A stretch of 41,813 nucleotides of DNA from positions 1 to 41,813 of the IMG/VR virus record IMGVR_UViG_3300015263_000147. One strand, written 5' to 3'. Source of the DNA: a virus. Below the pieces are notes generated by a model. It was given only the letters and a program-made list of their open reading frames with translations, ran no database searches and was not told the origin of the DNA. Position 1 is the first letter of the stretch. Each line of letters begins with the position of its first letter. Made by a program: the position numbers and the translations under genes. Shown here one piece after another: positions 1 through 41,813 of the stretch.

Positions 1-1440
1 CATACCTTCGCCCTGGAACACGTTGAAGTAAGCCCGCATCCGTTTGGACTTGGGGGGCATCTTCCAAAGCTCGTCATTGGGAACCTTGCGTTTCGAGCCG
101 TTGGGGTCGCCAGGGGGATCGTGGTCGATGTTGGCGAAGCACTCCGACCAGATGTTCTTCACGACCTTGAACAACTGGTCGTCTTTGAAAATCCCACCCC
201 CTTTCCTTATTTTACCTTTCGCGTCCTTAACCTCAACGATCGAGAAAATCTGCTTCTGCTGAGGCGTGCCGAACTGTCCGATGTAGGACAGGAAGAGGGA
301 GTGCATCGTCCCAACCTTCACCCCTACACGCTTGCGAGCCTTGAAGTCGACCTTCCTATCCCCGAGCTTGGCGGCCATTTTGACAGCCAGCTCTTTCGCC
401 GCTTTCGTGTTGAAAGACATAGCGATCATGCGCTCGGGAACCGCCCCCTCGTCGATGAGGTACTGTACCCGAGACAGGAGTGTGAAGCTCTTTCCTGAGC
501 CCGCCCCAGCGGAAACCCTAACTTTACCGCCCGTCATCGCTGCGGCACACTGCTCCGCGTCCAAGTCCTTAAGAGCAGGAGGTCGGTTCAGAGGATTGCT
601 TTGGTCCGTGGCGACCGCCATCGCCGCCGCCGTAGCAACACCAATGACCTCGGACTTGGTGAGGGGGCGATCCGGCTCCTTGGTCTTCGCGAGAGCCTTC
701 TTGGCGGCTTCCGTTGCCTGCGCCTCAACCTCAGCCAGCTTTTCTACCTGCTTGGCCCTCGCTACAGCACTGGCTTCCGTCCCCGGTTGCTCTTGGATGA
801 TCTGGGAGGTCACCAAAGCCTCGGTTACCTCCGAGGCCCCCATAACCGCCTCTTGAACCGGACTGATTGCCGGGAGGATGACCGGAGGTACAACCTCAGA
901 GGCTTCGTCGATCCATGCCTCTAGCCTCTTGTTTCGGAGGACGAAAGCCGAGAGTTTGTTGAGAGCCTGATCGGGATCGTCGAGCATCGACGCGTCGATG
1001 GCCGCCTCAACTTGTTGCTTGGCTTTTCGAGAGGTGCCGAAAACAGCCTTCACTGTGGCGGGTCCACCCTTCCTGAGAAGGGTGCGGAGCTTGGTCGCTC
1101 GAACCGCAAGACCCTTGGGGGTCGGAGGGGGTCGGAGAGCGGCTTCGAGGAGCATGATGCTCGCCTTGCCGATGTTGGCCTTGAAAAAGACCTTGATCGC
1201 GTCAAGGTTCTGGCTCTCCGCCCTCTTGGCCAGATTGACCCCTTTGCGAAGGGTAGCTGTCTCAGCTACCCCATAATCGTGACCCTGCTCCGACAGCCAG
1301 CCCATGTACGTTTCAAGGGCCAGGATGAAGACTAGGTAGTCAGCGACCTGAAGCTCGCTTAGGTCCACATCCAGCTCGTCATCCACGGCAACACGTGGAG
1401 AGGAGCGCAAAACCTGTCGAACTGCTTCGCGGGCATCCAT
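1..1440 (-). CDS. UvrD/Rep-family SF1 helicase, C-terminus cut by window edge
   Basis: 480 residues are visible, from ATG at 1440; the gene runs off the left edge. A Q-motif-like LDAEQ near residue 296 is followed by Walker A AGAGSGKS (residues 311-318, Lys317), then motif Ia-like FNTKAAKEL and a GTMHS segment. This order is typical of UvrD/Rep/PcrA superfamily 1A helicases, ATP-driven 3'-5' DNA translocases used in replication, recombination or repair. The Q motif and Walker A of UvrD-type enzymes normally lie within about the first 40 residues. Here about 295-310 residues precede them, largely helical and Ala/Glu/Lys-rich, with no domain I recognise. Helicase motifs III-VI would lie outside the window. 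The start has no clear Shine-Dalgarno, so the exact N-terminus is uncertain. It is separated from the sheath gene by a hairpin terminator and probably belongs to another transcription unit or depends on read-through. Confidence 0.85.
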   Translation of the reverse strand, partial: MDAREAVRQVLRSSPRVAVDDELDVDLSELQVADYLVFILALETYMGWLSEQGHDYGVAETATLRKGVNLAKRAESQNLDAIKVFFKANIGKASIMLLEAALRPPPTPKGLAVRATKLRTLLRKGGPATVKAVFGTSRKAKQQVEAAIDASMLDDPDQALNKLSAFVLRNKRLEAWIDEASEVVPPVILPAISPVQEAVMGASEVTEALVTSQIIQEQPGTEASAVARAKQVEKLAEVEAQATEAAKKALAKTKEPDRPLTKSEVIGVATAAAMAVATDQSNPLNRPPALKDLDAEQCAAAMTGGKVRVSAGAGSGKSFTLLSRVQYLIDEGAVPERMIAMSFNTKAAKELAVKMAAKLGDRKVDFKARKRVGVKVGTMHSLFLSYIGQFGTPQQKQIFSIVEVKDAKGKIRKGGGIFKDDQLFKVVKNIWSECFANIDHDPPGDPNGSKRKVPNDELWKMPPKSKRMRAYFNVFQGEGM

Positions 1441-1486
1441 GGTTCTGTAGGACACCACGGATAAGAAGTTCAAGGCATGGAAAGCA

Positions 1487-1516
1487 AGAGGCCCGCAGCT
1501 TTCGCCACGGGCCTCT
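1487..1516 (-). terminator. Hairpin terminator after the tail sheath gene
   Basis: A 9-bp perfect stem (1487-1495 with 1508-1516, core GAGGCCCG/CGGGCCTC) lies 17 bases past the sheath stop codon and is followed on the minus strand by the T-containing TGCTTT. Position and shape suit a factor-independent terminator, though the T-tract is weak. Confidence 0.65.
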
Positions 1517-1532
1517 ACTCACTGAACCTGGC

Positions 1533-4500
1533 TCAGATGCGAGCGCGGAGGTTGAACGTCAGGACGAGGTAGAGGAGCGGGAAGATCGGCTGGTAGAAGG
1601 CTTCCGCACGGAGAATCGTCGGGTCCTCCGTATCGACCGCCGCTGCGATGCCAGTGAAGGCTCCGACGATCTCCTGCTGGACGAGCTGCTTGAAGAGCGA
1701 GGTCATCGAGACCTCGACTTCGTTGACTCGGCTGGACAGGAACTTGGTGCCGACGAAGGCGTCGAGGACCGCACGCGAGTTGATCGACACGAAGTCGGCA
1801 ATCTGCGTGACAGTCGGAAGCCTCGTGAGAACCGAGGTCATGTTCGTGGTGAGACCCTGGCGGATCCGGATGATCGGGTCGAGGTCTTCCAAGAGCGTGA
1901 TGCCGGCCGTAGCCGTCTGATTCAGCTCCACTGCATCCAGAATACGAGGGATCCGGGTGAAGCCCTGGACGCGGCGCCGCGTGTACGGCGTTGCCACGTC
2001 AATGGCCGGGCTGCACACGGCGCCCGAGATGGCCGCTGCGAAGAAGGTGCCGTCCACCAGGGTCTCGAAGGTCTCCCCAAGCTCGTTGGCGAGGGTGATG
2101 ACCGACGAATCCGGGTAGAAGGCGACCATGCGTTGGCTGGCCTGCCCGCGAGCGATGGTCTGAGCCGAGATGGGCGTCGTACCGCTTGCGAACCCGATGA
2201 ACCCCATGCGCTCCGACTGGTTACGGATGTTGCTCAGGATCTCACAGTGCTGCGTGAGGTACGAGTAGACCCCCGTGTCCGTAGACAGCGGGATCAGGAT
2301 GTCCGGCTTGATGTTGCCGGGGAGCGGCGTTCCGAGCGTTTGGATAGCGTCGATGAACGACGCTGCCGACGCTTGGTTCGTGTTCGGGATCTTGAGCACC
2401 TGCTTGACCCCGACCAAGACCGCCCCATTCAGGATGGCGAGGTAGGCGCCGAGCGTGACACGGTTCTCTGCCGAGAGCGTCCCGAAGTTGGCCTGGATCG
2501 TCTTGAACTGACGGAAGATCCTGGTCGAGAAGTCCTGCTTCATGAAGCGGTAGCTGATGAAGTAGAAGTCCCCGTTCTTTGGTTCGACACCCGAGGGGTT
2601 GAACGTCTGGAGGGTTGCCGTGTCGTTGACCCCGATGTTGACCGTGTTGGTCACGACCGTCTCAAGGCCAGGGATCGACAGGTACGGGATCGAGGGGTTC
2701 ACGAGCCAGGTCGGAGAGACGACCATCGTGAAGTACCCGCCCGTGTTGTACGAGCCGTCCGTAGACGGGAGAACGGTGAACCGGAGGCCGGATCGCGTGT
2801 CCGTATACGTCTGACCCGGTACGCCCGTACCGTCCGAGCCGTTCGGGTTGTCCGAGGTAACGACGAAGTTGTCGTAGGCCGCCTCACCGCTGTCCCCATC
2901 GGTACCCGGAGTGATCTGGGTGCCAGTGAGCACGTTGAAGGCGGAGTTGGTACCCGTCGCGAAGACGACCGAGGAGGAGGTACCCACCACCAACGACTCG
3001 ATGGTGAGGTAGGTCTGACCGTCGATGACGCTCGGGTAGGCCACACCACCCGTCGCGGACGGGGTCGGGGGCGACCACGTAGAGACCGCGAAGTTCACCG
3101 TGTCCATGAGGCGATCCACAACCTCTTGGACGGTCACCCTCGTCTGGCTGGCAAAGTCACCCTCGTTGAACCCGAGGATAGCGTTGGCCGTACCGTTGAG
3201 GATGAGAACGGAGCTTTGGTCGCTGTTGGTATTGGACGTGATGCGGATCTTGTTCAGGTTGTCGAGCGTACCGACGCTCGCATCACCCTGAGACGAGATG
3301 ACCGCGTTGATATCCGTCACCACCAAGGCCGCTGTCGTAGACGCCGGGTTGATGATGGCGGTGAAGTCCACGCCGTTGATGCGGACCTTGAACTCGTCGT
3401 TGACCCCGCTCGTGAACGAGAAGGGTTCCGCGAGGGAGCTGAGGAGGGTCGCCGGCTTGTTGATCGCACCCGTCGTACCATCGGCACGCTGGAAGGTCGT
3501 GAAGCCGAGGCTGGTCTCCGCCGTACCCTGCCGAATGGCCGAGTACGAGTTGTGGTCGAAGCCGTCCGGGAGAACGGCCGGGGTCGAGTAGCTCCGAAGC
3601 ACGAAGAACGTGTAGCCCGTGCCAGGACCCGGAATGGCCGTGAACAGGTTGTTCGGGGCCGTACCGGAGAAGGTTGCGTCGGCGTCGATGACCGCGTTGA
3701 CGGCCGTTTCGATCGCAGCCGGGGTGACCGCGACACCCGGAGGGAGGGTCACGTCCAGGTCGACGCCATCGATCGTGATACTGAACGTATCGTTGACCGC
3801 CAGCGTGATTTCGATGCCACCACCCGAGATGTCAACCGCCTGGCTGACAAGGTAGGCTTCCGTCGCAACGTTGAGGTTCGTTGCGAGGGTTGAGCCTCCG
3901 TTGAGGACGGTGCGCCACGTGGCCGACGAGGGGCCGTAGAACGAGTAGGGTCCAGCACCCTTGTTCGTGTAGACGGCGTTGGTAGCCGGGCTCACGCCGA
4001 AGGTGACCGTAACCGTTTCGGAAACGGGCGTTCCGCCGTAGTGGAACGCATCAGGGACCTGCTCGACGCCACGGGGCCACTGGACCGTGTCCACGAGGCC
4101 GCCGCCCTTCGATCCGAACCGCACTTGAAGCACGTTCGTATTGAAGAGGGTCGAGAAGACCTCGAACTGCCCAGTGCCGATGGGGCCGGCGACCTTGTTG
4201 GTGAGGATGTAGGTGTCGTCCGCGATCCGGTTGTACCAGAACGTCGCGTACGCATTGTGGTCCGGGGGGACCGCATCCTTCAGGGTGACCTTCCGGGTGC
4301 TCCCGTCGACTTCCAGCACCTTCGCTGCCGGACGGTTGAGAGCGTCACGGAGCGTACGACCCGTACGGATGACGATGAGGTCGGGACGATTCGTGATGAG
4401 GTCGTTCCGCTCATTCGTAGCCGAGAAGAAGAGGTCGAGCCCGAGCGGCGTGTCACGGCCGTTTCCGGTCGTCGGGACTGCCGGGAGCAAGAACTCCGTC

Positions 4501-5831
4501 GAGGAGGTCCGAGCCGGAACAACCGAGTTGTCCACGTACCGCTCACACTCGGCGAGGTAGAGCTTGTCATCCACGAGGGTCGGGATGACTTGGGAGTCGT
4601 CAAACAGCTCCGCGCCAGGGGTGCGGAGCGTGGAGGCGACCGAGTAGCTCGTACCCCAGTGGATGATCGACACGTCCGGAGACGGGTTGCTCACCACGAA
4701 GTCTTGGTTCTGGATGAAGTCGTTACGGCCGGGGCTGATACCCGCCCGGATGACGTTCGTAACCAGCGTGTTGGGGAGGTAGTCGAACGTGTCCTGCCAG
4801 GTGTTCGCGAAGTATTGGATGAGGACTTCGGAGCCCGAAGGCGGAGCGGTGGGGAGCGTTACCGTCCCGTTGGTGCCGTCCACGGAGGTCGGGATGACCT
4901 GGAGCCCGTTGACCTTGACGACGACCTTCGAGGGGTCGGTCGTCGTGAGGCCGCCAGAGGTGCCGTCCACGATCGGACGCTGAAAGACCTTGAAGGTCTG
5001 GTTCCGATTCGTCTTCTGCCCGTTGGCCAGACCGAGGGGTCCGTTGGCGTTCCCATCCCCGATCTCAATCGAGGTGGCCGCGTTGAACTGGAGGTGGAGA
5101 GAGCCATCGTTCGCCGTGAAGACGCTCGTGGTGAGGCCCGAGATGGCCGCAGCATCGATCTGCGTCTTGAGCGCCGAGGCCGTTGCCGCAGGAGCCGCCG
5201 TGAAGGTCACGGTGACCTCGGCTCCGCCATTCACCTTGATCTTGAAGGTGTCGTTGGCGCCCGTCGTGATGGCGAAGGTCTGATAACCCGGCGTAACGAT
5301 CTCAGCCGTGGTCGTCGTGACCTGATCGGAAACGTCATCCGTGAAGGCGGTATCCCCACGGTGGAAGAAGTAGGTGACCCGGACGACATCTTCCGGCTGA
5401 GGCGGGACCTGAAGCCCAATCTCCCCGGAGCTGCCTCGCACGAAGCCGACCGCGACGGGGATGCCGTTGACCGTGACGGTCACTGACCGGACATCGTTCG
5501 TCACACGACCGAACCCCTGACCGTCAACGATGGGATAGTTGACGACCTTGATTCGCGTACGCGTACCGTCGTTCAACCCAAGGATGGGGTTGTCGGGGTT
5601 GGTGTCGTCTACGATCCAGCGAGTCGTCACGTCTTCGTTGACGATCTGCTGGTCCAGCGTAGAGGACGATCCGCGCACCATCTCCAGGTCGAGCTGCTCC
5701 AGCTCTTCCTGTCCGACGCCGATGATGGTCGGAATGCGCAGACCTGCAATCAGCGCCGCGACGTTCGCTTCCGTCAGGGTGCGGGAGTAAACGCCAGGGG
5801 GGACATACGTGGTGAACGGACCCAACGCCAT
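1533..5831 (-). CDS. Tail sheath protein, oversized (1432 aa)
   Basis: Predicted contractile tail sheath. The N-terminus MALGPFTTYVPPGVYSRTL has the PGVY signature of phage sheaths, followed by a GLRIPTIIGVG strand. The last 330 residues (KPDILIPLS, RMVAFYPDS, LRARI C-terminus) resemble the conserved sheath core that locks subunits together. Most sheaths are 400-700 aa, so this one carries a large insertion. Within it three segments (about residues 185-270, 668-747 and 801-890) share a pattern G-x-ND-x-F-x-(I/V)-x-(I/V)-x-G followed by a helix rich in Ala/Thr, resembling the flagellin/hook IN motif. These are probably surface domains on the tail exterior (inference). ATG is preceded by GAGGA at good spacing. 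The gene follows a 200-base non-coding leader with direct repeats and ends before a hairpin terminator. Confidence 0.85.
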   Translation of the reverse strand: MALGPFTTYVPPGVYSRTLTEANVAALIAGLRIPTIIGVGQEELEQLDLEMVRGSSSTLDQQIVNEDVTTRWIVDDTNPDNPILGLNDGTRTRIKVVNYPIVDGQGFGRVTNDVRSVTVTVNGIPVAVGFVRGSSGEIGLQVPPQPEDVVRVTYFFHRGDTAFTDDVSDQVTTTTAEIVTPGYQTFAITTGANDTFKIKVNGGAEVTVTFTAAPAATASALKTQIDAAAISGLTTSVFTANDGSLHLQFNAATSIEIGDGNANGPLGLANGQKTNRNQTFKVFQRPIVDGTSGGLTTTDPSKVVVKVNGLQVIPTSVDGTNGTVTLPTAPPSGSEVLIQYFANTWQDTFDYLPNTLVTNVIRAGISPGRNDFIQNQDFVVSNPSPDVSIIHWGTSYSVASTLRTPGAELFDDSQVIPTLVDDKLYLAECERYVDNSVVPARTSSTEFLLPAVPTTGNGRDTPLGLDLFFSATNERNDLITNRPDLIVIRTGRTLRDALNRPAAKVLEVDGSTRKVTLKDAVPPDHNAYATFWYNRIADDTYILTNKVAGPIGTGQFEVFSTLFNTNVLQVRFGSKGGGLVDTVQWPRGVEQVPDAFHYGGTPVSETVTVTFGVSPATNAVYTNKGAGPYSFYGPSSATWRTVLNGGSTLATNLNVATEAYLVSQAVDISGGGIEITLAVNDTFSITIDGVDLDVTLPPGVAVTPAAIETAVNAVIDADATFSGTAPNNLFTAIPGPGTGYTFFVLRSYSTPAVLPDGFDHNSYSAIRQGTAETSLGFTTFQRADGTTGAINKPATLLSSLAEPFSFTSGVNDEFKVRINGVDFTAIINPASTTAALVVTDINAVISSQGDASVGTLDNLNKIRITSNTNSDQSSVLILNGTANAILGFNEGDFASQTRVTVQEVVDRLMDTVNFAVSTWSPPTPSATGGVAYPSVIDGQTYLTIESLVVGTSSSVVFATGTNSAFNVLTGTQITPGTDGDSGEAAYDNFVVTSDNPNGSDGTGVPGQTYTDTRSGLRFTVLPSTDGSYNTGGYFTMVVSPTWLVNPSIPYLSIPGLETVVTNTVNIGVNDTATLQTFNPSGVEPKNGDFYFISYRFMKQDFSTRIFRQFKTIQANFGTLSAENRVTLGAYLAILNGAVLVGVKQVLKIPNTNQASAASFIDAIQTLGTPLPGNIKPDILIPLSTDTGVYSYLTQHCEILSNIRNQSERMGFIGFASGTTPISAQTIARGQASQRMVAFYPDSSVITLANELGETFETLVDGTFFAAAISGAVCSPAIDVATPYTRRRVQGFTRIPRILDAVELNQTATAGITLLEDLDPIIRIRQGLTTNMTSVLTRLPTVTQIADFVSINSRAVLDAFVGTKFLSSRVNEVEVSMTSLFKQLVQQEIVGAFTGIAAAVDTEDPTILRAEAFYQPIFPLLYLVLTFNLRARI

Positions 5832-5870
5832 GGAAGTCCTCAGAGGGGTGAGAGTTGTCGGGGATCTTCT

Positions 5871-5940
5871 CTGATTTGGGTCTGATCTGATCTAGGCGTG
5901 CTATCGACGAACTATCTGATTTGATTTGGGTCCGATCTGG
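5871..5940. repeat. Pair of 20-bp direct repeats
   Basis: Copies at 5871-5890 and 5921-5940 differ at 3 of 20 positions. They share TGATTTGGGTC followed by GATCTG. They lie only in the non-coding leader of the sheath gene. Confidence 0.75.
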
Positions 5941-5962
5941 CGATCGGGTCTCTCACGTCGCC

Positions 5963-5979
5963 CCGAGGTTGCGCCTCGG
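5963..5979. other. Small perfect hairpin in the sheath leader
   Basis: CCGAGG (5963-5968) and CCTCGG (5974-5979) form a 6-bp stem around a 5-base loop. No T-tract follows on either strand, so it is not a convincing terminator. It may be an RNA structure or the end of the upstream unit. Confidence 0.4.
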
Positions 5980-6032
5980 TGAAACTCGTCTAGGGACACA
6001 TACAAGGGGATTACCGATGATCGAAGCGACCT

Positions 6033-6470
6033 TTAGGAGTCCGGCTTCACGATGGGTTGCTTCTCAATCTTGACGGCGTAATCGACAAGATTTTCCCTTG
6101 CTGTACGAGCGCCGGGGACCATCGCATCGTACTCCACATACCCGTCCCCATCCGTACGAACGAGGGCGCCCGTCCCCCCAGCCTCACGAACTTTCTTCTT
6201 TACCTTGTCCCTCTCCCTGTACTGAGCCCAGCGTTGCTCGGCACTCCTGGCCACGATCTTGTCGGCCGTAGGGTAGTCATGGTCATGGACCCCTGAGTTG
6301 GCCGCCGCTCCGTTGCCGGACTCGAAGGCATGGGAGAACCCGTTACCCATGAATAGACGAGGAGCTGCCGCCTTGCATGAGGGGCATGGGTGGCTTGGGT
6401 GCTCCCCCATTTTTAGCGTCCGCTCAAATCTCGCGGTACAGCTCTGACACTCAAAGACGTACTTCGGCAC
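6033..6470 (-). CDS. FmdB-type zinc-ribbon protein (first of two)
   Basis: The N-terminus PKYVFECQSC, then HPCPSCK, gives the CxxC...CxxC zinc ribbon seen in the FmdB-like family. Phages often encode such small proteins near virion genes; their role is unknown. I chose the GTG at 6470 because GGAGG lies just upstream and it yields an N-terminus starting (M)PKY, parallel to the GTG-CCG start of the second copy at 31192. The frame stays open to an ATG at 6485 with no ribosome site. The rest is charged and helical (residues about 75-100 KVKKKVREAG). It lies between the terminator-like protein and the sheath. Confidence 0.8.
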   Translation of the reverse strand: MPKYVFECQSCTARFERTLKMGEHPSHPCPSCKAAAPRLFMGNGFSHAFESGNGAAANSGVHDHDYPTADKIVARSAEQRWAQYRERDKVKKKVREAGGTGALVRTDGDGYVEYDAMVPGARTARENLVDYAVKIEKQPIVKPDS

Positions 6471-6499
6471 GGCTCCTCCATCCACATGTTCATTTGGAT

Positions 6500-7696
6500 C
6501 TAGGTGATGCGTTCGTAGAAGTTGTTACGCCCGACGATGATCGGAACCGTCGAGAAGAAGAGCCCAGCGTTGGGTACGCCCACGAGGCTGGAGGCTCCTC
6601 CCCTTCTGTCGGCCGTGACAGAATCCTCCGCCTCGCGTGTTGCCGCTACAGCTTTGGAAATCGTCAAGGGAAGGGGGATGTGGCTCTCCCAGTCCGACTG
6701 AACCTGCAAGGACAGGTTCACGCTGTAGAAGAACGTGTCTCCGGTTTCGTCGTAGGTCTCCTCAGACTCCCCACCCATTTGGACGTCCAAGACCTCAAGA
6801 CCCTCGAAAGAGAGGTTGCCCCTCTTCTCTACCCAGAGAGTCATGAAGGCGAAGTCGGCGATCTCTTCCGCCTGGATGGGGTCCGTGGCGATGACTTCGA
6901 GGTCGAACGAGGCTTCAAAACGGCCACCAAAGGCGTTGGCCGCGTCCACTCGGTCGTCGTAGACCACGATCGCCATCTTGTCCCCCGGCTTGCCTCTCTT
7001 GCCGAAGGCCAAGACCACCCCAGGGAGCGTCTGGTAGTCCGACGTGTTCCACTTCCACTCGACGGGTCCAATCGAAGGGACCACGTACCGTAGATCAACG
7101 GTCAAAACCGAGTCCGGCTGTAGCCGAGTTTTGATTTTGACAGCCCCGGTTTGGTAGTTGACCTCGTAGTCCTTACCCTCCACAAGAAGATTGGCTCGGT
7201 CTTCCCAGATGCGCAGAGTCCCTTGAACGGGGATGTGTGGGAGCTGCGCTTCCGTCTCGATGCCCGACCTCACCTTGAGCAAAGGCTCGTCCGTTACCGT
7301 GATGAGAGGATCGATGACGAACGTACCCGTTTCGCCAGGGTTCGTCGGCGCCGTCAAGCACTCGATGTAGTAGACGCCAGGGGCCAAGGGCATCTTGTCC
7401 CCGTTCTGCCGAACACGCTCCAGATCCTCACGAACCCACTCCAACAGATAGGCAGGTTCATTCAAATAGGCGAGCATGACATGGCTCGTCACGACGCCTA
7501 AGAAGTTCTCCGCCGAGAGCTGGACCTTGTTGCCGCTGGCCCCCTTGACGACGATGCCGAACTGGGGCCGCTCTTGAAAGGAGTATTTATTTTCGATCCA
7601 GGGAACTATCTTTTGGTAGACCGGGTGCCGAGCGAAGCTCTCCTGAAGCTCCAGAATCACCCGCTTCTTGAGAGACCCAATCAAATAGTAGTACAC
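6500..7696 (-). CDS. Virion protein, possibly tail terminator
   Basis: 398 aa, starting at GTG three bases after the actin-homologue stop, so probably translationally coupled. I recognise no catalytic motif. The N-terminal 110 residues are mixed helix/strand (VILELQESFARHP, KVQLSAENFLG). The middle looks beta-rich (ITVTDEPLLKV, GTLRIWEDRANLLV). The C-terminal part has FDLEVIATDPIQAEEIADFA followed by a GNLSFEGLEVL strand, an arrangement reminiscent of tail-terminator or tail-completion proteins. Its position just before the sheath, after completion- and closure-like genes, supports a neck role. The assignment is inferred from order and style rather than a known domain. Confidence 0.6.
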   Translation of the reverse strand: MYYYLIGSLKKRVILELQESFARHPVYQKIVPWIENKYSFQERPQFGIVVKGASGNKVQLSAENFLGVVTSHVMLAYLNEPAYLLEWVREDLERVRQNGDKMPLAPGVYYIECLTAPTNPGETGTFVIDPLITVTDEPLLKVRSGIETEAQLPHIPVQGTLRIWEDRANLLVEGKDYEVNYQTGAVKIKTRLQPDSVLTVDLRYVVPSIGPVEWKWNTSDYQTLPGVVLAFGKRGKPGDKMAIVVYDDRVDAANAFGGRFEASFDLEVIATDPIQAEEIADFAFMTLWVEKRGNLSFEGLEVLDVQMGGESEETYDETGDTFFYSVNLSLQVQSDWESHIPLPLTISKAVAATREAEDSVTADRRGGASSLVGVPNAGLFFSTVPIIVGRNNFYERIT

Positions 7697-7699
7697 TCG

Positions 7700-8740
7700 T
7701 CACCCGTCGTGCTCTTGCATCGCCAAGACGAGTAGACCTTCCGCAACCGCCGTCATCGGGTCTTTGGCTTGCCGGATGTCGGAGATTTCGATGGGAAAGC
7801 CCTTCTTTTTGATGGCTTGGAACTCCTCTTTGAAGAGGTCCATGAAGCCCTCGGCCCGCGTGGTCCCACCGCTCACCACGAACGGAATCGGGTCGGGGAG
7901 GCTCACCTTGCCTTGTTCCCGCCTGAACTGCGTCGCGATCTTCTCCAGGCAGTAGGAGATGAGGCTACGGATATAGAGAGCGAGGGCCTCTGCCTCCCGG
8001 TCCCCCTTCGGCGGCTTCATGAGGTTGAAGCCGCCTTTCTCCTTCTTGGCGCACATGCGAGCGGCAGTTGAACCAACAGCCTTCGCTGCGTGGGTGTCGA
8101 TCCAGTCCCCACCTCGGGCAATGGAAAAGTCCATACCCATCATCGTCTGGAAGGACAGGGCCACGTTGCACATACCCGAGCCGAACGAGACAGCGAGACC
8201 GGAGAAGTTCTCCTCCGCGCACTGGCTGTAGATGATGGCCATCGCCTCGTTCATCGGGTGGGGCGTGTACCGATGCTCGGCGATGATCTGCTTGAAGACC
8301 TCGCGGTGGTACGCCACGTCCTGATCCGGCACGTCGATCGGCTCGGCCGGCACGCTGTAGTAGCAGTGCTCCCCCTCCGAGATGGGCTCCCCGAGGACTT
8401 GGAAGATCATGAGGGAGAGGACTTCTTGCGACTCAAGCTCGCCTGGAGCGATGAGACCCTTCGCAAGCGGACGACGGACCTCCCTCTTGAAGAGGTTCGC
8501 CATGTTGAGGGCGGAATCGCCGATGACGATGAGTTGGTCGTCCTTCTCGATGTAGTTGATCTTCGACATCTTGAGGGACTTCTTGGCGTCCAGCTCAAGG
8601 TCGATGAAGGCGTCTCGGACCCGCTTCGTCTTGACCTCGGTGCCATATGTCCGAGCGGACACGAGGTTCATGGTCCCTACGTCGAGCCCGATGCCGGGCG
8701 CCGCTTGCATTTCTTCTGACATGTCCATCTTCCTTTTCAT
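7700..8740 (-). CDS. Actin-like ATPase (MreB/ParM superfamily)
   Basis: 346 aa. Phosphate-1 loop GIGLDVGTMN at residues 16-25; a region matching the connect motif (HPMNEAMAIIYS, about 161-172); phosphate-2 loop GLAVSFGSGM at 181-190; ARGGDWID at about 199-206, as in MreB; adenosine motif FVVSGGTTRAEGF near 277-289; and a terminal AVAEGLLVLA helix. The order and spacing match bacterial actins that polymerise with ATP. The Asp normally present in the phosphate-2 loop (VDIGGGT in MreB) is Ser185 here, which may weaken Mg2+ binding or hydrolysis. Known phage and plasmid actins move or position DNA, but this one sits inside a tail-connector operon, so its job is open. The ATG at 8740 lacks a ribosome site; ATG 8722 has AAGGA at better spacing and may be the true start. 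Confidence 0.85.
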   Translation of the reverse strand: MKRKMDMSEEMQAAPGIGLDVGTMNLVSARTYGTEVKTKRVRDAFIDLELDAKKSLKMSKINYIEKDDQLIVIGDSALNMANLFKREVRRPLAKGLIAPGELESQEVLSLMIFQVLGEPISEGEHCYYSVPAEPIDVPDQDVAYHREVFKQIIAEHRYTPHPMNEAMAIIYSQCAEENFSGLAVSFGSGMCNVALSFQTMMGMDFSIARGGDWIDTHAAKAVGSTAARMCAKKEKGGFNLMKPPKGDREAEALALYIRSLISYCLEKIATQFRREQGKVSLPDPIPFVVSGGTTRAEGFMDLFKEEFQAIKKKGFPIEISDIRQAKDPMTAVAEGLLVLAMQEHDG

Positions 8741-8751
8741 TTGGGTTTTAG

Positions 8752-8764
8752 CGGGCTAGGCCCG
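8752..8764. other. Short hairpin between Dps-like and actin-like genes
   Basis: CGGGC (8752-8756) and GCCCG (8760-8764) form a 5-bp stem with a 3-base loop. It falls in the 29-base gap between genes and has no T-tract on the minus strand. It might modulate translation or attenuate transcription of the actin-like gene. Confidence 0.35.
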
Positions 8765-8769
8765 TTCAT

Positions 8770-9507
8770 TCAACGCTTCCAAGAGGGGGGCGAGGTGACC
8801 TTGGGAGCCCAGACCTCATTGGTCTCTTTCCACGAAGGGTCGCTTGAGGCCACGACAGCTTGGCTGCGTTGTTGAAGCAAGTAGACGTGCTCCTCGTGCT
8901 TGTCCTCGATATCTTGGAGAAGGTTGTCCGTCCCACGAGAGAGCTTCCCGGCGTCCTTCAAGGCCGTAGCCATCTGAGCGACGCTGGCGACGAACCATTG
9001 TTCCGCCTTCAGGCTCGTGGCGATGTACGAGTCCGGGCTCTCACCTTCACCGAAGGTGGTTCCGTCCCCGCAGAGAGCCTGGACGATCCGGGTCACCTGA
9101 TACGCCTGAGCCCCTGGGTGAAGCGCCTCTTTGGAGGCTCCCGTGCCCACGGCTCGTTCGGCGATCTGGTCGATTTCACCCACGATGCCGTTGTAAAGGC
9201 GCTCGAAAAGCTGGTGGTCGGCGTAGAAAGGTGGGCCGTACGTAAGCCAATGATGGCTTTGGTGAACCATCGCGAGGGCTCGGAGCAAAGTCAGAGCCGT
9301 GGGGAGGATGGCATCCGGGACCTGAACAGCCTCATCCACGATGGAAGCCGTTACAACCCGAGCGACCTTCACGTCCGGCTGGTAGGGGAGCCCCGGTAGA
9401 TAAGGAGGACCCTGCATGTACGGGTTGTAGGAAGTGGGATCCTGCCAGATCGCATCGGTCGCGTCCGACGTTGGCTGAGCCGCCGTCTTCCAGCGAAGAT
9501 GGTTCAC
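8770..9507 (-). CDS. Dps/ferritin-like protein
   Basis: 245 aa. The central part carries the Dps pattern: HW at 86-87, GPPFYADH ending at His98, LFE with Glu102, then EIDQIAER with Asp113 and Glu117. Counting from His86 gives offsets of 12, 16, 27 and 31, identical to His51, His63, Asp67, Asp78 and Glu82 of E. coli Dps, with one Asp-to-Glu change. The inter-subunit ferroxidase ligands are therefore all present. A C-terminal helix (DIEDKHEEHVYLL) fits the last ferritin-like helix. Dps proteins oxidise and store iron and can bind DNA. A Pro/Tyr-rich N-terminal extension of about 45 residues and a C-terminal tail are unusual and may anchor it to virion parts (inference). It starts with GTG overlapping the upstream stop (GTGA). 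Confidence 0.85.
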   Translation of the reverse strand: MNHLRWKTAAQPTSDATDAIWQDPTSYNPYMQGPPYLPGLPYQPDVKVARVVTASIVDEAVQVPDAILPTALTLLRALAMVHQSHHWLTYGPPFYADHQLFERLYNGIVGEIDQIAERAVGTGASKEALHPGAQAYQVTRIVQALCGDGTTFGEGESPDSYIATSLKAEQWFVASVAQMATALKDAGKLSRGTDNLLQDIEDKHEEHVYLLQQRSQAVVASSDPSWKETNEVWAPKVTSPPSWKR

Positions 9508-10184
9508 TTGACCCTCTTCTCCATCTGTTGAGCGACGATTGCAGCCTCACGGGCGAGTTTCTTGATCTCGGGGAGCACGTGAGCGAGCACGTAGGTCGGG
9601 TCCTCGGTCCTCCCAACCCCAACTTTCGCCATTCGGGCAGAGTGCTGCGAGGCCGCCTTGATGCCGTTGACGATGGCATCGTACTGAGCCTTGAGAACCT
9701 TGAGAGCCGGGTGGTCTTCCCCTTGGTCGAGAATCTCCGAGGCGATGAGGTTGCGATCCGGAGACGGGGCTTCTGTAGCTTCCTTCTTTTCGGACAGCTC
9801 TTTCTTGACCTCCGTGAGATTCGACTTCTCCGGCTTCGGAGTGAAGCTCTTGCCGGAGAAGGGGCTCTTGAGCGTGCTCGTCTGCCTCTTGGAGAGGTAG
9901 AACTCCTTGCCCTCGCCGTCGATGTACTTGAAGAGGGCTCCTTTGACCTTGGCGCCTTCCTCTTTCAAGTCCTTGCTGACATCGTTCACCGTGGACTTCT
10001 CCGGCTTCGACGTGAAGGTCTTGCCGGAGAAGGGGCTCTTCATAGGCCCGATCTTCTTCACGGAGAGGTAGAACTCCCCGCCCTCATCATCCACGTACTT
10101 CCAAAGCACCCCGGCTGCGGCCGTCTTACCGACGAGCGTGGAGGCACGGGCGAGAAGAGCTTGCTTGGGGTCGGTCGTGAGCAT
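9504..10184 (-). CDS. Protein with two tandem SPFSGK repeats
   Basis: 226 aa from ATG 10184, which has GGAG eight bases upstream; a longer TTG start at 10220 is less likely. Two copies of a roughly 52-residue unit lie in tandem at about residues 25-76 and 82-133. Both contain FKY/WKY(I/V)D-EG-EFYLS, then KSPFSGK-FT-KPEKS, then an acidic/basic helix. The unit resembles a small beta-domain with a basic loop; I cannot name it. The C-terminal 95 residues are helical (LKVLKAQYDAIVNGI, LPEIKKLAREAAIVAQQ). Placed between a coiled-coil protein and the Dps-like gene, it may be a structural or DNA-contacting component. Function unknown. Confidence 0.75.
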   Translation of the reverse strand: MLTTDPKQALLARASTLVGKTAAAGVLWKYVDDEGGEFYLSVKKIGPMKSPFSGKTFTSKPEKSTVNDVSKDLKEEGAKVKGALFKYIDGEGKEFYLSKRQTSTLKSPFSGKSFTPKPEKSNLTEVKKELSEKKEATEAPSPDRNLIASEILDQGEDHPALKVLKAQYDAIVNGIKAASQHSARMAKVGVGRTEDPTYVLAHVLPEIKKLAREAAIVAQQMEKRVK

Positions 10185-10231
10185 CGGATCGTCTCCGTTA
10201 CTCCACCCGCATAAGAACAACTTTCAGTCGT

Positions 10232-10909
10232 TCATTGACCCGAAGGTTGCTTTCGGAACCTCTTGAGGGCATCGGCGGCCGAAGCGACCCCTCCAGACTC
10301 CGTGCTCCCCTCTTGGACAGAGATACGGGAGGCATCGACGCTATCCGGGCGGATCTGAGACGGGATGAACTTGGGGGCGTCATCCTCAACGGGCTCCGAG
10401 GTTGCGGCCTTCCCAAAGGTGCCTTGCGTGACGGTCTGGATGACCGTAGCCGGCCGCTCTTTCAGTAGAGCGAGCATCTGATCGAGCTTCCCTTCGGTAC
10501 CCTTCGCTGCTTCCGCCTCACTTGCCAACTTGGCGTTCTCCGAACGAAGTGCGACCAACTCCTCACGCAAGCGGGCGTTCTCTGCCTCAAGCGCCACCTT
10601 CTCTTGCTTCAAGTTGCTCGCCTCACTCTCGGCGTTGGAGCGTTGAGCCATCTGCTTGGCTAGATCGTTGGCGAATCGCTCTTCCTCAGCGACCCCACCT
10701 GGAGTCCGAGGGAACTTCAGACGCATGAGACTGTGCGTGTTGAGCTGGAAAAGGATGCCTTGGGAGAGGGCTCGGTGCAGGTCTACCGAGCGGAGAACGA
10801 GGTCCACGGGAATGGTGACAGCATGCCCTTTAGGCACCGAAAACTTGATGTCTTCGATGAGGTAGTCCCTCGTGATGCCGCACACGACCATGTCCCCTAC
10901 GTTGATCAC
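10232..10909 (-). CDS. Coiled-coil virion-module protein
   Basis: 225 aa, starting with GTG in a GTGA overlap with the upstream gene. The first 65 residues form a compact domain (INVGDMVVCGITRDYLIEDI, then VPKGHAVTIPVDLV). Residues about 75-150 are a clear coiled coil (NLKQEKVALEAENARLREEL and on). The C-terminal 70 residues are polar and probably disordered. No enzymatic motif is seen. The mixture of a small folded head and long coiled coil suits an assembly or scaffold-like tail-module protein. Confidence 0.75.
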   Translation of the reverse strand: MINVGDMVVCGITRDYLIEDIKFSVPKGHAVTIPVDLVLRSVDLHRALSQGILFQLNTHSLMRLKFPRTPGGVAEEERFANDLAKQMAQRSNAESEASNLKQEKVALEAENARLREELVALRSENAKLASEAEAAKGTEGKLDQMLALLKERPATVIQTVTQGTFGKAATSEPVEDDAPKFIPSQIRPDSVDASRISVQEGSTESGGVASAADALKRFRKQPSGQ

Positions 10910-11409
10910 CTTCGCCCCTTTTTCTTCGCTGTGGTTGCCGCTCGCTTGACAACAGATTGGATCTCTTTGGTCATCCGTTCGCGAATCAAGACCCGCGCCT
11001 CTATCTTAGCCTTTTCTACGAAATCGAAGCGGTCGCGTCCAGGGTGGCGCCACTTCCCATCCCTCATCGACTTGATCGTCGCAGTTCGGAAGATCAACTC
11101 CCCTGACTCAGTGATGATAGGGATAGGACGCTTGGCCTTGGAGAGCCACTTCATTTGGCCCTTCTTTTGACCCTTGAGCATCAAAATGAAGGCGGGGTGC
11201 TTCGCCGTGATCGTGAGAGACGATGGGCCGATCTTCACGGCGATGGCCTTAGCGAAGGCTTTTTTAGCCCTTTCGGAAAAGGTGGACTGAAGGAGCTTCC
11301 TCTTGAGGCGGTAGAGGACTTCGCCCTTCATCATCTTGAGGGCTCGGTCGACGGACCTGTCTAGGCCGTGAACAAGTGGCTTGCCGTAGACCGTAGAGAT
11401 GCGATCCAT
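10906..11409 (-). CDS. Basic neck protein, HK97 gp10-like candidate
   Basis: 167 aa from ATG 11409, whose first base overlaps the upstream TGA (TGATG); an in-frame TTG at 11430 is less likely. Strongly basic, with AKAIAVKIGPSSLTITAKHP, a KGQMKWLSKAKRPIPII strand, then KWRHPGRDRFDFVEKA and a C-terminal helical, Lys/Arg-rich tail. The HPG followed by an aromatic and a closing helix is like HK97 gp10-type tail-completion proteins. Position after a closure-like protein and before the sheath supports this, but similarity is weak. Confidence 0.6.
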   Translation of the reverse strand: MDRISTVYGKPLVHGLDRSVDRALKMMKGEVLYRLKRKLLQSTFSERAKKAFAKAIAVKIGPSSLTITAKHPAFILMLKGQKKGQMKWLSKAKRPIPIITESGELIFRTATIKSMRDGKWRHPGRDRFDFVEKAKIEARVLIRERMTKEIQSVVKRAATTAKKKGRR

Positions 11410-12764
11410 CAGTAGTTCGTGTTCTCCCAAGCCTTCGTACGACCACGGATCTCACGCTCATCGCCGATGTTGGGCTTCTCCGTCACGTCCCGGCTGGCCT
11501 CGTTCTCTGGCCCAGAGGCCACGAACTGCTTGGCTGCGTACTTGATGGGGTCACCCACGGGGACCTTGTACCGGATGTCCTTGTCGTCGAAGCTCCCGAT
11601 CGAGAAGTGCTGTTGGAGGATGTTACCTCGGTTGGAGGGCATCCGTACGGGTCCGATGGTGTAGCGGTCCCCGTTCACCTTCATGATGAAGTCTCGTTGG
11701 CAGAGCAGCGGGGTTGGGCCGGTCCAGACCTCGTATTGGTGGGTGGTCATCCGGCCCCGGTCCGTCTGGCGGATAGCAACCTCGGCGTCGTCCGGAGCAA
11801 CAATGATGTCGTACGGCCCCTCGTACCCTCCAACGATGCCGGTACCGTAACAATCAAGGCAGTCCGAGAGGGGTTGCTTGTGATGGAAAGAGACGCAAGG
11901 GCATGGGATGCCTACGTTCTTCCGGAGGAAGACGCTCACCCTCTCTCCGCCTTGGCTCAAGATCCAACGGTTACGCCGGATGGCTTCCCGCCAAATGTAG
12001 TCGAGCTTCTCGACCTCGAACGTGTTGGTGGCCGCCGCATGCTCTAGTGGGGTCTCCACGAGGTCTTGAGGCTGTACGAGGGAGAGGTTGCACCCTTGAG
12101 GTACGCCGACCGTCGTGACCCGATAGAACGTCCTTTGGTTCAGGTCCGTCTTGAGAAAAGACCTGGGGTACCGATAGGTACAGGTGACCCGGCTCCCTGT
12201 TGTCGGGACCACGGGCTCGATGACCTTTTGCCGAGCAACGTCCGTGTAGCGGTTGACGTCGATCTCGATCTCACCAGTGTTCCCGCTGACCTTGAGAACG
12301 GGGACTTGAACCCCATCGACGTACACCCACACGTCATTGGGGTTGTTTGTGGGGATGTTGCGGGAGCCCTCCGCGACGATAGGGTGGTGCTCCGTCTTGA
12401 AGACGTACCGAGGGGCATCCATCCCGCTCGCAGAATTGTCCACACCAAAGAGGAGGAACTTGTCCGATACGTCCTCTTCGACGATCAGCTCATTGTCCGT
12501 CTGGTCACGCCAAAACGTCGAGCCAATAGGGAGGTCCGTGATGCGCTCGTAAGGGCCAAACTCGGAGTCAAACGAGCGGTAGACGTTGACCCCGAGCAGG
12601 TGGAACCTGCTGTTCAAGGTGAGAATGGCGGGGTCATCCCAACGAAGGTCGATGACCCCTCGCGACCCATCCAACATGAACAAATTTAGCGGGGGAGCCG
12701 GCCACGGGAGCTTGGTGATCTCCCGTAGGTCCGGCGTACGATCGCGCTGCCCTACGTCCGCCAT
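11409..12764 (-). CDS. Zinc-site virion protein, candidate head-closure/neck
   Basis: 451 aa, largely beta-rich. The N-terminal part has a fibronectin-like feel (VIDLRWDDPAI, LLGVNVYRSFDSEFGPYERI), then VWVYVDGVQVPVL and FYRVTTVGV. Residues 288-305 hold Cys288, Cys290, Cys302 and Cys305 (CxC, 11 residues, CxxC) followed by YGTGIVGG, a likely structural zinc knuckle like that in DnaJ-type fingers and in some phage neck proteins. The C-terminal part (YEVWTGPTPLL, FIMKVNGDRYTIGPV) resembles head-closure or stopper beta-barrels. The ATG has GAGG four bases upstream. Confidence 0.65.
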   Translation of the reverse strand: MADVGQRDRTPDLREITKLPWPAPPLNLFMLDGSRGVIDLRWDDPAILTLNSRFHLLGVNVYRSFDSEFGPYERITDLPIGSTFWRDQTDNELIVEEDVSDKFLLFGVDNSASGMDAPRYVFKTEHHPIVAEGSRNIPTNNPNDVWVYVDGVQVPVLKVSGNTGEIEIDVNRYTDVARQKVIEPVVPTTGSRVTCTYRYPRSFLKTDLNQRTFYRVTTVGVPQGCNLSLVQPQDLVETPLEHAAATNTFEVEKLDYIWREAIRRNRWILSQGGERVSVFLRKNVGIPCPCVSFHHKQPLSDCLDCYGTGIVGGYEGPYDIIVAPDDAEVAIRQTDRGRMTTHQYEVWTGPTPLLCQRDFIMKVNGDRYTIGPVRMPSNRGNILQQHFSIGSFDDKDIRYKVPVGDPIKYAAKQFVASGPENEASRDVTEKPNIGDEREIRGRTKAWENTNY

Positions 12765-12765
12765 A

Positions 12766-12783
12766 GTGCCTCATCAAAGGCAC
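12766..12783. other. Hairpin over the start region of the zinc-site neck gene
   Basis: GTGCC (12766-12770) and GGCAC (12779-12783) pair across 8 bases. The Shine-Dalgarno GAGG of the gene starting at 12764 lies at the stem/loop border, so this RNA structure could affect initiation. Adjacent is a 12-bp perfect palindrome GACGGATCCGTC at 12790-12801. Confidence 0.35.
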
Positions 12784-12799
12784 CTGATAGACGGATCCG

Positions 12800-13153
12800 T
12801 CAGGATGCCTTGGCGGCCCCGTTTTCAGGGGCTTCCTTCTTTTCCACCATGTCGGATGGCGCCCCCTGAACGGGGGTCATCTTCCCGGACTTGGCGTCGA
12901 TCTCGACCGGGAAGTTGGGCGGAAGACCCCGAGCGATGAGGAGCCCCTCGAACATCTTTTGACGCTCGGCGTCAACGTTCGCCGCTGCCCGGAGCACCCG
13001 AACCTTCTCCTGCTCCAGATCGAGAAGCCTCTCTGCGCACTGCATACGGGCCTGTTGGAGCTGCCCGAACTTCCCAAGTTGCTCGGGATCAACCGGGTCG
13101 TCGATCGTGAGTTGCTTCTTTTCCGTGATCGTCGGGTTCGCGGGCGTGCTCAT
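12800..13153 (-). CDS. Small helical protein of unknown function
   Basis: 117 aa from ATG 13153, which follows CGGAG by about nine bases; a GTG at 13183 in the same frame is less supported. The central helix (GKFGQLQQARMQCAERLLDL and following) is long, charged and probably coiled coil. Both ends are polar with a Lys/Glu/Ala-rich tail. It lies between the adaptor-like and closure-like genes. Size and form suit a small chaperone or linker; no domain recognised. Confidence 0.65.
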   Translation of the reverse strand: MSTPANPTITEKKQLTIDDPVDPEQLGKFGQLQQARMQCAERLLDLEQEKVRVLRAAANVDAERQKMFEGLLIARGLPPNFPVEIDAKSGKMTPVQGAPSDMVEKKEAPENGAAKAS

Positions 13154-13229
13154 CTGCATTTTCTCCGAGTAATTTGGGGGCACCCCAAAGGGGGCGTGTG
13201 CCTTGGTACGAGAAGATAAGAAGATCCTA

Positions 13230-13245
13230 TCTCAGCGAACTGAGA
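13230..13245 (-). terminator. TTCG-loop hairpin after the adaptor-like gene
   Basis: On the minus strand TCTCAG-TTCG-CTGAGA forms a 6-bp stem with a UUCG loop, 7 bases past the stop at 13253. It is followed by a pyrimidine-rich stretch (ATCTTCTTATCTTC). A weak terminator or processing hairpin is likely. Confidence 0.5.
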
Positions 13246-13252
13246 CACCGGC

Positions 13253-14143
13253 TTAGAATCCGAGGAACTTCCGAGGGCTCAATACACCGCGACCGACGTA
13301 CGGACCGAAAGCGCTGCGAATCCCGGCCCCATACTTGGGCTGTTGAAGGCCCTTGATGTACTTGATCGTCTGCTTGGCCCGCTCCAGTTGCTTGTCGAAG
13401 AGGTCCGAGGCCCCTTGCTTGAGGCTCTCGTACTTGCTCGATTTATCGATCGTGAGGGAGACACCGCCGATGCTGTAGTCGAACTCGTCGGCCACCCAGT
13501 TGATCTGGAGAGCCTGGAGGGCGTAGATCATGGCCCCCGTGATGAGCAAGGTCCGCCATTCAGGGCGGTAGTTCGCCATCTGCTCGATGTCAGCGAAGGG
13601 CGTACGAGGTGGTGTCGCGATGATCATGTCCAGGGACCGATCAAGGTACTCAAGAAGCTCCACATCCTCCCATATGTAACCGAAGACCCGGCTGAATTGG
13701 TTGACGGTCTCCTCGTGGGCGGGCGGGCGGAACTTGTAGAATTTGTCCGGATTCTGGTCCCGGAGGAGCATCCGAAGCCTTCGGATGAGGTCTTCTTGGA
13801 GAGGTGTGAAGCACGTCGGCATCGCCGTCTCGCGATCCCGAACGTTGAACTCTTGAACGACCGTCTGGATCGGACCCCCTACGATCTCCCGCATGGTCCA
13901 GCGAATGCGGTAGTCCCCGAGGTTGGCATCGAGCGGGATGATGAGGGAGGCGTAGTATTCGCCGACAGTTGGGTTGAGTGGCGTCCTCTTGGGTGACCCA
14001 ACGAGCACCTCCATCCCCGTCGTGAAGTCGTAGATGGCGTAGTAAATCTCGGCAGCGTTCGTCGGATGTCCGGACGAGTTGGTCAGGAACAGATTCAGGT
14101 CGTCCCGGCCAAGCTGTTGCCCTCTGAGGAAACCTACACCCAT
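13253..14143 (-). CDS. Virion protein, candidate head-tail adaptor
   Basis: 296 aa. The first 100 residues look like an Ig-like beta domain (AEIYYAIYDFTTGMEVLVG, GDYRIRWTMREI). From about residue 110 it becomes helical (EDLIRRLRMLLRDQNPDKFY, WRTLLITGAMIYALQALQI), as in gp6-like connector proteins, ending with a basic tail. It shares the N-terminal style of the next upstream gene (GEYYASLIIP versus GEYYVSG), suggesting related beta domains. Start ATG has GGTGGTGAG upstream and follows the previous stop within two bases. The adaptor role is inferred from order and the helical C-terminus. Confidence 0.65.
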   Translation of the reverse strand: MGVGFLRGQQLGRDDLNLFLTNSSGHPTNAAEIYYAIYDFTTGMEVLVGSPKRTPLNPTVGEYYASLIIPLDANLGDYRIRWTMREIVGGPIQTVVQEFNVRDRETAMPTCFTPLQEDLIRRLRMLLRDQNPDKFYKFRPPAHEETVNQFSRVFGYIWEDVELLEYLDRSLDMIIATPPRTPFADIEQMANYRPEWRTLLITGAMIYALQALQINWVADEFDYSIGGVSLTIDKSSKYESLKQGASDLFDKQLERAKQTIKYIKGLQQPKYGAGIRSAFGPYVGRGVLSPRKFLGF

Positions 14144-14144
14144 C

Positions 14145-14576
14145 TCACCACCCGAACTTCCCGCACGAGCCGGTCTGCGTCAAGCACCCCCCACCGCACC
14201 CACACGAGACCGTCCCGTAGGTCGCGGGCTGTAGCTGGGAAGTGTCGAACACGGTGAACCCGAATCGCTCGGTCATGAGAGCCGACCCGAAGGACTGCTC
14301 CAGCTTCCACTCGACGTACCAGCTACCCGGCTGACCGCACTGCCCAGCAACCCCGGAGACGTAGTATTCACCGATATCCGCCATCACCGGGGTCCGACCA
14401 CAAGGACCAACACGCATCGGCGCACAAGCATCCTTGGCGTAACGGTACAAGGTGTACGTCACCTTGTATGGGCTGACGGGGTTTCCCGCCGTATCCGTCA
14501 CGAACAGTGGGAGGTCTCCTCGTTGGAAGACATACCCCCACTTGAAGACTCCGGGGCTGGCGGGCTTAACAATCAT
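14145..14576 (-). CDS. Small Ig-like virion protein with Cys-rich tail
   Basis: 143 aa from ATG 14576, overlapping the upstream gene by 11 bases, with GGTGG upstream. Beta-rich (LPLFVTDTAGNPVSPYKVTY, GEYYVSGV, WYVEWKLEQSFGSAL). The last 25 residues are Gly- and Cys-rich, with Cys in a CGCGGGC cluster and one further Cys near the C-terminus. Two more Cys pairs lie mid-protein (DACAP, GPCGR, GQCGQ). Such Cys density is rare in cytoplasmic phage proteins and suggests metal binding or disulfides in the finished particle. Function unknown. Confidence 0.7.
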   Translation of the reverse strand: MIVKPASPGVFKWGYVFQRGDLPLFVTDTAGNPVSPYKVTYTLYRYAKDACAPMRVGPCGRTPVMADIGEYYVSGVAGQCGQPGSWYVEWKLEQSFGSALMTERFGFTVFDTSQLQPATYGTVSCGCGGGCLTQTGSCGKFGW

Positions 14577-14973
14577 TCTTACCACCCGTGCCAATAAAAG
14601 AAGCCTTCATCCCGCTGCCGAGCTGAGGCCCGGCGCCAGGAACGACATCGTAGTCCTGCGCCAAAATCTGCGTCACGGTAGGGTAGGTGATGATGAGCCT
14701 CCAGTAGCCCACAGCGTTGGGGCGCCAACGTACGCCATACGGACCCCCGAGGATCTCCTCCCAGTAAATTTTCCCCGCAACGATTTGGCTGTCAACAACA
14801 CCAACCCCAGAGACCATCGGCCACGTGAGGGTGGTGTTGTTGAAGTAAATCTGACCCGTGACGTTGCTGATTGTCAGCCCGGTCGCACGGGTATAGCCGT
14901 CAAGCTGGAAGAAGTCTGCTTGGTCGTAGACCACCTGATTGGACTGTACAAGCCTGCCTCGTGTGGTGGCCAT
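14566..14973 (-). CDS. Small virion protein, paralogue A
   Basis: 135 aa, beta-rich. Residues about 45-115 align closely with the upstream neighbour: TLTWPMVSGVGVVDSQIVAG here against QLSWPIVSGVGVADVQVAAG there, followed by KIYWEE/KVYWTE, VRWRPN/IRWFPN, YWRLIITYP/PWRVLLTYP and DYDVVPG/TYEVVPQ. The two are a tandem duplication. ATG follows a strong GGAGGGGG and overlaps the preceding TGA. Probably a fibre, baseplate or neck decoration; exact role unknown. Confidence 0.7.
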   Translation of the reverse strand: MATTRGRLVQSNQVVYDQADFFQLDGYTRATGLTISNVTGQIYFNNTTLTWPMVSGVGVVDSQIVAGKIYWEEILGGPYGVRWRPNAVGYWRLIITYPTVTQILAQDYDVVPGAGPQLGSGMKASFIGTGGKNDC

Positions 14974-15522
14974 TCACGGCCCCCTCCGAATGAATGAGGC
15001 TCGAAGCCCAAGTCCCCCAGGAGCGTTCACCTGGGGGACTACTTCGTAGGTTAGCGAGATAGCTTGATCGTAGGCCGGGTACGTGAGGAGGACGCGCCAC
15101 GGCCCCGTCATGTTCGGGAACCAACGAATGTTGTAGAAGCCGGTGGAGAACTCGGTCCAATAGACCTTCCCCGCCGCTACCTGAACATCGGCCACACCTA
15201 CCCCGGACACGATAGGCCACGACAGTTGCGTGGCACCAACGTAGATCCTGAGTTGGAGGTTGGCTTCGGTCACCCCTTGCGACCGAGTTTTCCCGTCCGC
15301 CAGGAACAGGTCAACTTGGTCTAGGATCATCCGACCCGCTGGGACAGTCCGAGGCGGAGGATTGTACCGAACGGGAGCTGCGTAGCCCGTGTCTACCGTG
15401 AGGTCTGCCCCCACGGTAGACGAGCCCGCGATCCCCGCATCGGCGCTTTGGGTAAGAATACCCTCGGCCGAAAGCGTGGAATCTCCAGACAGATCCGCAT
15501 CGACATCGACGATAGGCGGCAC
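14974..15522 (-). CDS. Small virion protein, paralogue B with repeat-like N-terminus
   Basis: 182 aa from GTG 15522, with GAGGAG six bases upstream. The C-terminal 110 residues are the paralogous domain shared with the downstream gene. The first 45 residues (DADLSGDSTLSAEGILTQSA and on) echo the DASQTGD/LSGD repeats of the two proteins encoded upstream at 15961-18171, implying exchange of repeat segments between neighbours. Probably part of the same surface structure. Confidence 0.7.
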   Translation of the reverse strand: MPPIVDVDADLSGDSTLSAEGILTQSADAGIAGSSTVGADLTVDTGYAAPVRYNPPPRTVPAGRMILDQVDLFLADGKTRSQGVTEANLQLRIYVGATQLSWPIVSGVGVADVQVAAGKVYWTEFSTGFYNIRWFPNMTGPWRVLLTYPAYDQAISLTYEVVPQVNAPGGLGLRASFIRRGP

Positions 15523-15536
15523 CGGCTACTCCTCGA

Positions 15537-15935
15537 TCAACCCTCCGAAACGGTCAAGGCGCCGATCGCGAACGACACCTGATCGCCGGTCCCGACGACC
15601 TTGGACGTTCCAAGGGCACCCTTGTAGAGCATGTTGCCAGCGGAGGCGGCGTCGAGGATCGCCGTGTGCGTGATCGTACCCCACGGAGCGGAGGCTACCG
15701 GGAAGGTGATCGCCGCTGAGTTGGCGACGGATCCCGAAGCGATGGCGCCCCACGTGATCGACTGACGGGCGTACGAACCACCCGAGACCTCGTTGGCCAA
15801 CGAGCCCGTGTCCGTGGGATCTGCCGTGAAGAGACCCGAGTAAACCGTGGCCGGGAAGGCGTACGAGAAGTCGGCGTTGTTCTTGAGGACCCGGTCGAGA
15901 ACGCGGTCCTCCAGAAAGTCGGTCTTTGCGGTCAT
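15537..15935 (-). CDS. Phage structural protein (fibre/tail-associated family)
   Basis: 132 aa. VYSGLFTADPTDTGSLANEV, GGSYARQSITWG and a closing FAIGALTVSEG match a widespread small phage structural family with LFTADP...EVSGGSYARQ and an internal AITFPVASAPWGTITH strand. Members are usually labelled tail fibre or minor structural proteins; their exact site in the particle is not settled to my knowledge. Strong ribosome site GAGGAG. It lies beside the repeat proteins, consistent with a surface or fibre module. Confidence 0.75.
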   Translation of the reverse strand: MTAKTDFLEDRVLDRVLKNNADFSYAFPATVYSGLFTADPTDTGSLANEVSGGSYARQSITWGAIASGSVANSAAITFPVASAPWGTITHTAILDAASAGNMLYKGALGTSKVVGTGDQVSFAIGALTVSEG

Positions 15936-15960
15936 CAGAGCTTCTCCTCTTTACGTTGGT

Positions 15961-16797
15961 TCACTTGGGCTTGAACGGTTTAGGCGGGGGGTTAGGATCA
16001 ACCATCGGGTTATTCGCCGGGCTGGTCTTAACACGCTTCCTGTTGCTTCCCGTAGAATCAATGAATTGTTGAAGCAGGATGGCCGCGTTGATGCTCGGGG
16101 TGGGTGGGGGGGCTCCCGGATGGGGTTTCCAGGTGATATTTGCATCCATGAAGGTGCCGCCCGCCTCAAAGTTCATACTGATCAGGTCGGCGAGGACCCC
16201 AACCTGGAACCCTGACCCTGTAGCGACCAAGGTGGCCGATAGAAACGCCAAGAGCGTTCCGCTGTAATCTGCGTCCCCGCTCAAACCTGCGGTCACTCCA
16301 ATAAGGAGGAACAAGTCTGCTCCGAGCGAGGCCCCAGCGCCTCCGTCCAACGATGAGTCAAGAGACATCGAAAGCCAGACGTCTCCCGTCATGGTCGTGA
16401 AGCCGAATTGCGTGGAGGTCAGCGCATACAACGCGAGGAGGGTGTTCGTTTGGCTGGCGTCACCCGAGAGGGCTGAGTCCAAAGGCATCGAGAGCCCAAT
16501 ATCTCCAATCTGATCCGCTCCGCCTGTTTGCGTCGAAACCAACGCAAACAGCGCAAGTAGGTCAGCGGCTTGCGAAGCGTCACCGGAGAGGGCTGAGTCC
16601 AAAGGCAACAAAAATCCAAGGATTCCCGTCTGGGTGGCTTCTCCCGCCTGCGTTGAATCCAACGCCCAGGAGGCGAGGAGGTCGCCCGTTTGAGTGGCAT
16701 CCCCAGCTTGCGTTGAATCCAACGCATAGACAGCCAGGATGTCTCCTGTTTGAGAGGCGTCTCCACTGAGAGCGGCATCTACGGCGTGGGCAACCAT
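15961..16797 (-). CDS. Repeat protein with about nine 20-residue repeats (repeat protein A)
   Basis: 278 aa. From residue 13 it consists of consecutive 20-residue units with the pattern DASQTGD-(I/L)LA-x-x-ALDSTQAG or ALSG, at least seven in exact register and two more degenerate ones. Then follow a short domain with ITWKPHP and a Pro-rich basic tail. Regular Gly and Asp turns with alternating hydrophobics suggest a beta-solenoid or fibre shaft (inference). The WKPHP segment and following LxxFI(D/S)S helix recur in the upstream neighbour, so the pair is paralogous. ATG with AAGG upstream. I do not recognise the family. Confidence 0.75.
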   Translation of the reverse strand: MVAHAVDAALSGDASQTGDILAVYALDSTQAGDATQTGDLLASWALDSTQAGEATQTGILGFLLPLDSALSGDASQAADLLALFALVSTQTGGADQIGDIGLSMPLDSALSGDASQTNTLLALYALTSTQFGFTTMTGDVWLSMSLDSSLDGGAGASLGADLFLLIGVTAGLSGDADYSGTLLAFLSATLVATGSGFQVGVLADLISMNFEAGGTFMDANITWKPHPGAPPPTPSINAAILLQQFIDSTGSNRKRVKTSPANNPMVDPNPPPKPFKPK

Positions 16798-16800
16798 GGC

Positions 16801-18171
16801 TTACCTTCGGAACACGTAGGAGGAGTACGTGGCTGTTGTGTAGTACGTGCTGTAGGAGACCCCATAAGAGCGGTAGTAGAACGGCCATCCGTAGCGGATG
16901 TTGGTGACAGCGGCGACGGTGACAGGCTCCACGATGACAGACCTTGCCAACGGAACGATCGCCAATTCCTGTGCGACAGGGGTTGGCGTCACCATCCTCG
17001 TCAGACCCAGGGAACTAATGAACTCGTAGAGCGTGACCCCAGAATTGTGGGAGGGCGGCGGGAGCACCTCCATCGGATGAGGCTTCCAGAGCATCTCCGG
17101 TACAACAAATTCAGCTTGAGCGTACAGGTTGGCCTGGACGTAAAGGATGCGGGTAGCTTCGGCCGACAAGATGGACGCATCCCCAACCAAGTCCGCTGCG
17201 ATGTTACCTACCAGATTGGTGGCCGTGAACGCCCCCTCCCCAGCCATCGCAGAATCCAAGACGATGTCGAGGGTTGCGTCCGCCGACATTTGGGCGTCCC
17301 CGACCATGTCCGATTGAATCAACAACGTAACAAGGATCTCGGCCAAGACCGAGGCGCTCCCAGACAGGTCTGAAATGGCGGCCAACTTGAGAGCCGCGTC
17401 CGCGATGAATGAATCACCCCCCGACGCTAGCGCTGTACCCATCTCGAATTGGTTGTACAGAACAGGAGCATCCAGCGCCCCCCCTCCATCCATCGCAGCG
17501 GTACCAAATAGAGCCGAGAAGGCTTCTGCCGTTAGCTCGCTACCTGCGTACAGGTTACAAAACGGCCACGAGAAGCTGACAAGACCGAGATCCCCATTGA
17601 TGTTCCCGGTGCCAAAGAAGAAGCACCAACCGAGCTTCGTGTGGAGGATGACCCACGAATCGAGCGTCGCATCCCCAACGAAAGAAGCGTCAACCGCATA
17701 CAGTAGACCCGCAGCCGCAGTTTGAGCGGCGTCCCCAACCATCGCGGAATCAACCAGATAGAGGACACTCGCGGCGGCTACAACATCGCCAGAACCATCA
17801 AAACTTGAGTCAACGTCATAGAGAACACCTGCTTCGGACGCGAAGCTCGCCCCTCCGGCTACGCTCATGTCGATGGCGTAGTTGACCCCCATGTCAGCCG
17901 CTTGGGACGCTCCGCCAACCATGGTGGAGGCGAGGTCCGAGCTGATAAGCCCGAGGACGGCGTCGTAGGTCCCTCCGCCTGCCATCGCGGAGGAGACCGA
18001 GTAGATGACCGGGCCTTCTTCGGGGGCTAGGTTAACTAGCTCTTGGCCGGGGTAAGCAGCGATAGCCCCTTCTTCAAGGGGGAAGGATACGAGTTCCTGG
18101 CCTGAATAGGCTACAATAACCCCTTCTTCAAGAGGGAAGGAAACGAGTTCCTGGCCGCTAAAATCAGCCAT
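16801..18171 (-). CDS. Repeat protein B, larger paralogue
   Basis: 456 aa. It opens with three near-identical 18-residue repeats (SGQELVSFPLEEG-x-I-x-AY) in residues about 5-58. Then come many 20-residue units related to those of repeat protein A (SSAMAGGGTYDAVLGL, DSAMVGDAAQTAAAGLLYAV), interrupted near residue 180 by a W/F-rich stretch with two Cys. The end has MLWKPHP, a YEFISSLG helix and a Tyr-rich C-terminus (YYRSYGVSYSTYYTTATYSS). Probably a fibre or surface protein assembled with its paralogue. No family recognised. Confidence 0.75.
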   Translation of the reverse strand: MADFSGQELVSFPLEEGVIVAYSGQELVSFPLEEGAIAAYPGQELVNLAPEEGPVIYSVSSAMAGGGTYDAVLGLISSDLASTMVGGASQAADMGVNYAIDMSVAGGASFASEAGVLYDVDSSFDGSGDVVAAASVLYLVDSAMVGDAAQTAAAGLLYAVDASFVGDATLDSWVILHTKLGWCFFFGTGNINGDLGLVSFSWPFCNLYAGSELTAEAFSALFGTAAMDGGGALDAPVLYNQFEMGTALASGGDSFIADAALKLAAISDLSGSASVLAEILVTLLIQSDMVGDAQMSADATLDIVLDSAMAGEGAFTATNLVGNIAADLVGDASILSAEATRILYVQANLYAQAEFVVPEMLWKPHPMEVLPPPSHNSGVTLYEFISSLGLTRMVTPTPVAQELAIVPLARSVIVEPVTVAAVTNIRYGWPFYYRSYGVSYSTYYTTATYSSYVFRR

Positions 18172-18177
18172 TTGGGA

Positions 18178-19131
18178 TTACACCAGCGGTGTGGTGCCGT
18201 CCCAAGGCAGAGTAACGTCTCGATAGACGATCCGATCGCTTGTGGTGCTGACAGAGAGGGTGTCTCCCGTGTCTCTAGCCTTACCCGTCCACTTCATCAA
18301 AGAGGAGACCCCCTTGTGCCCAGGGTTAGACAAGGCTGACCGCCGACCGAGGACGATGGGGAACACCTCATCGTTCCCGTTGATTGGGTTGGTAGGCAAC
18401 CCGTTGGGGGCGGCGTTGGCCGTCCCTCCAAGGCTGTACAAGACCCATCCCGTGTAGAAATCGTAGGTCGTTGGGCTTGCAGACGGGACTGTGGCCCACA
18501 AGGCGTTCGTCGTAGCCGAGAAGCTCTCTGAGCTGATTTGGCTATCTTGAAACGGACTGGACCCAGAGATGTAGATAGCCATGAAGTAGCCATCTGTGGC
18601 TTCGTAGGCGGTCAGAAGATCGAACACGAAAGCCGTGGTCGGGTTCCCACCTCCAGTTGGGAACGCCCCAGCCCAAAACTCGTAGTTGCTGGCGCTCTCC
18701 GTTGCGACGTTCCAGCGGTAGGTGCCGTCCGTAGCAAAAAGGGCCGCGAAGGTTGGGGAAGCATCCGTACCTCCCCCGAAGATGATCTGCTCATCCGTTG
18801 CCGAAGGCACTTGCGTTGCACCGGGCGTCCCTCCGGTGAAGCCTGCCGACATGGAGTGCTTAATTCTCCATTGCGTGTTCCCGCTGGCTTGTCGTTGGAC
18901 GATAAACTCGTTTCCAGCGGCCGGATCCGCAATTCGGAACCAAGCATAGTCGTTTTCCATGCCGTTGGCGCCAGACCCACCCGAGGTAATCTGGTCGCCC
19001 GCGTTGTTGTAGGTCGTCCCGTCGCTGGACTCCAAAACGGTCCAGAAGGAGCTGTTGACGAGGACTTCCTTGAAGTCGAACATCGCCGCCGCTCCCGTCG
19101 CCGGAGTGGTCTTGCTGAACGCGAACGCCAT
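18178..19131 (-). CDS. Virion protein of unknown function
   Basis: 317 aa, rich in Gly, Ser, Thr and aromatic residues, with alternating strand predictions (WFRIADPAAGNEFIVQRQ, TYRWNVATESASNYEFWAGA, DGYFMAIYISGSSPF). No catalytic motif or signal peptide. Composition fits a phage surface protein with a lectin- or carbohydrate-binding-like beta fold, which is inference only. It sits directly upstream of repeat protein B in one compact run. Confidence 0.65.
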   Translation of the reverse strand: MAFAFSKTTPATGAAAMFDFKEVLVNSSFWTVLESSDGTTYNNAGDQITSGGSGANGMENDYAWFRIADPAAGNEFIVQRQASGNTQWRIKHSMSAGFTGGTPGATQVPSATDEQIIFGGGTDASPTFAALFATDGTYRWNVATESASNYEFWAGAFPTGGGNPTTAFVFDLLTAYEATDGYFMAIYISGSSPFQDSQISSESFSATTNALWATVPSASPTTYDFYTGWVLYSLGGTANAAPNGLPTNPINGNDEVFPIVLGRRSALSNPGHKGVSSLMKWTGKARDTGDTLSVSTTSDRIVYRDVTLPWDGTTPLV

Positions 19132-19157
19132 AGTGAGGTCTCCCTACGAGGGAGCGC

Positions 19158-19715
19158 TTAGGCAAGCATTATCGAAGGCGGTGACTCTCGCCGGGCTTCC
19201 CACTTCTCCAGGTACTCAACGGCTGCCCGGAGCACCTTCAAGTCGTCCTTCGCGTACCCGAGGACCAAGTTGCAGTTCCGGTGGATGAGGCCCCTCACGC
19301 ACTTGCCACAGGACTTCTTCCCAGCGCAACACGAGCGGTCGTGGTCGACGCAGACGGACGTGGGGTCTTTACCCTCTCGCTGCATGGGGAGCCCGCAGCA
19401 AGCGCAGAGGCCGCCTTGGGTGACCCACATGGCGTCGAAGTCGATGCTGAATTTAATCTTCGCTCTGGATTGCCTGAACTTCTCGGGGTGACGGAGCTGC
19501 CACGCCCGAGAGATGGCCGACGCCCTCCCTGGGTTGGAGCTACGCCACCGATGGCACCGCGCCAAGCTCTTCTGTGGGTCTGCTCTGTCCCGAGCAACAC
19601 ACTCAGAAACGTGGCACGCCTTGCACTTACCCCAGAGCTTCCCCGTCTTTTTGTAGACGTAGAAGTCGGACTCGTCCTTCTCGACCTGGCACTTAGAGCA
19701 TCGCTTCACACCCAC
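19158..19715 (-). CDS. Free-standing HNH / endonuclease VII-type nuclease
   Basis: 185 aa. The C-terminal half has CACCG at 104-108, VDHDR at 123-127, CGKCVRGLIHRNCN at 136-149 and LGYAKDD, the signature of the recombination endonuclease VII family (beta-beta-alpha metal fold; His125 the expected general base; zinc from Cys pairs). The N-terminus has a second Cys set (Cys6, Cys9, Cys31, Cys34), probably a zinc finger. Free-standing genes of this type in phages usually act as mobile endonucleases that cut DNA lacking the insertion. The GTG start lies in a perfect 7-bp hairpin, which could restrict translation. It separates virion genes, consistent with a later insertion. Confidence 0.85.
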   Translation of the reverse strand: MGVKRCSKCQVEKDESDFYVYKKTGKLWGKCKACHVSECVARDRADPQKSLARCHRWRSSNPGRASAISRAWQLRHPEKFRQSRAKIKFSIDFDAMWVTQGGLCACCGLPMQREGKDPTSVCVDHDRSCCAGKKSCGKCVRGLIHRNCNLVLGYAKDDLKVLRAAVEYLEKWEARRESPPSIMLA

Positions 19716-19733
19716 GAGCTTACGTTAGCTCGT
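19714..19733. promoter_or_regulatory. Hairpin spanning the endonuclease start
   Basis: ACGAGCT (19714-19720) and AGCTCGT (19727-19733) make a perfect 7-bp stem with a 6-base loop. It begins at the GTG start codon and covers the upstream region, where a ribosome would bind. Mobile endonuclease genes in T4 are known to have initiation regions hidden in RNA hairpins; the same control here is inference. Confidence 0.5.
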
Positions 19734-19753
19734 CGCATGTGGCAAATACTTAG

Positions 19754-20002
19754 TCATACCATATGGCAGATCGATTTCAATGATTTTATGGCGTTCGCGT
19801 AGGGCTGCGCCGCCACCTTCGCCGAGTTGTTGAACCACCCGGTCTTCAACTCGTTGATGTTCGCGATGCTGGTGTCGAACACGAAGTAGACCCGGTTGTT
19901 CTCCCGGTCGGTTCGGACCATCTCAACGCCCGCCGTCTGTAGATACGCAGCGAAGTACAAATCGGGCGTGCGGAACGCATCGTCCTTGGTGACCTTGGAC
20001 AT
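19754..20002 (-). CDS. DUF5659-like small protein
   Basis: 82 aa from ATG 20002, with GAGG five bases upstream; an in-frame GTG at 20044 is less likely. The pattern PDLYFAAYLQTAG, then NNRVYFVFD, an amphipathic NINELKTGWF helix, and YANAIKSLKS matches the DUF5659 family, common in phages and of unknown function. It lies between virion and endonuclease genes. Confidence 0.7.
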   Translation of the reverse strand: MSKVTKDDAFRTPDLYFAAYLQTAGVEMVRTDRENNRVYFVFDTSIANINELKTGWFNNSAKVAAQPYANAIKSLKSICHMV

Positions 20003-20075
20003 CTCAGCCTCATCTAAATCTGGGTTTTTTTCGAGGGACTGCACTTGAATCTCATCTAGGATCTGGATCTACATT

Positions 20076-20102
20076 GGGGCTCCGAGGGTCACTCGAAGCC
20101 CC
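20076..20102 (-). terminator. Hairpin after virion paralogue C
   Basis: GGGGCT (20076-20081) pairs with AGCCCC (20097-20102), then after a C.A mismatch CGAG pairs with CTCG around a 5-base loop. It lies 13 bases past the stop at 20115. No long T-run follows; a weak or factor-assisted terminator is likely. Confidence 0.5.
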
Positions 20103-20114
20103 TAGAGAGCGCTA

Positions 20115-20921
20115 TCAGACGCTACCGATGCTGGAGGTGGCCGTGATCATGTCGTTGACTTGAACACGGGCCAGGTACTCGGTGCGCGTGGCGCTGGTGA
20201 TCTTGCTGGAGATGAGCGAGGCCGGAACGTCGATCTGCGTCCCTGCCGCATTGATCGAACCTCCAGCCGCCACGATGGCCGCCTGCGTGAGAAACAGCTT
20301 CACGGGGGTCTCGTTGGGGAGAAGCGGGGCACGGGTGAAGATGACCGCGAAGCTGTAGCTCCCGTACGGCGCCAGGGAGGTCCCGGCAACCCGAATCCAA
20401 CCAGCCGAAGGCGAACCGAACGTGGCGGTCGAGAGGACCGGAGCGGCGAAGGTGAAGGCGGTCACGCCGTCATCCTCAACGCACTCGATGGCCGGACCGT
20501 TGGCGATAGCCGGGTCACGTCGCGGGTCGGGATTGAAGTTGGCCGACAGGTACCCAGCAAGGTTCCCGTAGAGGAAGCTCTTTTTGAGAGCGTCCGTCTC
20601 CACGAACTGCGGGGCGAGGAGGTCTTGAAGGGCGGTCACCTGAGCAGCCGTGGCTCCACCAAGACCGGCAACACCCGTGATCGTGCCCGAAGACACGTCC
20701 ACGGAACCACCCACGGGGACGGTTGCCGTGATGAGCGTTGTCGCCGACGCACCGAGACCCTGCCCATCCAGGTACGCCTGAATGGCAGTAGCGTTCGGCC
20801 TGCCTACGTAGCGGGCGTTGCCAAGAGGGGATTCAGTCGAGGCATTCGACTGCGACTTGGGCTCCACATCGGCGATGAAGAGAGCCTTGCTGATGTCTCC
20901 ACGAATGACTCCGACACGCAT
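20115..20921 (-). CDS. Virion protein, paralogue C
   Basis: 268 aa with a strong AGGAGG site eight bases before ATG. The N-terminal half has unusual Ala/Gly/Thr-rich strands and a helix (TAAQVTALQDLLAPQFV). The C-terminal 110 residues share a domain with the gene at 21307: APVLSTATFGSPSAGWIRVA and TQAAIVAAGGSINAAGTQID here, APVLTTADLDTPGAGDLRLT and TQAQILGGSGSITDTQIDIP there. The shared part looks like an Ig/IPT-type beta domain. Probably a surface or baseplate component; function unknown. Confidence 0.7.
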   Translation of the reverse strand: MRVGVIRGDISKALFIADVEPKSQSNASTESPLGNARYVGRPNATAIQAYLDGQGLGASATTLITATVPVGGSVDVSSGTITGVAGLGGATAAQVTALQDLLAPQFVETDALKKSFLYGNLAGYLSANFNPDPRRDPAIANGPAIECVEDDGVTAFTFAAPVLSTATFGSPSAGWIRVAGTSLAPYGSYSFAVIFTRAPLLPNETPVKLFLTQAAIVAAGGSINAAGTQIDVPASLISSKITSATRTEYLARVQVNDMITATSSIGSV

Positions 20922-20933
20922 TGTAACGTCCTC

Positions 20934-21299
20934 CTAACCCAGAGCGGGCTCCAATTTTCCTCTCGCCTCGTCGATCTTCAGGTAGCGAAGAATCTCGCCG
21001 TAGGCCGTGTAGAACTCCGAGACGGCCTGGCAGAACGCCAGGTGGTTTGCTCGACGGACAAAATAAGCCCGCTTGATGATCAACCCCATCCTACGAACAT
21101 GCTGTAGCAACAGGTCCGCCCGATCGAGCTTTTGAAGCTCTCGCTCCCCTTCCTTGAGGCGTCGGTACCTTCGGACCATGTCGCGTATCAGTTCCTTCGT
21201 TTGAAGCTCGTAGAACAGGTTTTGAGGACGCCACTTGCTGTTGATTTTCTGGAAGGCACCAGCCTCCTCGTCAATCAAATCCTGAAGTAGCGTCCCCAC
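20934..21299 (-). CDS. Helical protein between two paralogues
   Basis: 121 aa from GTG 21299, eight bases past the upstream stop. Almost all helix and highly charged (QTKELIRDMVRRYRRLKEGE, LLLQHVRRMGLIIKRAYFV, EFYTAYGEILRYLKI). No known domain. It sits between the two genes with the shared beta domain and may be their assembly partner. Function unknown. Confidence 0.65.
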   Translation of the reverse strand: MGTLLQDLIDEEAGAFQKINSKWRPQNLFYELQTKELIRDMVRRYRRLKEGERELQKLDRADLLLQHVRRMGLIIKRAYFVRRANHLAFCQAVSEFYTAYGEILRYLKIDEARGKLEPALG

Positions 21300-21306
21300 G
21301 TCAGGC

Positions 21307-21936
21307 TCACGTCAGGGCAACGACCGCAGAGAGCTGATCATCGGCCTTGACCTGAGCCGATGTCGTCGTGGTCGCCGCTCCAGGGATGAGGGCGGCCGGG
21401 ATGTCGATCTGTGTGTCCGTGATCGACCCGCTGCCACCGAGGATCTGGGCCTGCGTCAGCGTGACGGCACCATCTCCCGTGAGGTAGACCGTCGTGGTGT
21501 TCGGGGACAACGACAGGAAGCCCGTCCCCGTGAGGCGGAGGTCACCGGCACCAGGGGTGTCGAGATCCGCCGTCGTCAGGACCGGAGCCACCACGTCCGC
21601 CGCCGTGAACGAGGTCACGGTGAGGTGGCCTGCCGTCTGGAGGCCCTTGATGGTCCCCCGAGATTGAGACATGAGCACGGCGTCCGTTTCCGCGATGTCG
21701 ATGTAACCAGCGATGGTCGCATCACCCGGCTTCGTCCTCGGGACGTAGCACTGCGTCTTGGGGTAGTTGACCCCAGGCTTGGTGCTCGCATCCGGACCGG
21801 ACAACACGTTGCCGTCCTTGTTGTACTTGTTGGGATCGCCCATGAGTCGATGAGCGGTCCGGTTGGCGATCCGAGCGTCGATGTCGTTGATCAGCAACGG
21901 GCCTTGCGCAGCCTGGGTATGGGTTAGCCTCAGCAT
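21307..21936 (-). CDS. Virion protein, paralogue D
   Basis: 209 aa, ATG with AGGAG nine bases upstream. The N-terminal 90 residues (LLINDIDARIANRTAHRLMG, GVNYPKTQCYVPRTKPGD) differ from paralogue C, while residues about 115-205 match its C-terminal domain (LRLTGTGFLSLSPNTTTVYL, TQAQILGGSGSITDTQIDIP). The shared module seems to have been combined with different N-terminal parts, as in tail or fibre proteins. Confidence 0.7.
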   Translation of the reverse strand: MLRLTHTQAAQGPLLINDIDARIANRTAHRLMGDPNKYNKDGNVLSGPDASTKPGVNYPKTQCYVPRTKPGDATIAGYIDIAETDAVLMSQSRGTIKGLQTAGHLTVTSFTAADVVAPVLTTADLDTPGAGDLRLTGTGFLSLSPNTTTVYLTGDGAVTLTQAQILGGSGSITDTQIDIPAALIPGAATTTTSAQVKADDQLSAVVALT

Positions 21937-21999
21937 TCCTCATCGCTCCTACAGGAAGGGTTCACGGATACCGGCCCCATAAAAGGATCCGTAGGGCAA

Positions 22000-22035
22000 A
22001 AAGAGAGGCGCCAAGTCACCTTGACGCCCCTCTTT
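22000..22035 (-). terminator. Strong terminator after the lipase gene
   Basis: A 16-position stem with two mismatches (arms about 22000-22015 and 22020-22035, 4-base loop) is followed on the minus strand by CTCTTTTTG. It lies 18 bases past the lipase stop. This is the clearest intrinsic terminator in the window. Confidence 0.85.
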
Positions 22036-22053
22036 ACCCAAAACGGGTCTTCG

Positions 22054-22971
22054 TCAGAGGTTGATCTTGCAGTAGGCGTCCGCAATCACCGCTGCGTTCG
22101 TCGGGACGACGAGGTGCTGGATGGTGGAGACCTGGCAAGAATCCGACTGAGGATCCTTTGTGTAGTTGCCCGAGCCGGAGCAGTTGAGGTCGTCGCCCTG
22201 CTGGGTTTGAGGGTTCGAGATGAAGAACCCTCCACACCAAGGGGGGACGGTCTTGTCTCCAGTGCTGACCGTAGCCGAGTAGTGAACCGGACCCGGTGAG
22301 GCGCCTCCAGGCGTCATGTCGTTCGAGCCGTCTCCTTGAGGAGCGACCCCATTCAGCTTGTGGAGGAAGGCGCTGTCCGGGCAGACCTCGGGGTTGACCC
22401 CCGCACAGGCGCCAGCCAACGTGCAGTTCGTGATTCCATTGTGCGTGGCCGCCATGACGACGAGGTCTTTCACCTGCCTCGGAGCCGCCAAGAACTGGCT
22501 GTAGTAGCGAGCTACGACGCCGCCCTGGCTGTGCGTCACGATGTCGACCATCGGGCACGTCCCGGCGTCTGCATCGCACGGCACCTTCTCGTCGATGAAA
22601 CGCTTGAGGCACTTCGCGTACGACTCGTTTACGTACGTCGCCCCCGTTCCGTCCGGAGCAGGCAGCATCGAGCAGAAACCGTTGTCTCCGCAATACGCCG
22701 CCATGTTGAGGCGGAACAGGTTCGTGTTCTCGGTGTAGCCCTTGCCCGACCAGTCGGACACAAGAGCGTCCCAACGGGAGGGGGAGTCACCCCGACCATG
22801 GACAAGGATAACGGGCTGGGCTGGCGTCACGACGGAGCACGTCATGCAACCCCCGCTACCGCCGCCTCCCCCACCACCGGGAGCCTTGCCCTTCGCAGAA
22901 ACGTCACCCGCTTGATTGGAGGGAGTGCAAGCAATCAGAACGGTCAATAGTAGGAACCACACGGCTTTCAT
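22054..22971 (-). CDS. Predicted lipoprotein lipase/esterase (alpha/beta hydrolase)
   Basis: 305 aa from ATG 22971, chosen because AAAGGAG precedes it and it gives a clean signal peptide; the open frame runs on upstream to 23082. Residues 1-15 form a lipoprotein signal, MKAVWFLLLTVLIAC, with Cys15 as the lipidation site, then a Gly-rich linker (about 31-41). The body is an alpha/beta hydrolase: VILVHGRGD at 54-62 (oxyanion region), THSQGG at 146-151 with Ser148 as nucleophile, Asp239 in STGDKTVP and His286 in IQHLVVPTN. The layout fits Lipase_2/LipA-like triacylglycerol lipases. Many further Cys suggest disulfides and export. A lipid-anchored secreted enzyme is odd amid virion genes; it may aid lysis, alter the cell envelope, or act in exclusion. 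It ends at a strong terminator. Confidence 0.85.
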   Translation of the reverse strand: MKAVWFLLLTVLIACTPSNQAGDVSAKGKAPGGGGGGGSGGCMTCSVVTPAQPVILVHGRGDSPSRWDALVSDWSGKGYTENTNLFRLNMAAYCGDNGFCSMLPAPDGTGATYVNESYAKCLKRFIDEKVPCDADAGTCPMVDIVTHSQGGVVARYYSQFLAAPRQVKDLVVMAATHNGITNCTLAGACAGVNPEVCPDSAFLHKLNGVAPQGDGSNDMTPGGASPGPVHYSATVSTGDKTVPPWCGGFFISNPQTQQGDDLNCSGSGNYTKDPQSDSCQVSTIQHLVVPTNAAVIADAYCKINL

Positions 22972-22985
22972 TTTGAAAATCTCCT

Positions 22986-23741
22986 TTAGGCCACGGTCTC
23001 CGTCCACACTAGACCGATATGAAAAGTACCCCCGTTGCCGGTCACTTGGTGGGCGACTAGACCCTCCCCAGGGAGCAAACAAATAGGATCTTCACCTACG
23101 GTACCGAACGGGAGGAAGTAGGTTGTCGGGCCTTGGGCCGTGTTGGCTTGGATGATGAAGGACTGGGCTCTTGTGGAGCCCGTAACCGAAGCAGGGGTGT
23201 TGTAGACCTGGGCTATAGAGGTGGGATCCGACGAGCATCTCTTGATGATGGTGACCGCCGTACCTGCCGTATGGGCCGTAATCTGCCGTAGCTCGTAAAG
23301 AACGATGACGCCGGTACCAGAAGACGTTTCAGCTTGAACGGAGAAGCCTCGGATGTTGATGTGCTTCCCTGAACCCGAGGGGTTCATGATGGAGACCATC
23401 GCCTTGTTGGTTCCGCTAGGTCCACCACCGGAAGGCCCCGAGGCGCTCTCAGCAATGTTGTACGTGTACCCGAGGGCGTTGTTGAGTCTGCGGTTTGACT
23501 CCGACTGGTAGTTGGTCGTGAAGTCCGACTTGTCGGAATCGTTCGTTGCTTGCGAGTAGTACGCCTGCACGCCCGTTGGGACAGTGCCCTTGTAGATGGT
23601 ACAGACGTACTTCATCGGCACGTCGTACGCGAAGATGGTGTACGTGTCCGAGTCTTGAATGTATTGGATTTGCTCAAGCAAACCCTTTGCCGTCAAGGCG
23701 GCCTTGAAGTCAGTCCAAAAGAGGGTGAAGGTGTCCAGCAT
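22986..23741 (-). CDS. Virion protein, fibre-module
   Basis: 251 aa from ATG 23741, where GGAG lies seven bases upstream; the open frame extends to 23849 inside the upstream gene but is unsupported there. The N-terminal part is helix and strand (LFWTDFKAALTAKGLLEQIQ). The rest is beta-rich with AMVSIMNPSGSGKHINIRGF and FHIGLVWTETVA, similar to small phage structural domains that carry a NP-x-GSGK-hydrophobic strand. It follows the large fibre gene and precedes the lipase, so a fibre tip or chaperone role is possible. Family not identified. Confidence 0.7.
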   Translation of the reverse strand: MLDTFTLFWTDFKAALTAKGLLEQIQYIQDSDTYTIFAYDVPMKYVCTIYKGTVPTGVQAYYSQATNDSDKSDFTTNYQSESNRRLNNALGYTYNIAESASGPSGGGPSGTNKAMVSIMNPSGSGKHINIRGFSVQAETSSGTGVIVLYELRQITAHTAGTAVTIIKRCSSDPTSIAQVYNTPASVTGSTRAQSFIIQANTAQGPTTYFLPFGTVGEDPICLLPGEGLVAHQVTGNGGTFHIGLVWTETVA

Positions 23742-23742
23742 C

Positions 23743-26700
23743 TCAAATCTCCGAGTAGTCGAAGGATGCCGACAGTAGGGCGTTGTTGACACCCGGCACC
23801 CCATAGGCCGTGATGCGCCTGAATCCCGTAATTTTCTGGGGGATTTCAACTGCTCGACGGAAGGCGCCGACGATCACGATGACGTCACCAAAGATGTTTT
23901 CAGGGGCGTTCGCCGTCAGTACGGCCTTCTCCTTCAAGTAGAACTTGGCGTTGGTGCCGGAGCCTGACGAGGTGGCAGAAACCGTAAGGGTCGCCAAAGA
24001 GGCGGTTTTACTCGCCGGGACGTAGTGGTGCGCCCAGAGGGTCTGATTGTCGCCAACGCCGGTCACTACGTTACCCACGCCAATGGTTCCGATCGTGCCC
24101 CCTCCACCCGCGTTGTTCACGTAGAGGGTGATCGTTCCGGCGTTGGCCCCACCCGATCCAACGGAAACCACCTCCAACTTCTCGATGAAACAGATGTCCG
24201 TGGCCGTCGTAGCAACGGCCGCAGTTCCGTTCAGATTGACAGTCTCAGTGAAGGGTCCGGTCCCCGTTGCCGTGAAGTAGGTGATCTTGACTTGACGAGC
24301 CCCGGTCCCTGCTGAGGTATCGTTCGCATTGGAGGACGCTATCGAACGCTGTGCGTTGGAACTTTGCTCCGTGTATGCCGTCGCCCGGATGGCTTGTTGC
24401 GTGTTGGAGGTACCACCGCCGAGAGAAACGATCCCACTCGAAAGGCCGGGAACGGCATCGGCCGAAATGTTGCTGAGAACAACTTGAAGGTTACCTGCAC
24501 CGTCTACACGGAGGTATTGGATCTGATCCGAGTCATCAACTCCAGCAACCGGAACGGGCGGATCCTCCGCAACCGTCCCAACGTCAGACTGGCCTTCAAT
24601 GGCGTTACCTGCCGCATGACCGCAGAAGGCGACATTCACCCCCGTCCACGAGGCGGAGGCTCCAGTGATCGTCCAGGAAATCTTGATGGAGTCGCTGACC
24701 AACTCCGGAATTTCAATGATCTCTTGGTCATTTGTGGTGTGAACCACACCCGTCCAAGACCGCGCATCTGTGAGCACCGTCGTACCGTCAATCGGATCGA
24801 CCTGCTCGATCTTGAATTGAATCGTCGGTGACGTGCCCGTAGGGGCGTTCTTCAAGTTGACGATGAGGTACCACTCAGCGTACCCCACCCACGTCAAAAC
24901 CTGATTCCCAGTGGAAGTCAGGGTAGCGTTGTTGTGGATTGTTCGACGGTCTCCGTTCGGGTCGGAGTACAACGTCTTGAAAAGCGTACCGATGGTGTTG
25001 GTACCATCTGTGAGACGAGCATAGATAGCCCGAGCCGCAGCATCCGCTGTCGGCATCGTATTGGTGCCGTCCGTGTGCTTGACCGGCCAAGCTCCGGAGA
25101 GAGCCGCTGCCGTCCCTTGTTGAACCGGGAACTCAGCTTGGTCCGAGGCAACAACAACCGGCACCGAGGAGGCCATCGCCTTCTGGCCGACTGTAGGAGC
25201 CGTGGACCCGAGCCAAGCCCCTACGTTGACGTCGAGCCGACCACCGACAAGAGCCCCAGGGAGCTGGCCCGAATTGGGGGCTGTATAGAAGGCGGTCCCA
25301 TCGGAGAGTCGAACTGAAAACGGGGCCGTGGCGAGCGTTCGATCGGTAGCTGGGGAGATGAACCCCGAGCCGTCTGAGAGCCCAACCATCCACCGCTGGG
25401 CGTGGGAACCTGCGTTCCCTTGGTTCGCCGTGACCGTCCCATCAACCGTGAGGCTCGTTCCACCGTCATCGACGGTGAGACTCCCCCCTGCATCCGAGAC
25501 GGGTTGGGTCGTCGTCCCGGTCGGGTCTACCCGAACGGTACCGTCCGTAGCCGTCCGAAGGGTCCGAGCATTCGTACCATCCGAGCCAGCCGCCAAGACC
25601 GGGTTTCCGGCTGCGGCTGCCCCCGAGGCTGCGGCACCAACGACCTGAAGACGCCCAGAAGCGTCTGAGAGGGCGTCCCTCGTGTTCGTGCCGTCCGAGA
25701 AGGCAATCCGAACCGGGTTGCCGGAAAGAGCCGCCCCAGAGGCCCCTGGACCAACTACGGACCAAGGAGGAGTGCCTTGCTCGACCGTCCAGGTTCCGCT
25801 TTGCGCTACCGACCAAGACCCGCTCTGAGAGACCGACCATGGAGGCGTGCCTTGTTGAACGGTCCAGGTCCCACTCTGGGAAACCGGGAGGGCGGTTTGG
25901 TCCGAAGCGAGGACCACCGGAACCGAAGACGCCATCGCCTTCTGGCCCACCGTAGGGGCTGTACTCCCCAGCCAAGCCCCAAGGTTGGTGTCCAGACGCC
26001 CACCTACGAGGGCGGTCGGAAGCTGTCCTGAACTGGGAGCCGTGTAGAAGGCGGTCCCGTCAGAGAGCCGGACTGAGAAGGGGGCCGTGGCAAGAGTCCG
26101 GTCCGTTGCCGGGGAGATGAAGCCAGACCCATCCGAGAGGCCGACCATCCACCGTTGAACGTGGGTGCCTGCATTCCCCTGATCTGCCGTGACCGTCCCA
26201 TCAACAGTGAGGCTGCCACCCCCATCCGTGACATCCACGGCACCGTCAACCGTGAGGCTTCCCCCGTTGTCCGAAACGGGTTGGACGGCCGGGAAGTTGG
26301 TGACCGCTACCGAGCCGTCAACAGTGAGGCTTCCTCCACCATCGGAAACGGGAATGGCTGACTGGTCGGAGGCCACCACAACGGGCGTTGAGGCCACCAT
26401 CGCTTTCTGGCCGAGGGTGTTGATCCGGGCCGTGAAGGTGGCTTCTGCTAGCCTTGTCGCAAGGGTGGTTTCGGTCGCCGCTCCCGTTGGAAGGGGGAGG
26501 GAAGCGGCGGAAATGGGTTGCGTGTCTGACGGGGTGGTCGCGTTGTAGAAGAACGTTCCGTCCGTTAGGCGAACCGCATGGGGGCTTCCCGCCGTGGTGT
26601 GCTCCCCGGCCCTGGTCGCTAACGTCGCCTCGGTTGCGGCCCCCGTGGGAAGAGGCAGGGTGGCAACGCTTATTGGGAGGTCTGTTCCGCCTGCTACCCC

Positions 26701-26919
26701 TTGAACCGAGACGACTCCACCAGCGGGGGTACCGGCAACCCCGGCCCCAACAACGACTTGGCGACCCGAGGTGTCAACGAGGATGAACTGAGCATCCCCG
26801 CCCCCATCCACCCCAACCGTGATGAAACCACGGGAATTGACCCCCGTAGCAACGCCATCCTTGGTGGCAAGCTCGACGCTGTCCGTCGTATAGAGGATGG
26901 TTACCGGGGATTTAGCCAT
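23743..26919 (-). CDS. Large tail-fibre-like repeat protein (1058 aa)
   Basis: The largest protein here after the sheath. Low-complexity beta repeats fill residues about 90-600: GSLTVDG, PVSQSGTWTVQQGTPPWSV, ASDQ(T/A/S)xxPV and LPLPTGAATE(A/T)TLATR. A 315-bp segment occurs twice (25139-25453 and 25898-26212). These patterns recur in long phage fibres and bind no known cofactor. The last 350 residues are less repetitive (LTWVGYAEWYLIVNLKN, VTGVGDNQTLWAHHYVPASK) and may form the distal domain. ATG overlaps nothing but follows the previous stop by one base; no ribosome site is obvious, so coupling is likely. Host-range function is inferred. Confidence 0.8.
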   Translation of the reverse strand: MAKSPVTILYTTDSVELATKDGVATGVNSRGFITVGVDGGGDAQFILVDTSGRQVVVGAGVAGTPAGGVVSVQGVAGGTDLPISVATLPLPTGAATEATLATRAGEHTTAGSPHAVRLTDGTFFYNATTPSDTQPISAASLPLPTGAATETTLATRLAEATFTARINTLGQKAMVASTPVVVASDQSAIPVSDGGGSLTVDGSVAVTNFPAVQPVSDNGGSLTVDGAVDVTDGGGSLTVDGTVTADQGNAGTHVQRWMVGLSDGSGFISPATDRTLATAPFSVRLSDGTAFYTAPSSGQLPTALVGGRLDTNLGAWLGSTAPTVGQKAMASSVPVVLASDQTALPVSQSGTWTVQQGTPPWSVSQSGSWSVAQSGTWTVEQGTPPWSVVGPGASGAALSGNPVRIAFSDGTNTRDALSDASGRLQVVGAAASGAAAAGNPVLAAGSDGTNARTLRTATDGTVRVDPTGTTTQPVSDAGGSLTVDDGGTSLTVDGTVTANQGNAGSHAQRWMVGLSDGSGFISPATDRTLATAPFSVRLSDGTAFYTAPNSGQLPGALVGGRLDVNVGAWLGSTAPTVGQKAMASSVPVVVASDQAEFPVQQGTAAALSGAWPVKHTDGTNTMPTADAAARAIYARLTDGTNTIGTLFKTLYSDPNGDRRTIHNNATLTSTGNQVLTWVGYAEWYLIVNLKNAPTGTSPTIQFKIEQVDPIDGTTVLTDARSWTGVVHTTNDQEIIEIPELVSDSIKISWTITGASASWTGVNVAFCGHAAGNAIEGQSDVGTVAEDPPVPVAGVDDSDQIQYLRVDGAGNLQVVLSNISADAVPGLSSGIVSLGGGTSNTQQAIRATAYTEQSSNAQRSIASSNANDTSAGTGARQVKITYFTATGTGPFTETVNLNGTAAVATTATDICFIEKLEVVSVGSGGANAGTITLYVNNAGGGGTIGTIGVGNVVTGVGDNQTLWAHHYVPASKTASLATLTVSATSSGSGTNAKFYLKEKAVLTANAPENIFGDVIVIVGAFRRAVEIPQKITGFRRITAYGVPGVNNALLSASFDYSEI
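25139..25453. repeat. Internal 315-bp duplication, copy 2
   Basis: This encodes the second copy of the roughly 105-residue unit (RWMVGLSDGSGFISPATD and following, through AWLGSTAPTVGQKAMASS). It is the same length as the other copy at 25898-26212, 759 bases apart. Amino acids are mostly unchanged, while many third codon positions differ. Confidence 0.85.
25898..26212. repeat. Internal 315-bp duplication, copy 1
   Basis: First copy (in protein order) of the 105-residue unit in the fibre gene. It aligns without gaps to 25139-25453. Synonymous divergence suggests an old duplication kept by protein-level selection. Confidence 0.85.
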
Positions 26920-26920
26920 G

Positions 26921-27415
26921 TCACGCTATCGTTCTGGTCCGACTCGTCTCGAAGATGCCCGAGTACGCGATCGTGTCTGTCACGGTAGCTAGAACAGTAG
27001 ATCCATCGGTGTCGTAGACTTTCCACTCGTCAGTGTTGATGGTCTTGTTGGCGTTGTAGGTGATCGTCTCTTCAACGATCTTGTGGGTCTTGGCCGCACT
27101 GGTCCACCAAATGATGGAGGTCGGGAAGGGGTCCGCCGCTGGGAGGGTCTCCTGATAGGCCCCCGAGGCGAAGCCTTCAAAGGGGCCACCCTCTTCCGCT
27201 AGGTGGGTGAGCTGCCGGAGGGTTTGGTGCTGGCTGGCGGTAATCCCCCCACCCCCGGAGCGGGGGTTGAAGGTCCCCGCCGCATCACGGAACTGAAAGT
27301 CCGTACCGTCGTAGTTGAATGCTCCCGCCTGTGATGGCCCGGAAGCGTTGGAGATGAGACGGATCTCCTCATCTTCCTCCAGCGCTCCGGGGCTACGATC
27401 AGGCGTACGGGGCAC
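26921..27415 (-). CDS. Fibre-associated structural protein
   Basis: 164 aa from GTG 27415, with AAGGGG six bases upstream and four bases past the previous stop. The N-terminus is polar, then GAFNYDGTDFQFRDAAGTFN, a helix ASQHQTLRQLTHLAEEG, and a beta C-terminus (KIVEETITYNANKTINTDEW, STVLATVTDTIAYSG). Small proteins of this form often adapt fibres to baseplates. It directly precedes the large fibre gene in the same run. No domain named. Confidence 0.65.
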   Translation of the reverse strand: MPRTPDRSPGALEEDEEIRLISNASGPSQAGAFNYDGTDFQFRDAAGTFNPRSGGGGITASQHQTLRQLTHLAEEGGPFEGFASGAYQETLPAADPFPTSIIWWTSAAKTHKIVEETITYNANKTINTDEWKVYDTDGSTVLATVTDTIAYSGIFETSRTRTIA

Positions 27416-27418
27416 GAG

Positions 27419-28078
<660 letters not shown>

Positions 28079-28106
28079 TTTGGATCCTTGTTACATTTGG
28101 AGAAAA

Positions 28107-28137
28107 CGCCCCGTACCCCACAAGGGAGTACGGGGCG
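28107..28137 (-). terminator. Terminator after the 520-aa virion gene
   Basis: Perfect 10-bp stem (28107-28116 with 28128-28137, CGCCCCGTAC) followed on the minus strand by TTTTCT. It is 16 bases past the stop at 28154, a good intrinsic terminator. Confidence 0.8.
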
Positions 28138-28153
28138 CTTCTAGGTCACGTCA

Positions 28154-29716
28154 TCAAGCGTACGGGATGACGCAGATGACGTCTCCGGTCTTGACGTTGA
28201 ACTCGAACCGAACCTGCCCGTTGGCGAGCGACGTACCAGGGTAGTAGTCGTTGTTCGCCGAGGCATCGGCACCCGGACGGAGAAGCTCTCCGTTGAAGAA
28301 GAGGTCGTAGTCCGTCAGGAAGGTGCCGGCCGACAGGTTGGGGAGCTGGGTGTCGAGGTTCGTACCACCAGCAACGCCGCCGACATCGTTGTCCGCCGAC
28401 GTGTTGGCCGTGACGTTGGCGTAGACCTTGGTTCCACGAGCACCAACGTTGTATGCCTGGTTGATGGCGTTGAGGAGGGAGACCTCACCGTAGTTGGTCT
28501 CGAAGAGATCCCACTCCGCCGTCGTGTCGGAGAGCTTGATACCGTTCGTCTGCGCCCAGGTCGAACCCGACTGGTTGCCGTCGTCGAGGTACAGCTCCCC
28601 AGCACCGAGAACCCGGAGGTCCGCAGCACCCGTCGTCTCGATAGTCCCGGCCGTCACACCGACGTCGATACGGGTCGTACCCGTCGCCGTACGGATACCC
28701 GAGGCGAAGTCGTTGACGACCGCGTCCACGTTGAAGGTGTCCACGTCCCCGTCGATGGAGACCTGGCTCGTACCGCCAGCGCTGCCTTCGATGATGCGGA
28801 AGAGGTTGGCTTCGAGGTCGTCACGGATCGCCCAGACGAGGCCCGCACCTTCGAGGTCGAGGGTGGCGTTCGTCGTCAGGTCAACCGGGGTGGTGCCCTG
28901 GTTGTTGTAGGCGTTCTGCCGGGTAACGTCCACGGAGGCCGTGAGGTCCGTGAAGGTGCCGTTGGCGAGGAAGCACTCCTCCGCAACCGCATCGAGGTTG
29001 GTACGGAATACGTAGGAGTAGTTGATGACGGCGTTCTGGATGTCCGCCACCGGGCAGGCTTCCAGATCGTCCAGACCAGCGGTCAGACGGACGAAGCTGA
29101 TCTTCACCCGATTGCCCGCAGACGTGTCGTTGAAGGCGGCGCCATCGACACCCGTGGACTCGTACTGGAGAAGACCGAAAACATCTCGACCCGACGACTG
29201 GACCGGCTGACCCGTCGTAGCGTTACGGACGAGAGCGAGGTTCTTCGGGCTGATTGCGTTCGCACCAGCGATCTCGATCAGCTCGTGGACATCGAAGCCG
29301 GCGCCGGAAAGGGCAGACTGGGCGACCACCGCACCGTTCTGCGTCAGGGCCACGGCCGCCACTTGGGTCGGGGTCTCCGAGCTGGCGACCACGAGGATCT
29401 TCCAGTTCTGGGTGTTGGGGACCGTAATGTCTGTCAGGAGCTGTGCCCGACAGAGCATCTTCTTCTCCTCAATGTCATTGAGGTCGAAGTTGAGGTCGCG
29501 GATACCGCGCTTCTTCGAGTTGATCGTCGGGATGTCGTCGTACCAGTTGCCGGCAGAGTCCTGCCAGATCGCTCGCTTCGCCTGAGAACGAAGGGCGTTG
29601 AGGTCGTCCTCGATATGTGCCGGAGCGCTCTCAAGAGTCGAGCCCGCCGCCACGGTATCGTCGTAGACGTCCGAATTGCGAACCTGGGTGTCTTGACGAA
29701 TGAAGGTGCGGGCCAT
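28154..29716 (-). CDS. Large virion protein, probable surface or fibre component
   Basis: 520 aa with AGGAG nine bases before ATG. The N-terminus (RTFIRQDTQVRNSDVYDDTV, then a helix IEDDLNALRSQAKRAIWQ) is followed by beta-rich Ala/Thr/Asp sequence. The C-terminal 60 residues (DYDLFFNGELLRPGADA, NDYYPGTSL, VRFEFNVKTGDVICVIPY) match a beta module also seen in the next upstream gene (IQLYFNGQRLTLLDDYMVS, VAPKPGDHLTADYIIT). This NGxxL...DY...GD module recurs in phage fibre and structural proteins. It is a transcription-unit end by its terminator. Exact location in the virion is unknown. Confidence 0.7.
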   Translation of the reverse strand: MARTFIRQDTQVRNSDVYDDTVAAGSTLESAPAHIEDDLNALRSQAKRAIWQDSAGNWYDDIPTINSKKRGIRDLNFDLNDIEEKKMLCRAQLLTDITVPNTQNWKILVVASSETPTQVAAVALTQNGAVVAQSALSGAGFDVHELIEIAGANAISPKNLALVRNATTGQPVQSSGRDVFGLLQYESTGVDGAAFNDTSAGNRVKISFVRLTAGLDDLEACPVADIQNAVINYSYVFRTNLDAVAEECFLANGTFTDLTASVDVTRQNAYNNQGTTPVDLTTNATLDLEGAGLVWAIRDDLEANLFRIIEGSAGGTSQVSIDGDVDTFNVDAVVNDFASGIRTATGTTRIDVGVTAGTIETTGAADLRVLGAGELYLDDGNQSGSTWAQTNGIKLSDTTAEWDLFETNYGEVSLLNAINQAYNVGARGTKVYANVTANTSADNDVGGVAGGTNLDTQLPNLSAGTFLTDYDLFFNGELLRPGADASANNDYYPGTSLANGQVRFEFNVKTGDVICVIPYA

Positions 29717-29777
29717 GAGCTAGGTCTCCTCGGTGGGGGGGTTGGTCCTCAGTATTCAAGAGCGCATAAAAAGGTTT

Positions 29778-30101
29778 TCACGGAGCGGTGATGATGTAGT
29801 CCGCCGTCAAGTGATCCCCCGGTTTAGGCGCTACCATCATGGTGATCGTGTCGAAGCCGGTCCCCGACCCCTCGCTTTCGGAGACCATGTAGTCGTCGAG
29901 AAGGGTCAACCGCTGCCCGTTGAAATACAGTTGGATCGATAGAAAAGGGAGGTTGTGTACGAAATTCTCTGACGAGGGTGTGGTGAAGACGAGGTTGACC
30001 CCATCCTTGTCTCCCAACAACCCCTGTCCCGTCCTGTACCGTCCAACAGCTATAAATAGCTGCTGTGCGGTTTGGAGGTTGAGGAAGTTTATGAGATACA
30101 C
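29778..30101 (-). CDS. Small structural module protein
   Basis: 107 aa from GTG 30101 with GGGAG six bases upstream. The first 30 residues are helical; the rest is the fibre-type beta module (LYFNGQRLTLLDDYMVSE ... GDHLTADYIITAP) also at the C-terminus of the downstream 520-aa protein. It is probably a short surface or baseplate component, or a partner for the larger protein. A minus-strand frame at 29824-30144 overlaps it but looks spurious. Confidence 0.65.
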   Translation of the reverse strand: MYLINFLNLQTAQQLFIAVGRYRTGQGLLGDKDGVNLVFTTPSSENFVHNLPFLSIQLYFNGQRLTLLDDYMVSESEGSGTGFDTITMMVAPKPGDHLTADYIITAP

Positions 30102-30140
30102 GCACCGCTCCCACCGCTTTCAATGAACCTCGGCGACACC

Positions 30141-30785
30141 TCACTTGGGAGTTGCGTAGGCGAACGTCGCCGTAAACGCAACGGTACCTCCTGTAGAACG
30201 GACGAACAGGGTGGATACAAGACCAGAGAACCCAGCCAACTCCATACCGGCCACCACCTGCATCTCAGGGCCACCAGGGTCGGTGGCTACGAAGAGGGGG
30301 TTGGTCGTATCCAGGTTCCGGATGCGGAAGTTGTCCATCGCCCGAGGCAGGTCGATCTGGAGCGAGTTGGCAAGAGCTGCTCCGACTGGCGCCGTCCCTG
30401 AGAACCCCGTCTGAATCGGACCCGTGAAGGGCGGGAGAACCAAGGTGGCGGCTCCGGGCGCCGGGCTAACCATCTCCGAAAGGGCTGCGTTTACGTAGAC
30501 CAGCTTGACCCAGAAGGCGGCATCCGAGAGCGTGTAGTTGCTCGGATTGAAGATCATCCGGACATTTTCGCCGGGCTGGATCACGTGGTGGTTGCCAGCC
30601 ACGGCGGGGTCGATCAGGCCCGTTCGCGGAGCCGTCAACACGACGCTGGCGAAAGCCCCGCCAGGATCCGTGTCCTTCTTGAGCCGGTAGTAGGCCACAC
30701 CCTCGGACTCCGGCCGGATAGGCGTGATGAGGTCGATCAGACCAGCTTTGCGGCGGAGAATTGAAAACAGACGAGGGGCACTCAT
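30141..30785 (-). CDS. Virion protein of unknown function
   Basis: 214 aa, beta-rich in its middle (NHHVIQPGENVRMIFNPSNY, AAFWVKLVYVNAALSEMV) with YYRLKKDTDPGGAF near the N-terminus. The C-terminal half has an Ig-like feel (FRIRNLDTTNPLFVATDPGG). ATGA overlap with the upstream zinc-ribbon gene indicates coupled translation. No family recognised. Confidence 0.65.
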   Translation of the reverse strand: MSAPRLFSILRRKAGLIDLITPIRPESEGVAYYRLKKDTDPGGAFASVVLTAPRTGLIDPAVAGNHHVIQPGENVRMIFNPSNYTLSDAAFWVKLVYVNAALSEMVSPAPGAATLVLPPFTGPIQTGFSGTAPVGAALANSLQIDLPRAMDNFRIRNLDTTNPLFVATDPGGPEMQVVAGMELAGFSGLVSTLFVRSTGGTVAFTATFAYATPK

Positions 30786-31192
30786 GTCACCTGCTCCTTA
30801 GACACAAGAGGATCATAGGTAGAAGCTGCCTCGTCGCCCTTCTCAACACGGGCTAGCTCTTGAGCCTCTTTCCAAGAGCCGGTTTCAACCCCGTCATAGT
30901 TGGCCTGAAGGCTCGACTTGAAGACGTGGTCTTTCTCCCGCTTGGCCATGACTTCGCGACGGCGGTTGCGGTAGGCGTTCTCTTTGATTGACTTGCTCGC
31001 CCAACCCCCAGACTCCCCTTCACGGAGAATGAAGCCCAGGTTGCCGGGAGCGAAGCCAATTTGAGCCGGAAGGCCGCAGTTGGAGCACGCGAGCGTCTTC
31101 GACCCATCCCTAACTTGATCGTAGTCCGAGTACGAAAGTCGTTGGTCTTTGGTCGTCCCACACTCCAGGCAGTCCACTTGATAGGTCGGCAC
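30782..31192 (-). CDS. FmdB-type zinc-ribbon protein (second copy)
   Basis: 136 aa from GTG 31192, with GGGAG six bases upstream. The N-terminus PTYQVDCLECG and later ACSNCGLPAQIGF give CxxC and CxxC, as in the paralogue at 6033. A basic stretch SIKENAYRNRRREVMAKREK resembles the Lys-rich region of the other copy. The two copies lie about 24 kb apart in virion modules. Role unknown; zinc-dependent structure expected. Confidence 0.8.
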   Translation of the reverse strand: MPTYQVDCLECGTTKDQRLSYSDYDQVRDGSKTLACSNCGLPAQIGFAPGNLGFILREGESGGWASKSIKENAYRNRRREVMAKREKDHVFKSSLQANYDGVETGSWKEAQELARVEKGDEAASTYDPLVSKEQVT

Positions 31193-31204
31193 GGGGATCT
31201 CCCT

Positions 31205-32116
31205 TCATTCTGTTTTCATCTGCATTTGGAGCCTAACGGCTTCTTGGAATGCTTCGTGAGCTGTCTTGGCCTTCGGCTTGACCTTCGGTTGGATCGTCCA
31301 ACCTCGGACATGACCGATGACAGCCGCTACGTGCTTACACACACGGTTGATACGCTGAGGGTCCTTAATGTTGGGTGTAGAGGCCGTACCCCGAGGCTTG
31401 CCGTCGATGTACTCCTCTCCCTTCGCGTGAAACTCCGAACCTAACCAGCGCCAGGCGGGGCACGAACAGGTGAAGTTGACGTCCATCTTGGCCAAGGCTT
31501 TGACTACCCCTTTGCGGGTCGCCTTGAGTTTGACGATCTTCGATCCGTTACCGCAGTCGACCGAGAAGAGCCAACGGAGGTTCCCAATGTCCACACGTTT
31601 GACGGACACTGAGCAAGTGCTCGCTCGCTCCGTGACCTTGGGGTTCAACCCCTGCTCGATCTCGGCAAACCGAGCTGCGATTCGAGCCGACCCGTCAAGA
31701 GGTACCAGACGGGAGTGAGCCGTACGTAGAAGCCAGAGCTGGACGACGTTCTCAACGAGAGCGGCGTTGTGCCGGTTCGGGATCTTGTCCCGATACGGGT
31801 ACTTCGTCTTCGAGTAGTCGTTGTCCGGACGATCCCCAAGCCCGTTGTAGTTGGGCTTCGCGTGCTCGTGGTTGATCTCGTCGCCACGTCCCTGTTGCTT
31901 CAAGAGGTCGTCGGCGTTGTCGACGTGGTACATCGACTGGTCGTTCTTGGTAGGCTCCCGAGGTCCCTCGTTGGAGGGCTTATTGTAGGTGGCGGATCCT
32001 GGAATGTCTGGGGAGAGAGATACACCCTTCCCGGCCGGGTCACCACTTGGGAGCTTCGACTCCGAAAGCGCTGGACCTCCCGCTGTACCGTTAGGGGGGC
32101 GGAAGACGAACTTCAC
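31205..32116 (-). CDS. SWIM zinc-finger protein
   Basis: 303 aa. Cys217-x-Cys219 (TCSCPAW), then 30 residues later Cys250-x-His252 (RVCKHVAAVIGH) make the CxC...CxH pattern of SWIM zinc fingers, which bind nucleic acid or protein. The N-terminal 100 residues are Pro/Asn/Asp-rich and probably disordered. Residues about 115-210 form a mixed fold preceding the finger. The C-terminus is basic and helical. It starts at GTG, seven bases past the upstream stop. SWIM proteins in virion modules have no settled function. Confidence 0.75.
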   Translation of the reverse strand: MKFVFRPPNGTAGGPALSESKLPSGDPAGKGVSLSPDIPGSATYNKPSNEGPREPTKNDQSMYHVDNADDLLKQQGRGDEINHEHAKPNYNGLGDRPDNDYSKTKYPYRDKIPNRHNAALVENVVQLWLLRTAHSRLVPLDGSARIAARFAEIEQGLNPKVTERASTCSVSVKRVDIGNLRWLFSVDCGNGSKIVKLKATRKGVVKALAKMDVNFTCSCPAWRWLGSEFHAKGEEYIDGKPRGTASTPNIKDPQRINRVCKHVAAVIGHVRGWTIQPKVKPKAKTAHEAFQEAVRLQMQMKTE

Positions 32117-32122
32117 GGGATC

Positions 32123-32848
32123 TTAACCAGCCTTGTCCTTGACGACGTTCTTGTTTTTTTCCCACTCGTCGGCGATCTGCTCCAGGTCTTCGTCGGAAAG
32201 AGTAGGATTGGCCTTCTTGAAGCCGTCCTTAACCTCTTCGCGGGAGCTAGCTTGGATCGGCCCCATCGCCTGAACCGCCTCTTGAGCTGTCTGCGAGAGC
32301 GCCATCTTGATACGGTGAAGACCGCCGATGATGACGTGCCGATTCGGATTGGGGTTCTCGTCGATGTAGTCAGCAAGACCCCGGAGCGCAGCGGATACGA
32401 ACTTGGTCGAGGCGAGCCGGAGCGTTGCGAACTTCCCGCTCTGTGCTTGTGGGGTGGGCGGTGGGGCAAACGGGTTCTTGGGTTGAACGTTCGGGGAACG
32501 CCGGTCGATATGACGGATCCGTACGTCCTTGAGGACCCGCTCCAGCTCCTCCACCTTCTCCGGCTTGAGCTGTTGCTTCAACTCCTCGTAGTCCAGGCGT
32601 GAGGCCGCGAGCGCTGTAGCGTCCAGAGCCTTGTCCAGACGGAAGAGGGCATCTGGGAGTCCGTAGATGACGTCCCCAGCCACCTCATAGAAGTGGTCCC
32701 GGTGGGTCGACTGCGCAATCAGGCGCACGGCCTTGTCCACGAAACCTTTGAGCTGGTCGCAACGAAGGCGGGCGTCGGTCAACTCCTCTTGGAGATAGAC
32801 CAAGGCACCCGCCTCCTTGTCATGCCCCTCGTGCTTCTCGTCAGCCAT
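32123..32848 (-). CDS. Helical protein of unknown function
   Basis: 241 aa. Two helical parts (YLQEELTDARLRCDQLKGFV, EELKQQLKPEKVEELERVL; then TKFVSAALRGLADYIDENPN, RHVIIGGLHRIKMALSQTAQ) are joined by a Pro-rich linker (KNPFAPPPTPQAQ). No catalytic motif. The acidic C-terminus (NPTLSDEDLEQIADEWEKN) is typical of scaffolding-like proteins. It is upstream of the SWIM gene in one compact run. Confidence 0.65.
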   Translation of the reverse strand: MADEKHEGHDKEAGALVYLQEELTDARLRCDQLKGFVDKAVRLIAQSTHRDHFYEVAGDVIYGLPDALFRLDKALDATALAASRLDYEELKQQLKPEKVEELERVLKDVRIRHIDRRSPNVQPKNPFAPPPTPQAQSGKFATLRLASTKFVSAALRGLADYIDENPNPNRHVIIGGLHRIKMALSQTAQEAVQAMGPIQASSREEVKDGFKKANPTLSDEDLEQIADEWEKNKNVVKDKAG

Positions 32849-32886
32849 CGCAAGACGAGAAGCTACAAGAGAAGTATGTGAGCCGT

Positions 32887-34173
32887 TTACGCTGCGAACG
32901 CCTCGGGGAACTCCTCCAAGAGCAACTTCTTGAAGTCATCCGACTCCGCCGCGAAGATCGCTCGGATCACGTCCAGGCGATTCTCGAAGTGCAGGCGAAT
33001 CATGGCAAGACGGCGTTTCCAGTGGTCCCCAAACTCGTAAGTGTCGGGAAAGTCCTGGCAAAGCGCCTTGGCGATGCTGCGTCGAGCATCGGCTGTCCCG
33101 TCCTTCTCGATCTTGGAGTTGCCTTCTTCCGAGGTCGCTGTCTGTTGGACGGCCTGTGTGTTCGGAAACGCCTTCTTGGGGCCGTTCGTGTTCTTGAACG
33201 TCATCCCCTCAACCGTGACCGTACTCTCCTGAGCCTTCCCGCCCATCCCGGTCGGGTCAGCGATTTCCGTACCGCCACCCGTGGAAAGGGTCGTCTGGAT
33301 CCCCTCCGACTGGGTGACCCGCTGGGCCTGCGGGACTTGAGCGACCACGCGGGTCTGAGGTTGAGCCTGAGCCGCCACGACGGTCCTCTGAGCCGGCTGG
33401 GCCGGTCGAGAGCCGGGTTGGTTGTAGCTTGCGAGGTTGGTCGTGGTGGCTTGAGGAGGGACGTAACCTGCCGTACGGCTCATCACGTCCCCTTTGCGGG
33501 CTTCCTTCACGGCCAAGTAGTCCGCCCGTTGCTCTTCCGTCATCATCGACAAGAGCTGGTCTTCCGAGAGCCCTTGGCCCGGCTGGACCTTGACCAGCTC
33601 GGCATCCCGGATAGCCGTACCCACCGTGTTCGGGGTCACCGTCGTCTCTGCCCGAGCCCTCGTCAGAAAGGCTCGTTCAACGGGAACGCCAAACTCGGCC
33701 CCTCCCATCTCGATACCTCGACCCCCACCCGTTTGACGGGCGATGCCACCACCGGCCGTTCTCTGTTGGTGAGCCCTCACCGCTTGGGTTTGCTGAGAGG
33801 CTGCCGATTGACGTTCCCCACGGGACATCACGATACGCTCATCCGACTCGACGGTGGTGATCGCCGTCTTCCTCGCCGGCTGCAAGGGGTTCTGCCCGAG
33901 GTCGTTGGCCGATCGGACTTGGATGTTCGCGGACGGGTTCGCCTCGATAGGCGCCTCCGGATCGTACTCGTCAGCCGGGATGAGCCAACCGAGCTTGATG
34001 GCCCCACGGAGCGTCGGGAGCACGAACTTCACACCCCCTACCTCTACGTTGGTCCCGTCGAAGAGGACTTCCATCTGCGCCTGGACCTGGTATCCAGTGG
34101 CACCTAGCTGAAAGCTGCGGGTCGAGATGTACGACACCATCTGGCCCGGTCTGAAATTCATCTGCATCGTCAT
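32887..34173 (-). CDS. Large virion-module protein with disordered centre
   Basis: 428 aa. The N-terminal domain (GQMVSYISTRSFQLGATGYQ, AQMEVLFDGTNVEVGGVKFV, LRGAIKLGWL) looks like a small beta fold, perhaps a barrel. Residues about 80-350 are Gln-, Ala-, Arg- and Thr-rich and probably disordered. The last 60 residues are helical (HWKRRLAMIRLHFENRLDVI). The form suggests a head-inner or scaffold protein; it follows the HU gene's terminator. ATG 34173 has GAGG upstream. No family recognised. Confidence 0.65.
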   Translation of the reverse strand: MTMQMNFRPGQMVSYISTRSFQLGATGYQVQAQMEVLFDGTNVEVGGVKFVLPTLRGAIKLGWLIPADEYDPEAPIEANPSANIQVRSANDLGQNPLQPARKTAITTVESDERIVMSRGERQSAASQQTQAVRAHQQRTAGGGIARQTGGGRGIEMGGAEFGVPVERAFLTRARAETTVTPNTVGTAIRDAELVKVQPGQGLSEDQLLSMMTEEQRADYLAVKEARKGDVMSRTAGYVPPQATTTNLASYNQPGSRPAQPAQRTVVAAQAQPQTRVVAQVPQAQRVTQSEGIQTTLSTGGGTEIADPTGMGGKAQESTVTVEGMTFKNTNGPKKAFPNTQAVQQTATSEEGNSKIEKDGTADARRSIAKALCQDFPDTYEFGDHWKRRLAMIRLHFENRLDVIRAIFAAESDDFKKLLLEEFPEAFAA

Positions 34174-34235
34174 CTGGTCCCAGCCTCTCTATAGGGGGTC
34201 TATACCGAAGGCGGGCTTACAAGATGATTAACAAC

Positions 34236-34269
34236 AGAGAGGCGGGCCGTTGGAACGACCCGCCTCTCT
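34236..34269 (-). terminator. Terminator after the HU gene
   Basis: An 11-bp perfect stem (34236-34246 with 34259-34269, AGAGAGGCGGG) plus inner CGTT/AACG lies 17 bases past the HU stop. The minus strand then reads TGTTGTTAATC. Stable terminator. Confidence 0.75.
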
Positions 34270-34286
34270 TATGACTTCTTCTGCGG

Positions 34287-34616
34287 TCACTTCTTCCCGC
34301 GACCCTTGCCTGAGTCGGGGAGCTGACCCACCGTCACCTTGAGGGCCTTGACGAACCGAGCCTTGAGCTTCTTCGAGGCCGGCTTGGCAGGTACCGTCAT
34401 CTGAGCCCCAGTCGCCGGGTTCCGAGCCTTGCGCTCAGGCTTCGGACCGACTTTCACGAGGATCAGCTTCGCGATGCCAGGCACCGTAAACTGGTTCTCC
34501 TTCTTGAGAGTCTTCCCGCAGACCAAGTTGAGGGCGTTGAGAAACGCCTTCACATGGGTCTTGGTGGTACCGTCCATCTCCTCAGCAATGGCGCTAATGA
34601 GTTGCGTCTTCGTCAT
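34287..34616 (-). CDS. HU/IHF-family DNA-binding protein
   Basis: 109 aa. TKTQLISAIAEEMDGTTKTH and the LNALNLVCGKTLKKEN helices are followed by FTVPGIAKLILVK and the DNA-intercalating arm with RNPATG at 65-70 (Pro67), then KARFVKALK. This is the HU/IHF fold that bends DNA as a dimer. A basic tail (GKGRGKK) extends it. ATG has AAGGA upstream, and the gene ends in a strong terminator. In a virion module it may condense phage DNA or help packaging, which is inference. Confidence 0.9.
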   Translation of the reverse strand: MTKTQLISAIAEEMDGTTKTHVKAFLNALNLVCGKTLKKENQFTVPGIAKLILVKVGPKPERKARNPATGAQMTVPAKPASKKLKARFVKALKVTVGQLPDSGKGRGKK

Positions 34617-34715
34617 CTGGTTCCTTCCGATCTAGTTCGTATTCAGGGAGGGGCACGCCCATCGTGCGCCATAGTAGCTAGTTACACCAACAGGTACTCC
34701 CCCAAAGCTAAGAAA

Positions 34716-35189
34716 TCAAACAGAAGTTGACTGCCCGTTCATGGACTCCGCCGCCTCAAGCATTTGCTGAAGGTCGGCGTCACCGGGGTTGGGTTCTTCA
34801 TGGGTATCTGAGGGATGGTCCGAAACTCTCCAAAGACCATCGGGTAGGCCGGATGTAAGGACCATGAGAGCTTGCTCTGCGAAGCCCGTTTCAGCTTCCC
34901 GAAGCTGACGGAATCCCTGGATGTGAGTCTGAACCCCCTTGAACGAATCCTGTACGGCGGCTTCGTCGGTAGCCCCAGACCCTTCCCAGGTCAGGTTGAA
35001 CGAGACCTCCGTACCACCATCTCCGTCGATGCCCTTGGTCCCAACGAGCGAAACCTTGAACTTCCAGACCGCCAGCCCGATGTCGGAGGGACAGTGCTCG
35101 AACGCGAAGATGGTCTTCGTGACGGCTTGCGGATCGATCGCCCTCCCGAGAAAGAGCAGAGCGTCCGAGAGAACAGAGAGGTGGCTCAT
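34716..35189 (-). CDS. Small virion-module protein of unknown function
   Basis: 157 aa with GAGG in front of ATG. The centre is mixed strand and helix (FAFEHCPSDIGLAVWKFKVS, EVSFNLTWEGSG, AAVQDSFKGVQTHIQGFRQL), and the C-terminus is acidic. I see no known motif. It sits between the lectin-like gene and HU. Confidence 0.6.
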   Translation of the reverse strand: MSHLSVLSDALLFLGRAIDPQAVTKTIFAFEHCPSDIGLAVWKFKVSLVGTKGIDGDGGTEVSFNLTWEGSGATDEAAVQDSFKGVQTHIQGFRQLREAETGFAEQALMVLTSGLPDGLWRVSDHPSDTHEEPNPGDADLQQMLEAAESMNGQSTSV

Positions 35190-35209
35190 AGGCCACCTCT
35201 ACACCGGGT

Positions 35210-35851
35210 TTAGGGGGTGTTCGGGTCCGGAACCCAATCAGGGATGGTTGTTCCAACCTGAACTTTATGGAGTGTTCCGTTGAACGCCGAGCCGGTCCCA
35301 ACTCCAGCCGGAACAAAACCCACGTAAACATGCGTAGGGTGAAAGGAATCCCACGACGAGGTGGGGTTGACCGCCCATGTGCCCACGCTTAGGTCGTTCT
35401 TGAGGAAGTAACCGTGACGGTTTCCAGAGGCGATCACGGCCTGCGAGTCCCACGCATAACGGTACCGCAAACGGACTCCGGTACCTTCTGCGGCGAGCTG
35501 CCCGGAGATTTGGGCAACGGTGTTCCCCAACGCGTCTCGATGAAAGAGGCTGATTCGGTTGCTGGCGTCCAAGAGGACTTCGGCGTACTGCCCCGTCGTA
35601 CTGTTTACCAAGGTAACAAGGGCTCGGGAGCTACCAGCCGCTCCCGTTGTGAACCACACGTCGATGGCCCCCTGTCGCCCCGTCAGCTTGTCTACGGCGA
35701 ATTGACCCGGCCCCAATGCGGTGAAAGCCACGCCCGGAAGGGCTGGAGTCACCAAGGGCGCCTTTTGAGAGGCCCCCTTCATGGGTAGGCCAGCGTTCAT
35801 GGCGACGTCCCCAATCAGGCCGGTCGGGTAGAGAATGAAGGGCTCGGTCAT
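35210..35851 (-). CDS. Lectin-like (LamG/concanavalin-type) virion protein
   Basis: 213 aa from ATG 35851; a TTG at 35872 is also open and neither has a clear ribosome site. Strands with a jelly-roll look: AIDVWFTTGAAGSSRALVTL, YAEVLLDASNRISLF, RLRYRYAWDSQAV, HVYVGFVPAGVGTGSAFNGT followed by a closing LHKVQVG strand. This order resembles LamG or concanavalin-like domains used in phages for binding sugars. It lies just after the homing endonuclease. Confidence 0.65.
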   Translation of the reverse strand: MTEPFILYPTGLIGDVAMNAGLPMKGASQKAPLVTPALPGVAFTALGPGQFAVDKLTGRQGAIDVWFTTGAAGSSRALVTLVNSTTGQYAEVLLDASNRISLFHRDALGNTVAQISGQLAAEGTGVRLRYRYAWDSQAVIASGNRHGYFLKNDLSVGTWAVNPTSSWDSFHPTHVYVGFVPAGVGTGSAFNGTLHKVQVGTTIPDWVPDPNTP

Positions 35852-35877
35852 CTTGAAGAGAAGAGCCGACAAGAAGA

Positions 35878-36855
35878 TCAGGCAGGTGGTCGACCCACCT
35901 TCCGAGGGTGCGGGATGTTGTACATCCTCAAGTAACGGTCGATGGTCGTGTGAGACTGCCCCAAGTCTTTAGCCATTCGCTTCACCGGCACCCCTTTGGC
36001 CGCCAGCTCCCGGAGAAGACTCTCGGGTAGAGCCTGCCTGACTTGGTAGTGCGGCCCTTGAAAGCCGAAATGGAGCTTGTGCTTCATGCACTCGGGCATG
36101 TGGGGCTTCACGAGGGAGATGAAAAGGTGGGCTTGGTCTTCCCCCTCGAAGAGAAAGTCCCCCGTCTTTCCGTTGTGAATTTCCCACCGGGGCTTGAGAT
36201 TGAACCTGGCGAGGATTTCTAGGGCTACATCTCGACTGGAGGGCTGCATTCCGAACGTGATGCGGGGCCACCACCCAACCGAACCATCGTCCATGAACCA
36301 TACGGACAAGGCGAAGGCGTCCACGAGGTCTACAACTTTTCGGTCAAGGCGCTTAGGCCCGGTCTCGTCGTAGAAGGTCGGGTACCATTCGTTGAGGCTC
36401 GGGTGAGCTACTGTCTCGAACCGCCACCCTTTGAAGGTGCCTTCGGGTTTTTTCCAAACGACCGGCTTGACCCCGCTCTTGACCCACGACCCCCACTGAA
36501 CCGCCTTCCACTCGATGTACTCCCGTTGGGCATCCGAATGGTTTTCAAGGAACCGGGTCGAGTTGGGTAGCCGACCCAACCGCCCGTCCCCGAGCATCGA
36601 CCCTACCAAAAGTGACCGGAGCCTACCTTCGATGGAGGTCACCTCATTGCGTTCCGCCCGAGAGACGGTTTCGATTCCGAACCGTTTTCGCCAAGACCGA
36701 ACCCTCTTGAGTGTGGCGCCTTGTCCGATCCGGTCGACGATGGCCTGGTCGGTGAGCTTCTCGACTTCGTAGAGTTGGCGTAGGGCTTCGGGAGGAAGGG
36801 GGCAGTCGATAGGTCTCACTTGAAGTGAGGTAGCACCTAATTGGTCCGTTAGCAA
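35878..36855 (-). CDS. LAGLIDADG homing endonuclease, free-standing
   Basis: 325 aa. Two motif copies are seen: LLVGSMLGDGRL (residues 82-93, Asp90) and ALSVWFMDDGS (172-182, Asp180). Two motifs mean a single-chain enzyme that cuts a long asymmetric DNA site. The C-terminus ends in a helix-turn-helix (VKRMAKDLGQSHTTIDRYLR), and another helix-turn-helix-like part precedes motif 1. It is not inside another gene, so no intron or intein is evident. The track start is TTG at 36855, 16 bases past the capsid terminator stem; a GTG at 36819 is also possible. It sits between the major capsid gene and a lectin-like gene, as expected for a mobile insertion. Confidence 0.85.
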   Translation of the reverse strand: MLTDQLGATSLQVRPIDCPLPPEALRQLYEVEKLTDQAIVDRIGQGATLKRVRSWRKRFGIETVSRAERNEVTSIEGRLRSLLVGSMLGDGRLGRLPNSTRFLENHSDAQREYIEWKAVQWGSWVKSGVKPVVWKKPEGTFKGWRFETVAHPSLNEWYPTFYDETGPKRLDRKVVDLVDAFALSVWFMDDGSVGWWPRITFGMQPSSRDVALEILARFNLKPRWEIHNGKTGDFLFEGEDQAHLFISLVKPHMPECMKHKLHFGFQGPHYQVRQALPESLLRELAAKGVPVKRMAKDLGQSHTTIDRYLRMYNIPHPRKVGRPPA

Positions 36856-36870
36856 CGAAGTACAAAAGCC

Positions 36871-36904
36871 GAGAGGCCACCCCGGTTTCCCGGAGCGGCC
36901 TCTC
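36871..36904 (-). terminator. Terminator after the major capsid gene
   Basis: GAGAGGCC (36871-36878) pairs with GGCCTCTC (36897-36904), with an inner CCGG/CCGG after mismatches. The minus strand continues CGGCTTTTG. It lies 29 bases past the capsid stop and just before the homing endonuclease. Confidence 0.75.
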
Positions 36905-36932
36905 AGTTTTGGCTTATTCAGCCTGTTTCGTG

Positions 36933-37805
36933 TCAGACGCGGGTGACGATCAACCGCGTGAGACCACGCGGGTTGAACGCGCCGATGCCGACATTTTCAA
37001 AACAGGAGAAGCCGATGGTGCGGGCCTTCGGGTCGTCCGCCGAGAGGACCGTCAGCTCCGTACGAACCGGGAAGCGGCCGAAGTTCTCCGGCTCCGCACA
37101 GATGTACACGAACCCGGCCGGAACCAGGCGGCTCGTGATGATCTGGGCGCCCCAGAGCGTGGCCTGGAGGCCCGTCTTGAGGAGGACAGCCTGCGACTCG
37201 ATGTCGAGGATGTCTCGGCCGAACTTGCGGATGTCCGCGTAGTCCGTCGCGTTCATGTAGATACGGGCAACCCGGAGGTCGTGCCGCTCCACTTCCGCGA
37301 AGGCGTCCGCGAGGACGGACGGCGAGATCGGAGCCACGACGTTGATGTCGGGGTTCGTCTGGCCGGGGAGGGTGTCGAAGCCCGAGACAGCGATGCTGTC
37401 GAGGACCGCGAACACACGCTCGTCTTCCGCCGCCTGGATCTGAGCCTTGGCGAGATCCTGGGACCGCTCGATGAGGTCGAAGCGGCGCTCCTTGATCTGC
37501 GTCAGCGGGATCTCGGGGTTCGAGGCGATCTCGAACAGCGGGAAGATCACACGACGGGGCTTCTGGATGGCAAGGATGTTCTCGCCCTCCTCGCCGACCA
37601 CGTACGCCGTGACGTCCGGGTCCTTGTCGTAGATCGGAAGCGCTCCGTCCGGAAGCTGCTCGACCAGGAAGGTCTTGCGGCCGACCGCCGTGTAGTCACG
37701 ACGGAGGCGGAGAGGCTGGATCATGGAGGCAGCGAGCTTCGCACGGCCAGCGGCCGTTTTGATGTACTCGCTGATGATCTGTTGCTTGACGTCGTTGGAA
37801 ACCAT
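36933..37805 (-). CDS. Major capsid protein
   Basis: 290 aa, a probable HK97-fold shell subunit. Features: a helical N-terminus (VKQQIISEYIKTAAGRAKLA), an E-loop-like stretch (YVVGEEGENILAIQKPRRVI), an acidic spine helix (RSQDLAKAQIQAAEDERVFA), and a P-domain and A-domain part (HDLRVARIYMNATDYADIRK, LWGAQIITSRLVPAGFVYIC, LSADDPKARTIGFSCFENVG). Context agrees: protease, scaffold and decoration genes lie upstream, and a strong terminator follows. KTAAG at residues 16-20 may be a maturation cut site. ATG has GAAGG seven bases upstream. Confidence 0.85.
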   Translation of the reverse strand: MVSNDVKQQIISEYIKTAAGRAKLAASMIQPLRLRRDYTAVGRKTFLVEQLPDGALPIYDKDPDVTAYVVGEEGENILAIQKPRRVIFPLFEIASNPEIPLTQIKERRFDLIERSQDLAKAQIQAAEDERVFAVLDSIAVSGFDTLPGQTNPDINVVAPISPSVLADAFAEVERHDLRVARIYMNATDYADIRKFGRDILDIESQAVLLKTGLQATLWGAQIITSRLVPAGFVYICAEPENFGRFPVRTELTVLSADDPKARTIGFSCFENVGIGAFNPRGLTRLIVTRV

Positions 37806-37829
37806 GTTCGTGCCTTCTTTCCTTTCCGC

Positions 37830-38480
37830 TCAGATCCGGAGATCCAGCACGAGCATGGGGGTGTTGGCGTCGGGGGCCGCCTTGACGACACCGACGACCG
37901 TGGGGACATGCGGGTTGACGGAGTACGCCGCCGCAGTGAAGAGGGTCTCGTACGAGTCGTCCGGGTTGTTCGTGAGAAGCCCGTTGGCCGAAGCGTAGAG
38001 AAGGTCGCCAGCCGCGTAGGTGAGGTTGTCACCAGCGTTGCCGGGGCCGGTCGCCTGGAGGATCTTGGTCTCGTAGATCGTCACGCCAACGCACGAGCCG
38101 GAGCCGCACACGTAGGCGCCACGACCGGAGGCCGGGCCAGGGGTGTTCTCGAAGGCGTTACCAACGGCATCGTTCAGGAAGATGCCGAGAGGCTTCTGTC
38201 CCGCGAGGAAGGTTGGACCAGCCGTGACGGACGGGCCGCCGATGAGGTTGTTGCCTGCCTGCGGTCGCGTGAACGCGACCGAGCCGCCGAGAACACCAAC
38301 TTTGGTGATACCGGCGAGGGTGGTGCTGACGAGAGTTGAGCCCGTGTAGACGCCAGGGTTGGCCTGGGTAAAGGCATCGGCCGTGAGGGCACCCACGCTG
38401 TTGCGGGTGACCACATGGAAGAGATGCACTCGACCGGAGGTCTCCTTGAAGTCACCCGAGCTTTGTCCGCGCATGCTCAT
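37830..38480 (-). CDS. Capsid decoration-like protein
   Basis: 216 aa with AGGAG nine bases before ATG. Gly-, Ala- and Thr-rich beta sequence (GITKVGVLGGSVAFTRPQAG, KPLGIFLNDAVGNAFENTPG, SYETLFTAAAYSVNPHVPTV, GVVKAAPDANTPMLVLDLRI). This resembles head-decoration proteins that sit beside capsid genes in many phages. It is directly upstream of the major capsid gene. The role is inferred from order and composition. Confidence 0.65.
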   Translation of the reverse strand: MSMRGQSSGDFKETSGRVHLFHVVTRNSVGALTADAFTQANPGVYTGSTLVSTTLAGITKVGVLGGSVAFTRPQAGNNLIGGPSVTAGPTFLAGQKPLGIFLNDAVGNAFENTPGPASGRGAYVCGSGSCVGVTIYETKILQATGPGNAGDNLTYAAGDLLYASANGLLTNNPDDSYETLFTAAAYSVNPHVPTVVGVVKAAPDANTPMLVLDLRI

Positions 38481-38541
38481 TGAATGCGTCTCCTATGGGC
38501 GGGAAAGCGTTGGGGCCTTCACATTCACATCTACATCTAGG

Positions 38542-38563
38542 CAATCACCTTTACGGGTGATTG
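38542..38563. other. Perfect 8-bp hairpin between scaffold and decoration genes
   Basis: CAATCACC (38542-38549) and GGTGATTG (38556-38563) with a 6-base loop lie in the 131-base gap. No T-run follows on the minus strand. It may be a processing or leader structure. The rest of the gap holds an A/T-richer stretch with two CATCTA units just left of the hairpin. Confidence 0.45.
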
Positions 38564-38580
38564 AAGGATTATTGGAGACC

Positions 38581-38605
38581 GAGGGGATTCATTTTGAACC
38601 CCCTC
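38581..38605 (-). terminator. Hairpin after the scaffold gene
   Basis: GAGGGG (38581-38586) pairs with CCCCTC (38600-38605), then a mismatch and TTC/GAA around a 5-base loop. It lies just 7 bases past the scaffold stop. No strong T-tract follows, so a partial terminator is likely. Confidence 0.55.
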
Positions 38606-38611
38606 TGCCAT

Positions 38612-40027
38612 TCAACGATCCGTAGGAAGCCCGAAAGCCTCCTTGACGTTCGGGGCCGAACCCCAGAGGGACGAGAGCTTGTCGACCTCGTTCCCGCTGC
38701 GACCCGAAGGACCCCCACCGATCTGACTCACGCCCTGCGTGGGGCGGGTACCAACGGTACGGGTAGAGGCGGTGCGAACCGCATGAGCCTGCTTCTGCTG
38801 ACCCTCGCCGCCGTCCTGCGCCTGCTGGGCCTGCTGAGCCTCGTCGTTGGCGAAGAGCTGGCGGAGAACGTCGTCCTCCGGTCCGAGGGAAACCTCACCG
38901 ACGTCCATCGACGGGGTCTCCAGCTCGATGTCCATGGCGGCCGGGGCAGCGGGGGCCTGCATCCCGCCGTCCGAGGCGAGCATCTGGTCGATGAGCTGGT
39001 CGTCACCCATCATCATGGGCTCCTGACCCTGAGCCATCGGCATCTGCTGCTGGCCTTGGCCCTGCATCTGCTGCTGAGCGAGCTGCTGGACGATCTGCTG
39101 CGCAGCCTGCATAGGGTCTTGACCCGACTGAACCGCCTGCTGGATCGCAGCCTGAAGCGCCTGCTGTTGTGCCTGCATCTGCTGCTCGTCAGCCTTCTTC
39201 TTGGCAGCCGCCTGGACCGGCATCTGCTGCTGGCCCTGAGCCTGCTGCTGCATCTGGGCGAGCTGCTGCTGCATCTGGGCGAGCTGCTGCTGGAGCGCCT
39301 GAACCTGCTGCTGCGCCTGCATCTGCTGTTGCTGGGCCTGCTGCTCCTGCTGCGCCTGCATCTGCTGCTGCATGGCCTGCTGGACCATCGCCTGGGCCGC
39401 TTGAGCGTCACCCTGCTGGAGAGCCTGGACAGCCTGAGCGACCTGATCTTGGTTCGCCTTCTTGTCCTCGCCTTCCTTCTTGTCCTCGGCCTCTTCCTTC
39501 TTCTTCTCCGCGTTCTCCTTGAACTGCGGAGGCATCTCGCCGCCCTGCTTGGCCTGACCCTCTTCCTCGTCACCACCCTCCTCTTCCTCGTCGTCGTTGG
39601 CGAGGCGGGTGTACGTGGACATGACCTCCGAGTCCGGGAGGTACATGAACGAGATCGACTGCTCCTCGATGTCCGACTCGGAAGCCGTCTTGGGGAGCAT
39701 CGCTCGGGCGATGGCAACGCAGAGGGCAGCCTTCTTGGTGAGGACTTCCTCCGAGGCCGTCTTCTCGGGGTGGTTGAAGGTGTCGCCACGCATCTCGGGC
39801 ATGCCGATCTCGTTGCGCTTCACCTGCCCACCGCTGTACTCCGCCTCCCACGTCCCGTTGGACGGGTGGACGTCCTCAGCGAAGGACGAAGGATCCCCAG
39901 TCACGTACTTGTCAGCCGGAGGCTGGACCTTCACGTGATCCTGGTTCATGAGGTAGGGGTCGGCCGTCTTGACGGTCGCCCGCTTGACGATCTCGTCATG
40001 GTTCCAGGTTGAGCGCTCGCGGGGCAT
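38612..40027 (-). CDS. Gln-rich scaffold/head-assembly protein
   Basis: 471 aa. An N-terminal part (1-130) with a helix LTKKAALCVAIARAMLP is followed by an acidic block NDDEEEEGGDEEEG (about 144-157), a Lys/Glu-rich stretch, then residues 193-336 that are roughly half glutamine with many Met and Ala, probably coiled coil. The C-terminal 130 residues are polar. Acidic, low-complexity helical proteins between protease and capsid genes are usually internal scaffolds removed by the protease. The motif (K/R)TA(S/D) occurs four times (residues 20-23, 89-92, 113-116, 418-421). ATG has AAGGA eight bases upstream. Confidence 0.7.
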   Translation of the reverse strand: MPRERSTWNHDEIVKRATVKTADPYLMNQDHVKVQPPADKYVTGDPSSFAEDVHPSNGTWEAEYSGGQVKRNEIGMPEMRGDTFNHPEKTASEEVLTKKAALCVAIARAMLPKTASESDIEEQSISFMYLPDSEVMSTYTRLANDDEEEEGGDEEEGQAKQGGEMPPQFKENAEKKKEEAEDKKEGEDKKANQDQVAQAVQALQQGDAQAAQAMVQQAMQQQMQAQQEQQAQQQQMQAQQQVQALQQQLAQMQQQLAQMQQQAQGQQQMPVQAAAKKKADEQQMQAQQQALQAAIQQAVQSGQDPMQAAQQIVQQLAQQQMQGQGQQQMPMAQGQEPMMMGDDQLIDQMLASDGGMQAPAAPAAMDIELETPSMDVGEVSLGPEDDVLRQLFANDEAQQAQQAQDGGEGQQKQAHAVRTASTRTVGTRPTQGVSQIGGGPSGRSGNEVDKLSSLWGSAPNVKEAFGLPTDR

Positions 40028-40072
40028 CGGGGGGATCCTTTCAGTTGGTGAAGGACTCGTATAAAGACTTTT

Positions 40073-41719
40073 TTAGAGTCCGAGGGAGTACAATCGGCCC
40101 TTCTCCACTAGAAGTGCCTTCTCGGACTCCATGAGGTCGCGTCCGACTACCTTCCGACAAGCCGCAAGGTAGCTATTTACATCTGCATACCGGCCCGTGC
40201 CGCCTACAGCGATCACAGTCCTGTAGACCCGAGCGTCCCCCGCCATGGAGGATCGCTTGGTGAGTCGATCGACCAAACGGGACACCACAAGGATCTCCCG
40301 TCCTGAAAAGCGGTTTGCACGGCGTACCGCTTCCCATCCTCCATGGTCGTGAAGAATCAAACCTGCCAAGACCGCTCTTGCGGTTGACGGGGTCTTCACG
40401 GAAGCCATGACCACCTTCGCCCGCTCTCGCCACTTGGGGTAACGGAGCGAGGACTTGATCAAAGACTCGTTGGAGCTGTTCTCGTCGATGATCTTCTTGA
40501 TCTCACCTTGCTCGCCCTTGGCAAGCTCTTGACGGACTCGCTCAACAACCTTGTCCGTCAAGGTCTGGTATAGGTCATCGACCACTTTCTTGAAGGGGTC
40601 CTCATCTTCTTTGGGGGCCTGCTCGCCACCTTCGCCCCCACCCTCACCAGGGAAGTCCTCTTCCGCCGTCTTGGCAGAAGCGATCTCTTGGCGACGCGCC
40701 GTCAGGTTGGCCTCAGCCCTCTCTTGTGTGGAGAAGGCCGGGGGAGCTTGGAGCACCCCGAGGGACGGGCCATCGAAGAGGTAGGCGAGATGGTCGCCGG
40801 GGACCGCCTTCACCCCAACTCCTACGGGGGCGAGACGGGCGGCTTTCTGGAGAACGTTGGGATCGAAGGTGCGAGCCGGCTCCGAGAACGCGACCTGAAT
40901 CTTCTTCTTCATCGCCTCGGCCATCTGAGCCGAAGCTGGGTCGAGGATGTTGCGGAGGACGGCCCCAGTAAAGGCGGGGTTGGCGACCCAAGAACCCTCA
41001 ATGAACTTGACGGACCCCGGCTCGCGGTCGATGTGACCGCACAGCTCGGCGATCTTCCGGCGCTTCCCCATAGAGTCGAGGAAGAAGTTGCCCTTCTGGT
41101 ACTTGATATGGCGGCAGAGCTGTAGCTCGTCCTCAGCCACGTTCCCACACTTGGTGCATTGGGTGAACGCGACGTGGCAGCCCATCGACAACGTACCGAG
41201 CTGGCCGGTAGAGATGGCGTCGATCAGAGCCTTGTGCTTCTTGTCCGTGGCCACGAGGATGTCGACGTAGATCGAGTCCCCAATGTCCCGAGCGGCGGCG
41301 TCGATGATCTTGCCTTTCGACAGCTCCGGGATTTGGATGTGCTCGACGTAGTTCTCTGCGCCGATGAAGGTCTTGTAGGCCGCGAGGAGGAGCTTGCGCT
41401 CCCACGCATCATGGTTGTTGTTGATGTACTTCGTCGTCCCGACCGTGATGTAGTAGTCGGGGTACTTCCGGTCGATCTGCACCCCATCGAACATCTGCTT
41501 GCCGAGGGCGCCACCGGGGTTCTCCGTGTCGACCGAAGCAATGATCGAACAATGGGAGAGCAGGAACTTGGAAGGGTCGTACTGCTGTAGAACGACCTGC
41601 GAAGCTGCCCGATCCTTAAATGTGTCAAGGCCGACTGCCGCCTGGCGGATCTCGTCCCAACCGACACGGTTGATAGCCGGTTGAACCACCGAGGCGTGGG
41701 CGAACTTCGCGAAACCCAT
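40073..41719 (-). CDS. Prohead protease with zinc site
   Basis: 548 aa, a probable capsid-maturation serine protease. His103 in NNHDAW and Ser178 in LGTLSMGC match the His...Ser arrangement of prohead proteases of the T4 gp21-like group. Next to the Ser is a zinc site, Cys188-x2-Cys191-x10-Cys202-x-His204 (TKCGN ... LCRHI), as seen in some large phages. The C-terminal 200 residues after an acidic, Gly-rich linker (GEGGGEGG) are helical and could serve as a scaffold segment cut away during maturation. KTAEE at 350-354 may be an autocleavage site. ATG follows the upstream TAA without gap. Confidence 0.7.
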   Translation of the reverse strand: MGFAKFAHASVVQPAINRVGWDEIRQAAVGLDTFKDRAASQVVLQQYDPSKFLLSHCSIIASVDTENPGGALGKQMFDGVQIDRKYPDYYITVGTTKYINNNHDAWERKLLLAAYKTFIGAENYVEHIQIPELSKGKIIDAAARDIGDSIYVDILVATDKKHKALIDAISTGQLGTLSMGCHVAFTQCTKCGNVAEDELQLCRHIKYQKGNFFLDSMGKRRKIAELCGHIDREPGSVKFIEGSWVANPAFTGAVLRNILDPASAQMAEAMKKKIQVAFSEPARTFDPNVLQKAARLAPVGVGVKAVPGDHLAYLFDGPSLGVLQAPPAFSTQERAEANLTARRQEIASAKTAEEDFPGEGGGEGGEQAPKEDEDPFKKVVDDLYQTLTDKVVERVRQELAKGEQGEIKKIIDENSSNESLIKSSLRYPKWRERAKVVMASVKTPSTARAVLAGLILHDHGGWEAVRRANRFSGREILVVSRLVDRLTKRSSMAGDARVYRTVIAVGGTGRYADVNSYLAACRKVVGRDLMESEKALLVEKGRLYSLGL

Positions 41720-41813
41720 TTACCGGACCCTCCGCTGAGCCACGGGCGCCACCGGGGGAGCCACAGGGGCGACGCCAAACCAGTTGTGAGGCTGCCCGCT
41801 CGGCCCGAGAACC
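41720..41813 (-). CDS. C-terminal end of an upstream gene, possibly portal
   Basis: Only 30 codons before TAA are visible: Gly/Pro-rich GPSGQPHNWFGVAPVAPPVA ending in AQRRVR. The gene start lies beyond the right edge. Phage portal genes often precede the protease and end in a disordered tail, so portal is the best guess from order alone. Nothing in the fragment proves it. Confidence 0.4.
   Translation of the reverse strand, partial: VLGPSGQPHNWFGVAPVAPPVAPVAQRRVR

Follow-up and report, generated by a model that had tools for sequence, protein, structure and literature searches.

A predicted lipoprotein lipase that accompanies one type of fibre-tip gene in unrelated phages, and a tentative role for it in modifying the surface of the infected cell

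Llp of phage T5 and Cor of phage T1 are small lipoproteins, of which Llp is made early and blocks a protein receptor non-enzymatically. Most of the exclusion lipoproteins described for phages come from coliphages, and those whose mechanism has been worked out bind a protein receptor. Enzymes that act on the cell surface are known from other viruses: the LysB proteins of mycobacteriophages are mycolyl esterases that act on envelope lipids and belong to the lysis cassette, and haemagglutinin-esterase and neuraminidase are receptor-destroying enzymes of animal viruses. Secreted lipases are also common among bacterial proteins. The gene for Llp, which jams the receptor FhuA, is found directly downstream of that for the receptor-binding protein pb5, and exclusion lipoproteins of other coliphages are probably encoded behind gpJ (PMC9586334). 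Among phage lipases, a GDSL lipase of a Pseudomonas phage is encoded upstream of holin and endolysin, and PghP of the Bacillus phage PhiNIT1, which has been called a lipase, is not virion-associated but is freed on lysis and degrades an extracellular polymer (PMC12173070). Virions of the jumbo phage XacN1 contain a packaged lipase (PMC5852040).

The gene described here lies on a 41.8 kb IMG/VR virus record, analysed over its whole length and referred to below as the window, in which nearly all genes are on the minus strand and no tRNA or Rfam RNA was found. The window encodes a prohead protease-like protein (40073-41719), an HK97-fold major capsid protein (36933-37805) and, at 1533-5831, a 1432-aa protein with a match to the tail sheath of jumbo phage Tunturi_5. 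The capsid protein is 84% identical to that of LR745208, an uncultured 485-kb phage, 47% identical to that of Tunturi_5 and 38% identical to that of Bacillus phage G, so that the window most likely represents part of the genome of a huge phage with a contractile tail. LR745208, the closest named relative by capsid, gave no Lipase_2 match. A 286-kb contig carrying a homologous lipase locus (L002; contig L029) is syntenic with the window, with 99.7% identity in the capsid protein against about 50–90% in most other genes and 30–50% in the fibres, a pattern that reflects either recent capsid exchange or extreme constraint. An actin-like protein (7700-8740) has a full-length match to Pfam Volactin (E 7e-73), a family named from haloarchaea and here present in a phage; a ferritin/Dps-like protein (8770-9507; PF00210) and an HU-like DNA-binding protein (34287-34616; PF00216, 59 bits) are encoded in the virion-gene region. 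A LAGLIDADG endonuclease gene (35878-36855; PF03161) was found immediately downstream of the capsid gene, a position at which L002 has none, and an Endonuclease VII-like ORF (19158-19715; PF02945) has a relative in L002 that matches over residues 3-46 and 132-181 only, the middle seemingly missing. Two structural-type proteins (20115-20921 and 21307-21936) have a C-terminal domain in common, and similar paralogue pairs occur at 14566-14973 with 14974-15522 and at 13253-14143 with 14145-14594.

An earlier note on this DNA had picked out one gene as encoding a secreted lipoprotein lipase among fibre genes, with a lipobox at Cys15, a Ser148-Asp239-His286 triad, many cysteines and a strong terminator of its own. 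This gene (22054..22971, minus strand) encodes 305 aa from an ATG start, from which the homologues also align. Its ribosome-binding site, AAGGAG (22981..22986, minus strand; CCTAAAGGAGATTTTCAAAATG), ends 9 nt ahead of the ATG and shares sequence with the stop codon of the tip gene before it. A TTG start at 23082 (342 aa) was rejected on two grounds: the alignments of the homologues begin at the ATG, and the longer frame would overlap the tip gene. The terminator was confirmed downstream of the gene as a Rho-independent structure with a long GC stem followed by a U-rich tract (21994..22039, minus strand), the hairpin having a predicted energy of −34.4 kcal/mol (z = −5.0); the orthologue in L002 is followed on its 3′ side by an unrelated strong hairpin (z = −6.1). 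A scan of the window for sigma-70 promoters did no better than the chance level.

The protein scored 33.7 bits against Pfam Lipase_2 (PF01674; cut-off 20.3), a cut-off that was exceeded in all six lipase-bearing records searched. Palm_thioest was passed as well (34.2 bits, cut-off 26.8), so that the protein can be placed with the Lipase_2 or alpha/beta-hydrolase type while its exact subfamily is not fixed by Pfam. Neither a Cutinase-type domain nor a carbohydrate-binding module was matched in Pfam. Sequence matches in the PDB comprised the secreted lipase 5h6b, PhaZ7 and Bacillus LipA. With phmmer, residues 26-224 matched the PHB depolymerase PhaZ7 (4bvl; E 1.4e-7); an identity as PhaZ7 (NF050060) was rejected on a score of 34.4 bits against an equivalog cut-off of 450. 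The three residues proposed as a triad occur in Ser-Asp-His order and are invariant in the six distinct homologues. The predicted nucleophile, Ser148 (codon 22528..22530, minus strand), lies in the motif THSQGG and aligns with the active-site region of 5h6b and Bacillus LipA, and the predicted catalytic acid, Asp239 (22255..22257, minus strand; STGDKTV), aligns with the Asp of 5h6b (tkyDqvv). His286 (22114..22116, minus strand) was assigned as the putative catalytic base by elimination and not from structure, the only other invariant histidines being H58 (HGR) and H147 (THSQGG). On these grounds the protein would be expected to act as a serine esterase. AlphaFold runs on six and on seven homologues gave poor models (pLDDT 41 and 44), with which the top three Foldseek matches were all Bacillus LipA (probability 1.00, best E 2.9e-3, TM at most 0.43). 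The better-predicted N-terminal half of this weak model has the order of strands and helices expected near the oxyanion loop and nucleophile elbow; the model and its matches are consistent with an alpha/beta-hydrolase and are no proof of triad geometry.

The leader of the protein conforms to the PROSITE-type lipoprotein rule, which calls for a Cys at 15–35 and a Lys or Arg within the first seven residues. Cys15, the predicted lipidation site (codon 22927..22929, minus strand), ends the lipobox V-L-I-A|C in the window, and all five other distinct homologues also follow the rule, with the cysteine at 16–20. Shuffled N-termini of the homologues did so in 1.3–2.6% of cases each, and among the 43 ORFs of the window the lipase was the only one to conform. 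Across the six distinct homologues a single position is invariant in residues 1-41, namely Cys15, against 161 of the 264 positions in residues 42-305; the lipid anchor itself thus appears to be under selection. Cysteine makes up 4.9% of the lipase against 0.74% of the remaining window proteins, and 14 cysteines besides Cys15 are invariant. Values of dN/dS were 0.07–0.22 where calculable, with dS near saturation, and suggest purifying selection. Taken together with the invariant residues and the lipoprotein rule, they indicate that both the predicted enzyme and its predicted lipid anchor are maintained. The reading as a lipid-anchored, exported lipase or esterase encoded in a virion module is therefore well supported by sequence and conservation, although the place of its gene there need not mean that the protein is part of the virion: a lipoprotein exported through Sec would be expected on the host membrane.

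The position among fibre genes was also correctly described. Directly upstream of the lipase is a fibre-tip-like gene (22986..23741, minus strand; 251 aa), preceded by a gene for a repetitive fibre-like protein (23743..26919, minus strand; 1058 aa) whose C-terminal domain is common to more than 500 viral contigs; both genes are fibre-like and hypervariable. The position and variability of the tip suggest that it binds a receptor. The lipase appears to end the transcription unit that contains the fibre genes, an arrangement that suggests late expression, and its synthesis probably coincides with that of the virion proteins.

A sequence scan and a profile scan of viral contigs identified homologues on six contigs (L002-L007), 65–74% identical, and the same six were recovered by a rescan with the mature domain and by an exact motif scan. 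A single base distinguishes L005 from L006 in the stretch that they share, which leaves six distinct sequences including that of the window. In all seven records the lipase is situated behind the same tip domain on the same strand. The spacing between the two genes is close in most: the lipase start overlaps the tip stop by 4 nt (ATGA) in L004 and L005, and 1–14 nt separate them in the window, L002 and L003. The C-terminal Glu-Glu of the tip in L002 and L003 is encoded by codons (GGAGGAG and GGAGGAA) that can act as the ribosome-binding site of the lipase. L007 differs, with a spacer of about 190 nt and a stop codon that interrupts the tip ORF. The association was also seen from the side of the tip, since two profile scans of 2.9 million viral contigs, with patterns built from those same tip sequences, returned exactly these six lipase-bearing contigs. 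We also surveyed the general fibre domain by fetching 80 loci, out of more than 500 contigs, with flanks of up to 6 kb, and found the lipase within the flanks of only two, precisely the two that have the tip. Pairwise divergences of tip and lipase are correlated (Mantel r 0.79, exact p 0.0014, n = 6), a statistic that rests, like the linkage as a whole, on a small set of six distinct sequences.

The phages that carry this pair are not all alike. The huge-phage capsid is present in three of the seven records (the window, L002 and L003) and was not found in the records of L004, L005 and L007, which may be fragments. The HK97-type capsid of L005 is of another kind, similar to capsids from Rhodobacter, Rhizobium and Vibrio phages, the portal of L004 is weakly similar to those of Komagataeibacter phages, and the flanks of L003 have little else in common with the window. 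In L007 the lipase is adjoined by a tubulin-like gene (L007:8845-11508), the 887-aa TubZ-like product of which has its GTPase and C-terminal domains about 380 residues apart; the insert is probably an intein. The lipase carriers thus comprise at least two unrelated phage backbones, which implies that the tip and lipase moved between phages as a pair, or were kept while the rest was replaced. The linkage could instead reflect a shared host range and not a shared mechanism. Beyond these contigs, no relative of the lipase was found in INPHARED (50,697 records) or PHROGs, and plasmid matches were to distant lipases of Streptomyces, Rhodococcus and Agrobacterium (27–35%).

The same slot can be occupied by another lipoprotein. 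A scan of the 80 fibre loci for ORFs with a lipobox up to 2.5 kb downstream returned three, namely two of the lipases and a 394-aa lipoprotein behind a tip-like gene on a 393-kb contig (L079:7695-8879). The latter is homologous (32%, E 9e-26) to a lipoprotein encoded directly after the lipase in L003 (L003:8933-9649), and also to ORFs behind tip-like genes in L051 (L051:4817-5992) and L068 (L068:7792-8967), in which an Asn precedes the Cys to give an atypical lipobox. This second family of huge-phage lipoproteins had no Pfam match and is unrelated to the lipase. Two unrelated lipoprotein families in the slot behind the tip are what a functional pairing of tip and lipoprotein would give.

Our best explanation, which we hold tentatively and at somewhat less than even confidence, is that the gene encodes an exported, membrane-anchored serine esterase that is paired with a receptor-binding tip and modifies the surface of the infected cell, by receptor alteration or superinfection exclusion. 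The protein would pass through the host Sec pathway and be lipidated at Cys15, disulfides would hold it together outside the cytoplasm, and its anchor would keep it at the infected cell's envelope, which in a diderm host probably means the outer membrane. As it is encoded in one unit with the fibre tip, it is probably a late product like the proteins of the virion, and it would most likely hydrolyse an ester in a component of the cell surface that is recognised by the tip or stands in its way. With the receptor altered on the infected cell and on debris, further phage would be excluded and progeny would not be lost to re-adsorption, which would make the enzyme a catalytic counterpart of the Llp and Cor lipoproteins. 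In a narrower and more doubtful form of this idea, the anchored esterase would be a receptor-destroying phage enzyme, exchanged together with its matching tip, as a cassette of tip plus lipoprotein, between unrelated large phages and removing an ester-containing receptor from the infected cell, much as haemagglutinin-esterase and neuraminidase do for animal viruses.

The main rival is help with lysis, in which the anchored esterase would attack envelope lipids or ester-linked envelope polymers late in infection and so aid cell burst, in the manner of LysB. An apparently late position in the operon and a lipolytic enzyme located in the envelope would both suit such a role, and phage lipases that function in lysis are known, the Ms6 enzyme being an example (PMC12173070). 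On the other hand, endolysin, holin and spanin families were not found in 42 of the 43 ORFs of the window, which is part of a genome and in which the scan takes in the lipase's own neighbourhood, and linkage to a fibre tip across unrelated phages is not predicted for a general lysis enzyme. The earlier note had offered lysis, outer-membrane remodelling and a block to superinfection side by side. A gene that travels with the tip and has no recognisable lysis gene among those ORFs favours receptor modification or superinfection exclusion over lysis, which we regard as possible but rather doubtful.

Unlikely, too, is the clearing of matrix or capsule by an enzyme that is released or remains on debris and strips acyl or ester decorations from extracellular polymers, so that progeny reach new cells. 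PghP offers a precedent, and a polymer recognised by both tip and enzyme would account for their linkage, but a conserved lipid anchor ill suits a diffusible enzyme and no carbohydrate-binding module accompanies the hydrolase in Pfam. Still less probable is a passenger gene that is of use to the host during infection, or acts against competitors or grazers, and plays no part in adsorption or lysis. The abundance of secreted lipases in bacteria would agree with such an origin, whereas the constant place of the gene behind a single type of tip in phages that are unrelated would not. Nor was any cellular relative found by a DIVTHSQGG-type motif scan of 85,000 species genomes or by an earlier profile-pattern scan of genome contigs; the motif pattern was verified to match all phage copies, and both scans are insensitive, as exact patterns that would miss distant relatives. 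The least probable alternative, an esterase associated with fibre or baseplate whose N-terminus is a membrane-inserting tail and not a lipoprotein signal, draws on the place of the gene among structural genes and on the virion lipase of XacN1 (PMC5852040), but is hard to reconcile with a leader that conforms to the lipoprotein rule in all homologues and in which Cys15 alone is invariant, with 14 invariant cysteines that suit an oxidising compartment and not cytoplasmic assembly, and with an XacN1 lipase that is unrelated and has no evident leader.

Surface modification by a tip-linked enzyme would combine elements that are known separately. Both the enzyme family and the positional strategy have been described, and it is their combination that we did not find reported: the open-licence literature on phage lipases yielded none that is both lipid-anchored and linked to a fibre tip, in keeping with the earlier note, which knew of no lipoprotein-anchored lipase in a virion module. 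If this reading is true, a catalytic lipoprotein inherited with its own tip would extend the exclusion principle to lipid or ester-bearing receptors and would hint at the receptor chemistry of uncultured huge phages, and more pairs of tip and lipoprotein could be found from gene position alone, a prospect to which the second lipoprotein family points.

Compared with the described systems, the protein shares with Lipase_2 members, LipA and 5h6b the HG oxyanion motif, the HSQGG nucleophile elbow and the matching Asp region, and differs from LipA in being about 120 residues larger, in its 14 conserved cysteines and lipobox, and in being encoded in phage fibre operons. ORF279 of XacN1 is likewise a lipase gene in a jumbo phage, but its product belongs to another sequence family (GHSLGG), has no leader, is packed in the virion and is not encoded beside fibre genes; being unrelated in sequence, it was rejected as prior art. 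With LysB the protein has in common that it is predicted to be a phage serine esterase that acts on envelope lipids, whereas the window lipase gave no match to the Cutinase-type family and is not encoded in a recognisable lysis cassette as LysB is, no lysis family having been matched in 42 of the 43 window ORFs. The parallel with Llp of T5 is one of position, since in all seven records a phage lipoprotein gene is found directly downstream of a tip gene, the tip being the putative receptor-binding protein. Llp and Cor are, however, small and non-enzymatic, whereas the phage lipase has 305 aa and a hydrolase domain, and its position suggests late expression where Llp is made early. We therefore do not place it in the Llp/Cor group and claim no kinship by sequence, although it may serve the same end.
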